Source of the DNA: Halichondria panicea
Lineage: Eukaryota; Porifera; Demospongiae; Suberitida; Halichondriidae
Length of the DNA stretch: 64,000 bases
NCBI RefSeq assembly: GCF_963675165.1
Contig: NC_087391.1
Coordinates: 5,134,646 to 5,198,645, forward strand
Direction of reading: 5' to 3'
Positions 1 through 64,000 of this stretch are shown here, piece after piece; within the stretch, counting starts at the first letter, position 1; each line of letters begins with the position of its first letter. The notes below the pieces were generated by a model. It had not been told where the DNA came from. It saw only the letters and a list, made by a program, of their open reading frames with translations, and made no database searches. A program made the position numbers and the translations under genes.

Positions 1-417
1 TAGGGTGCTCATGGACAGAGGTCGGTCCTCAAACACCAAACCATCCTCTCCTATCTTAGGGTCTGAGGGAGACAAGTACAGTATTGAAATGTAGACAAGT
101 GTACAGCCACTGAGCTGAGGTAGCTAGCTCCTATAAGCTAGGTAGCTCATTATAGCAATTTTTCATGTGGAAATTATAGTACTTTCTTACCTGCCATATC
201 TTGTTAGTCCTCTTGACTCACATCAATCTTACAGTACAGTATAAAAGAAAGCTAAAATGCTGTAAGCTGTCTCAGCCTCGAGCGTCCTACAAGATAGCTT
301 GCTAAACAAAAATGGGGGTGGGGCTAGAATCACCTCAGAGCTGATATGGCTTGCAGCCAGCAATTAAATTAGTTTATTCATTAGTCTACAGACTACTGCA
401 ACTGCAACCTTTTGATC
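1..417. other. Upstream region of the first LRRK-like gene
   Basis: No coding exon is supported here. It presumably holds the promoter and 5' UTR of the gene starting at 418, but I see no convincing TATA box or other named element. A G-rich patch (about 311-325) is the only compositional feature. Confidence 0.4.
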
Positions 418-3400
418 ATGGCCACAAAAAGCAGGCTAAACAACAGCAAAAGAACAAGAACAACAGCCACCAAGCCCCAAGATGATACTTCCAAGCTGCA
501 TTCTTTTTGTGAGGTTGGAAATCTCTCAGGTGTACGGCAATACATCGACAAACTCAGCGACGAGGAGGTACCTGCAAAACTATCAACGAAGAAAGGTGTA
601 TTTGGCTACACACCTCTCCATTTAGCAGTGGCTGGTGGCCACATTGAAGTGCTGAACTATTTGCTCTCAAAGGTTAGTAAATCTGAGCTGGTGAATTGCC
701 AGGCTAACAGTGGTTACACTCCGCTGCATCTCGCCGCAAGTAGTGGCCACAGAAACTGCATCAAAGCTTTGCTAACTCACGGAGCAAATATTTCCGCAGC
801 GGATGAGTACAAGAAGACTCCCAAGCAGTCAGCAGAGCTTAGCTCTAAAGCAAGCATTGTTCGCTTGCTGCGAAGTGAAGGTGAGATAATAATAATTCTT
901 CAAAGATATTGTCATTATCTGACGGTGCAATAGTAATTCCTTTAGGGATACTCTACTACGGACTGCACAATCATTCTCTAGACCATTTTTGTCTCCATTG
1001 TACCTAATAAGCATTGTACACATTGTCAACACAGTGCATGCACGTATGCATTGTTTATAACCACACTTGCATGACCTGACGCTACACTCCTTCTGTGCAG
1101 AGATCATCAAGGAAGTTGAAACCAATGGTGAAAATTTGACTGAGCTACTACAACAGGATCTTTCACAGCTCGAAAAAGACTGTATAACTCGATCTCTCCA
1201 GGCTGCCACACGAAACAACAATCCTGTATCGATTGGCAAGCTCCTTGTGAAAGGAGCACTCCAAAACATTGAAGAATGCATAGAAATTTCTATAGTCGAG
1301 AACAAGCCTTGCAGTCGAGGAATGCTACTTTTGGCAAAGGCTGCAAGGGATGGCAACAAATCTATGGTACAGAAACTGTATGGGGAAAATGTTACTAATC
1401 CGCACACTCTTAATACGAAATATTTCAACGACGACAATTTTCCAGCAGTACAGAAGGTAGTGATTGAGGGAAAAGTTACAACTGTGGTTCCCATTGATAT
1501 TGCTCGTAAGTACGGCAAAGATCAAGTACGTGAAGAGTTGCTAATCAAAACAGACGTGAATAAAGAAACTGGGAATGTTTTTTGGCACGGTCTTCGTTTG
1601 CTGAAATTGGAGATTCCATGGTTGAGACGAATTAGTTGGGTGAAGCGATTGAGGTTGGCAAGAAATGGATTCAAGTCCTTACCACAAGAAATGGGGTCCT
1701 ACCTAAAGCAGGTATGCATGTGTATGCTGGATTGAATGTAATTGTATGCACATGAATGTATAATTGTAACGATATTATAGCTTTAGCTTTGTTAGCATAT
1801 ACAATGAGTAATAAATTGTCAATTTGCTGTCTCAATGGCACAGTGGTTTAAGCACCAACTTTCTATAGTAAGCCATGCATGCATGCATAGGTTCTATTTG
1901 CTGTCGTTTTTTCTTTCCATGTATCAACAGTTCCTTACTTGTATTCATTATTAGGTTGTGAAGCTCGATCTCCAGCACAATGAATTGGGCTCAATACCAC
2001 GCTGTATTCTCGAACTACCAAGTCTCGGAGAACTGAATCTAGCTCACAACTTACTCGAAGAAATTCCTGATGTTGTCGAATGGTCACCTTGCCTGGCTGT
2101 TCTGATCCTCTCTCACAACCATATCTCTAAGCTTCCAGACAATGTGATTGCTCCAGCCATAAGAGAACTCAACCTCAGCTTCAACCAGTTTCGCCAAGTG
2201 CCTCTCTGTATTTGTTCCTTCATGACCCTCCGCCATCTCAACCTCAGTGAGAACCAGGAAATTCTTCAGCTGCCTCCAGAAATGGGACGTCTTAAACAGC
2301 TGACTCGATTGCAACTAGACGGATTAAAAGATCTAAATGAACCACCCAAAAACATGCTAAAGGACGCAAGACATTGTGTTCGCTACCTTGATAGCAAACT
2401 CCGCTGTGCCAAAGGATTCTACAAAATGAAACTCATGCTTGTAGGTCAGGCTAATCGTGGAAAAACGACTCTTGTTGCACGGCTTCAAGGCAAAGACTGT
2501 GGAAACGAATCCACTGTGGGTGTCGATGTTAGCGAATGGTCATACAAACCATCCCTGGGCAAACACAAATTTTTCTTCAGCATCTGGGATTTTGGAGGAC
2601 AAGAGGAGTACTACGCCACACACCAGTGCTTCTTGTCGGAAAGATCACTCTACCTCATCCTATTCAACTTGAAACACGGCAAAAAAGGCGTTTATGAGCT
2701 CAAACCATGGCTGAACAACATTGCCCTCCGTGCCCCTAACTCGTTGGTGATTATCGTGGGTACCCATCTCGATCAAGTCAGCGATGAAGAGAGAGCTAAT
2801 GTAGACTCTACCCTACAATGTGCTGGTCAAATAGTCGGGTCATACTCAAACAAGTTGAACATTGCCGAAATTATGCCTGTTGGACTAACTGGACGAATCG
2901 AAAACATTGGACTTCTCAAAGAGGCAATCTACAATCATGCTGCAAACTACACTATACGTGACCAAGTAATTATGGGTCGGAAGATTCCCGCAAGCTACCA
3001 TGCTCTTGACAAACAAATTGAGGTTATTCAAGGAGAAATAAGGCAAGGAGAAAAAGATCCAATTATGACCTCGGAACAATTCAAGGCAATGGTTCTTGAG
3101 CAAAACCTTCCAGATCTGCACGATGATGATGAGCTGCAAACTGCCACTATTTTCCTCACTAACGTAGGCTCACTGCTTCACTATGACGATAGAAGCCACA
3201 ATCTCAACGAGCTCTACTTTGTCGATCCAAGGTGGCTCTGCGATATGATGTCCAAAGTGATCACGATCAGAGAAAGAAATCCATTTGTGAAGAATGGAAT
3301 ACTGAACAGTAAAGATATTCCATCTCTATTCAGAGACAAGCAATTCCCATTAGAACATTTTGAGCAATACCTCACCCTTCTCGATCGATTTGAGATTGCC

Positions 3401-6400
3401 CTCCCCCTCGACAACAGAAGAATGCTCATCCCTTCCATGTTGCTGTCAACCAGCCCACATGAAGAAGCCTCAACTGAACCTCTGTACACTCGTTACATTG
3501 TATTCACGAAGGCTGCAACACCTCCAGGATTTTGGAGTCGCCTTCTCTCCAGAATAATGCACTCAGTGCAAAAAATAATTGTTGCTCTCGATAAGACACA
3601 CACAGCAGCAACCCAGGAAGAGGCAGCCCCTGATCATGAAGAATATACTGAAGTGCCTGAGAAATCAAAACTATCAGTCGAAGTCACAGATACTCCAAAA
3701 TCATCTGACGATGAACCCTCAATGGATGTTGATAAGGAAAACATGCCAGAACCCACAACACCCACGGCAGAAATTGCGACAAGTTCGATCCCCTTATCAT
3801 TACCAGTTAATGAAGTAATTCTTCCATTTTGTTTCTCTCACTTTCCTGCTAAACTGCCCATCAACTTGCAAAACTCCTATGCAAAGGGAGACATCACACT
3901 GAAGTACTGGCGAGAGGGACTGCTCTACAGCGATCCTGAGGTCCTGTTCCGAATCGAATCCTTCTTGAGTTTAAAAAATAATGGAGACGGTGTTGTACTG
4001 CGAGCCTCTTGTACCAACGAGGGAAAGCAAATTATCGGCCAACTTGTTGATATCGTCCTCTCTCTCATTCAAGAATGGTATCCAGGTATCAGTGACTCAA
4101 GTCACGGTGGCTCTGGAGTTGGTCAGAAGGTTCTGTGCATTGAGTGCATGAAAATGGAAAGATCTAAACCATTCAAATTTCAAGTTGAGACATGTCTCAA
4201 AGCGATTGCCAACAGCGAGACAAGTATTAAATGTGGCTACGAGGAAGTCCCAGACCAGAACCACACAGTGCCTCTCACGGACGTAGTTCCAGACCTTCTG
4301 CTACAAGATATTGATTTGAAGTTTCTTTTAAAAGAAGAAGACCTCATCTATACAGAAGACAGAGCTAGTCTTCTTGGAAAAGGTGGATTCGGAAAAGTGT
4401 ACTCTGGAAAATGCTATGGCAAGCCGGTAGCTATCAAGATGTATCTTTCAAACAAAGAGGATGTATTTTCTGAGCTGCGTCTGGAAGCAAAATTACTTCA
4501 ACAATCTTACCACCCCTGTTTCGTTTGTCTAGCTGGAGTGTGCATTTACCCAATGATGGCTCTAGTTTTAGAGTTAGCTCCACTCGGAAGTCTCAAATAT
4601 CCTCTGCTGACAAAAAAAATGGCAGTACATCGGCTCACTATCTTCAGAATAGCATTGGAAGTAGCGGCAGCTCTTCGATTTGTCCACAAACAAGGAATAA
4701 TATTCCGAGATCTCAAAGCTGACAACGTTCTTCTCTGGACACTGAATCCGGATTCTCTCTGCCACTGCAAAATCACTGATTTTGGTATTGCCACCCATCT
4801 CTCCCCAGTTGGCGTCAAAGGACTAAAAGGAACAAAAGGATTCATAGCTCCCGAAGTGCTACATATCGACAAGAGAAAACAACGCTCTGGATACAACCAC
4901 AAGGCTGACACATTCTCCTATGCGATGCTACTCTACCAGATGATCGCTCGAACAAATCCATATGGGGACATTGCTGTACAAAGAATTGATTCTTGTATTG
5001 AGACTGGAGAGAGGCCTAAACTATCGAATGTAAACGTTGCTCACTGTGCTTTCCTCTACCTCACTAAACTAATGATGAATTGCTGGGAGCACAACCCCAA
5101 GAATCGACCCGAAGATGACATGCTACTTAAAAACCTTAGTCAACCAGCTATGCAATGCACCATGGCAGTTACTCCTGTGAAGAGCACCCTCTCCTTGCGC
5201 AGAGCCATTGCCATCACTCAAAACGAATTGGCAGAAGCTGATGTCATTAGTATGAACAGCGAGCTCTGGGTGTGCTGTGATGGACCTGTTGGAGCTGAGG
5301 TAAACATGTACAACACTCACACAATGGCCAAAGTTAAAACGTGTGCTGTGAATGACAACCAAGTGCATGCCGTTATCAAATGCTGCAATCACGTTTGGAT
5401 TGGGTTCAGAGTTGGAATCGAATGTAGTGTTATCAACATATTCAGTATACACGGCAAAGAACTTGTGCACAACATTCGTATGCGAGACATTTCCGTATCG
5501 TGCATGGCTTGCACAAACGAGTCAGTTTACATTGGTACAGTGGAAGGCTACTGTTTTCAATTTCCGAGTCATATCGATAAAGTTCGTTCAATTGGAAAGC
5601 CAGAGCTCAAGTACATATCAAAGAGTACAATTGACGGCATAGCTTGCACTCAACAGTGTGTTTGGGCATCACATGGCAATAACATCTACTTCATCACCTT
5701 CGAAGGCCTCAGACTTATCGGATCTGTGGAGAGAGATAGTGATGCTTTCATTGGCCAACTATCCCCCTCTCCGGACGGCAAGATTGTCTGGAGTGCCCAA
5801 CTCAATGGAGGCCAACTACTCACCGCCTGGGATACTGACCAACAACGCCATGCCTTTGATGTGGATACAAGCAAGCACTTGGCAACAATCTCTGAAGATA
5901 TTCTAGAAAAAGATAGAATCATCACAGCCATGGTACCTGCTGAAGACTGTGTGTGGGTGGGAATGGCCACAGGGCATATCCTAGTTTGCAATGGTAAGGA
6001 CCTCCTCACTTGGTTTCATCCGTACACAGAGTATGTTCGCTTCCTCACTGTACTTCCGTGCTCTGGACCGTGTGAGATGGAGCAATGTATGGTCGCCAGT
6101 GGAGGCAAAGGCTTCCAATCTATGATCGAGGATCTTAACCAAGCTGTTGTTGTTAAGGACGACGAGAAAGGACAAGAACTTGAGGAGGATTACGATGGAA
6201 AAGGAAGCTGTCTTGTTCTCTGGGAGGCTTTCCACTCCAAAGCATACAGACAAATGAGTTTGATTGAGAAGAACTCTCCAGCGATGTTTGAGAACCATAA
6301 CAGCATCAGCACAATTATTCAGGAAGGACAATTTGTGGACGGCACTAACATCTTGCAGAGAGATGCCTCCGAATCAGATGACAGTGATACCATTGTGTAC

Positions 6401-6958
6401 GAGCCTGATCTCAATGCTAAACCTTATCAAGACACAAACTACGAAACTGAAACCGTTAGTACAGAATCTGATACCACCTTTTCTGATCTCACTAGATCTA
6501 CAGTCCTCACATGCACACGCAGTAGAGATGTTTCAAACCCAACTCCTAGCTCTAATTTTTCCAGTGATTATCTAGCCTCAGAAGAAGAAGTGCGGCCTGA
6601 GATCGAGACTAGTGATTACCTGGACCCATTTGTAAGTGGAAGTACATTCCGACCAAGAACTACCACTATTGTGAGTAAAAGCAGACGAGTTTCTACTGAT
6701 GCAGTTTTTGAGATAAAACTGCACTCAACAAAGCAGACTGTTCGCATCACGTGCCCAAGCCCTCCCCAGCTGACAGTTTTGCTGAGAAAACTTTTGGCTG
6801 ATGCTTCCGCTAATGAAAACGATAGCAAGCTGGTGTACTATACAGACACAGATAAAGAGATGGAGATAAAATCACAAGAACACTTCAAGAAGTATTTGAT
6901 GTTCGAGAACAAACCACAACTATGGCTAGCAACTTTTTCTAGAGCAACTCGTAATTAG
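418..6958 (+). CDS. LRRK-like protein A (ANK-LRR-Roc-COR-kinase-propeller)
   Basis: Three exons, 418-880, 1101-1711 and 1955-6958, join in frame to about 2025 aa, close to the usual length of LRRK1/LRRK2-type ROCO kinases. The ATG at 418 is the first in frame. Order seen: two or more ankyrin repeats (about residues 60-150, GYTPLHLA motifs), linker, leucine-rich repeats (about 340-490), Roc GTPase with P-loop GQANRGKT (about 522) and DFGGQEE switch, THLD base motif, COR region, kinase (about 1158-1440) with GKGGFGKV glycine loop, VAIK lysine, FRDLKADN catalytic loop (Phe in place of the usual His; LRRK proteins carry Tyr) and DFG, then a beta-propeller-like region (WVGMATGHI) and a C-terminal PB1-like segment (about 1942-2015). 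By family, a cytosolic GTP-regulated Ser/Thr kinase scaffold; the substrate is unknown. Exon 3 alone encodes LRR to stop. The PB1-like tail is my weakest domain call. A tandem paralogue follows at 7350. Confidence 0.9.
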
Positions 6959-7349
6959 TTTTTAGTTTGTATACTGTGTAGTGTGTGTTTTCTGTACTGA
7001 TATGCATCGTAATTATGTTATTATATAGAGAAAGTGCAACATCACAAAAATAACTGCCAGAAGGGGGTATCCAGTGCGCATGCGCAAAAGCAACTTGTAG
7101 GCCTACGTTTCGAGGGCGACTAAATATGTCCGCCCTCGAAACATGGAATCCCTAACATGGATATGCGCACTTGTGCTGAAAAAAGGGGCTGGGCTAGGCT
7201 GCATAGTTTTATCACATGAGAGGATGCTCAGTTAGCTAACACAAGATAACTACAAGCTAATGTAAGAAGCTACAAGCTCTTCACTGCAGTGCTGCATGCA
7301 TACGGATTGAAAAGGAGTCAATTCACTCCCTTAGGCTTAGCCTGTGCCA
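6959..7349. other. Short spacer between the LRRK-like genes, with a hairpin
   Basis: The 391-bp spacer holds the 3' end of gene A and presumably the promoter of gene B. A 12-bp perfect inverted repeat (GTTTCGAGGGCG at 7107-7118 and its complement at 7131-7142, 12-base loop) sits mid-spacer. It may be a transposon remnant or a regulatory structure; nothing else is recognised. Confidence 0.5.
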
Positions 7350-10300
7350 ATGGCAGACCGACCCACTAGAACCACAGGACAGCCTGGAAAGTTCTACCAT
7401 GATGATGCAAAGCTCCACAAGCTGTGTCATGATGGAAATCTCGGTAAAGTCAAGAAGTTTGTTGAAAAACTGAATAATGATGAATTAGCCGAGAAGCTAT
7501 CGAACAGGAAAGGAGTATTTGGATACACGCCGCTGCATGAAGCCGTCGCTAGCGGTAAATCTGAAGTACTGGACTATGTGCTGAAAAAAACTGGCAACGC
7601 TCATGTGAACGGTAGAGCGAACAGTGGTTACACTCCACTGCATCTTGCAGCCAGTAGCGGACACAAAGACTGTGTAAAAACCCTGCTAGATCACGGTGCA
7701 GACATTGCAATTATCGATGAGTATGGTAAGACTCCGAAGCAAACGGCAGAGCTAAGCTCTAAAGGAAGCATTGTTCGGTTACTTAGAAGTGAAGGTGAGA
7801 GTTTAAGTGTATTTAATGCAGCTGTGGTCAGTCATTTAATATTCCCCTTATAAACATGGAGTCTCCAGTATTTATTTTGCAAGTGTTATAACGTTTATTT
7901 AAACAGTTAAATAAATTATTGTTTCAATTAAGAATTGCTTAGTGAAACTGTGACTGTACGTGTTTTGTGTACTAATGTTTTGTGCAATACTAACACCTGA
8001 ACATAACTAACTTCAGAATACAAGCATTGATGGGTAGATCTGATAACATAAAAGTATTCACAGTGACCAACGTCTGCACAACATCAATCTTTACAAATGT
8101 ATACACAAAGTACTGCATGTTCAAGCTGCCTTATAGCGGGTATATTTCGAGGGTATAAACTTTCGCGGAATGACCATTAGAGAAAGGTTTTCGCGGATTC
8201 AATAATAGCAGCCTTTCTGCAGCATGCATGCGATATTAAATTCGGGGGCATAAATGTTCGTGGTAGATGCTTAATCAGCGAAAACCATGAACATTTTATA
8301 CTCTCGAAATATACCCGCTGTATGGTATCTCATGCTAACTAATTGACTGATTGACAAACATGTCTGTTGTGTTGTGTATGTGTATATACATGTTTATGTA
8401 TGTAATAGGGATCTTTAATCTTTAGCGTTTAGTCTGCGATTCATTGTAGTGTGAACTGTGGCATTTCGCTTTCATTGAGTGCGGTCGCATGTTTTTCTTT
8501 CTGGTACAGTTTCATTGAGCTCTGAGAAGACTAATAGCTACATGGTACATACCCCACCCCCCCCACCCCCACCCCACCCCCTGTGTGGTTAACCAGCTAT
8601 GCTAACAGTTTCCTTATCCCATTCATTAATATAAAAGGGCTTTGTGTGATGTGGTGAATGATTGTAATTCAGTGAAGTATATTATAGTGAAAGTACAAGC
8701 CTTGTAGTAAAGTGGTAGATTGTTGTACAACAAAATGTAATTTGCACTACTGTATACGTATTATATATGACATGTACAGTTATATACAGCAATTAGTGTG
8801 TACAAGCTATGCTGTAGTGCTAATCACTGTTCTCTGGCTTAGAATTCCAATCTCTCCTTTCCAGAAATCATCAAAGAAGTAGAGAACAATGGAGACAAAC
8901 TCACCGACCTTCTACGAAACGGTGCCGATCAGCTTGAACCGAATTGCCTCCCTCGAGCGCTGAAAGCCGCCACAAGAAACGACAGCCATCACAACATAGG
9001 AAAGCTCATAGTCAAAGGAGCTACTAACTTGGAGGAATGTATGGACATAGCCATCACTGAAAAGAAGCCTCATAGCCGAGCCATGCTTCTACTTGTCAAG
9101 GCCGGCATTACTGGAAACAAATCGATTATCCAGAAACTGTTTGGAGATCCAGTGAGCAACCTCGGCAGTTTGGACCCGAGAGAGTTTATGGACGATCAGG
9201 AGGTTCAAAATGGTGTCATCAGTGGCAAAGTCTCAACAGTGGTTCCCATAGAAATTGCCCGCAGAAACGGCAACGGACAAGTTCGTGAAGAATTGCTCAT
9301 CAAAACGGATGTAAATCGAGAAGAAGCATCTGTGTTCTGGCATGGTCTTCGTCTTCTCTCTCTGGATATTTCGTGGCTGCGACGAATCAGCTGGGTGAAA
9401 CGCCTCCGACTGGCGAGAAATGGATTCAAGAGCTTACCTCAGGAAATGGGAACATACCTGAAACAGGTAGATATGGGATATAATTACACAATGTGTTATA
9501 GTGTACTAGCATTGTTACTACTGCTCTAACATTGACTTTACCTTCTTATAATTATATTATATTTTTAATTACTATTACTTTTATTCTTGCAGGTTGTGAA
9601 GCTCGATCTCCAGCACAATGAATTGGGCTCAATACCACGCTGTCTTCTCGAACTACCAAGTCTCGGAGAACTGAATCTAGCTCACAACTTACTCGAAGAA
9701 ATTCCCGATGTTGCCGAATGGTCGCCTTGCCTGACAGTGCTTGACCTCTCTCACAACCAGCTCAGCGGCATGCCCATCAATGTGATTGCCCCAGCTATAA
9801 GATCACTCAACCTCAGCTTCAACCTGTTCCGTCACGTGCCTCTCTGCATTTGCTCCTTCACAACCCTCCACTCTCTTAACCTCAGTGAGAACCAAGACAT
9901 TCTTCAGCTACCTGCAGAAATGGGACGTCTAAGCCAGCTCTCTCGCCTAGGTCTTCTGGGACTGAAAGATCTCAACGATCCTCCACGGAATTTACTCAAG
10001 GAACCAAGAGATTGCATTCGCTACCTCAATAGCAAGCTCCGCTGTGCCAAAGGGTTCTACAAAATGAAACTCATGCTCGTAGGTCAGGCCAATCGTGGAA
10101 AAACGACTCTTGTTGCACGGCTTCAAGGTAAAGACTGCGGAAACGAATCCACTGTGGGTGTCGATGTTAGCGAATGGTGGTACAAACCAAGCCTGGGCAA
10201 AAACAAATTTCAATTCAGCATCTGGGATTTTGGAGGACAAGAGGAGTACTACGCCACACATCAGTGCTTCTTGTCGGAACGATCGCTCTACCTCCTTCTA

Positions 10301-13300
10301 TTCAACCTGAAACACGGCGAAAAAGGAGTGCATGAGCTCAAACCATGGCTGAACAACATTGCTCTCCGTGCCCCTAACTCGTTGGTGATTATCGTGGGTA
10401 CCCATCTTGATCAAGTCAAGGACGAAGAGAGAACTGGTGTGGATGCTACCCTACAATGTGCCGGGCAAGTAGCCGGAGCATACTGCAATAAACTGAAGAT
10501 TGCCGAAATTATGCCTGTTGGACTAACCGGACGAATCGAAAACATTGGTCTTCTCAAAGAGGCAATCTACAATCATGCTGCGAACTACACCACACGTAGA
10601 GGCCAGCCCATCATGGGCCAGAAAATTCCAGCAAGCTATCACACTCTTGACAAACGCCTCGAGGGCATACAGGAGCAAGTACGGCGGGGAGATCTCGAGC
10701 CGATAATGCACTCAGAGCAATTCAAGTCAATGGTCCTCCAGATGAATCTACCTGACATGCACGATGATGACGAATTGAAAACTGCCACTCTTTTCCTCAC
10801 AGATATCGGCTCACTGCTTCACTATGACGATAGAAGCCACAATCTCAACGAGCTCTACTTTGTCGACCCAAGGTGGCTCTGCGATATGATGTCCAAAGTG
10901 GTCACGATCAGAGAAAGAAATCCGTTTATCAAGGGTGGAATTCTGCACAGCAAAAACATTCCCTTCTTATTCCGAGACAAGCGATTCCCATGGGAACGCT
11001 ACGAGCAGTATCTAGCTCTTCTGGACAAGTTTGAGATTGCCCTACCTCTCGACAACAAACGAGTATTGGTCCCCTCCATGTTGGATCTAAATCGCCCGAA
11101 AGAAGTTGAAGAAGAGTACCATGAATTGAAAAGCAAACCTCTCTATACCCGCTTCATCATATTCAAGCAGGCGACCACACCTCCCGGCTTCTGGAGCCGA
11201 CTACTGTCTCGGGTTATGCATTCGGTACAGAAGGTTGTCATTGCACTCGACAAAATAGTTTTAGACATTCCCGAGCTTGACCTCGAGACGTCTCAGGAGG
11301 ATACGCCCTCGGAAATCTCAGACGTGACTTCTGTTCCCCCTACAAGTATTTCGTCATCGTATCCTCCTCCCTCGTTTGAGTCTCAGATCTCCTCCGAACC
11401 TCAACCAAACTCTCTCCAATGGGAAGCCGACTCCCAGTACTCGGACGAGCTACAAAGCCCAACATCCCCACCTGAAAATGGCCCTACAGTTATTACTGGC
11501 CCTGTGAATCACGAAGTTTTGGATAGCAATTTATCTCTGCTACCAAATTTCCCCGGCCCACTTCCAATCAGCCTCGAGGACCCTGAACGCTCCCCAGAAG
11601 ATGTCAAGCTTCTCTACTGGCGTGAAGGACTATTTTATAGAGACCCTGATGTCGTTTTTCGAATTGAATCTCTCTCAACCTCCCAGCATTTCAGCAAAGA
11701 GAAGGGTGATGGCGTACTATTAAGTGCATCTCCCAGCAACGATGGTAAACAAGTTATTGGCCAGCTAGTCGACATTGTTATTGCCCTGGTTCAAGAGTGG
11801 TACCCTGGGCTTGCTGAAACCAACCAAGGTGGCGGGGTTGAGCAGAGAGTGCCGTGCTTTGAGTGTGTCAAACTAGCAAGAGCCAAACCTTTCGAGTTTT
11901 TAGTTGAGCAGTGCCTTACCGTGATTTCAAGAAATGAAACTAGCATAGAATGTGGATATTTCAGAAACGATCCAGCCAAAAACCACACTGTTGAACTCAC
12001 CGACATTGTTCCTGATCTACTACTTCAAGACATCGAAACTAAGTTTCTCCTGAAGAAAGAAGACATCATCTACGAGGAAGATGACGCATTCCTTCTCGGA
12101 AAGGGTGGATACGGAAAGGTCTACCGTGGAAAGTGCCATGGCAAACAAGTAGCCATCAAGAAATACCTCACCAGAAATGAGGAAGCATTCACAGAACTGA
12201 GATCAGAAGCTAAACTACTGCAACAGTCTCATCACCCTTGTTTCGTTTGCCTGGAGGGTGTGTGTGTGTACCCAATGATGGCTCTCGTCCTTGAGTTAGC
12301 TCCTCTTGGATCACTTTCATTTTCTCTACTGAAAAAGAAGATACCGATACATCGGCTCACTATTTTCCGAATAGCATTGGAAGTGGCGGCAGCTCTTCGA
12401 TTTGTCCACAAACAAGGAATAGTATTCCGAGATCTCAAAGCTGACAACGTTCTTCTTTGGACATTGAATCCGGATTCACTCTGCCACTGCAAAATCACCG
12501 ACTTCGGTATTGCCACCCATCTCTCCCCAGTCGGTGCTAAAGGCCTACAGGGCACAAAAGGTTTTATCGCTCCTGAAGTTCTACACATTGGCAAGAGAAA
12601 GCAACGATCTGCCTACGACCACAAAGCCGACACATTCTCGTTTGCAATGTTCCTCTACCAAATGATTGCTCGACGGCACCCCTACCACGATATAGCAGGC
12701 CACAGGATCGACGCATCTGTTGAAAGTGGAGAGAGACCCAAACTTCTGGATGTGGATCATGCTCATTTTGCATTCTACTACCTGACAAAGCTTATGGAGA
12801 TTTGCTGGAAAGACAAGTCTACAAAACGACCAGAGGACGATGCTATTCTCAAGAAACTCTGCCTTTCTCCCATGCAAAGCACAATGGCAGTCACTCCCAT
12901 CAAAAGTCGATTTTCACTCCGAAAAGCGATAGCCATCACCCCTACCGATTTCATAAAAGCAAATGTCGTGAATCGCAACTATAACGAGTTGTGGGTGTGT
13001 TGTGACGGAGCAGAAGGAGCGGAGATCAACATGTACAATACTCACACTATGGCCAAGGTGAACAAGAACTTCATCAAAGACAACCAAGTCCAAGCCATCA
13101 TCAAGTGTGGCGACCACCTCTGGATTGGTTCTCGTGCTGGAATCGAGTATGGAGTTGTGGACATCTTCAGCATTCAGACAAAAGAGCTCGTCCATAACAT
13201 ACGAATGAGAGAGAATTCAGTTTCGTGCATGTCATGTACTGACAAGGCAGTCTACATTGGCACTCTTGAGGGCTACTGTTTCCGATTTATTAGCAACATT

Positions 13301-14752
13301 GATGAGGTCAGAAACAACGCCAAACCTTGCTACAGGTATGTCTCTGAGAATGCAGTGGATGGAATCACTTGTACCCAACAGTGCGTCTGGGCATCACACA
13401 CAAGATACATCTACTTTATGAATTTCGACAACCTTCACCTGGAAGGCTCGATCCAGCAAGAAAAAGATGCCTACATTGGTCAACTATCCCCCTCTCCTGA
13501 CGGTAAGACCATCTGGAGTGCCCATCTTGGAGGTACACTTCTTACCGCCTGGGATGCTCATCAAAAGTGTCACTGCTTTGACGTTGACACAAATGATCAC
13601 TTGAACGACATCTGTGAAGGCATCAATGAGAAGGACCGAATTATGACTGCAATGGTACCTGCTGACGACTGTGTGTGGGTGGGTATGGCCACAGGGCATA
13701 TACTGGTATTCAGCGAAGAAGAGCTCCTCACTTGGTTTCATCCGTACACAGAGTATGTTCGCTTCCTCACTGTACTTCCGTGCTCTGGACCATGTGAGAT
13801 GGAGCAATGTATGGTCGCCAGTGGAGGCAAAGGCTTCCAATCTATGATCGAGGATCTTGACCCACAGGCGGCGACAAGAGTGGATGATAAAGGCCAATTA
13901 CAGAACGAGGTGCCCGACAGTAAGGGAGGTTACTTGGTTCTCTTTGAAGCATTCTCCTCAAAGACATACCGACAGATGAGGTTTATTGAACAAGGCACTC
14001 CGGAGATTTTCGATAATCACCATACAGTTAGTCAAGTTATCCGACAGGGAGATTTTGTGGATGGTACTCACCTCTTGAAGATGTCCAGACCTGCAGATAT
14101 TTCATTTGCACAAGAGTCAACTGCAGAGCCTGAGATTCTCTACACCCCTGATCTGGATGCACAACCGTACCACGATACCAGCTATGATACCCATCCCAGT
14201 GAAATTGAAGAACCGAAAACCGATGCAGTATTTGGAAACACAAACGCTAGTTTTGATGTAAGCAACAGCCTCCGGAAAGGAGAGTCGAACTTCTTTGATC
14301 CCACCACTCGAAGAACTGGGTTTCCGACCAGTACAGGTACAACACCCTCCATTCCTGAAGAGGGAGTTTTTGACAGTGGCTATATCGGGCCTATCATAAA
14401 CGTGTTGTCGACACGCCAACGCACTGCTACTATTGTCAGCAGTAGCGTCTCTGGATCTACGGATGAGGTGTTTGAAGTCAAGCTACTGGATAGCCAAATA
14501 GATGACGAGCAGCCTCCGCGAAGTATTCGCATCACCTGTCCTATTCCCCCCCAGCTGAAGGTTGTCCTCAGTCAGCTGCAAGTAAATGCTTCAGTGAGCG
14601 AAGACAACTGTAAACTGCTCTACTACGGTGCAGATGGAAAAGAAGTTCGACTGAGAAGTCAAGAACAATTTGTTAGGTATCTGCAATTTGAAAGATCTTC
14701 GCAGTTATGGTTTGGAACAGTAACTGCTACTAATGTTAGGGTTGTTACATAG
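7350..14752 (+). CDS. LRRK-like protein B (tandem paralogue)
   Basis: Exons 7350-7794, 8865-9466 and 9593-14752 join with the same intron phases (1 and 0) as gene A to about 2068 aa. The ATG at 7350 was chosen as the first in-frame Met. Domains in order: ankyrin repeats (about 55-145), LRRs (about 330-480), Roc with P-loop GQANRGKT (about 513) and DFGGQEE, COR, a low-complexity Pro/Ser/Glu linker (11270-11520), kinase with GKGGYGKV, VAIK, FRDLKADN and DFG (about 1183-1460), propeller-like region and a PB1-like C-terminus. By family, a GTPase-kinase scaffold in the cytosol. It differs from A mainly in the COR-kinase linker and the C-terminal acidic region, while stretches of LRR, Roc, kinase and propeller are nearly identical at the DNA level. 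Intron 1 (1070 bp) carries a MITE. Confidence 0.9.
8132..8323. mobile_element. MITE-like element in intron 1 of LRRK-like gene B
   Basis: About 190 bp bounded by terminal inverted repeats: AGCGGGTATATTTCGAG at the left end and its complement at the right, extending as imperfect arms of about 28 bp. It has no coding capacity. It is non-autonomous; the superfamily is not certain, though TA occurs at both borders. Confidence 0.75.
8553..8582. repeat. C-rich low-complexity tract
   Basis: A run of C broken by single A bases inside intron 1 of LRRK-like gene B. Simple-sequence DNA; no function inferred. Confidence 0.7.
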
Positions 14753-15083
14753 ATATACCAGTACGTACATTTCAGCGTAAATGTTTAGTTGTATTTATTA
14801 ATTTTGTGATTTATTATTGTGTATTAATTTTGTACTCTTTGTGTGTTTTGCATAGTCACCCTCGAAAAAACACCTATTTTGTAAGTATTCCTCGATTAAA
14901 CGCCTCTCTTCAATAATAGGCCAGGGGTAAATAGAGGCTATGACATCAGCGATAATGCTTTTGAAACCACGCCTTTTTATAGCACACTAGAAGGCGTGGT
15001 TTTCAGTCCAAGGGGGCGGGGCTGAGCTAAGTTATAAAAGTATATGCATGTCCAGAGAAAGCTAGTGAAAATCGAGAGTGAAA
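14753..15083. other. Spacer between LRRK-like B and the mutarotase gene
   Basis: No coding exon. It contains the 3' end of the kinase gene, a TCGA-containing segment (about 14856-14915) that resembles degraded repeat DNA, and the presumed promoter of the downstream gene. Confidence 0.4.
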
Positions 15084-15871
15084 ATGCCTGTAACAAGAGA
15101 AGATATCACCTACTGCACAGTGACCAACAAGGCAGGCACTAAGCTAGGTCTGACCTCCCTGGGAGCTACGATCACAGAGCTGGTCCTGCCTACAGGGTGA
15201 GCATTTGGTTGGCTAAATATCCAGCAGCTAGCTGGAAGCAGCCACATGCGCTTTGCATGCTTATATAAATTACTATTAAATTCTTGCAGTGTGGATGTTG
15301 TGCTTGGCTACAAAGATGTGAATGGTGGGTTCTGGTAGCTTAGACCTTAGACAATAATTTGTTCATTCGCTCTTGTTCAGTGCAGTGCTGCATGCATTTC
15401 AATCCTGAACTGGCCTCTAGCTCCTGTTATAATAGAATTAACTACTGACTCTCCACATTTTGTACATGCAGACTACAGAACAAATCCCTTCTATCTTGGC
15501 TGTTCCGTTGGTCGAGTTGCTAATCGAATTAAAATGGCTACGTTCGTTTTGGATGAGAAGACGTACCATGTGACAGCCAATGCTCCACCCAACTCACTAC
15601 ACGGTGGCACGGTTGGATTCAACAAGGTATGTACCGCAGTATATGTAGCTATGACTTTTAACAAGATTTTAATCTATTTGTGTGTCTGTAGCTATGTATA
15701 TTTCCACAATGCATACACACACACTGTCCTTGGTATACGTACTTAAACACGTTCCCTAATGCAGCCCCCCACCTCCCCCATACACACACACACTAATCCA
15801 GTTGTCCCCAGGCCCCCTCTACACACACACGCACACACACACGCACGCACACACACACACACACACGCACG

Positions 15872-15911
<40 letters not shown>

Positions 15912-17869
15912 CCAACTGGTGTGTAGCTGACCTTGGAGAGCAGAGTGTCACTATGACGCTACTGAGCCCCAGTGGTGACCAAGGTTACCCGGGTACTGTG
16001 GAGACCACTGTAGTCTACACACTGACTGACTCCAATGAGGTGGTGATAGAGTACACTGCTAAGCTGAGCCCTGATGGTGACCAGGCAACCATTATCAACC
16101 TCACCAATCACACCTACTTTAATCTGGACGGCAAGGTGAGTACATGTTATGAGTGCCCATAAACTTGAGACAAGACTCAAAACCCAAAGATGCTTGATAG
16201 TATAGTGTATTGGGGCGGGGGGATAGTTAAACAGCCATAACTTTGGCATCATTGATCCAATTTCAAAATTTTTGTGATTTTCTGAAAGCTTAGAAAGAGA
16301 CCTTTCAAATGGTGTGTTTAAATCAAAAAATTGATTCGGACCATAATTTGTCATTTTTTGCCTTTGGACCATGGGCTATAATCCATGGTATTTGGCCGAA
16401 ATTGACAAATTTTGTAATCTCTCAAATATGCACTTTGATGATACCATTTGAAAGGTCTCTTCCTAAGCTTTCAGAAAATCATAAAATCATTGAAATTTAA
16501 TCCACAGAATTCAAGTTATGGTGACTGAAGAGTGCCCGAACCAGGGGGGGTTGAGTTGAACATCTTTCAATAGCCATAACTTTGGTATCATTGATCCAAT
16601 ATCAAAAATTTTGTGATTTTCTGAAAGCTTAGAAAGAGACCTTTCAAATGGTGTGTTTAAATCAAAAAATTGGTTAGGGCCATAATTTGTCATTTTTCGC
16701 CTTTGGACCATGGGCTATCCATGGTATTTGGCCGAAATTGACAAATTCTGTAATCTCTCAAATATGCACTTTGATGATACCATTTGAAAGGTCTCTTCCT
16801 AAGCGTTCAGAAAATCATAAAATTGTTGAAATTTAATCCACAGAATTCAAGCTATGGCGACTGAAGAGTGCCTGAACCATGGGGGAAGGGTTTGAGTTGA
16901 ACATCTTTCAACAGCCATAACAGCCATAACTTTAGTACTGATTTCGAGATTTTTTGAAAGCTTAGAAAGTTACCTTTCAAATGAAGTTTTTTAATCCAAA
17001 ATTTGGTTGGGGACCTTGGAGCATTAGGCTATAGTCCACGGTAAAATTACAAATTAATTTCTGGCCAAAAATAACCAAAGAAACAATTCTGTTCCTTAGG
17101 ACACTGTTCTGAATCATCGCCTGACTGTGAACAGTGACATGTACACTCCGCTGGATAGTGACTTGGTCCCTACCGGCTCCATAGCATCTGTGAAGGGCAC
17201 GTTTCTTGACTTCACCACACCCACTCTGATTGGCGAGAGGATCGAGGCAGCAGGTGGCTATGACATCAACTATGTCATGAAAGACAACAAGATTGTGCAT
17301 CCTAGTGAACCTTCACTGAAGCACTTTGCAACGTAAGTCGTAACTTTTTGATCCATTTTGTATGTGCTTAATCTGTTACAGTACCTAGCAATGCATAGTG
17401 TGAAAGTTGAGTGAGAATTTAAGTTGAGTATTTTAGTATTCGATCATTTAATTCAGCCAAATTTTGCTTTTAACAGCTACTGAAGACATACCTGCCAAAA
17501 TTTATAAGATTGCATGGAGATAGTTATCCGCGGCTCAATTTCGAGAATCAAAGCACAGAAATTCAAACGTTATCCAAAGTTTGTGGGTTAATCATTACCC
17601 CCCCCCCCTCTCCCCTGTACAGACTGAAGGGCTCCTGCACTCTCAAGGTGTACTCTGACCAGCCGGGGGTGCAGCTGTACACTGGTAACTTTCTGGATGG
17701 GGAGCAGAGTGGTCCGGGGAAGGATGGCCGACCTCTAATCAAACATGGCGGTGTGTGTCTGGAGACGCAGGCCTGCCCTAACGCTATCAATATCCCCGGG
17801 GCGGAGGGTCAGGTGATCCTGAGAGCAGGACAAGTGTACAAGAGCAAAACTCTATGGGAATTCTCATGA
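15084..17869 (+). CDS. GALM: Galactose mutarotase (aldose 1-epimerase)
   Basis: Six exons (15084-15196, 15290-15324, 15472-15626, 15911-16135, 17100-17332, 17623-17869) join in frame to 335 aa, the normal family length of about 340. The enzyme interconverts alpha and beta anomers of galactose and related aldoses at the entry of the Leloir pathway, in the cytosol. Motifs seen: [17 protein letters not shown] (substrate pocket), LHGG, NHTYFNL with the expected catalytic His, [11 protein letters not shown] and CLETQ with the expected catalytic Glu. The C-terminus ends in WEFS. All splice sites are GT-AG. Exon 4 uses an acceptor formed by the end of a CA microsatellite. Intron 4 (964 bp) is filled by a repeat family. 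It appears intact and functional. Confidence 0.95.
15820..15910 (+). repeat. CA microsatellite forming a 3' splice site
   Basis: Interrupted (CA/CG)n tract ending in CAG immediately before GALM exon 4. The usual pyrimidine tract is replaced by alternating CA. Confidence 0.85.
16190..17045. repeat. Tandem/dispersed intronic repeat in GALM intron 4
   Basis: Two nearly complete copies and one partial copy of a unit of about 330 bp. Each starts near AGCCATAACTTTGGTATCAT and contains GAAAGCTTAGAAAGAGACCT and, farther on, its approximate inverse (AGGTCTCTTCCTAAGCTTTC), so each unit is internally palindromic. The same family occurs in opposite orientation in POLR1C intron 2 (18380-19150). No coding capacity. 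Confidence 0.8.
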
Positions 17870-18071
17870 ACAGTGATGATAATAGTGAACCATAGGTATC
17901 TATAACTGGTGGACATTGTATTTTGTATTTTTGTAATTGATTTTTGCTTTTTGTTGACTTAGTGTTATTGCTAAAATGTGGGCGTATCTGATAAGGGAAA
18001 TCCCCTGGTTGAACTCTTAGAAGTTCCAGCCACGTGGCCAGTATTAAAAGTCACTGTGAAAGGGTTGATGG

Positions 18072-21000
18072 ATGATGATGGAAGTAGACCCTCCAGTAAG
18101 TGCAAGTGCAGAGGCTGTGCAGAGAATAAGGACAAGGATAGAACTGGGGGAGCACTCTATCATTAATGTGAGAGCTAGTACAGTGAAGATATGGTGGTTA
18201 GGTAGTCTCGCACGCCAGACGTTTCATCCGGGGGCTAGGCTTGTCGTGTGCCAATAGATAATGATTCCCTTTATTTGCAGACACACAGCTCAGATTTTCC
18301 CAGTAACTACCCGGGCTTTGACGATGCTTGGAACATCAAGAAATTCAAGAAGGTGAGATACTAAATGTTCATAATTATTCGGGAGATGACAATTTCGACC
18401 AAATACCATGGTCCCATAGTCCAAGGCCGAAAAATTACAAATTATGGTTCAAATTAAATTAGGGGTTTAAACACACCATTTGAAAGGTGCCAATTTAGCA
18501 ATACCATGGATTATAGCCCATGGTCCGAGGCCGAAAAATGACAAATTAGGGCCCGGACGAAATTTTGGATTGAAACACACCATTTTAAAGGAAATTTTCT
18601 AAGCTTTCAGAAAATCCACAAATTTTTTACATTGGGTACGGCTGTTGAAAGATGTTCAACTACACCCCCACCCCCTCCGTTTAATTCAAATCTTTCAGCT
18701 GCCATAACTTGAATTCTGTGGATCCAAAGTCAAAAATTTTAGGATTTTCTGAAAGCTTACAAAAATACCTTTCAAATGGTATCATCAAAGTTTATATTTG
18801 AGAGATAAAAGTATTTGCCAATTTAGCAGTACCATGGATTATATATAGCCCATGGTCCGAGGCCGAAAAATGACAAATTAGGGCCCGGACGAAATTTTGG
18901 ATTGAAACACACCATTTTAAAGGAAATTTTCTAAGCTTTCAGAAAATTTTGACATTGGATCAACAGTACTCAAGTTATGGCTGTTGAAAGATGTTCAACT
19001 ACACCCCAACCCCCTCCGTTTAATTCAAATCTTTCAGCTGCCATAACTTGAATTCTGTGGATCCAAAGCTTTTAGAAAATCAGAAAAATTTTGAAATTGG
19101 ATCAATGATACTAAAGTTATGGTTGTTGAAAAATGTTCAACTACACTGATTCCCCCAACTGCCTTAACTTGAATTCTGGGGATTTACGAGTAGACTCTGT
19201 GGGGGGTATGGTTAGTTAGATAAACTCCTCCCCCTCTCCAGGGTTTCCGTGTCGACGTAGTGAGTCTGAGCGATGAGGAGATGGAGTTTGACATGATAGG
19301 AGTAGACCCGGCAGTGGCCAATGCCTTTAGAAGAATACTCATTGCAGAGGTACCCACTATGGCCATTGAGAAGGTCTACATCATCAACAACACCTCTCTC
19401 ATCCAGGACAATGTGTGTGAGGATATTTGCTGCATAAAACAAAAACTGCAATATTATATAAAATTATGTGGAAAACAAATTTTTTGTGTTATGTGAGAAA
19501 ATACAAGTTTTGTAGAATTCCCAGAAATATTTTACCCTGCTAAGCCTGAAATTCTATGTTGTAAGGTACTGTAGTTTCCCCAGGTACTTACATCTTACAA
19601 AAAAAAAACGTACTTACATGAACATACAGGTTAGCGTGTTTATATTCCCAGCAAGCTTTGTGAAATTCAAATGCTTACCATGTAATGAGTTCAGGTTTCC
19701 CCAACCCCAAGGTACTAGCACACAGATTTGGACTAATACCACTCAAAGTTGATCCAAGGCTATTCAAGATGCCTCCACCGTGTAAGTGCTAGCGGACATT
19801 GCTCACATGACAGTCACATGATCCCCTGTGCAGTGGAGGAGGGTGCTCCATTGCCAGGTGTTCCGTCACCTGATCAAATAGTGGAGTTCAACCTCAAAGT
19901 GAAGTGCAAACGTAACCCTAAGGCACCTAAAGATTCAGAAGATCCCAACGAACTGTACATCAACTCAAAAGGTGGGTATTGGTCTGGTATAAAGTGTAGA
20001 TCGATAATTCCTGCCGCTTGTGTAATTCACATGCATGGTTAGGCAATCACCCTAAAAAAAATTTTTTTATAAATGTCTGTATTGCACAGTAATAATATTC
20101 AATAGTGTACCAGAACAATTATAAATGCATTTTGTAGCCCTTTGTAATGTCTATCTAATGGTGTGTTTAAAAGTCAGAGATAGAGACAGTTCTATTCTCT
20201 GAGAAAAGCCATGGCCCAACCAAATCGTAGGAATTTACCTGTTTTATTACTAACTTTGAGTCGTCATAACTCGATAGTGTACCAGCACAATTAAAAATTC
20301 TATTTGTAGCCCTTTGTAATGTCTATCTAATGGTGTGTTTAAGTCAGTGATAACCCAGAGATAGAGAAGTTCTATTCTCTGAGAAAAGCCATGGCCCAAC
20401 CAAATCGAAAGAATTTGGCCTGTTTTGTTACTAACTTTGAGTCGTCATAACTTGAGTTTCGATAGTGTACCAGCACAATTAAAAATTCTATTTGTAGCCC
20501 TTTGTAATGTCTATCTACTGGTATGTTTAAGTCAGTGATAACCCAGAGATAGAGAAGTTCTATTCTCTGAGAAAAGCCATGGCCCAACCAAATCGAAAGA
20601 ATTTGGCCTGTTTTGTTACTAACTTTGAGTCGTCATAACTTGAGTTTCGATAGAGTATCAGCACAATTAAAAATGTATTTTGTAGCCCTTTGTAATGTCT
20701 ATCTAATGGTGTGTTTAAATCAGCGATAACTTAGATATAGAGAAAGTTCTATTCTCTGAGAAAAGTCCTAACCCAACCAAATTTTAGGAATTTGGCGTGT
20801 TTTATTACTAACTTTGAATCGTCATAACTTGAGTTTCGATAGAGTACTAAAAATGCATTTTGTAGCCCTTTGTTATGTCTGTCTAATGGTGTGTTTTAAT
20901 CATTGATAGTCTAGAGATAGAAAAAGTTGAGAAAAGCGATGGCGCAACCAAATTGTAGGAATTTGGCCTGTTTATATAACTTTGTGTACAGTAAGTACTA

Positions 21001-24000
21001 TATGAGTGTACTAAACAAGCTAATGTACAGGCATGATATGATAGTTCCAATAGCCCCTATTGTATTGACTGAGTCCCTGCATCATGCATCCTCTGTGTGT
21101 ACAGTGTTGTCAGCTGACATGAAGTGGGTGCCCCTTGGAGACCAGGCCTCAAGACTGGAGGACGTCAGACCAGTACTCGACGATATTGTCATTGCCAAGC
21201 TCCGACCCGGTCAGGTGAGGATCCATACGTGTACATGTAGCTGGTAGTTAGTCTGCATGGTGGTTGACTTTCAAAAACTGGTTACTGTGTGTCTGTTTTG
21301 TTACTGTGATCGACCCACCCCTATTAATTTTGTCATTAACATTATTTTTCTCTCTGTGCAGGAGGTTGATGTGAGGCTGCTGTGTGTGAAGGGGATCGGA
21401 CAAGACCATGCCAAGTTCTCTCCAGTTGGTAAGAGCTTGTACTGTGGTTGAATACGTCAATGTTATTATGGATAGATCTGCTATATAATATCAACTAGAG
21501 CACTGAAGTGCTAACCCTCGGTTGTTTACATGAATACAATAAATGAAGCATGGAAGCTGGCCAAGTAGCAAGTAACATGAGCAAAAACCCTTTTCCATTG
21601 TTCCTGGTACAAGATCACTTCAGCTGTAAACACATACCTCGAATAAAAAGAACGCCTGTACACAGAGGCCATGCAGCCAACGTGCAAGTTCAAACTTCTT
21701 AGCTTTTGCTTGCTTTTATTCAACAATGAAGCTTTAACATCAAAAAATCTGCCACTAATAACTTGTTGTGTGAAGGCTATCCCATGCTGTAAACGCAGTA
21801 CTATGGCATCTAGGTGAGTAGACTCAGATGCAGACGAACGGAGGACACTATACCGCAGTACGGCCTCGGGTAATAATATCATTGACGTATACTCTGTAGA
21901 GCTTTAAAATCAAATGACAATGGTCAATGGTTAGACTACTAACCCAAGGCAACCCAAGGCGTGCGTGTGTGGGCGGCCACGGGTGTAGTAGTCCGTTGGT
22001 TTGTTTGTTTGTGTGTGACATGTGAGTCTACTCACCTGGATGCAATAGCACTGCGTTTACAGCATGGATAGCCTCCACACAACAAGTTATTAGTTAATAG
22101 TGGCAGATTTTGATGTTAAAGCTTCGTTTCGAGCAACTAAGAAGCTTGAACTTGCACGTTGGCTGCATGGCCTCTGTACGTGTACAGGCGTTCTTTATTC
22201 AAGGTACTTATTTACAGATGAAGTGATCCTGTACCAGGAATAATGGAAAGGGGTCACTAGGGTTGTTGCTTATCCCTTAGCCCCAAGGAGCCATAATTAC
22301 TTCTAAGACTCTAGGCTTAATTCTTGACTTTGCTGTGATTCTAGTCCACAGTGCATGTCTTATCCATATATACTAAAGCTCCGTTCTCTGCATGCCTCTA
22401 GAGTCTATAGAATTTCATTGCTCGCTACTTCACCAGCTTCCATGCTTCATACATACTACTGCATTTATTGTATTCATGTAAACAACCGAGGGTTAGGACT
22501 TGAGTGCCTTAGTTGGTACAATAATTATGTGGTGTGCTTGAACATGTGATGTGCATATGTGTGGTTGAACATGTGATGTGCATATGTGTGGTTGAACATG
22601 TGATGTGCATATGTGTGGTTGAATAATTATAATCACACTATTGATTATAATTATTCATTGACACAACTATGATGGTTGTTGATTAGAGGCCATTATATCC
22701 TTAACGTTCCTTTTGTGTTGCCATATCAAAGTTTTCACAGCGCCATTATGGAATCTGGGAAAATTACTAATGTTATACATAAACTGCAAGCCAAGTAAAA
22801 TCTCATCACAATAGTGTTCAAACAGTGTTGTACATCGTCCTCTGCAGATATACTATACTAAAAGTTCATTGTTCATTGTTCATTGTTCATTAGCATTAGG
22901 GGAAGAGTAGATATACATAATATACATATATGTACATATAGTGGTGACATAAGTGTGGTATGAACTAAATATAAATAGTACTAAATATACTATTGTCCAT
23001 CCAGACCTATTGACATGTGCACTAAGAAGCCCACTGCACATGAATACTTTTAGTAGTTCAAATGCAACTGAGTGACAAGACAAACTATGAGTAGTAGTGT
23101 TGCCGGCACTTTTATTTGTGTTGTAGCAGCAGTCCAAGATGTTATTCCCAGATTTGCGCTTTTGAAGTTTATTCTTTTTTTTATATTGATGGGCTTGGCT
23201 GTGTTTGACACTTACACTGATTGGTTAGTGGTTGTCAACTTTAGGGACAATGGATTCAGCAACCCTCTCTTGCCACACAACGACATTTGGCTAACTCTAT
23301 GGCTCATGTTTGTAGTGATTGGCACACTTTTGACTGTTGTCTCTATTCTGCATGATGGGATAACCTTGCTGTATGAATGTTGCTGCAAAGACGACGATGA
23401 CGACAACGACGACAGCCCTCTCGAATGCTTCTATGAATGTGGTTGTAATACTACCACTCGAAACGAAACACTCAGTGTACTGACACTATTGTTTCAAGAT
23501 CTCCCTTTGCTGGTCTTGAGTGTTTTTTTTACCTACGTGCAGGTTGGTTGCAAATCTCCCCAACCAAAAGATGTCACTCTTCTTTTACTGAATGTGTGCA
23601 TTAGTGTGACTGTCGCATATGCAGCTACTTTATGTAGGTTTATACGCACCATTGTACGCATGATAAAATTTATCCGTAAAGACGACATTACTGATTGCAC
23701 TTGTTGTGTCAATTTTTACAAATGTTTTGTTATAATAGGCATCATTTTGGAGGCTTTGGCATTATTTTTATCGCCGATTGGTATCTCATATGTATGGGTT
23801 GACTATACATATGTAAAGAGTGGAAATTTGTTCAACGATCCTCTTAAAATTTATCACTCTGGTCATCCGCTCTTTGAAATTTCTGGAAATGTCATTCCAC
23901 CAAATGGTACCTTTCTTCATATCGAAAATATCCACATGACGGAAATATCGCAAAATGGTACCTTTCTTTATAATATCGATAAAGGTAGAGATATTTACTG

Positions 24001-26474
24001 CCTGAGAACGTTTGAATATCACCCAGAAGCTTTTCAAATCTACTTTAACGCAGTCAATCTTTTTGCAGTCTCTAACAATGCGGATTTTTGTGCTGCTGTA
24101 AATACCAGTGTGGAGGAAATGGACTTTTCGTGTGCTGACTTGTCCCTCTACTACTCATCTAGAGACTCGTCGAGTGGTAATGTTAGAAGACATCAGTGTA
24201 TGTTTTATCAACAGCCTCGATTTAATAATACCATTGTCAATGTTTATCGCCATCTTGGTCGAACAGAATCTGCTCAGAATTATGGAGAGCCTATTGCTTT
24301 GTTGTATCAGAACCGTTTCTTTCTATTGACTGATGTAAAAAGTTCCCCGGATGGAGCGTTTCAAGGAATATTAGATCCCTCCGTTTTCTCAAACAGTTCT
24401 GACAGTATTTCTTGTGTGATCGAGCTTCGGTACCTGCAGCTGCCAACTACGGGGCAAATACAATACAACTACAGAGATGTTGCTAACTACGGAGAAAATA
24501 ATTGTAACTTTAGCAGTACCAATGTCTGTTCTTCATTGCAGAGTGATCTGGTTTATGGCTATCTTTCCGACGAGTACAGCCTAGTACAGAACACCCGCTG
24601 CTCTAACGTCACTGATAACCAACTACGTCTTGTGTACCAGCCTTCAATCGTTGTACGATCCCCATGCTGATCGATAAACACAAACTCTTCCCTTTTTTAG
24701 TTAGTTAGAGTCTTAGCTGTCAGTTTGTTTTACTATCGTTTCCTGTAGGATGCTATATTAGCATCCACTATTGCGTGCAGTACATGATGTAGTTTAGTTT
24801 GTTGTAGTTATATTCTTCTTCGGCTCTGTATTTGTATGAAATGCTTGTTGGTTCAAACAGCTGTTACAGTGTGAGAATGTATCCCTTTACTTTGCACAAG
24901 GCAACCACACAATATAATTTACAACCGCATATGGCATTGCATATATACTTGTTCGTAGTAGCCTCATCCACTTCCCTCCCCCCTCCCCTCCACACACACA
25001 CAGCCACAGCTTCATACCGCCTCCTACCTGAGATAATCCTCACTCAACCTGTGACTGGAGCCAATGCTAAGAAACTGGCAAAGTGTTTTGCAAAGGGTGT
25101 GATCAAGGTAGTGACGAGGGAGGATGGAAAGTCCTGTGCTGAGGTGGTGGATCCAAGGAAGGACACATGCAGTAGAGAGGTGCTTAGGCATGAGGTGAGC
25201 TAGTGTGTGCTTAGGCATGAGGTGAGCTAGTGCAGTCCATGCTTAGGCATGAGGTGAGCTAGTGTAGTCCATGCTTAGGCATGAGGTGAACTAGTGTAGT
25301 CCGTGCTTAGGCATGAGGTGAGCTAGTGTAGTCCATGCTTATATAGGCATGAGGTGAGCTAGTGCAGTCCATGCTTAGGCATGAGGTGAGCTAGTGTAGT
25401 CCGTGCTTAGGCATGAGGTGAGCTAGTGTATAGTCCATGCTTATAGGCATGCATGAGGTGAGCTAGTGTATAGTCCGTGCTTAGGCATGAGGTGAGCTAG
25501 TGTAGTCTGTGCTTAGGCATGAGGTGAGCTAGTGTAGTCCATGCTTAGGCATGAGGTGAGCTAGTGTAGTCCATGCTTAGGCATGAGGTGAGCTAGTATA
25601 GTCCATGCTTATATAGGCATGAGGTGAGCTAGTGTATATAGTCCATGCTTATATAGGCATGAGGTGATCTATACCATGCTTTTGTAGGCATGAGGTGAGA
25701 TTTGATTGTTGGTCAGAGCCCATCAAAATGTGTTGACTACATGTAGTTACATACAATAAATCTCCCTTAGAACAACTGTCTTTTGCTGGACACTATGGTT
25801 ATGAATCTTTAAAGTTATATGTATAGTGAAGAGTGCTATAGTATAATGATATGTTCAGATTAATGATTGCGTTTAGATCCATTCTCAAAGAACAAGGCCT
25901 TGGCAATTGTTCCGAAATGGGCCTGTTTTTGATACCTATAATTTATCTTTGAACTTTCCATAACTTGAACTAAGATTGTGCATTTTCATCATTAAGAGAT
26001 GCATTTTGTAGCCCTTCGTTTTATACCTGTCTTATGATTATAATCGGCTGTACCTGCAGGAGCTGAAGGACTGTGTGAGACTGTCTAGAGTTAGGGACCA
26101 TTTCATCTGTAAGTTAACTGCCGTATTACTATATACTATGCTTTGTTGTATCAATCAAACATTTGCAAAATATGTTAGTGTTCATGACATAACACCGCAA
26201 ATACTTATACTGGTACTTTATGGCAACACAATCCTTGCCTGATTGAAAGCAAAATGTGAAATTTCTTCTGATTTGACTCATTATTGCGCTAGTAATGATG
26301 TTTGGTTGTCACCTACAAATACTACTGATCGTCTCCCCCCTCCCCCTCTCTGTAGTTTCCGTGGAATCATCGGGTGCTTTACCACCGGACACACTGATGG
26401 TGGAGGCAATAAAGGTTCTCAGAGAGAAGTGCACACACTTCCTGGAGGAACTTAATGAATTAACTGGACAGTAA
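18072..26474 (+). CDS. POLR1C: RNA polymerase I and III subunit RPAC1 (AC40)
   Basis: Ten exons (18072-18167, 18281-18352, 19242-19412, 19712-19781, 19834-19971, 21105-21214, 21362-21428, 25004-25194, 26060-26108, 26356-26474) give 360 aa in one frame; the family is about 346 aa. RPAC1 pairs with RPAC2 to form the alpha-like assembly platform of RNA polymerases I and III in the nucleus. Diagnostic stretches: [105 protein letters not shown] and the C-terminal [10 protein letters not shown]. The ATG at 18072 is the first in the correct frame. Intron 7 (3.6 kb) carries a whole gene at 23087-24670. Intron 8 starts with a minisatellite made of the splice donor itself. Exons 6-10 occur again downstream in two degraded copies; this copy is the intact one. 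Confidence 0.95.
18365..19190. repeat. Inverted copies of the GALM intron 4 repeat
   Basis: POLR1C intron 2 holds at least two copies of a unit sharing CCATGGTCCGAGGCCGAAAA, AAGCTTTCAGAAAATC and AGATGTTCAACTACACCCC. These are related, in reverse complement, to the repeats at 16190-17045. No coding capacity. Confidence 0.75.
20060..20990. repeat. Tandem repeat of about 185 bp in POLR1C intron 5
   Basis: Four to five head-to-tail copies of a unit containing TTTGTAGCCCTTTGTAATGT, TAATGGTGTGTTTAA, GAGAAAAGCCATGGCCCAAC and TTGTTACTAACTTTGAGTCG. Single copies lie at 28850-29060 and 35206-35400, exactly where the segmental duplications begin, so this repeat supplied the left breakpoint. No protein is encoded. 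Confidence 0.85.
21495..22510. mobile_element. Foldback element (about 1 kb) in POLR1C intron 7
   Basis: Long imperfect inverted arms of about 400-480 bp: the left arm begins CTAACCCTCGGTTGTTTACA near 21510 and its complement lies near 22475-22500. Inner parts also match (GCACGTTGGCTGCATGGCCT, CAACAAGTTATTAGT). No transposase is seen. The copies of this intron in units 2 and 3 lack it, so it entered the first unit only. A diverged relative occurs at 63575-63920. Confidence 0.8.
22538..22621. repeat. 27-bp tandem repeat, three copies
   Basis: Three copies of a unit reading GAACATGTGATGTGCATATG plus TGTGGTT, followed by a short AT-rich inverted repeat. Located in POLR1C intron 7, upstream of the nested gene. 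Confidence 0.8.
23087..24670 (+). CDS. Multi-pass membrane protein nested in POLR1C intron 7 (copy 1)
   Basis: Single-exon frame of 527 aa from the ATG at 23087. I do not recognise the family. The N-terminal 230 residues contain about five hydrophobic segments; the first holds a conserved FDTxTDW motif and the third a QDLPLL motif. The remaining 290 residues have no membrane segment, several N-glycosylation sequons (NGT, NNT, NVT) and scattered Cys, so they probably face outside. The chain ends in Arg-Ser-Pro-Cys. The membrane-acidic motif recalls XK-related proteins, but the match is too weak to name it. It sits on the same strand as the host gene, between exons 7 and 8. Paralogues: 36423-38045 (intact) and 30091-30983 (broken). 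Confidence 0.8.
   Translation: MSSSVAGTFICVVAAVQDVIPRFALLKFILFFILMGLAVFDTYTDWLVVVNFRDNGFSNPLLPHNDIWLTLWLMFVVIGTLLTVVSILHDGITLLYECCCKDDDDDNDDSPLECFYECGCNTTTRNETLSVLTLLFQDLPLLVLSVFFTYVQVGCKSPQPKDVTLLLLNVCISVTVAYAATLCRFIRTIVRMIKFIRKDDITDCTCCVNFYKCFVIIGIILEALALFLSPIGISYVWVDYTYVKSGNLFNDPLKIYHSGHPLFEISGNVIPPNGTFLHIENIHMTEISQNGTFLYNIDKGRDIYCLRTFEYHPEAFQIYFNAVNLFAVSNNADFCAAVNTSVEEMDFSCADLSLYYSSRDSSSGNVRRHQCMFYQQPRFNNTIVNVYRHLGRTESAQNYGEPIALLYQNRFFLLTDVKSSPDGAFQGILDPSVFSNSSDSISCVIELRYLQLPTTGQIQYNYRDVANYGENNCNFSSTNVCSSLQSDLVYGYLSDEYSLVQNTRCSNVTDNQLRLVYQPSIVVRSPC
25180..25700 (+). repeat. 32-bp minisatellite containing a splice donor (unit 1)
   Basis: About 15 copies of a 32-bp unit containing GCTTAGGCATGAGGTGAGCT. 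The first unit is the end of POLR1C exon 8 (CATGAG) plus its donor (GTGAGC), so each later unit repeats a full donor-like site inside intron 8. Small variants (TATA insertions, CAT/GCAT) separate the units. Confidence 0.95.
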
Positions 26475-26618
26475 TAATATTATTATTATGTGTTGTACAG
26501 CCTAAATCATCCGCGTCTTCTTATTGAGGTTACGTGCAAGTGGGAGAGTCTGCTACATTTTTTGCTAAGTATATCAACCCTCCCACTCACTAGCACAACA
26601 AACAATCATTGTTTGAGA

Positions 26619-27751
26619 ATGAAAGCCTTGCTGCTCTGTGCTCTAGTGCTGTGCTGTGGTCTACAGGCAGCTCAATGCTGCTCTTGCGTTTCATATGCCT
26701 TATCACGATCCAGACCAACAGCCATAAGAGATAACTTTTGTTTCAGGTACATAATATTAATATATCTATTACATTTGTATATGAGATCTATATATACACA
26801 TTGGCATTATTTATAGCTAGCTACATACGTCTACATGCTATATCTACATTGCATGCTAAGCCAGTATCTTGGTGTAGTTTTATTTGAGGTCTTCAGAAAC
26901 ACTATACTGAGCTATAAATTAATGGAGCTGTGTTCCTATACTGTTTGTTTAAATTACAGCTCTATGGTGTACTCTGCCCGGGTAGTCGGTGCAGTGTGTA
27001 ACTGCGTCATGGGGTTCACTAACCTGTGTGTTAACTACACCACTCGAGCTGACTCCACGCTGACCGCTGAGGTGATTACCATGTGTGAGGGTGCCAGCTT
27101 TAGTAACTTCGACATGTGCGCTGATCTCAGCAGTGCATTAGCTGTCAACACAGGTACTAGTCTATTAAAAGTGAACTCGTTGTTATTTTTTACAGCTATT
27201 AATTAAATATACTATTTGTCCCACAGCTATAATGAATGTGTCTGGCCTACCCACTCGGAACTTGACAGCAGAGTTTGGCAGGTGTCCAAACCGTCACGTG
27301 TGCCCATTCAATAACGTCACCAATGACTACGACACTATGAACAACCCGTGCCAGTATACTCTGGAGCTAATAGAAGTGTTCAAGCCTATAAATACCACTT
27401 TTGTAAGTTGATACTGTCAAAATTATCATTGGGATCATCTTCCCCATACACACACACACCTGACGACAACAGAACAACCCATTGATGGCGAATGGACCTG
27501 ATGTTCTCACATCATGTGGTAACTATGGTAGACGTCTAAGCATTGGCGAGACGTATCTGGTTGGAGTGGGTGGGGCTTGCAACCCCATCTCTGCGTGGTC
27601 GACTCTAGATACCTACTCTGATAGTGAGCTGAGTCTCCTCCGAGGCCTAAGTGCTAACACGGGGCTGGTGTGTGGGGCTCTGGGTACAATGCCCTCCATC
27701 GTGACTCTAGTGCTCTCAGTGCTCCTCATCCTCACAATGGTGGTGGTCTGA
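26619..27751 (+). CDS. Membrane-anchored TIMP-like NTR-domain protein 1
   Basis: Four exons (26619-26746, 26960-27153, 27227-27402, 27473-27751) encode 258 aa. A Cys-rich signal peptide (residues 1 to about 20) is followed by CSC, as in the metal-chelating N-terminus of mature TIMPs. Then come FCFSSMVYSARVVGAV, YTLELIEVFK, TSCGNYGRRLSIGETYLVG and CNPISAWSTL, which line up in order with the OB-fold strands of TIMP/netrin (NTR) domains. A central insert rich in NxS/T sequons lies between them. The C-terminal 25 residues are hydrophobic, suggesting a GPI signal or membrane anchor. Family knowledge suggests a secreted or surface-bound inhibitor of metalloproteases or a related ligand; inhibition is inferred, not shown. 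It starts 145 bp after the POLR1C stop, same strand. Confidence 0.8.
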
Positions 27752-27922
27752 ACTTCACATTTTTTTCCGTGTCTACTATAATTATACTCTAAGCTATATA
27801 GCTTCATACGATCATTGTTTTAACCCATAAAATTATTATGACTGTAAAATATAACACTATAACTTACAATTATTGTCAATATAATTATTATTATGATGAT
27901 AATAATATTACTGTAAAATTAA

Positions 27923-28058
27923 TAGGGGTGGGTCAATCACAGTGACAACAAACACACAGTAACCAGAGTTTGAAAGCCAACCACCATGCAGACTAACTAC
28001 CAGCTACATGTACACGTATGGATCCTCACCTGACCGGGTCTGAGCTTGGCAATGACGT
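27923..28058 (-). repeat. Inverted fragment of POLR1C exon 6/intron 6
   Basis: Read on the minus strand this is the end of POLR1C exon 6 (AAGCTCAGACCCGGTCAG), its GTGAGG donor and about 110 bp of intron 6. Diagnostic bases (CTCAGACCC, GGTTGGCTTTC) match the unit 2 copy at 29400-29540, not the adjacent intact gene. It replaces the sequence that in units 2 and 3 links the NTR gene to the MAPKBP1-like remnant. Confidence 0.85.
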
Positions 28059-28845
28059 CGATTGTTCTTTAACTGATAAAGCTGTCACAAACGAAGTGAG
28101 TAGTTCATTGGCAAGAATACATTTACCTTTGGATATACGTTAATTCTTCAGAGTCATCACATTCCTCACAAGAGTCACCACCCTCACACACATCAGCCAC
28201 ACCCCCTTGTTCAAAGCTCGTCTCTTCGTCAGAATTCAATAACTCAGGGGCGGACTCTGAAACCACTCCTATTTCCGGTATGGGATTCTCTGACAAAGTC
28301 TATCCACATTGTCTGTTTTTGTTCACCACGGAGACTACATTGCTTTTTAGGGTAGTAAGGTACGTTGCTATGGAGGTAGCAACATCATCACTGGTAGCAT
28401 CACCTGATCCACTCGCCACTACCTATATACAGAACACAAGGGAGTGGACGGGTCGTAACTACACCAAATTAAACCAGCATGCACTGTTGAATTTGTATCT
28501 AAACACATAATTTGAAAGGTCTTCTTCGTAAGAGCTATATTTACAAATTGTACATAGTAGGTGAAGGGAAATTCTCAAATTGGGATGACATTGGCAAGTA
28601 CACAAAATGGAATATACCAATGAGTACAGTTAGTATACATACACCAATCCTATCACATGTGATTATGTGTAGCTTGCAACTGGCTTAAACATTGCTTCCC
28701 CTAAACACACCTGATCGTGCAGCTCCATCAGAGCTTTGAAGTTAGCATCCAGACCATCAGTAATGGAGCTAAGCCTGGCCCTCACATCACTGTCAGAGTC
28801 TGGAGATGGTGGTTTCTTGTTGGCTCTTGGTTTGATTGGCACAGT
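28059..28845 (-). pseudogene. 3' fragment of the MAPKBP1/WDR62-like gene (unit 1)
   Basis: On the minus strand this contains the last exon (about 28430-28059) and part of the penultimate exon (about 28845-28710, KPRANKKPPSPDSDSD and LHDQ) of the gene at 42997-46516. It has indels relative to that gene (for example loss of bases around 28130-28140), and all upstream exons are missing. It is a passive end-piece of the duplicated block. Confidence 0.85.
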
Positions 28846-29060
28846 TTGTTTTGTTACTAACTTTGAGTCGTCATAACTTGAGTTTTGATAGATATACCAG
28901 CACAATTATAAATGCATTTTGTAGGCCTTTGTAATGTCTATCTAATGGTGTGTTTAAATCAGTGATAACCCAGAGATAGAGAAAGTTCTATTCTCGGAGA
29001 AAAGCCATGGCCCAACCAAATCGTAGGAATTTGGCCTGTTTTATTACTAACTTTGTGTAC
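28846..29060 (+). repeat. Duplication junction with one intron-5 repeat unit
   Basis: The MAPKBP1-like exon runs directly into TTGTTACTAACTTTGAGTCG, the repeat found in POLR1C intron 5. Beyond it the sequence follows POLR1C intron 5 toward exon 6. This marks the start of unit 2. Confidence 0.85.
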
Positions 29061-30090
29061 AGTATAAGTACTAGTGTACTAAACAAGCTAATGTACAGGC
29101 ATGATATGATAGTTGCAATAGCCCCTCTTGTATTGACTGAGTCCCTGCATGCATCCTCTGTGTGTACAGTGTTGTCAGCTGACATCAAGTGGGTGCCCCT
29201 TGTATTTGACTGAGTACCTGCATGCATCCTCTGTGTGTACTGTGTTGTCAGCTGACAAGTGGGTGCCCCTTGTATTGACTGAGTCCCTGCATCATGCATC
29301 CTCTGTGTGTACAGTGTTGTCAGCTGACATGAAGTGGGTGCCCCTTGGAGACCAGGCCTCAAGACTGGAGGACGTTAGACCAGTACTCGACGATATTGTC
29401 ATTGCCAAGCTCAGACCCGGTCAGGTGAGGATCCATACGTGCATGTACATGTAGCTGGTAGTTAGTCTGCATGGTGGTTGGCTTTCAAAAACTGGTTACT
29501 GTGTGTCTGTTTTGTCACTGTGATCGACCCACCCCTATTTATTTTGTCAGTAATATTATTTTTCTCTCCTTGCAGGAGGTGGATGTTCTCTCCAGTTGGT
29601 AAGAGCTTGTACTGTGAATGTTTAGGCTTAGTATACGTCCATGTTATTAGTAAAACCAGTAGGATTAGCAGTGTGCTTGAAGGTGTTTAGAAATATTCCA
29701 CATTATTTTAAATTGCTTGTGTCAGGCCTGATTTTGATGGTATTGGTCCAACTTAATTCTACCGCAAAACTTATGCAGTATGTAAGTGTGCCGATGTGCT
29801 TTCTTGACATGCAGTTTTAAATGTACTAGTATACAGAATTTAGTCTTTCCCTATATCTGTTACAATATTATTATTACAATAGCTCAATTGTCCCTTGAGA
29901 AAATATTAGGTATGTGCATGGTATTCCCTAGACAGACATATAGACAGACAATACCTACCTAAGCCGTGGACCATATGTACGTATAGTATACAGCTGTATT
30001 AATATATATTGGCTTCCACATCCCACTAATTGGCCTTTGTCATTACTTAGTAGTTCAAATAATGACCAAGTGACAAGACAAAAAGCAACC

Positions 30091-30983
30091 ATGGAAGATT
30101 GTTTGAATTATGTTGGCGCTATTAGTTGGTGTGCAGGAGTAACCCAAGATGTGATTCCATGTCATTATAGGATACAGTGTATTGCCTTCCTTATATACCA
30201 AATGGTACCTTTATTAATTTGGAAAACATCAACATCATGGAATTTCATAGCAGTCGAGATATTTACTGCCTGCGGGGGTTTGAATATCACCCTGAAGCTT
30301 TTCAGATCTACTTTAATGCAATCGATCTTTTTGCAGTGTCTAACAATGCAGATTTTTGTGACGCTGTTGATATAGAAAACGACTCTCGGTGTGAGGACTT
30401 GTTTCTCTACTATGCATCTAGACCCCCAGTACTAATGTATGATATAAATTCGAACCTGATATATGGTACTGGTGATATTGAAAGATTGGATGAACAGTGC
30501 AAAGTTGCTTTCTTTGCAGACTACCCTATTCAAAATCCCCAATTTAATACAATTGTCAATGTTTATCACCATTTTGGTCGAACAAACCTTTCTGAGCATG
30601 GAGAGCCTGTTGCTGTGTTGTATCCAGATTTGAACCGTTTCTTTTTAATGGGAGATGTCAAAAATGCCCCAGATGGAGAGTTTCAGGGAATATTCTCTTC
30701 AGTTTTCACAAATATTTCTTGTGTGATCGAGCTTCGATACCTGCAGCTGCCAACTACAGGCCGAGGGCAAATACAATACAACTACAGAGATGTCATTAAC
30801 TACGGAGAAAATAATTGTACATTTAGCAGTACCAACATCTGCTCTTCGGTGCACACTGATCTGGTTTATGGCTATCTATCCGACGAGTACAGCCTGGTAC
30901 AGAGCACCCGCTGCTCTAACATCACTGATAACCAACTACGCCCTGTGTACAATCATTCTATCATTGTACGACTCCCTTGCTAA
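30091..30983 (+). pseudogene. Nested membrane protein gene, copy 2 (deleted)
   Basis: Begins like copy 3 (MEDCLNY) but has lost 736 bp that encode almost all membrane segments (equivalent to 36532-37267 in copy 3). 736 is not a multiple of three, so the remaining C-terminal part (about 260 residues, still open to the final Arg-Leu-Pro-Cys) lies out of frame with the start. Closely similar to copy 3 elsewhere, so the deletion is recent. Confidence 0.9.
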
Positions 30984-31547
30984 TAAACACAAACTCTTCT
31001 CCTTTTTGAGTCTTAGCTGTCTCTTCACACGTGGATAATTAGTTTGTTTTACTGTAAGATGCCAAAGCATCCACTATTGTTATCAGCTAAGGTAATTTGC
31101 CTGTGTTATTAATTATGATGTGATGTAGTTTTTCATGTTCAAAAAAAGTTTGTTTGAGTTTTATCTGTTTTTGTAATAAATGCGTGTTGCTTTGAACAGC
31201 TATTATACAGTGTGAGAATGCATCCCTTTACTTAGTACAAAGCAACCACACAATATAATTTACTACCGTATATGGTATTACATGTATACCTCACCCACTT
31301 CCCTCCCCGCCCACCCGCCCACCACACACACACACAGTCACAGCTTCATACCACCTCCCCCACACACACAGCCACAGCTTCATACCGCCTCCTACCTGAG
31401 ATCATTCTCACTCAACCTGTGACTGGAGCTAATGCTAAGAAACTGGCAAAGTGTTTTGCAAAGGGTGTGATCAAGGTAGTGACGAGGGAGGATGGGAAGT
31501 CCCATGCTGAGGTGGTGGACCCAAGGAAGGACACCTGCAGTAGAGAG

Positions 31548-31875
31548 GTGCTTAGGCATGAGGTGAACTAGTGTAGTCCATGCTTAGGCATGAGGTGAGC
31601 TAATGTAGTCCATGCTTAGGCATGAGGTGAGCTAGTGTAATTCGTGCTTAGGCGTGAGGTGAGCTAATGTAGTCCGTGCTTAGGCATGAGGTGAGCTAGT
31701 GTAGTCCGTGCTTAGGCATGAGGTGAGCTAGTGTAGTCCGTGCTTAGGCGTGAGGTGAGCTAGTGTAGTCCATGCTTAGGCATGAGGTGAGCTAGTGTAG
31801 TCTGTGCTTAGGCATGAGGTGAGCTAGTGTAGTCTGTGCTTAGGCATGAGGTGAGCTAGTGTAGTCCATGCTGGT
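31548..31875 (+). repeat. 32-bp splice-donor minisatellite (unit 2)
   Basis: About ten copies of the same 32-bp unit as at 25180, directly after the exon 8 copy. The first donor here is GTGAAC rather than GTGAGC. Confidence 0.95.
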
Positions 31876-32752
31876 TTGATTGTTGATCAGAGCCCATCCC
31901 ATCCAAAATCTGTTAGCTAGTAGTTACATACAATAAATCTCCCAACTGTTAACTCGAGTCTTTAAAGTTATAACTATAATGATGTGTTTAGATCAATGAT
32001 TGTGCTTGGATCTATTTTCAAAGGGATAATAAAGCCTTGCCGAAATGGGTCTGTTTTTGATAGCTGTCTTTGACTTTCCATAACGTGAAGTAAGATTGTG
32101 CATTTTCATCATTAAGAGATGCATTTTGTAGCCCTTCGTTTTATACCTGTCTTATGATTATTATTGGCTGTACCTGCAGGAGCTGAAGGACTGTGTGAGA
32201 CTGTCTAGAGTTAGGGACCATTTCATCTGTAAGTTAACTGCCGTATTGCTACTAAGCTTTGTGAGCATCCAACATTTGTAAAATATGTTAGTGTTTATGA
32301 CATAACACCGCAAATGCTTATACTGGTGCTTTATGACATCACAATCCTTGCCTGATTGAAAGCAAAATGTGAAATTTCTTCTGATTTGGCTCATTAATAT
32401 GCTAGTAATGATGTTTGGTTGTCACCTACAAATACTGAACTAGCTACTGATCGTCTCCCCTCTCCACCTCTCTCTGTAGTTTCCGTGGAATCATCGGGTG
32501 CTTTACCACCGGACACACTGATGGTGGAGGCAATAAAGGTTCTCAGAGAGAAGTGCACACACTTCCTGGAGGAACTTAATGAATTAACTGGACAGTAATA
32601 ATTATTATGTGTTGAGCCTAAATCATTCGCGTCTTCTTATTGAGGTTATGTGCAAGTGGGAGGGGCTGCTACATTTTTTGCTAAGTATATCGGTTGAGTA
32701 TATCAACCCCCCTCCCACTCACTAGCACAACAAATTATTACATTGTTGGAGA

Positions 32753-34127
32753 ATGAAAGCTTTGCTGCTCTCTGCTCTAGTGCTGTGCTGTGGTCTACAG
32801 GCAGCTCAATGCTTATCTTGCGTTTCAGATGCCTTATCACGATCCAGACCAACAGCCATAAGAGATGACTTTTGTTTCAGGTACATAATATTAATATACC
32901 GTATAGCGCGAAAAATTTTCGAGGGGCTTAATTTTCGTGGATTTCGTGGGTTAGCAATCCTACACGAAAATTAAGTCCACGAAAATCGTTCTTTACCTGC
33001 TATAACGTGCAAGATTTAAAGGCGTGGCTTCCGGTAAGCAGTCATTCCGCGAACATTGTGCAACGAAATGGCTTTTAGAGGCCAATCCACGAAATATAAG
33101 TGCCTCGAAAATTTCGCGCTATACGGTATCTATTACTATGATATGGTAGATTAGTAGATCTATATAATTATACACATTGGCATTATTTATAGCTAGCTAC
33201 ATACCTCTACATGCTATATCTACATTGCATGCTAAGCCAGTATCTTGTGTAGTTTTATTTGAGGTCTTCAGAAACACTATACTGAGCTATAAATTAATGG
33301 AGCTGTGTTCCTATACTGTTTGTTTAAATTACAGCTCTATGGTGTACTCTGCCCGGGTAGTCGGTGCAGTGTGTAACTGCGTCATGGGGTCCACTAACCT
33401 GTGTGTTAACTACACCACTCGAGCTGACTCCACGCTGACCGCTGAGGTGATGACCATGGGGACGTGTGAGGGTGCCAGCTTTGGTAACTTCGACATGTGC
33501 GCTGATCTCAGCAGTGCATTAGCTGTCAACACAGGTACTTAGTCTATTAAAAGTGAACTCGTTGTTATTTTTTACAGCTATTAATTAAATATACTATTTG
33601 TCCCACAGCTATAATGAATGTGTCTGGCCTACCCACTCGGAACTTGACAGCAGAGGCAGAGTTTGGCAGGTGTCCAAACGTGTGCCCATTCAATAACGTC
33701 ACCAATAACTACGACACTATGAACAGCCCGTGCCAGTATACTCTGGAGCTAATAGAAGTGTTCAAGCCTATAAACACCACCTTTGTAAGTTGATAACTGT
33801 CAACATTATCATTGGGATCATCTTCCCCATACACACACCTGACGACAACAGAGCAATCCATTGATGGCGAATGGACCTGATGTTCTCACATATGGTAACT
33901 ATGGTGGACGTCTGAGTATTGGAGAGACGTATCTGGTTGGAGTGGGTGGGGTTTGCAACCCCATCTCTGCATGGTCGACTCTAGATACTTATTCTGAAAG
34001 TGAGCTGAGTCTCCTCCGAGGCCTAAGTGCTGACACGGGGCTGGTGTGTGGGGCTCTGGGTACAATGCCCTCCATCGTGACTCTAGTGCTCTCAGTGCTC
34101 CTCATCCTCACAATGGTGGCTGTCTGA
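32753..34127 (+). CDS. TIMP-like NTR-domain protein 2
   Basis: Exons 32753-32880, 33335-33534, 33609-33784 and 33852-34127 join to 259 aa with the same phases as copy 1. It has the same signal peptide, NTR core and hydrophobic C-terminus. Two changes matter: the mature N-terminus reads CLSC instead of CCSC, so the TIMP-like Cys-x-Cys is altered, and the conserved TSCGN has become TYGN, losing a core Cys. The frame is open, but the protein may not fold or inhibit like copy 1. Intron 1 contains a MITE that is absent from copy 1. Confidence 0.75.
32899..33126. mobile_element. MITE family 1 copy in NTR gene 2, intron 1
   Basis: 228-bp element starting CCGTATAGCGCGAAA and ending in the complement (TTTCGCGCTATACGG), flanked by TA on both sides. 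NTR gene 1 preserves the empty site (AATATTAATATATCTATTAC near 26755), so the TA duplication is exact. A nearly identical copy is at 55600-55825. TA targets suggest Tc1/mariner-type mobilisation. Confidence 0.95.
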
Positions 34128-34397
34128 ACTTGAACTTGAACACTTTTTTTGTGTCTACTATAATTATACTCTAAGCTATAGCTTCATACGACCATTAAAT
34201 TATTATAACTGTAAATTATAACTCCTATAACTTATAATTATTGTTGTTTTATGATTAATAATATTACTGTATTATTATAGTGCACGTGATGACTGCATGC
34301 ATGTAATTACAATGTACACATATACATACATGGCAACTTTGGCATGTTAATTACATTCTGTAGAGCACATTGAAATGAAGCATTGCATTGTTAAGTC

Positions 34398-35200
34398 AAT
34401 TAAGTGTCACATTCAGACGCTTGTTCTTTAACTGATAAAGCTGTCACAAACGAAGTGAGTAGTTCATTGGCAAGAATACATTTATTGTACTCTTCTTTGG
34501 TTATACGTAGAGTTAATTCTTCAGAGTCATCACATTCCTCACAAGAGTCACCACCCTCACACACATCAGCCACGCCCCCTTATTCAAAGCTCGTCTCTTC
34601 GTCAGAATTCAATAACTCAGGGGCGGATTCTGAAACCACTCCTATTTCCGGTATGGGATTCTCTGACAAAGTCATTTTCTCTCTCCACATTTGTCTGTTT
34701 TTGTTCACCACGGAGACAACATTGTTTTTTAGGGTAGTAAGGTACGTTGCTATGGAGGTAGCAACATCATTGCTGGTAGCATCACCTGATCCACTCGCCA
34801 CTACCTATATACAGAACACAAGGGAGTGGGCGGGTCGTAACTACACCAAATTAAACCAGCATCACACTGTTGAATTTATATCTAAACACATAATTTGAAA
34901 GGTCTTCTTCGTAAAAGCTATTTAAAAATTGTACATAATTATAATAGGTGAAGGGAAATTCTCAGATTGAGATGACATGGCAAGTACACAAAATGGAATA
35001 TGCCAATGAGTACATACACCAATCCTATATCACATGTGATTATGTGTAGCTTTGGAACTGGCTTAAAGATTGCTTTCCCTAAACACACCTGATCGTGGAG
35101 CTCCATCAGAGCTCTGAAGTTAGCATCCAGACCCTCACATCACTGTCAGAGTCTGGAGATGGTGGTTTCTTGTTGGCTCTTGGTTTGATTGGCACAGTTT
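34398..35200 (-). pseudogene. 3' fragment of the MAPKBP1/WDR62-like gene (unit 2)
   Basis: Contains the last exon (about 34804-34398) and part of the penultimate exon (about 35200-35096). The last-exon frame has a premature stop (TTTGAATAA on the minus strand near 34580), and a short deletion removes residues before the LHDQ splice end. No upstream exons. It ends at the second duplication junction. Confidence 0.85.
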
Positions 35201-35400
35201 GTTTTGTTACTAACTTTAAGTCGTCATAACTTGAGTTTTGATAGTATACCAGCACAATTAAAAATGCATTTTGTAGGCCTTTGTAATGTCTATCTAATGG
35301 TGTGTTTAAATCAGTAGAGATAGAGACAGTTCTATTCTCGGAGAAAAGCCATGGCCCAACCAAATCGTAGGAATTTGGCCTGTTTTATTACTAACTTTGT
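35201..35400 (+). repeat. Second duplication junction with intron-5 repeat unit
   Basis: Same fusion as at 28846: MAPKBP1-like exon sequence continues straight into TTGTTACTAACTTTAAGTCG and the POLR1C intron 5 repeat. Start of unit 3. Confidence 0.85.
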
Positions 35401-36422
35401 GTACAGTAAGTACTATATGAGTGTACTAAATAAGCTAATGTACAGGCATGATATGATAGTTGCAATAGCCCCTCAGTATTGTATTGACTGAGTCCCTGCA
35501 TGCATCCTCTATGTGTACAGTGTTGTCAGCTGACATCAAGTGGGTGCCCCTTGTATTTGACTGAGTACCTGCATGCATGCATCTTTTGTGTGTACAGTGT
35601 TGTCAGCTGACATGAAGTGGGTGCCCCTTGGAGACCAGGCCTCAAGACTGGAGGACGCTAGACCAGTACTCGACGATATTTCATTGCCAAGCTCAACCCG
35701 GTCAGGTGAGGATCCATACGTGTATAGTATACATGTAGCTGGTAGTTAGTCTGCATGGTGGTTGGCTTTCAAAAACTGGTTACTGTGTGTGTGTTTTGTC
35801 ACTGTGATCGACCCACCCCTATTTATTTTGTCAGTAATATTATTTTTCTCTCCTTGCAGGAGGTGGATGTGAGGCTGCTGTGTGTGAAGGGGATCGGACA
35901 AGACCACACCAAGTTCTCTCCAGTTGGTAAGAGCTTGTACTGTGAATTTTTAGGCTTAGTATACGTCCATGCATGTTATTAGTAAAACCAGTAGGATTGG
36001 CGGTGTGCTTGAAGGTGTTTAGAAATATTCCACATTATTTTAAATTGCTTGTGTCAGGCCTGATTTTGATGGTATTGGTCCAACTTAATTCTACCGCAAA
36101 ACTTATGCAGTATGTAAGTGTGCCGATGTGCTTTCTTGACATGCAGTTTTAAATGTACTAGTATACAGAATTTAGTCTTTCCCTATATCTGTTACAATAT
36201 TATTATTACAATAGCTCAATTGTCCCTTGAGAAAATATTAGGTATGTGCATGGTATTCCCTAGACAGACATATAGACAGACAATACCTACCTAAGCCGTG
36301 GACCATATGTACGTATAGTATACAGCTGTATTAATATATATTGGCTTCCACATCCCACTAATTGGCCTTTGTCATTACTTAGTAGTTCAAATAATGACCA
36401 AGTGACAAAACAAAAAGCAACC

Positions 36423-38045
36423 ATGGAAGATTGTTTGAATTATGCTGGTGCTATTAGTTGGTGTGCAGGAGTAACCCAAGATGTTATTCCATGTTCGCAT
36501 TTTAGCATACAGTTTATTGCCTTCCTTATATCGTTTGGCTTGGCTGTGTTTGACACTTGCACTGACTGGTTAGTGGTTGTCAACTTTAAGGACAATGGAT
36601 TCAGCAACCCTCTCCTACCACGAAATGATATTTGGCTAATTATATGGCTCACGTTTGCAGGAATTGGTACCTTTCTGACAGTTGTCTCTATTCTGCATGA
36701 GGGGATAAACTTGTTGTATGCATATTACAACCAGGAACCTTTCGGCGGTTGCTTTAAACGTGGCTGGAATAGTGTCACTCGAAACGAAACACTCAGTGCA
36801 CTTACACTATGGCTTCAAGAGCTTCCCATGCTTGTCCTTGGTATTCTTTTTGTTTACATGCAGCTTTCTTGCAAATCTCCAATACCAATAGATGTCAATG
36901 CCCTTTTTCTGGATATAAGTATTAGCGTGACTGTCACATTTGCAGCTATTTTTTGGAGGCTTATGCGCTCCGTTTTCCGCGTGTATGCTCGTCAAGTCTC
37001 CCTCAAGGACTACGACCAATTTTGGAAAAAAAACAAACCCAAAAGGGATGAGGTTGTTTACCCTCACGCTACGTGTGCCGGAAAGTTTTTAAAGTTGTTT
37101 TATCTCTGCATGAGTTTCGAGGCCATTGCCACGTTGGGAGCACCAATAGCTGTAGGATTCATATGGTTTGAATACGTTCGAAGTGAGAATGGAACTAATT
37201 TTGATGGCTCTCTTGCAATTTATCGTTCTGATCATCCACTCATTAATATTTCTGGGACCGTTATTCCACCAAATGGTACCTTTATTAATTTGGAAAACAT
37301 CAACGACATGAAATTACATAACAGTCGAGATATTTACTGCCTAAGGGGGTTTGAATATCACCCTGAAACTTTTCAGATCTATTTTAATGCAGTCGATCTT
37401 TTTGCAGTGTCTAACAATGCAGATTTTTGTGATGCTGTTGATATAGAAAACGACTCTCAGTGTGATGACTTGTTTCTCTACTATGCATCTAGACCCCCAG
37501 TGTATGATATGTATTTGAACCCGATATATGGTACTGGTGATATTGAAAGATTGGATGAACAGTGCAAAGTTGCTTTCTTTGACTACCCTATTCAAAATCC
37601 CCAATTTAATACAATTGTCAATGTTTATCGCCATCTTGGTCGAACAAACCTTTCTGAGCATGGAGAGCCTGTTGCTGTGTTGTATCCAGATTTGAACCGT
37701 TTCTTTTTAATGGGAGATGTCAAAAGTGCCCCAGATGGAGAGTTTCAGGGAATATTCTCCTCAGTTTTCACAAATATTTCTTGTGTGATCGAACTTCGAT
37801 ACTTGCAGCTGCCGACTACAGGCCGAGGGCAAATACAATACAACTACAGAGATGTCATTAACTACGGAGAAAATAATTGTACATTTAGCAGTACCAACAT
37901 CTGTTCCTCGGTGCACACTGATCTGGTGTATGGCTATCTATCCGACGAGTATAGCCTAGTACAGAACACCCGCTGCTCTAACGTCACTGATAACCAACTA
38001 CGTCCCGTGTACGAACCTTCTATCATTGTACGACTCCCTTGCTAG
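36423..38045 (+). CDS. Multi-pass membrane protein, copy 3
   Basis: Intact single-exon frame of 540 aa from the ATG at 36423, lying between the POLR1C-like exon 7 and 8 copies. Same architecture as copy 1: about five hydrophobic segments in the first 240 residues (FDTCTDW in the first, QELPML in the third), then a Cys-containing, sequon-rich non-membrane region ending Arg-Leu-Pro-Cys. The N-terminal 25 residues and the loop around 36990-37070 (Lys-rich) differ strongly from copy 1, while the last 200 residues are highly conserved. Function unknown; the conserved outer region suggests it is the functional part. Probably a surface protein or channel-like molecule, without firm family support. 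Confidence 0.8.
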   Translation: MEDCLNYAGAISWCAGVTQDVIPCSHFSIQFIAFLISFGLAVFDTCTDWLVVVNFKDNGFSNPLLPRNDIWLIIWLTFAGIGTFLTVVSILHEGINLLYAYYNQEPFGGCFKRGWNSVTRNETLSALTLWLQELPMLVLGILFVYMQLSCKSPIPIDVNALFLDISISVTVTFAAIFWRLMRSVFRVYARQVSLKDYDQFWKKNKPKRDEVVYPHATCAGKFLKLFYLCMSFEAIATLGAPIAVGFIWFEYVRSENGTNFDGSLAIYRSDHPLINISGTVIPPNGTFINLENINDMKLHNSRDIYCLRGFEYHPETFQIYFNAVDLFAVSNNADFCDAVDIENDSQCDDLFLYYASRPPVYDMYLNPIYGTGDIERLDEQCKVAFFDYPIQNPQFNTIVNVYRHLGRTNLSEHGEPVAVLYPDLNRFFLMGDVKSAPDGEFQGIFSSVFTNISCVIELRYLQLPTTGRGQIQYNYRDVINYGENNCTFSSTNICSSVHTDLVYGYLSDEYSLVQNTRCSNVTDNQLRPVYEPSIIVRLPC

Positions 38046-38609
38046 TAAACACAAACTCTTCTCCTTTTTTAGCTAGTTAGAGTCTTAGCTGCATGTCTCT
38101 TCACACGTGCATGATTAGTTTGTTTTACTGTAAGATGCCAAAGCATCCACTATTAATTGTTATCAGCTAAGGTAATTTGCCTGTGTTATTAATTATGATG
38201 TGATGTAGTTTCATGTTCGAAAAAAGTTTTTACCTTTCTCTCTGTTTTTGTAATAAATGCTTGTTGCTTTGAACAGCTGTTACAGTGTGAGAATGCATCC
38301 CTTTACTTAGTACAGAGCAACCACACAATATAATGTACTACCGTATATGGTATTGCATGTATACCTAACCTTGCTCGAAGCAGCCTCACCCACTTCCCTC
38401 CCCGCCCGCCCACCACACAGTCACAGCTTCATACCCCACACACACACAGCCACAGCTTCATACCGCCTCCTACCTGAGATCATCCTCACTCAACCTGTGA
38501 CTGGAGCCAATGCTAGGAAACTGGCAAAGTGTTTTGCAAAGGGTGCATGTGAGGATGGGAAGTCCTATGCTGAGGTGGTGGACCCAAGGAGGGACACGTG
38601 CAGTAGAGA

Positions 38610-40098
38610 GGTGCTTAGGCATGAGGTGAGCTAGTGTAGTCCATGCTTAGGCGTGAGGTGAGCTAGTGTGTGCTTAGGCATGAGGTGAGCTAGTGTAGTC
38701 CGTGCTTAGGCATGAGGTGAGCTAGTGTAGTCCGTGCTTAGGCATGAGGTGAGCTAGTGCAGTCCGTGCTTAGGCATGAGGTGAGCTAGTGTAGTCCGTG
38801 CTTAGGCATGAGGTGAGCTAGTGTAGTCCGTGCTTAGGCATGAGGTGAGCTAGTGCAGTCCGTGCTTATAGGCATGAGGTGAGCTAGTGTAGTCCGTGCT
38901 TAGGCGTGAGGTGAGCTAGTGTAGTCCGTGCTTATAGGCATGAGGTGAGCTAGTGCAGTCCATGCTTAGGCATGAGGTGAGCTAGTGTAGTCCGTGCTTA
39001 GGCATGAGGTGAGCTAGTGTAGTCCGTGCTTAGGCATGAGGTGAGCTAGTGCAGTCCGTGCTTATAGGCATGAGGTGAGCTAGTGTAGTCCGTGCTTATA
39101 GGCATGAGGTGAGCTAGTGTAGTCCGTGCTTAGGCGTGAGGTGAGCTAGTGTAGTCCGTGCATGCTTATAGGCATGAGGTGAGCTAGTGTAGTCCGTGCT
39201 TAGGCATGAGGTGAGCTAGTGTAGTCCGTGCTTAGGCATGAGGTGAGCTAGTGCAGTCCATGCTTAGGCATGAGGTGAGCTAGTGTAGTCCGTGCTTAGG
39301 CATGAGGTGAGCTAGTGCAGTCCATGCTTAGGCATGAGGTGCATGAGCTAGTGCAGTCCATGCTTAGGCATGAGGTGAGCTAGTGTAGTCCATGCTTAGG
39401 CATGAGGTGAGCTAGTGTAGTCCGTGCTTAGGCATGAGGTGAGCTAGTGCAGTCCGTGCTTATAGGCATGAGGTGAGCTAGTGTAGTCCGTGCTTATAGG
39501 CATGAGGTGAGCTAGTGTAGTCCGTGCTTAGGCATGAGGTGCATGAGCTAGTGCAGTCCATGCTTATAGGCGTGAGGTGAGCTAGTGTAGTCCGTGCTTA
39601 GGCATGAGGTGAGCTAGTGCAGTCCATGCATAGGCATGAGGTGAGCTAGTGTAGTCCATGCTTAGGCATGAGGTGAGCTAGTGTAGTCCGTGCTTAGGCA
39701 TGAGGTGAGCTAGTGCAGTCCATGCTTAGGCATGAGGTGCATGAGCTAGTGCAGTCCATGCTTAGGCATGAGGTGCATGAGCTAGTGCAGTCCATGCTTA
39801 GGCATGAGGTGAGCTAGTGTAGTCCGTGCTTAGGCATGAGGTGAGCTAGTGCAGTCCATGCTTAGGCATGAGGTGCATGAGCTAGTGCAGTCCATGCTTA
39901 GGCATGAGGTGCATGAGCTAGTGCAGTCCGTGCTTAGGCATGAGGTGCATGAGCTAGTGCAGTCCATGCTTAGGCATGAGGTGAGCTAGTGCATTCCATG
40001 CTTAGGCATGAGGTGAGCTAGTGCAGTCCATGCTTAGGCATGAGGTGAGCTAGTGCAGTCCATGCTTAGGCATGAGGTGGGCTAGTGTAGTCCATGCT
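38610..40098 (+). repeat. Expanded 32-bp splice-donor minisatellite (unit 3)
   Basis: About 45 copies of the 32-bp unit, against about 15 and 10 in units 1 and 2. Variants (GCATGAGCTAG, CTTATAGGC, GTGC) occur in interspersed patterns, as expected from repeated slippage or unequal exchange. It starts at the end of the exon 8 copy. Confidence 0.95.
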
Positions 40099-40930
40099 GG
40101 TTGGATGGATTGATTGTTGATCAGAGCCCACTGAAATCTGTTGGCTAGTTACATACAATATAAATCTCCCTTAGAACAACTGTCTTTTACTGGACCGTTT
40201 ATGGTTTATGTGAGCCTTTAAAGTTATAACTGTAATTAATGTGTTTAGATCAGTGATTGCGTTTGGATCCATTCTCGAAGAACAAGAAATAGTTCCGAAA
40301 TGAGCCTGTTTGTATATAGCTATCTTTGACTGCCCATAACTTGATAATTGGCTGTACCTGCAGGAGCTGAAAGACTGTGTGAGACTGTCCAGAGTTAGGG
40401 ACCATTTCATCTGTAAGTTGACTGCTGTATTACCACAGTGTTTTGTGAACACTTACAAAATGTGTTGCAGTAGTGTTTATGACATAGCAAAAATAACACT
40501 GCAAACACTTTAATATACATGTATACTGGTACTTTATGACATCACAACTTGCCTTAGCAAAATGCACTGCTGATTTGGCTCATTATTGCGCTAAGGTTTT
40601 CACTAGTATTATACTTCGTAGTAATAATGTTTGGTTTTCTACCCAGTGCTATACTAATCATTTCTCCTCTCCACCTCTCTCTGTAGTTTCCGTGGAATCA
40701 TCGGGTGCTTTACCACCGGACACGCTGATGGTGGAGGCAATAAAGGTTCTCAGAGAGAAATGCACATATTTCCTGGAGGAACTTAATGAATTAACTGGAC
40801 AGTAATAACTATTTGTCTGTTGAGTTGTTTAGCCTTTAAATCATCCGCGTCTTCTTATTGAGGTTATGTGTGAGTGGGAGGGGCTGCTACATTTTTCACC
40901 CAGCAACAATTATTATTACATTGTTGGAGA

Positions 40931-42711
40931 ATGAAAGCCTTGCTGCTCTGTGCTCTAGTGCTGTGCTGTGGTCTACAGGCAGCTCAATGCTGCTCTTGCC
41001 CAGAAGCCTTATCACGATCCAGACCAGCAACCATAAGAGATGGCTTCTGTTTCAGGTACATATGGTATTAGTCTACCGTATTACTAGAATATTTTGCTGG
41101 TGAAAAACCTTTGCAAATGAGCCAAATCAGCAGAAAATGTGACCCTTTGCGCGATCTAACTATTGCGTTCTGGCAAGGATTGTGTGTATTTACTAGTAAT
41201 AATTTAGGTTTTGCGGATTTTATTGTTGCGAATTGAACAACCCTCACAAAATTCGCAAATGTTTGATGCTCGCAAAACATTCTAGTAATACGGTATAGTA
41301 CACATTGGTACCTATACCATAGACAGGCCCGGATCTAGGGGGTGGGTTTCAGGGGTTGCAACCCCCAAACACTCATAGACAGGCCCGGATCTAGGGGGTG
41401 GGTTTCAGGGGTTGCAACCCCCCCAAACACTCACAAAAACTAGCTCAACCTGCTTGTGGCTAAATGAGCAATGTGGTTAACTTACAAGCTGTGAACTATA
41501 AAGTATTAGTATCTGTTGGCATGAGGAGAAGTCCAGGACATACTAAGTAGTAAATACACATTCATTCCACACATACCATTCACTGTATACATGACAAGGC
41601 ATAGACAGTAGATTTGTAAGTATATACTTGGTCAAACATTTTGCGTGCGCGCTTTTGTTCTATAACTCATCTATACATTTTTGGCTGGATCCGCCCCTGT
41701 ATAGATCTATGTCCATATACAAAATAGCTGCATTACTGTGAATATTAAACCATTTATCTTATTATTCTAGGTGTAGCTTTATTTGTAGGTCTTCAGAATC
41801 ACTAGCTAGCTATAAAAATCAAAGGAACACAGCTAAATGTAATAATTATTATTACATTTAGCTGTGTTCCTTTGATACTGTTATTGTTTACATTACAGCC
41901 CTATGGTGTACTCGGCCCGGGTAGTTGGTGCCGTATGTAACTGCGTCATGGGGACCACTAACCTGAAGTGTGTCAACTACACCACTCAAGCTGACTCCAC
42001 GCTGACCGCCGAGGTGATGACCATGGGGACGTGTGAGGGTGCCAGCTTCGGCTTTGATAGCTTCGACATGTGCGCTGATCTCAGCAGTGCACTATCTGTC
42101 AACACAGGTATACTTAGTCTAAAGTGAACTCGTTATTTTGTACAGCTATTTAATTATTTGTCCCCACAGCTATAATGAATGTGTCTGGCCTACCCACTCG
42201 GAACTTGACAGCAGAGGCAGAGTTTGGCAGGTGTCCAAACGTGTGCCCATTCAATAACGTTACCAATGACTATGACACTATAGCCAACCCGTGCCAGTAT
42301 ACTATGGAGCTAATAGAAGTGTTCAAGCCTATAAACACCACCTTTGTAAGTTGATACTGACAATACCAGATACTGTCAAAATTATCATTAGGATCATCTT
42401 CCTCCTCACACACACACGCCTGACGGCAACAGAGCAATCCATTGATGACGAATGGACCTGATGTTCTCACATCATGTGGTAACCCCAATAGACGTCTGAG
42501 CATTGGCGAGACGTATCTAGTTGGAGTGGGTGGGGTATGTAACCCCATCTCTGCATGGTCAGCCCTGGATACTTATTCTGAAAGTGAGCTGAGTCTCCTC
42601 CGAGGCCTAAGTGCTGACACGGGGCTGGTGTGTGGGGCTCTGGGTACAATGCCCTCCATCGTGACTCTAGTGCTCTCAGTGCTCCTCATCCTCACAATGG
42701 TGGCTGTCTGA
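40931..42711 (+). CDS. TIMP-like NTR-domain protein 3
   Basis: Exons 40931-41055, 41899-42107, 42170-42345 and 42433-42711 give 262 aa, all phases conserved. The signal peptide is followed by CCSC, and the core Cys in TSCGN is present, so the NTR fold looks complete; the hydrophobic C-terminal 25 residues are kept. Differences from copy 1 include an added Lys (TNLKCVNY), a slightly longer Cys-flanked loop (ASFGFDSFDMC) and PNRRL in place of YGRRL. Expected to be a surface-anchored or GPI-linked NTR protein; protease inhibition is inference. Intron 1 (843 bp) has collected two unrelated transposon remnants and a long palindrome. Confidence 0.8.
41076..41293. mobile_element. MITE family 2 copy in NTR gene 3, intron 1
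   Basis: Begins CCGTATTACTAGAATATTTT and ends ATTCTAGTAATACGG, flanked by TA. About 218 bp, non-coding. Related copies at 57759-57964, 62592-62777 (opposite orientation) and a fragment at 61890-61970. Confidence 0.9.
41328..41705. mobile_element. Short inverted-repeat element with internal duplication
   Basis: Left end CAGGCCCGGATCTAGG (present twice, about 52 bp apart) and right end TGGATCCGCCCCTG form imperfect inverted termini. Non-coding. Absent from NTR genes 1 and 2 at this position. Confidence 0.65.
41818..41877. repeat. Perfect palindrome of about 60 bp
   Basis: Arms of about 28 bp (ATCAAAGGAACACAGCTAAA plus ATGTAATAA, and the complement) around a 4-6 base centre. Copies 1 and 2 have only one arm-like stretch here (AGCTGTGTTCCT), so the palindrome is new in copy 3. 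Confidence 0.85.
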
Positions 42712-42996
42712 ACTTGAACTTGAACACTTTTTTTTCGTGTCTACTATAATCATACCCTAAGCTATAGCTTCATACGATCATTATTTTAACCCATAAAATT
42801 ATTATGACTGTAAAATTAATTATAACTCTATAACTTACAATTGTTTATTTATGATGATATTTATAGTGCACATGATTAATGACTGCATGCACGTAATTAC
42901 AATGTACACATAATTATACATACATGGCAACTTTGGCATGTTAAATAATCACATTCTGTAGCTTTTAGCACATTGAAATGAAGCATTGTAAGTCAA

Positions 42997-45900
42997 TTAA
43001 GTGTCACATTCAGACAATTGTTCTTTAACTGATAAAGCTGTCACAAACGAAGTGAGTAGTTCATTGGCAAGAATACATTTATCGTACTCTTCTTTGGTTA
43101 TACGTAGAGTTAATTCTTCTGAGTCATCACATTCCTCACAAGAGTCGCCACCCTCACACACATCAGCCACGCCACCTTGTTCAAAGCTCGTCTCTTCGTT
43201 AGAATTCAATAACTCAGGGGCAGATTCTGAAACCACTCCTATTTCCGGTATAGGATTCTCCGACAAATTTGTTATCATTTTCTCTCTCCACATTTGTCTG
43301 TTTTTGTTCACCACGGAGGCTACATTGCTTTTTAGGGTAGTAAGGTACGTTGCTATGGAGGTAGCAACATCATCGCTGGTAGCATCACCTGATCCACTCG
43401 CCACTACCTATATACAGAACACAAGGGAGTGGGTAAGTCATAACTACACCAGTACTGTTGAATTTGTATCAGTTGAAAGGTCTTCTTCGTAAGAGCTATA
43501 TTTACAAATTGTACATAGTAGGTGAAGGGAAATTGGGATGACATTGGCAAGTACACAAAATGGAATACACCAATGAATACAGTTAGTATATATATGTGTA
43601 GCTTGCAACTGGCTTAAACATTGCTTCCCCTAAACACACCTGATCGTGCAGCTCCATCAGAGCTCTGAAGTTAGCATCCAGACCATCAGTAATGGAGCTA
43701 AGCCTGGCCCTCACATCACTGTCAGAGTCTGGAGATGGTGGTTTCTTGTTGGCTCTTGGTTTAATTGACACAGTTTTCTTACTAACAGACGAGGGACCAC
43801 CACTGGCAGAGGGAGGAGCATCACTAACAGAGGGGGGACCATCACTGGCAGAGGGAGGAGCATCACTAACAGAGGGGGGACCATCACTGGCAGAGGGAGG
43901 AGCATCACTAACAGAGGGGGGACCATCACTAGTAGACGGGGGACCATCACTACCAGAGGGGGGACCATCACTGGCAGGATGGAGAGGTGGGGAATTGTCT
44001 AGTAGCTGCTCAACACTAGGGGAGGGGGATGGTTCAGTTGCTGTGACAATCTGTTTCCTGCTCTCCACAGAATAGCCAAGCTGTGGAGTGAGAAAGAAAA
44101 CATATTGGTCATACGTAGTACATGCATTTGTACAGTATATATACATGTACTACGGCCTAAGGGCTACAACAGTAATTGTACAGTACATAAAAGCACCTCC
44201 ACCAGCTTTTGCCTTGTTTTAGCAACGTCTGTCTCAAAACTGAGCCTTCTTTTCATCTGCACCAAGGACACATGAATCATCATCATGTATCACCAAATTT
44301 ACCTACCGATTTATCTGTGTATTCAATCTTGTGTGTCACAGTATCCACAGCTGCCGCAATGTCTGCAGACTCAGCTCCTCCGTCTAGCAGGGCCATGGGT
44401 GTAGTCTGACTGTCATCCTGGGGTTGGTCCGCGGGACTGGTGCTGTCCTCGACAGAGATTACTATACCAGCTGCCTCGCTGAGAGGAGGGGATTCCCCTA
44501 ATCCCACCTGGCCACCATCACCGACATGTATTACTTTTCTAGAGAAAATGATAAACAAAATAAATGTTGAGAGTATTGAAATTCACAGGAATTTGTCTGC
44601 ATGCATGCATGTACACTACATTAGAAAGTGTATCCATAATTATCGACAGCTGCATAATTTCCATCTTACCGTAGGGTCTCTTTGAACTTTGCAGAGATGC
44701 TTTGTCGGGGACTGGGTACTTTGAGCAGCTGAGGGTCTCCCGATTTCTCCAAGCTTTCAAAGTGTGCCTTAAGGAAAGAAGATTCTTCTTCCTCCAATAT
44801 CTTGTTGAGGGGTACGGGGGAATCAATGGGGGACTCTCTAGGGCTCTCTGTGGGGTGTGGGTGAGAGGAGTGAGGGTGTGTGAGGAGTGGGGTGTGTGAA
44901 GAGTGGGGGCGTGTGAGGGACAAGTATACGTAATGAGTGAGTGCACAACATATGTACAGCTAACAAACATGATTTACCATCATCTTCACTTTCGTCCTTT
45001 GTGTCCGAGGGTTTAATAGGTGTGGTAACACAGAAAATGCTATAATACAAAAGGTCAATAATAAAGAACACAAACTTTAGAGCGTACCTTGGGTCTATTT
45101 CGTCACTCAATGATGATGTATAAAATTTGAGGACATCCGAACCATCAGAACTCTTTGACTCATTGGCCTCCTCAGTCACATGACCTTCATTGTCAATCAC
45201 GTGACTATCAGGCAACACATTCTCATCATCATCCTACATGTGCCAAAACAACGATCATTATTATTACACACAAAATTTTAGCATAATAATTATAATAATT
45301 GGAGCCTGTACGTGTTACAACAAGATAAATACACAATGGGTTGTGATAAAATCCATAGCAACACAGCTGTATGTACGTTTAATAATACCCTGAGGCCTAC
45401 CTCTGTGAGATCAATGACTTCCGTGACACTACTCTGTTTCTCAAAAACAATCCGAGACATTTCAGAACTTAGATCCTCCAGATCAACATCAGAATCTGTG
45501 GAACACAACACAATACAACACTTCAAGTGCAGCTGTGTAAGTACCTTGCTCTTGAACAGCTAGCTTCAATTCTTCTCCTGCCACTCTCTATAGAAAGAAA
45601 AAAACGTGCAACATTACATAACTATTGATAAGAAAGTTTTAACGTACATATGTACTAGTTGAAGCTGTCCATGCAGTTTAGACTACATGCATGCAGACAC
45701 ACCATGAGAACATATATACGTGTATACTCCGTCATAGTAACAGTTCGCCACACCCACCCCCTCACCTCTGCCCATCTGCCCTCCACTGGAGCAGCCATTT
45801 GCTCCGTACCCTCACCAACCCCCACAGAGGGGATTCCCCCAACAGCCTCCCGCTGTGCCCACGAGGGAAGCATGCTCATTCGATACTCAAAATCCGGCTC

Positions 45901-46516
45901 CACTGAATCCACACTCTCAAGAACTAAGAGAAAAATGAGAGAAAAATGGAATATTAGAATCTCGATTCTACTCGCCATTTTACATTTCATTCCTCTCAGT
46001 ACCAACTTACCAACATCTTTGACGTCTGTTCCTATGTTTCTCGGAGGTAGTACTCGTGGGGCGTGAGGGGTGGAGGTTCTTATCTTAGTGAAGGTTTGTC
46101 TGGCTGTGTGGGGTGATGTGGGCGGAGTCTCTTGGCCAGGGGGGAGGGGGAGTCCCAGTTCAGAGAGTCGGCTGTGCATTGCCTAAATAGGATAGAATTT
46201 AAACAGCTGCATGCATGTAAAGTGTACTTATGAAGAAAATAAATAGCCGGAAAATTGCATGTTTGCTATGTGAAAGTTGCTAGGATTGGTCGGGGAAACT
46301 ATAGTCCGAAAACAATCACATCTATACTGTTCACTACGGCATGCATGAGCACTGGCTTACTTGTGTTAACTTTTTGGACAGCCTCCACACAAAAATACAG
46401 CTGCAATGGAGAGGGATTGTAAGTGTTGTGATTGTGAACAGCTGTCTCTTACCTGTCTCCAGATACAGAGTAGAGGAAGCGACAGTCCTGAGAGAACCTC
46501 ACTTGGGTCACCACCT
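42997..46516 (-). CDS. MAPKBP1/WDR62-like scaffold protein, C-terminal part
   Basis: Thirteen minus-strand exons (46516-46453, 46400-46361, 46182-46011, 45923-45766, 45587-45545, 45495-45401, 45233-45088, 45039-44978, 44847-44670, 44538-44307, 44256-44197, 44080-43640, 43407-42997) join without a frame break to about 700 residues. The first two encode a WD40 blade end (VRFSQDCRFLYSVSGDS, then CIFVWRLSKKLTQAM), matching the last blade of MAPKBP1/WDR62, followed by the family's long disordered tail and a C-terminal helical region (LDANFRALMELHDQ). By family, a JNK-pathway or centrosome/spindle scaffold. The N-terminal WD40 exons should lie upstream (above 46516), but none is visible before the plus-strand gene at 48362, so the gene is 5'-truncated, interrupted or has a very long intron. 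Exon 12 contains a coding minisatellite. Confidence 0.75.
43784..43980 (-). repeat. Coding minisatellite (SDGPPS/SDAPPS repeats)
   Basis: About nine tandem units within exon 12 of the MAPKBP1-like gene encode SDGPPS and SDAPPS alternating with AS, VS or TS. The frame is preserved, so expansion occurs in codon-sized steps. The units are absent from the duplicated fragments because the duplication breakpoint lies at this edge. Confidence 0.9.
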
Positions 46517-46745
46517 CTGTGTGTGTGTGTGTGGGGGGGGAGTATCAGTGAGTGAGTGTGTGTGTGTGTGTGTGTGGGGGGGGAGTATCAGTGAGTGAGT
46601 GTGTGTGTGTGTGTGTGTGTGGGGGAGTATCAGTGAGTGAGTGTGTGTGTGTGTGTGTGGGGGGGGGGGGAGTATCAGTGAGTGAGTGTGTGTGTGTGTG
46701 TGTGGGGGGGGGAGTATCAGTGAGTGAGTGAGTGTGTGTGTTTGA
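46516..46745. repeat. Compound GT/G-rich minisatellite
   Basis: Five copies of a 45-55 bp unit consisting of (GT)n, a G-run and AGTATCAGTGAGTGAGT. Its edge, read on the minus strand as (CA)nCAG, is the splice acceptor of the most upstream recognised exon of the MAPKBP1-like gene. Confidence 0.9.
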
Positions 46746-47973
46746 GGGTATACAAAAAAGTATCATTTGTGTGGGAGAAATAGTGTCAACTGTTCGCGTT
46801 ACTAGCTCAAACGGAATGCTCACTTATATAATCTTTTTACAAAGGTCGGCATCTGATGGTATTTTGAATCTAACAGTCAGGTATAGGTAAAGGTTTTAAT
46901 AGAGGTAAATTAATTAACAGATTTGTGAGGTAACATAGGCTATAAGTGTTCGTGATATGAATTATCATGGTAATAATAAACGCTTGACATACTGATGGTG
47001 ATTATAATATAATTATGAAAGTGACCTAACTAATCATGAGGGCACATTTGGTTGATCTGACCTTGAGAATCAGATATGATGGGTTAAAGATCTTTGATGG
47101 CGCCAACTCTCCCCATATCAACCAATGTGTCACAAAAAACAAAAGGAAAAGTTTCACACATGACGCTGTATTTACTTAGTGAAAGTCAAATAGATCTAGT
47201 TCTGTATATTATGTTAATACTTATGGTGGGGGATAATGGTAAAAGTGTGTGGGTTGATACCTGTATCCGGGTCTCAACCGCATGCATGTCATAAGTCGAT
47301 CATTATCTTAAAAGTTTTGGCATCCATTTGGATCAAATTTGTATACCACAAGTGATGTTTTAGTAAATTGGGGTCAAGATTGCAGATTACATATAGTAAA
47401 GTACAGTAACTTACTTTATTTTTCTTCTGGGGTATCAGGCACTTTCTACCATGTGTTTTCTAGCTGATGTTCATGTGAGCTATGACTGAGTATGCATGGG
47501 CAGGATTTGATTGGTTGTTGCTCTTTGTATTTGATTGTGGTTGAGATGGTGTTAAATTGAGTGTAGTACTGGGATGTGATGAGCATACTATGTGCTACAT
47601 CTTAAAATATGGCAGTTGGCTCGTTCTGCCCTTTCCAAATGATTAATGATATATCCCTTTTTTTATCCTATATATTTGGGTAGCTTCAATAATTATTGTG
47701 AGTTATTCACTTGGGGCCATGTTGAATAATTATTGTAAGCTATGTTTACATTTGAAGTCATGTTGAAATATAGGACTTATGCTGTAATACAGGTCATTCT
47801 AATTCTGACCTTAAGGAGGCTTAAACTATAACATTAAAGCTGTGTTGTTTGGGCCAAGCTTTGTGGTTATATTGTAGTTGATACGTGGTTCTTCTATGTG
47901 GCAAGCACAGGACAATCATTACCTCTAATTTTGGTTCAATTAGCTTCAGGCATTAGTCAAAATAAATAGATAG

Positions 47974-48029
<56 letters not shown>

Positions 48030-48055
48030 TGTGTGTGCATGGGCAGATACATGCA

Positions 48056-48099
<44 letters not shown>

Positions 48100-48361
48100 T
48101 GTTGGGGGGGTATCAATGTAAATTTTGGGCATGGAGAATCCTCAGCTAAGAAAATTATAAGTATGTACTAGGCCACAACAAGATAGGGAATGGACCGTGA
48201 AAACGACAAAAACACGTCAACTATTAGTAGGGAAACTTTATGTACAATTAGAGCTGAATCAAATTGTTACATACATAGTGCTTCTGAAAACCAACTCTAC
48301 CGGTAGCTAGTGAGTAGCTAGTGATAATCTATAACAAAGACAGAAGAATTGAATCAAAAAG
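46746..48361. other. Gene-poor interval with GT microsatellites
   Basis: No exon is supported on either strand. Two (GT)n tracts (about 47976-48035 and 48058-48104) are the only distinct features. WD40-encoding exons of the minus-strand gene would be expected here and were not found. Confidence 0.6.
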
Positions 48362-49540
48362 ATGAACAAGAATCGTCAGATCAGAAAACCTGGGGGAGAG
48401 TATTTGGAAGTGATAGCTGAATCCAATCAGATAGATGGAGGAAGCAAAGAACGACCACTGAGTGCTGTTAGCGATGAGTATGTGGAGATACACGATGACA
48501 TACGTTCTCATGCTAGCCTCGAACCACTCCATACCTCTCCCGGTGAAAGCTACGATGGATATCTGAAGAATCCAAAGGAGCAAGGCCACAGAGTGACAAT
48601 CCAAGACAACTGTGCCTACAATGCAACCGTACAGATAAGAGAGGAGACAGCAATTTCAGGAAGAGGGAGAGTGATACAGTCTAATAGTCTGTACGAAGAG
48701 ATCCCTGACAGAGCAGCTGTTGAGAGTGGTATTAGCCAGGCCACAGTTAGTCAGCCAAGAGTGGACGCAGAGGGTCAAAAAGAGAGCAAAAAGATCATTT
48801 CACCAGGAGAAGCACTCTGGAGTTTCTGGCAAGGCAAAGCAGAGATTGCTATCAGAATCACCAACCTAGCTGTAAGCTATACATGTATTACTTTATACGC
48901 CTTCAACTATACACACACACACACACACACACAGCTGGGGGCGGTAATTTTTCTGCTGCTATTCGCAATCATTGTAAATGCGGGCCGTATTTACGGGACC
49001 AGCCTAGGCACCGACCTGAGTGCCCGCTACACACCCACCCCTACCTTCGCCACTATTGCCAGCTGGATGCTCATGCTGACATTTGCCGGTACAACAGAAG
49101 TGTTCCTATTCATTGCTAGAGTGTACGTCACCAAGGCTACGAAATGCATTATGATTTGGGTAAGACACAACATATATACCACTACACTAAAATAAGTTTT
49201 CTTTATCTGTTTTCTTATACAGGACATTGTACACAGCGTTATTCTGTATGTTGTGTACTTGATATTGTGCTTTCAAATGATATGGTTAGCAACAGATTGG
49301 ACTATTTTGCTCCCCATACCTCAAGCAACAGCTGAGATCAATGGGGAAATAGGCCTGCTTGCTACATGCTCAGTGAGTCAATGATGTACATGTATGCACA
49401 GTTATTACTATCTACTCATGATGTAGATCTTGGGCTTCGCTTATGCCGGGTCATACATGCTCAAAGCCAGCTGGCTTATTGCATTCATACGGCAAGACTG
49501 GGAGAAGAAAATGGACGAGTACAGAGTGCAGTCACAATGA
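48362..49540 (+). CDS. Tyrosine-motif tetraspan protein 1
   Basis: Four exons (48362-48871, 48935-49159, 49223-49372, 49427-49540), all phase 0, give 332 aa. There is no signal peptide. Residues 1-165 are hydrophilic with tyrosine motifs: EYLEV (Y14), EYVEI (Y40), YDGYL (Y64/67), NCAY (Y86) and YEEIP (Y111), the textbook Src-family SH2 ligand if phosphorylated. Then comes SFWQGKAEIAIRI and four hydrophobic segments: one at the start of exon 2, one late in exon 2, one in exon 3, one in exon 4. The N-terminus is predicted cytosolic. The family is not recognised; an SH2/PTB docking scaffold or receptor subunit is my inference. It is the most diverged member of the cluster. Confidence 0.8.
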
Positions 49541-49732
49541 TGCAGTCATGCACAATGAAAGAACTGTTGCGTCTAGTATAATATTATACAAAATAAGAAT
49601 GTGTTAATTATTATGATGTGATCACCCATGTTGATGTTGATACATACACAGAACACATACAAGGGATTTCTTATACTTATAAAGGCAGAGCTAATGACAT
49701 TAAAATTAATCATCCCCGAGGCCCCCCACAAG

Positions 49733-49752
49733 CTGGCAAAATAGTATAAATA
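49733..49752 (+). promoter_or_regulatory. TATA-type core promoter of tetraspan 2
   Basis: GCTGGCAAAATAGTATAAA, with TATAAA at 49745, lies 50 bp before the ATG. The same string occurs at 52159-52177, 50 bp before tetraspan 3. The conservation stands out within the two upstream regions. Confidence 0.6.
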
Positions 49753-49794
49753 CTAATCAGCTATCTTACTTAGTTAGTGTGACTTACTACAGCC

Positions 49795-52027
49795 ATGGAT
49801 GCAACAGAGACCACCGCAGCAAGCACAAATGGACGACTTATAGTAGAGGAATGCGATCAAGTTGATAATCTTAAAGTTGTCAAAGAGACAGACAGACACT
49901 TAAGCGGCAGTCCTACTCCCAGTGAGCAGTCATATGTTGATTTCGACCAAGTAAATAACGAATATGTTGTCAATGATTTGGATTCGTACACCATTGAGCA
50001 AAACTGTGCCTACATGTCCAATACTGATATTAACGATCAACCGCCCGACTATCTGGAGGTCATAACAACTCAACAAAACAGCGCCTACAGTATTGAGGCC
50101 AGCAACGTCTACTGTGTGGCAGACCCTGTTGTTGCTGGACATGAGAATGGTGAGCTGTACGAAGCAATACCCGAGGAAGGAGAACTCTACGAAGTACTCC
50201 CAGAGGGAGGAGAGCGCTACGATTACGTACTACCTGTACTACCAGAGAGGAGAGAGCCTACCGGAGTAGTATCACAGAGGGGAGAGCAAAACAACGCAGT
50301 GCAAGAGAGAGAAGAGGATGCTAAGAAAAAAGTTACACCCCCAGCCCAAGGTCTTTGTAGTTTCTGGCAAGGAAGGGTGGAGGTGACTATACGAATTATC
50401 ATTCTATTGGTAAGTCCCTGTATATTATTATATAGGGAAACCAACATGCAGTGGCTGTAATAGAGGTGGCCAGCTAACACAGTTAATAATGGATACCCGG
50501 CTGTATAATTATCAAGTGCTTATAAAGAGAATATAACTTTTCTTTATAAGCCCTTGGATGCACGTGTATTTATAACACTAGCTGTATGTATACAGTGTAA
50601 TACTTATGCACCACACAGCTGGGACTGCCCCTGCTATTGCTGCCCATATCAGGAGCTGTTGGTTTGGCCAGTTTCTCAACCTCTGGCGGTATAATAACGC
50701 TGGTCACAGGAATACTATGGCCCATACCACAACTTGTGGTGAGCTGTTGTTTTGAGCTGCCTATGCTACTGGGTAGAGTCTGCTCCAAAAATATCTCCAA
50801 CTGCTTTCTAGCATGGGTGAGTTACTCCAGCTATATAATAGTAATAGCAGTTTACATTCACTTGACTATAACTACACAATGGCTGGTATGAGCTATATAT
50901 AGCAATTTCCTGTATAGTGACTTCAACTTCACACACATGCAAGTATTAATGGGACTCTACCCAGACATAATTATAAAGGCTCTCTTTAGTTGCATGGCTG
51001 CACGTTGAATTGTGACATCTCTATAAAAGTCTGGGTAGGGGAACCTATAGCTATAGCTACATAGGCATAATTATATTACATATTAAAGTGAACTGAGGCA
51101 TGCACAATACAATAGAGGCCAAATTAAAGTTTCTTGCAGTGTCTATACGCAAACAGAACAGAAACTTTAATTTGGCCTCATAGCTGCATGTACATGTAAT
51201 AATAATTCTACCCACAAACACATGCAGGACATTACACACAGCTGGGTACTGTTCTTCATCTACCTAATAGCCTGCGGGCAGGCCGCTTGGATCACTACAC
51301 TGTGGTCAGGTGATTTACACAGGGCTCAGAGCAATGATACGAATCAGAGCAATGTTGGGGGACTACAAGCAGGAGTTGCTATCTTTGTTGTTCTCACAGT
51401 AAGTACAAAACACCTCTATAATAGTGAGCATAAAGAATGCACACATGTCATGTTAATCAGTAGTGGAGTCCCTATAGCACACACAACACTGCATACGTAC
51501 ATGGCTGTAAGTATATATAATTATAGGCTAATCTTTGTTATGTATTAGCAGTACCAGCACAAGGATATGAACCTACTTATTGCTGATTGCGTTTGTGTCA
51601 TACTGTTTGCCATGTATATATATAATGAGATTCATTATTGGAATTGGAATGAGTTTATTACACAAATCATTATCTAATGGACCAATCAGATTGCTACCAT
51701 GCACTCATAAAGCAATGCAATCTAATATGGTGGTGGGTGGTGCTTCAGGTAATACCATCCAGGTATATATACATGCACGATTGATATTACTTATATATAG
51801 GCATGTATTGTACTCCTTTGACGTCTGATCACAATTATGGCAATTACATGCCGGTGATAGCCTGTACATAGTAGCTTATTTATTATAATGCTCTTGTCCC
51901 TTCTATATAGGTGCTGTACTTCATACTTGCAGTCCTGTACCTGTTCAGGGCTTGCTCGGTTATAGCAGCCATTAAGAGAAAACGTGATTACAGAAATAGA
52001 TCCATGGCACTCACTCAGAGAACTTAA
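49795..52027 (+). CDS. Tyrosine-motif tetraspan protein 2
   Basis: Exons 49795-50409, 50619-50816, 51228-51398 and 51911-52027, all phase 0, give 366 aa. The tail of about 190 residues carries SYVDF (Y47), EYVV (Y57), NCAY (Y73), DYLEV (Y86), NSAY (Y98), YEAIP (Y122), YEVLP (Y132) and YDYVLP (Y142/144), then SFWQGRVEVTIRI and four membrane segments. Exon-to-domain layout is the same as in the other members: tail on exon 1, TM1-TM2 on exon 2, TM3 on exon 3, TM4 plus a short basic tail on exon 4. It looks intact. Predicted plasma-membrane docking protein for SH2/PTB-domain partners (inference). Tetraspan 3 is a recent duplicate. Confidence 0.8.
51111..51181. repeat. Hairpin in intron 2 of tetraspan 2
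   Basis: GAGGCCAAATTAAAGTTT and its exact complement are separated by about 33 bases. The same hairpin is retained at 53900-53966 in tetraspan 3. Candidate transposon remnant or intronic RNA structure. Confidence 0.85.
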
Positions 52028-52084
52028 CATTGTAGCAATAGAACATGAGATAACCCCTATTAGGGTGCACTATATACTTTATTG

Positions 52085-52109
52085 CACACACACACACACA
52101 CACACACAC
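52085..52109. repeat. Short CA tract, parent site of the giant CA tract
   Basis: About 12 CA dinucleotides between TATACTTTATTG and TTAATGGTTCGC. The identical flanks enclose 559 bp of CA at 54878-55436. Confidence 0.9.
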
Positions 52110-52171
52110 TTAATGGTTCGCATGCACGTTAACCCAAATATGCCAATGTAAACTGGCAGCTGGCAAAATAG

Positions 52172-52177
52172 TATAAA
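52172..52177 (+). promoter_or_regulatory. TATA box of tetraspan 3
   Basis: TATAAA inside the conserved GGCAAAATAGTATAAA string, 50 bp before the ATG at 52222, the same spacing as in tetraspan 2. Confidence 0.6.
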
Positions 52178-52931
52178 AACACTATTTTAGTCCATGAGAC
52201 CATACAAACAATACAACAGTCATGGATGCAACAGAGACTACCGCAGCAAGCGTAAATGGACAACTTATTGAAGAGGAATATGATCAAGTTGATAATTTTA
52301 AAGTTGTTAAAGAGACAGACAGACACTTAAGCGGCAGTCCTACTCCCAGTGAGCAGTCATATGTCGATTTCGACCCAGCAGATAACGAATATGTTGTCAA
52401 TGATTTGGATTCATGCAGCATCGAGCAAAACTGTGCCTACATTTCCAATACCGGCATTAATGATCAACCGCCTGACTATTTGGAGGTCATAACTCAACAA
52501 AACAGTGACTACAGTATTGAGGCCAGCAACGTCTACTGTGTGGCAGACCCTGCTGTTGCTGGACATGAAAATGGTGAGCTCTATGAAGTACTACCAGAGA
52601 TGGGAGAGCGAACCCAAATAGTACCACAGAGGAGAGAGCAAAATAACGTAGTGCAAAAAAGAGCAAAGAATACTATGAAAAAAGTTCCACCCCGAGGTCT
52701 TTGTAGTTTTTGGCAAGGAAGGGTGGAGGTGGCTATACGAATTATCATTCTAATGGTAAGTCCCTGTATATTATAGGATATAAGAGGTGGCCAGCTAACA
52801 CAGTTAATGTGGATATCCTCCTGTATCAAGGTATTATAAAGAGAAGAGGAAATGCATCTATATAGGTATATCGGTACTCAGCTAAATTTATATATATCAG
52901 AGGCAGGATATATATAATTCAGTACTTAATG

Positions 52932-53214
52932 TAGCCTCAAGACCAGCCGTTCGTTACCTGAAAGAACGCCTGGTCAAGTTCCAATATAAAACTCGTTTAG
53001 CTGAGTCAGCGAGTGGTTAGGCTTGAGTAGTTGTGAACATGATTGCGGTAACCGCAACCACAACAATACTATAGCTAGCTGCATGTTACTGGAAGCATCA
53101 TAATGATGTTCACGGGCAAGTATGGTTGTTGTGGGCAATTACCGGTCCTGGACCAATTAGACAAGTTCTACATTGGAACTTGACCAGGCATAACGAACGG
53201 CTGGTCTCGAGGCT
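52932..53214. mobile_element. hAT-like MITE in intron 1 of tetraspan 3
   Basis: 283-bp element with inverted ends (TAGCCTCAAGACCAGCCGTT at the left; the complement of the right end reads AGCCTCGAGACCAGCCGTTC) flanked by a perfect 8-bp duplication ACTTAATG (52924-52931 and 53215-53222). An 8-bp target duplication is typical of hAT elements. Tetraspan 2 lacks it. No coding capacity. Confidence 0.9.
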
Positions 53215-53899
53215 ACTTAATGGTTCTGCATGCATCTATAATAATTATAGCATTTTGTGTGGGCAGGAAGGTCTAAAAACAGAAACCATGCACAATAATT
53301 TTGTTGAGTTTGAGAATTAGTCTGAGTCACTGCCCTCTTCTCTTTATAAGTCCTTGGCTGCATGTACATACGTAGAGGGTGATCGCATGCACACGAGTAT
53401 TTATAACAACTAGCTGTATACAGTGTAATACTTATGCACCACCACAGTTGGGACTGCCCCTGCTATTGCTGCTATTGCTGCCCATATCAGTGCTGCCCAT
53501 ATCAGGAGCCATTGGTTTGGTCAGCTGCTTAACTTGTCTACCACAACTTATGGTGAGCTGTTGTTTTGAGCTGCCTATGCTACTGGGTAGAGTCTGCTCC
53601 AAAAATATCTCCAACTGCTTTCTAGCATGGGTGAGTTACTCCAGCTATATAATAGTATTAGCACTTCATATTCACTTGACTACACTTTTTAACTACACAA
53701 TGGCTGGTATGAGCCTGTATAGTGACTTCGACTTCACACACATGCAAGTATTAATGGGACTCTACCCAGACATATAAAGGCTCTCTTTAGTTGCATGGCT
53801 GCACGTTGAATTGTGACATCTCTATAAAAGTCTGGGTAGGGGAACCTACATAATTATATTACATGCATATAAGTGAACTGAGGCATGCACAATACAATA

Positions 53900-53966
53900 G
53901 AGGCCAAATTAAAGTTTCTTGCAGTGTCTATACGCAAACAGAACAGAAACTTTAATTTGGCCTCAT
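53900..53966. repeat. Hairpin in intron 2 of tetraspan 3
   Basis: Same inverted repeat as at 51111-51181, unchanged after duplication. Confidence 0.85.
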
Positions 53967-54876
53967 AGCTGCATGTACATGTAATAATAATTCTACCCAC
54001 AAACACATGCAGGACATTACACACAACTGGACACTGTTCTCATCTACTTAATAGCCTGTGGGCAGGCCGCTTGGATCACTACACTGTGGTCAAGTGATTT
54101 ACACAGTGCTCAGAGCAATGATACGAATCGGAGCAATGTTGGGGTACTACAAGCAGGAGTTGCTATCTTTGCTGTTCTCACAGTAAGTACAAAACACCTC
54201 TATAATAGTGAGCATAAAGAATGCACACATGTCAAGTTAATCAGTAGTGTAGTCCCTAGCACACACAACACTGCATACGTACATGGCTGTAAGTATATAT
54301 AATTATAGGCTAATCTTTGTTATGTATTAGCAGTACCAGCACAAGGACATGAACCTACTTATTGCTGATTGCGTTTGTGTCATACTGTTTGCCATGTATA
54401 TATATAATGAGATTCATTATTGGAATTGGAATTGGAATGAGTTTATTACACAAGGACCATTATCTAATGGACCAATCAGATTGCTACCACTCATAAAGCA
54501 ATGCAACCTAATATGGTGGTGGGTGGTGGTGGGTTAGGTAATATCATCCAGGTATATATACATGCATGATTGATATTACTTATAAATTATAGGTATGTAT
54601 TGTACTCCTTTGACGTCTGATCACAATTATGAGCAATTACATGCCGGTGATAGCCTATACATAGTAGCTTATTTATTATAATGCTATTGTCCCTTCTATA
54701 TAGGTGCTGTACTTCATACTTGCAGTCCTGTACCTGTTCAGGGCTTGCTCGGTTATAGCAGCCATTAAGAGAAAACGTGATCACAGAAATGGATCCATGG
54801 CACTCACTCAGAGAACTTAACATTGTAGCAATAGAACATGAGATAACCCCTATTAGGGTGCACTATATACTTTATT

Positions 54877-55438
<562 letters not shown>

Positions 55439-55599
55439 AATGGTTCGCTGCATGCACATTAACCCAAATAATATGCCAAAGTAAACTCACAACTCTTAGA
55501 AGTGGGTGACTTTAATTAGCACCATTCAACCAGTGCCGTGTAGGATAAGTACATTCAAATATGGCGGAACCTATTACACACATCATCGGACACAACATA

Positions 55600-55825
55600 C
55601 CGTATAGCGCGAAATTTTCGAGGGGCTTAATTTTCGTGGATTTCGTGGGTTAGCAATCCTACACGAAAATTAAGTCCACGAAAATCGTTCTTTACCTGCT
55701 ATAACGTGCAAGATTTAAAGGCGTGGCTTCCGGTAAGCAGTCATTCCGCGAACATTGTGCAACGAAATGGCTTTTAGAGGCCAATCCACGAAATATAAGT
55801 GCCTCGAAAATTTCGCGCTATACGG
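55600..55825. mobile_element. MITE family 1 copy upstream of tetraspan 4
   Basis: 226-bp copy of the element at 32899-33126 with the same CCGTATAGCGCG ends. The region upstream of tetraspan 6 (61205-61330) is homologous and lacks it (ACACAACATATAGGATG), giving a second empty site. Confidence 0.95.
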
Positions 55826-55931
55826 TATATAGGATGTACAATAAGGGTTTTTTTTCGAGCAGTCATACACGTAATAGGTCACCACATTTACTAGCAAGCA
55901 CACAAGTTCATGCTTCTCATAGAGAGAAGCC

Positions 55932-57630
55932 ATGGAGATAGTTAACAACTGTTCTGACGGTGTCAACACACAAAGACAGATCAGTGAAACAGGCAGAGAG
56001 AGTGAGATTGTTGAAGATGTTGCTTCAGAAACAAATGTTGACGTCCAAGAAAATCCTGCATACAATTTCAGAGCTAACAATGCGAGTGTTGAGTGTGGGG
56101 ATGGGGGAGAGTACGAAGTGGCTATGTACGGTTTCACCAATATCCCAATCGAGCAAAATCCTGCCTACAAAGTGCACAGTACCGGACGGTTGGATGAGGT
56201 CAGTGACAGTGGTCAGTACGAATTAGTCATCCCTACGGAGTCAGCTACAAATGTGATTGTCCAACAAAACCAGGCTTACAACATAATTACTACACAGCCA
56301 GCAACTGATTGTAATTATGAGGAGATCCCAGAAAATACAACCGAGCAATTTTATGAAGAGATTCCTGTGCAACAAAACCATTTGACACAAGTCCCTGGGA
56401 AAGTAGCGACACCTGTTCCGCTATTGAAGGCTACCTGTAGCTTCTGGCAAGACAAAGCGAAAGTGGCTGTCAGAATAACTATCTTAATGGTAAGATTGCG
56501 ACAGCATATTTTAAAGCATGCCTAATATATAGGCTATAATAATCATAGGAAAATGCAACCAAGAGCATTCAGTAGATTTTAGGGAGCTCTATAGAATTTA
56601 TAAGACCGCACATACACAGTTAGTAGAACACAAACACACACACACTCCACCGCTGCAGCTCGTATCTCTACTGTTGGCACTATTCATTTCATCTGATGGT
56701 CTGGTTTTCACAGCTACAGTAATTGAGTATTCTTCATTGCCACCTCTAACACTAATCATAGGGACAATTTTTCTAACCCTTTTGCTTCTTGGAGTCATCA
56801 TGGAAATAGCACACCTCTACATCAGGACATGCAGGAGAAGAACAACCAAATGTTTCCTCGCGTGGGTACGTATAGGATGATTGGTCGGTACATAATGTCG
56901 GTACATTATATGCATGCAGTACATAGATTTACCAAAGAAAGATAATAATTATGTATATGCATGCACTGTATTCCATCACACACCATACGTCATAATAGCT
57001 ATTACACTGCTTATGCAAACTCTATACACCAACACACACCACACACACAGGACATTATATACTCTTGCGTAACGATCTTCTCCTCACTGGTGTTCCTCGG
57101 AGCATCCATTGGGCTAACTGTACTATGGTCTACAATCAATCATCTGGTGGAGGGATACATCTTTTTGATCATAATCACGGCAAGTTAATCAACGAGAGCC
57201 TTTTATATACAGGCCTCATAATAATTATGTATATATAATTATATGCACTGTATTCCATCATAAATATCATTTCCTATAAGCATGCAAATAATTATTGTAC
57301 ATTAATTAGCTCACTCCTGATTCAAACTTCATACACACACACACATGCACAGCTGGCTAGGACACATTAATAATCAATTATAGCTTTCTGGTATTACACA
57401 TTAATAATCAAGCTATATATACACAGTAAAAACACATAATAATGTTATATGGGATGCATCATCGTATTTTAGTGTTAAAATGACAGAAATTCGAATCTGT
57501 TTTTACTGTGTAGCTTTCTGGTATTACACATCATTTATGATTCCTATATATGCAGGTGCTGTGCTTCACACTTGCAGTCCTGTACCTGTTCAGGGCTTGC
57601 TGGATTATAGCGATCATTAAGATCAAATGA
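55932..57630 (+). CDS. Tyrosine-motif tetraspan protein 4
   Basis: Exons 55932-56489, 56659-56865, 57051-57179 and 57556-57630, all phase 0, give 322 aa. The tail has NPAYNF (Y44), EYEVAMY (Y61/66), NPAYKV (Y79), QYELV (Y96), NQAYNI (Y116) and two YEEIP sites (Y129, Y141), spaced 12 residues apart. Then SFWQDKAKVAVRI and four hydrophobic segments. NPAY fits PTB-domain ligands and YEEI fits Src-type SH2 ligands by family knowledge. Intron 3 begins with GC (GCAAGT) where the paralogue at 60813 has GTAAGT, so it uses a rare GC donor or splices poorly. Otherwise intact. Confidence 0.8.
57378..57545. repeat. Hairpin flanked by a direct repeat in tetraspan 4 intron 3
   Basis: ACACAGTAAAAACA and its complement (TGTTTTTACTGTGT) enclose about 65 bp. 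The hairpin is flanked by TAGCTTTCTGGTATTACACA at about 57381 and again at about 57511. Probable small inserted element with a tandem-duplicated flank. Confidence 0.7.
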
Positions 57631-57758
57631 GATCAAAGAAATGGACCCCCCCCCCCCAGAACTTAACATTGTAGCAATAACACTACCTTCTTGAACACAT
57701 GCACACACTTCACACACTTAATTAATGGTTCTATGCACATTGACACAATTATGTAAGC

Positions 57759-57964
57759 TACCATATATTTATGCTTGTGAAAAACTTTTACGAATCAGCC
57801 AAATTAGCAGAAAATGTTGACCCTCTGCGATCTAACTATTGCGTTCTGGCAAGGATCGTGTGTACTAATTTAGGTTTTTCAATTTTATTTTTGCGAATGG
57901 ATAAACCCTCGCAAAGTTCGCATAATTATGTTTGATGCTCGCAAAACATTCTAGTAATACGGTA
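57759..57964. mobile_element. MITE family 2 copy downstream of tetraspan 4
   Basis: Shares AAACATTCTAGTAATACGGT and CTAACTATTGCGTTCTGGCA with the element at 41076. The left end is degraded (TACCATATATTTATG). Non-coding. Confidence 0.85.
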
Positions 57965-58495
57965 ATATCTCCTGATGCAATGTAAGCTCAAAGAAGTGGG
58001 TGGTTGTGTCTAGGCAACTTTATATAATAGTTGTATAATCAGGTGAAACCTATATCATGTTTTACACATTATTTTTACCAAATATAGAGGAACTTATACT
58101 ATACACATGCACCAGTTGCAGGTGCTCCTGATTACACATCCTATACTTGTACCATGATGTGCTCTGACACTAAGGAATATCCATTGAAACTCTCAGGATA
58201 CTCCAGGGTACAAATCCCATGTACCCTACTATAGGGTGTACATTCATATACCCTAGGGTACATTGGCTTGTTTGTGGTGAGCCTAAAGCCCACCATCCAC
58301 CCTTAAAGGGCTCTCTCTTTTATACAAAACTACTGTGAAACACTTGATCAAATTGTGAGAATCAATTGTTCAGTATCCACAATAAAACTACCCGACCCCA
58401 TTGGAACTGAGGTGTGAAGTTGTAAATGTGGTTTGTAAAGTGCAAGCACAGCACATAAAATGTGCACAGTGCGCATGCACGGCAGAGATCAAAGC

Positions 58496-58918
58496 AGAGG
58501 AGGTCGGACATCACTTGAACTTTCACTAATTATGACCTTTTAATGACATTCCAGGCCAAATTGCTTTTCGTTTTTGCTGACTCAGCGTAGCGTCTACTGT
58601 ACTTCGCTAGTCTCTATTTTAGCCGCCCTCTAAAAGTTGGGCGGCCTACTCACGAGTCTATGTTATAGAGGGCGACTGATTCATGAGACAATATTCTGCA
58701 CGGTTTCTGTCGCTGAATCTATTGACAGCTAGTTGTGTTTGGTGTCTGTGATGGTTACTGGACCTAACCCTATCAGCACATAATACCTATACTAGCTAGA
58801 TCCGCCTAGATCTAGCCATGTTCTACTGCTGAGTCAGCAAAAACAAAAAGCAATTTGGCCTGGAATGTCATTAAAAGGTCATAATTAGTGAAAGTTCAAG
58901 TGATGTCCACCTCCTCTG
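58496..58918. mobile_element. Foldback element with arms of about 90 bp
   Basis: The left arm (GAGGAGGTCGGACATCACTT through TTGCTGACTCAGC at 58588) is nearly perfectly complementary to 58829-58918. The central 240 bp include a smaller GCCGCCCTCTA hairpin. No coding capacity. Confidence 0.9.
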
Positions 58919-59021
58919 AGATCAAAGAGTGTTTACTACTACTCAGTTGTAAATGGGTTGGATAACAGCTTCTAATCAATATGTGTTCATAGCACAAGCT
59001 ACCTGTACCATGCATATCTGT

Positions 59022-59104
59022 GTGTGTATTGTTATTGTACTACCTCGAGCAGTTCTATGTATCCCTCGGCCGGGGAATACATAGAACTGCCCTCGGTAGT
59101 ACAA
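59022..59104. repeat. Near-perfect hairpin
   Basis: GTACTACCTCGAGCAGTTCT through ATGTAT pairs with ATACATAGAACTGCCCTCGG through TAGTAC; the loop is GC-rich (CCCTCGGCCGGGGA). Probably a short foldback element. Confidence 0.85.
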
Positions 59105-59134
59105 ATCCAATACATCCTTGATATCCATGGTACA

Positions 59135-59275
59135 ACTATTACATGTCATATAACAATGAAGGGTGTTTCGCTCCCATCAGATTCAGTATTGCACTCCTGG
59201 TCTAACCTGTTAGCTCACTATAATTACACTGAATCTGATTAGTAAAGTACCCTTCATTGTTTTATGACATGCAGG
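59135..59275. repeat. Second inverted-repeat element
   Basis: ATGTCATATAACAATGAAGG and AGATTCAGT at the left pair with ACTGAATCTGATT and CCTTCATTGTTTTATGACAT at the right. It directly follows the hairpin at 59022. Confidence 0.8.
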
Positions 59276-59413
59276 ATGTGTGTAACCAGGAGACCTGCTG
59301 GTGTAGTATAAATTCCCAGAAATTGGTTAGTGCAGAATGTGTGGTTCAATGGTTGTGTGGTGTTGGGAATACTCCTGCATGATTAGACTCACAGAGACAA
59401 GCTAAACTAAGCC

Positions 59414-61099
59414 ATGGAGTTAGTTAACAACTGTTCCTACGATGTCAACACACAAAGACAGATCAGTGAAACAGGCAGAGAGAGTGAGATTGTTGAACAT
59501 GCTGATACAGAAACAAATGTTGACGTCCAAGAAAATCCTGCATACAATTTCAGAGCTAACAATGCGAGTGTTGAGTGTGGGGATGGAGAAGAGTACGAAG
59601 TGGCTGTGTACGACACAAATATCCCAATTGAGCCAAACCACGCCTACAATGTGCACAGCACCGGACAGTCGGATGAGGTCAGCGAGTACGAATTAGTTAT
59701 CCCAGTAGAGCCACTTCCGAGTTTGATTTCTCAACAAAACCATGCTTATAACATCGATATTACAGAGCCAGATGACACTGCATCTGTTGGTAGCTACGAG
59801 GAGATCTCAGAAAATACGAGATGGGTTTCAAAAAATGCGACTGAGCGATATTATGAAGAGATTCCTGCACAACAAAACTATCTGACACAATACCCTACTG
59901 AAGAAGAAGCAACTGTTCCACCATTGAAGGCTATCTGTAGCTTCTGGCAGGGAAAAGTAGAAGTGGCTGTCAGAATAACTATCCTAGTGGTAAGACAACT
60001 GTAGAACATAATTATTATGCCATTATTTACACGACAAAGGAAAACCCACAAAGACCATACACCATGCATGCACACACTTCTACCAATGCAGCTGGCAATT
60101 CTACTGATGGTGCTATACATTGCATCAGCTGGTCTGGCAATCATCCCAATTACTGGTCGGTTTTCATCGGCTCCTCTCACAACACTGATTATAGGAGGAA
60201 TTTTCCCATTCCAATTTGCTTGTGTAATTATCATGGAAATAATACACCTCTGCATCAGGACACGCAGGAAAAGGACAAGCAAATGTTTCCTCACATGGGT
60301 AAGGTACAGGCTATACGGTTACAGCGTATACATACAGCAAACAAACTATATATCTCTATTCATTGAGTGACTGACTATATACATCTGCGCATGTACATAC
60401 ATTGAAATAGCTATTATTGATACCCTCATCACATCACACTCTTATTGGGTGTACAATGTTCCAAAGTGAAGGCTTCGGGTAGCTTTGGAAAGCACATAAT
60501 CATGTGTGCTGTAGGGTAAATAAAAAAAAGTTGGCCAGTTTTGGGTATAGCTTCGCGAATTAAGTTCAGGAAGGCTTTCTTGAAATGTGAAACCAAAAAA
60601 AGCCTTAACCTTGTGATGTCAAACAAGTGTTCATTAACTTCGCAAATTTTGTTTGCCAACCTACCATAACACACACACACACACAGGACATTTTATACTG
60701 TTTCATGACAAGCTTCTTCTCACTGGTGTTCCTCGGAATATCAGCCTGGCTAACTGTAGAGTGGTCTATAACGAGTAATCCAGTAGAATATTTCCTCTTC
60801 ATTCTAATCACAGTAAGTTAATAACCTTACCTCCAGTTCCTACACAAAACTACTATTATTATAACATAACATCTTCTTCTAGCTTGGAAATAACTAATTT
60901 GCTAATGATTCAAACCTCACGTATTGTAGGCACATGCATGCACTCACACATTCAAGACAATCTTTTTGCTATCACACAATAAATGGCTGTAATTCCTACA
61001 CAGGTGCTGTGCTTCATCTTCATGGCTCTGTACATGCTCAGGGTTTGCTGGATTAGGGCAACCATTAGTATGAAGTGGGATTCAAGAATGGAAATATAA
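59414..61099 (+). CDS. Tyrosine-motif tetraspan protein 5
   Basis: Exons 59414-59989, 60092-60298, 60687-60812 and 61004-61099, all phase 0, give 334 aa. Tail motifs: NPAYNF (Y44), EYEVAVY (Y61/66), NHAYNV (Y78), EYELV (Y92), NHAYNI (Y112), SYEEIS (Y128) and YYEEIP (Y146/147). The juxtamembrane SFWQGKVEVAVRI, four hydrophobic segments and a short C-terminus follow. It is closest to tetraspan 4, with complete exons and standard GT-AG introns; exon 3 uses a CA-microsatellite acceptor. Predicted function as a phosphotyrosine docking membrane protein is inference from motif content. Confidence 0.8.
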
Positions 61100-61365
61100 A
61101 CCAAGGAAAATGAAAAGTAGTAAACAGCCTAGATTCGTAGCAATTACAATTTAACGCACACACACGTTGCACTATACTTTATTGCACACACACACTGTAT
61201 CTAACACCATTCAACTAGGATAAGCTAGTACATTCAAATATGGCGGACCTATTACACACATCATTTGACACAACATATAGGATGTACATGCAATAAGGGT
61301 TTTTTTCAAAGGTCACCACATTTACTAGCAAGCACACAAGTTCATGCTTCTCATAGAGAGAAGCC

Positions 61366-61888
61366 ATGGAGATAGTTAACAACTGTTCCTACGGTGTCAA
61401 CACACAAAGACAGATCAGTGGAACAGGCAGAGAGAGTGAGATTGTCAACAATCTCAGAGCTAGTGTTGACCGTGGGGATGAAGGAAAGTACGAAAATGTT
61501 GTGTACAACTTCACTATCGATCGAGCCAAACCACACCTACAATGTGCACAGTACCCGACAGTCGGATGAGATCAGTGAAAGTGGTCAGTACGAATTAGTT
61601 ATCCCTACGGAGTCAGCTGCAAATGTGATTGTCCAACAAAACCAGGCTTACAACATCATTACTACACAGCCAGCAACTGATTGTAATTATGAGGAGATCC
61701 CAGAAAATATACAACCAAGCAATTTTATGAAGAGATTCCTGTGCAAAAAAACCATTTGACACAAGTCCCTGGGGAAGTAACAACACAAGCCCCTAAGAAA
61801 GTAACGACATCTGCTCTACCATTGAAGGCTATCTGTAGCTTCTGGCAAGGCAAAGCGGAAGTGGCTGTCAGAATAACTATTCTAATGG
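61366..61888 (+). pseudogene. Tetraspan 6, exon-1 remnant
   Basis: Begins like tetraspan 4 (MEIVNNCSYG) and ends with SFWQGKAEVAVRI and a GTGAG donor, but the frame breaks at least twice: near 61520 (bases lost before the NHTYN motif) and near 61710 (extra bases before the second YEEIP-equivalent). About 60 bp around the first NPAY are deleted. No exon 2-4 follows; instead the sequence continues into DNA homologous to the region downstream of tetraspan 4. A 5' fragment joined to unrelated flank. Confidence 0.85.
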
Positions 61889-61889
61889 T

Positions 61890-62160
61890 GAGATTTAGGT
61901 TTTGCGATTTTATTTTTCCTTGTAAAGTTCGCATAATCATATTCGATGCTCGCAAAACATTCTAGTAAAACAGTTGATGCAATGTATATATAGGCTCAAA
62001 GAGGTGGGTGGTTGTGTCTATAATAGGCAAATTTATATAATAGTTGTATAATTAGTGGAAACCTATATTATATCATGCAAAAACAATAATTATTGGGGAA
62101 CTTATATACTACATGCATGCACCAGGTGCTCCTGATTACACATCCTATAATTATATGTCA
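61890..62160. repeat. Duplicated flank of tetraspan 4
   Basis: Homologous to 57880-58140, including the end of a MITE family 2 copy (CTCGCAAAACATTCTAGTAA) and GGTGGGTGGTTGTGTCTA. It shows that tetraspan 6 was created by a deletion or recombination joining exon 1 to distal 3' flank. Confidence 0.8.
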
Positions 62161-62461
62161 TATATTTTCTGTTACACTTGCGTATTATATCGCACACAAA
62201 GGCCCGTTTTCATCTATACACGTACTATACTAGTTACTTTGCTTACACGCATCAGCATGATTGAATCCAATTAAGATAATTAAGTAAATCATTGCAAGCT
62301 TGCGTGCACACGAACAAAAAATGATTGTTTTGCCTGCGTGCAACACAATCAAAACAAACACAGAGTACTACACAATTTGGCCTGTACTGTAGGAGGTGGG
62401 TGGTTTTTAACAAGATTGCTGGCATGCATGGTAAGATATCTTAAGATTGGAACCTAGTACC

Positions 62462-62777
62462 GTATATCAAGTTTCGAATGCATAACGTTCTTCAAATTCA
62501 ATCGGAAAAAAGACGCAAAGAGTGAGCATGCACATGCAATTCGAAACGCAATCAGATTTGTACAGTGTCACTTGCATTCGAAACCCGATACATTACTAGG
62601 ATGTTTTGCGAGCATCAAATACATGCGAACCTTGATCAATTCGCAGCAATAAAATCGCAAAACCTACTAGTAAATACACACAATCTTTGCCAGAACACAA
62701 TAGTTAAATTGCAAAGGGCTGCTGATTTGGCTCATTCTCAAAGGTTTTTCACAAGCAAAATATTCTAGTAATACGAT
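62462..62777. mobile_element. Small inverted-repeat element followed by a MITE family 2 copy
   Basis: GTTTCGAATGCA at 62470 and TGCATTCGAAAC at 62573 bound an element of about 120 bp. Immediately after it (62592-62777) is a MITE family 2 copy in the opposite orientation to that at 57759 (TTACTAGGATGTTTTGCGAG at its left end). Confidence 0.75.
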
Positions 62778-62912
62778 ATACGGTATACATATCATCTAAA
62801 ACAACAAATACTTGACGTGCCAATATAGGGGAGTTATTTAACTCCCACTTGCAGAGCAGTCAGTCATAGCCACATTTACTAGTATAAACACACAGACTTA
62901 TAGAGACAAGCC

Positions 62913-63530
62913 ATGGAGATAGTTAACAACTATTCTGACGGTGTCGGTACACAAAGACAGATCAGTGAAACAAGCAGAGAGAGTGAGATTGCTGAAGATG
63001 CTGTTACAGAAACAAATGTTGACATCCAAGAAAATCCTGCATACAATTTCAGAGCTAACGTTGAGAGTGTTGACTATGAGAATGGAGAAGAGTACGAAAA
63101 TGTTGTGTACAACTTTACAAATATCCCAATCGAGCCAAACCCTGCCTACAAGGTGCACAGCAACAGGCGGTTGGACGAAGTTAGTGAGTACGAATTAATC
63201 ATTCTTACAGAGTCACCTGCAAATGAGATTGTCCAACAAAACCAGGCTAATAACATTATTACTACACAGCAAGGTGATACTGCATCTGATTATAGCTATG
63301 AGGAGATCCCAGAAATTTCGACTGAGCAATTTTACCCAGAGCAACAAAACCCTTTGACACAAGCCCCTGAGGAAGTAACGACACAAGCCCCTGAGGAAGT
63401 AACGACACAAGCCCCTGAGGAAGTAATAACGACACAAGCCCCTGTAACGACACCTGTTTCGCCATTAAAGGCTATCTGTAGCTTCTGGCAAGGCAAAGTG
63501 GAAATAGCTGTCAGAATAACTATCTTAATG
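62913..63530 (+). CDS. Tyrosine-motif tetraspan protein 7 (partial, exon 1)
   Basis: Open exon of 206 codons ending at a GTGAGA donor; exons 2-4 would lie beyond the window. Tail: NPAYNF (Y44), DYENG (Y55), EYENVVY (Y61/66; pYENV fits the Grb2 pYxN rule), NPAYKV (Y79), EYELI (Y93), YEEIP (Y129) and FYPEQ (Y141). The site equivalent to NQAY has become NQAN, losing its Tyr. A PEEVTTQA repeat (four partial units, 63355-63445) lengthens the stretch before SFWQGKVEIAVRI. It looks intact as far as seen. Confidence 0.75.
63355..63445 (+). repeat. Coding repeat in tetraspan 7
   Basis: Three to four copies of a 24-bp unit (GTAACGACACAAGCCCCTGA plus GGAA) encode TTQAPEEV. The frame is kept. Tetraspan 6 has the beginning of the same repeat. 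Confidence 0.9.
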
Positions 63531-63574
63531 GTGAGATAATTGCACTGGTTTTAGAACATGCATGCCTACAACCA

Positions 63575-63925
63575 ACCTATAGGACTACTGAAGTGCTAAA
63601 CCCTTGGCAGTTTTATGTCTTACAACCAGAGTGTTCTACAAAATTAATTATGTATAAGTAACTAACATGCAGAGGGCAAATATACATATACACTATACAA
63701 AAGACACTGAATCAGATTTGAATGCTATGACAAGGCTTTGAAACTGCATGCAGTGGTGCATGTCTGGCTAACATCAAAATTAAACTATAATAACTTGTTG
63801 TGTATAGATTGAGGCTATTCATGCTGTAAACGCAATGGCAGCCAGGTGAGCATGACTCAGAATCACACACAGACCAGGTGACTATACTATAACCAATGGC
63901 CACCGATGCGCCTCGGGTTAAAAAG
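63575..63925. repeat. Diverged relative of the 21.5-22.5 kb foldback element
   Basis: CTGAAGTGCTAA, TAATAACTTGTTGTGTA, CATGCTGTAAACGCA and GCCTCGGGTTA occur in the same order as in the left arm at 21500-21880. It lies in intron 1 of tetraspan 7. Confidence 0.7.
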
Positions 63926-64000
63926 AGGAATATTCAGTATTTTCTAGGGAGCTCTAGAATTCATAATTATGATAGCTATTATTATTATGATGTATCTATC

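Follow-up and report, generated by a model that had tools for sequence, protein, structure and literature searches.

A tandem family of predicted four-pass membrane proteins with tyrosine-motif tails in the sponge Halichondria panicea, some copies bearing an ITAM consensus

The best-known cases of ITAM-Syk signalling are vertebrate immune receptors, and the ITAM consensus reads [DE]xxYxx[IL]x6-8Yxx[IL]. FcRβ (MS4A2) is a four-pass protein with its ITAM at the C-terminus, Draper is a single-pass protein, and LAT, PAG, and NTAL are single-pass adaptors with many SH2-docking tyrosines on a C-terminal tail. In the available excerpts of the literature, Draper/MEGF10 are described as carrying NPxY and an ITAM on one tail, which is written by Src and read by Shark or Syk (PMC8092387). 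The invertebrate ITAM cases described in these excerpts are Draper (PMC8092387) and the oyster Ig receptor CgIgIT2, a single-pass protein with five Ig domains (PMC11999971). CD37 is presented as a tetraspanin with ITIM-like and ITAM-like tyrosines and tails of 8-14 residues (PMC7765243). Syk-family kinases are reported to occur in sponges (PMC9601881, PMC9486129). Within the excerpts returned by our literature search, no sponge ITAM protein is described, and a separate search for a sponge family with NPXY tyrosine phosphorylation gave no paper.

The window, i.e. the whole stretch of DNA analysed here, comprises 64,000 nucleotides of the genome of H. panicea, the breadcrumb sponge (Demospongiae, Suberitida; 131 Mb, 39 contigs), and corresponds to C15:5134646-5198645, C15 being the contig that carries it. 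Seven adjacent units, A to G, share one exon plan at 48362-63530 (Table 1), and the original prediction was right about both their coordinates and their anatomy. A, B, D, and E are complete within the window, C and F are broken, and G extends past the window end. With the flanking DNA included, ten intact four-exon genes were modelled (A, B, D, E, G, H, I, J, K, and L), their exon boundaries being placed by eye and then checked by script. H, I, and J extend the array downstream (C15 5202-5208 kb), while K and L are located about 92 kb further on, on the minus strand (C15 5300-5310 kb). Since its exon 3 lies approximately 5 kb away from its exon 2, the K model may combine parts of two copies. 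Loose exon pieces were also found, namely an extra exon 4 at C15 5208593-5208685 and an exon-1 piece at C15 5300431-5300484. Whole-genome protein searches (E up to 10) pointed to C15 only, among the matches listed. Model J is identical, letter for letter, to isoform X2 of NCBI LOC135348569 (301 residues), a Halichondria panicea protein labelled "uncharacterized".

All introns of the ten intact genes are in phase 0, in agreement with the conserved exon phases noted earlier, and the splice sites are GT-AG except for a GC donor at intron 3 in six genes (D, G, H, I, J, and K). The claimed long tail on exon 1, given as 165-205 residues, was found again; where exon 1 could be read (six copies: A, B, C, D, E, and G), it encodes 170-206 residues. 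The SFWQ juxtamembrane block is present as well, with the variant RTWQ in K and L. Diversification by tandem duplication, proposed from the outset, is supported.

Table 1. Features of the array, with positions counted from the start of the window.
Feature	Position	Strand	Description
Gene A	48362..49540	+	332 aa; exons 48362-48871, 48935-49159, 49223-49372, 49427-49540; open model, GT-AG, phase 0
Gene B	49795..52027	+	366 aa; exons 49795-50409, 50619-50816, 51228-51398, 51911-52027; open model, phase 0
B paired motif YEAI-x6-YEVL	50158..50199	+	ITAM spacing, without acidic -3 residue; loose pattern, shuffle P 0.028
Gene C	52222..54820	+	copy of B, frameshift in exon 3
Gene D	55932..57630	+	322 aa; exons 55932-56489, 56659-56865, 57051-57179 (GC donor), 57556-57630
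D canonical ITAM consensus DxxYxxI-x8-YxxI	56307..56363	+	residues 126-144; shuffle P 0.00095
D NPAY	56052..56063	+	second NPAY 56157-56168; NQAY 56268-56279
D SFWQDK juxtamembrane block	56439..56456	+	precedes membrane segment 1
Gene E	59414..61099	+	334 aa; exons 59414-59989, 60092-60298, 60687-60812, 61004-61099; two YEEI, longer spacer
Remnant F	61366..61887	+	exon 1, frameshifted
Gene G exon 1	62913..63530	+	206 aa; exons 2-4 beyond window
G alternative exon, intron 1	63808..63845	+	AG/GT-flanked; codes twelve residues of the divergent end of NCBI isoform X4 (P0008)

The most divergent copy is A, which contains one YEEIP and has P0015, P0016, P0017, and P0019 as its closest protein records, while the relatives of B are P0020, P0022, and P0023. 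Gene C is likely a pseudogene, judging from its frameshift. Among the best candidates scored between F and G, no exons 2-4 belonging to F were found. P0008 (NCBI isoform X4) starts with the same 206 residues as exon 1 of G, and the alternative exon accounts for this isoform, which would consist of the tail and a portion of segment 1 and lack the other helices; a role as a decoy is possible. Several repeat elements lie among the genes. An identical hairpin-like element of 65 nt is located in intron 2 of both B (51115-51179) and C (53900-53964), and an unbroken CA repeat of 558 bases (54878-55435) follows directly 3' of gene C. A fold-back element with 81-nt arms that are 99% complementary lies between D and E (58506-58908), and smaller ones are found at 55597-55828 and 59025-59114.

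Elsewhere, the window contains two tandem LRRK-like genes (385-14752), each with an ankyrin exon followed by a giant LRR-Roc-COR-kinase-beta-propeller exon; Pfam was run on the first copy and the second was assigned by its similar translation. They are followed by an aldose 1-epimerase gene (15351-17869; PF01263 on the last long frame). Tandem copies at 23072-24670, 29944-30983, and 36276-38045 encode similar proteins that look multi-pass, and Pfam gave no match for the two copies scanned. An open frame on the minus strand (43583-44149) encodes tandem SDGPPSxSD-like repeats. Rfam gave 0 matches within the window.

Hydropathy analysis reveals exactly four membrane segments after a hydrophilic tail in each of the ten intact proteins. 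The four segments of the original prediction are thereby confirmed, but not their placement entirely on exons 2-4. Segment 1 straddles intron 1 and is thus not wholly encoded by exon 2; in D it spans residues 178-196, while exon 1 ends at residue 186. Across the ten proteins, loops 1, 2, and 3 contain 0-2, 2-6, and 0-1 lysine and arginine residues, respectively, and the C-terminus contains 3-8. Loop 2 and the C-terminus, which form the predicted inner side, together carry 7-10, versus 0-2 outside. Because these residues are concentrated in loop 2 and the C-terminus, both termini are predicted to be cytosolic in all ten proteins, on the basis of hydropathy and charge bias. The charge rule depends on the loops and the C-terminus, as the tail itself is acidic (net charge -6 to -28), and the signal is weak in A, where loops 1 and 2 tie with two such residues each. 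The predicted outer loops comprise 10-30 residues, the second extracellular loop 11-24.

An extracellular tail was considered and rejected. N-glycosylation sequons in the ten tails are at chance level (0-4 versus 0.9-2.6 expected), and hydropathy found no hydrophobic segment within any of these tails. In B, two sequons in the second outer loop fit the predicted topology, whereas one in a loop predicted to be cytosolic counts against it. The cytosolic tail proposed earlier is retained as a prediction for ten of ten proteins, none of which has its tail placed outside the cell. AlphaFold2 models of J reached a mean pLDDT of 47 (single sequence) and 54 (12 rows, mostly exon pieces). In both weak models, four long helices (approximately 148-186, 194-223, 229-263, and 266-300) follow a tail that is poorly defined and mostly below 50 pLDDT; this N-terminal tail is probably disordered. 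Fold-search matches obtained from these low-confidence models were taken as meaningless; no MS4A, tetraspanin, or MARVEL proteins are among the fold matches listed, which at such confidence excludes nothing.

Tail motifs were compared with 2000 shuffles per tail in six tails (A, B, C, D, E, and G); the per-tail tests are not independent, since the copies are related. YEEI exceeds the shuffles in four tails, with one copy in A (p 0.008), two in D (p 0.0005), two in E (0/2000), and one in G (p 0.016), and is absent from the tails of B and C. NxxY shows p<0.05 in five of the six tails, C being the exception (p 0.13), so that the repetition of both motifs described in the original prediction is upheld. 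NPxY reaches p<0.01 in D and G and 0.06 in E, and is absent from A, B, and C. The suggested docking of Grb2 via YxN finds no such backing, as this motif is not enriched in any of the six tails, with 0 copies in five and two in G (p 0.20).

A feature absent from the original prediction is the strict ITAM consensus in two of the ten tails, D and J, in a part of the protein that is cytosolic by prediction. Among 14 further records scanned, P0003 and P0012 carry it too. In the seven tails that were shuffled, the strict consensus arises in 0.1-0.6% of shuffles (P 0.001-0.006), and other open frames, taken as background and totalling 58,501 residues, contained no strict match and 15 loose ones. The loose pair (YxxI/L, spacing 6-12) occurs in six of the ten tails (B, D, H, I, J, and L) and is weaker evidence than the strict ITAM, with a shuffle P of 0.018-0.053 (1.8-5.3%; seven tails). 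Specifically, I and the relatives P0002, P0004, and P0007 contain YxxI-x8-YxxI without the acidic residue at -3, and B and P0020 contain YxxI-x6-YxxL. A five-residue spacer separates the YEDI and YEEI motifs of H. By reading, G, K, and L lack the second isoleucine (the K and L version reads YEEQ) and A has a single YEEI. The ITAM of D and J probably reflects one event, given that the two genes are 97.5% identical over 1531 bp, and later losses in other copies may have followed, as all copies are relatives.

Candidate signalling partners are encoded in the same genome, in which 74 exon-level matches to SH2 and 10 to PTB domains were found, neither figure being a gene count. Five selected loci (L063-L067) were read. 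L066 is Syk-like: its kinase is preceded by two SH2 domains, the second of which has SYK as best match (E 2e-35). L064 follows the Shark plan SH2-ankyrin-SH2-kinase; two SH2 domains were matched, the ankyrins were assigned by reading, and the kinase piece matches tyrosine kinases, with EGFR as best match. L063 resembles SHP2 (SH2-SH2-phosphatase), with PTPN11 as best match of the second SH2 region (E 1.7e-55) and the phosphatase assigned by reading. Also by reading, L065 is PLC-gamma-like and L067 is an SH2-kinase of the Src type.

The searches for relatives, of which the one with the ten family members scored the 8000 candidate proteins sharing most words, found 27 records in all. The two that are named are both from Halichondria panicea, and most others are very similar, with P0019 being distant; used as a query, P0019 found itself only. 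No relatives were found in the prokaryote genome collection, and exon 1 of B had no match in phage records. In the data searched, the family thus appears confined to H. panicea and close relatives, a restricted distribution that agrees with the lineage-specific family postulated earlier. That no named family was recognised also holds, as Pfam returned nothing better than E 0.07 for the ten proteins, and four proteins run separately all remained below the cut-off. Sub-threshold Pfam matches, including DUF7775 (A only, E 0.07), presenilin, RIFIN, and WLS, were taken as noise, as were the NCBIfam matches, each found in one of ten members (best E 0.0043). MARVEL, claudin, and other four-pass Pfam profiles are absent from the matches of the ten proteins and of the four run separately.

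Taken together, we somewhat favour a lineage-specific family of four-pass membrane phosphotyrosine adaptors, some copies of which bear an ITAM. The sequence supports the anatomy, the topology prediction, the motif excess, and the partner genes; any sensing role, like clustering, docking, and the action of kinases, is inferred. That the strict ITAM is confined to two of the ten tails counts against this reading. Conservation bears on it in both directions. Tail dN/dS is 0.35-0.73 (nine pairs printed, eight D-L genes), while the membrane exons span 0.25-1.15, with 1.15 for D-H and 1.09 for H-J; D and J are nearly identical there. L is placed differently in the tail and membrane trees, its tail grouping with H (support 0.77). 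The near-identity of D and J and the conflicting L trees point to exchange between copies. Several exon-1 variants among P0002-P0014 are unlike every copy in this assembly, and P0010 appears by eye to be a J/H-type start fused to an E-type end; we take these variants to reflect copy-number or allelic variation together with exchange. Compared with the other residues of the tail, tyrosines show no significant excess of conservation in the D-L clade (p 0.12), nor in six of seven deeper comparisons (A-P0019 0.09, B-I 0.11, four-sequence deep set 0.12, A-P0017 0.24, B-P0022 0.37, A-I 0.59). The best test is A-B, with four of six tyrosines conserved versus 22% of other residues (p 0.03), and tyrosine flanks show no significant extra conservation in three of three pairs (p 0.13-0.63). 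Relaxed dN/dS, inter-copy exchange, and these weak tests would suit a fast-evolving family that serves some other purpose (as a channel, in permeability, or in organising membranes), its tail being a weakly constrained, acidic, disordered linker over which motifs were spread by duplication. This is unlikely, because YExIP is invariant in A, P0017, P0019, and B, whose tails align poorly over most of their length, and, with an N..Y pair, belongs to the few invariant columns; YEEIP is found again in D, E, H, and I. Furthermore, motifs are enriched over shuffles and a canonical ITAM is improbable by composition. We regard the conservation of tail motifs as suggestive.

The motifs could also be sorting signals: NPxY/NxxY and YxxPhi would direct the endocytosis of a four-pass cargo or carrier protein through clathrin adaptors and PTB domains, and phosphorylation would play a minor part or none. 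Many PTB domains are described, in the excerpts available, as favouring unphosphorylated NPxY (PMC3507883), and NPxY alone is consequently no proof of phosphotyrosine docking. The ten tails carry 3-5 YxxPhi and 2-4 NxxY each, and the PTB matches in the genome would provide readers. Such sorting tails are nevertheless somewhat unlikely, as YxxPhi is not clearly above shuffles (p 0.05-0.40, six tails) and YEEI is, in four. Acidic residues at +1/+2 and isoleucine at +3 are the preference of Src SH2 rather than of AP-2, and the YEEI residues fit the former. A true, distant homologue of the MS4A-like proteins (CD20/FcRβ) is suggested by phmmer against PDB, where FcRβ is matched by J (E 0.003) and D (E 0.009). 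The match is tempting because FcRβ is a four-pass ITAM protein and a tetraspan immune signalling subunit. It disappears when a profile of all ten members is used, and PF04103 (MS4A) matches none of the ten proteins at E<=10 and nothing at the cluster with exons scored apart. The four segments and predicted cytosolic termini of all ten proteins are an MS4A-like trait that is common to many unrelated families. The match is also out of topological register: segments 2-3 of the sponge proteins align with what we take to be segments 3-4 of FcRβ, and the aligned loop, presumably extracellular in FcRβ, is cytosolic by charge in the sponge proteins. MS4A homology is hence unproven and highly improbable; in the excerpts available, a published survey reports only short similarities in invertebrates and concludes that these lack MS4A genes (PMC2826416).

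For the favoured phosphotyrosine adaptors, the four helices would anchor the protein and perhaps cluster it or pair it with ligand-binding partners, while the long N-terminal tail is predicted to face the cytosol. Src-family kinases would phosphorylate the tail tyrosines, whereupon SH2 proteins would dock at pYEEI/YxxI sites and PTB proteins at NxxY sites. By analogy with ITAM receptors, copies with paired YxxI/L (strict in D and J, without acidic -3 in B and I) would engage the tandem-SH2 kinases Syk and Shark. A, H, E, G, K, and L, which lack one arm or the spacing, would signal in another way or dampen the response. Tandem duplication and inter-copy exchange would keep reshuffling tails and membrane parts. 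A possible but tentative extension is that Halichondria evolved ITAM-Syk/Shark signalling subunits of its own, built on four-pass proteins with no relation to any immunoglobulin/Fc receptor family and diversified by an exchanging tandem array for self/microbe sensing or engulfment. A sponge protein with canonical ITAM and NPxY would supply a candidate ligand for sponge Syk/Shark and would open the age of ITAM signalling to direct testing. In addition, it would demonstrate that an unrelated four-pass scaffold can carry a tail of tyrosine motifs and that tandem duplication can diversify such a tail.

Each of the described systems shares some of these features. CgIgIT2 is likewise an invertebrate membrane protein with an ITAM, but single-pass and with five Ig domains. 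CD37 is four-pass with ITAM-like tyrosines; its tails are far shorter, and the ten sponge proteins have neither a match to the tetraspanin profile PF00335 nor a large second extracellular loop. LAT, PAG, and NTAL resemble the family in their small ectodomain, long multi-tyrosine tail, and cysteine near the membrane, and differ in being single-pass with the tail at the C-terminus. The tail of D has NPxY and an ITAM, as in Draper/MEGF10. Those receptors, however, are single-pass with EMI/EGF ectodomains, for which the ten proteins have no Pfam match, their four segments and short outer loops being unlike Draper/MEGF10. FcRβ is also four-pass with cytosolic ends, which are predicted in the sponge proteins; here the motifs lie on an N-terminal tail of 148-189 residues instead of the C-terminus. 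By analogy, the sponge family may work like the tails of FcRβ or Draper/MEGF10, and is filed in neither family.
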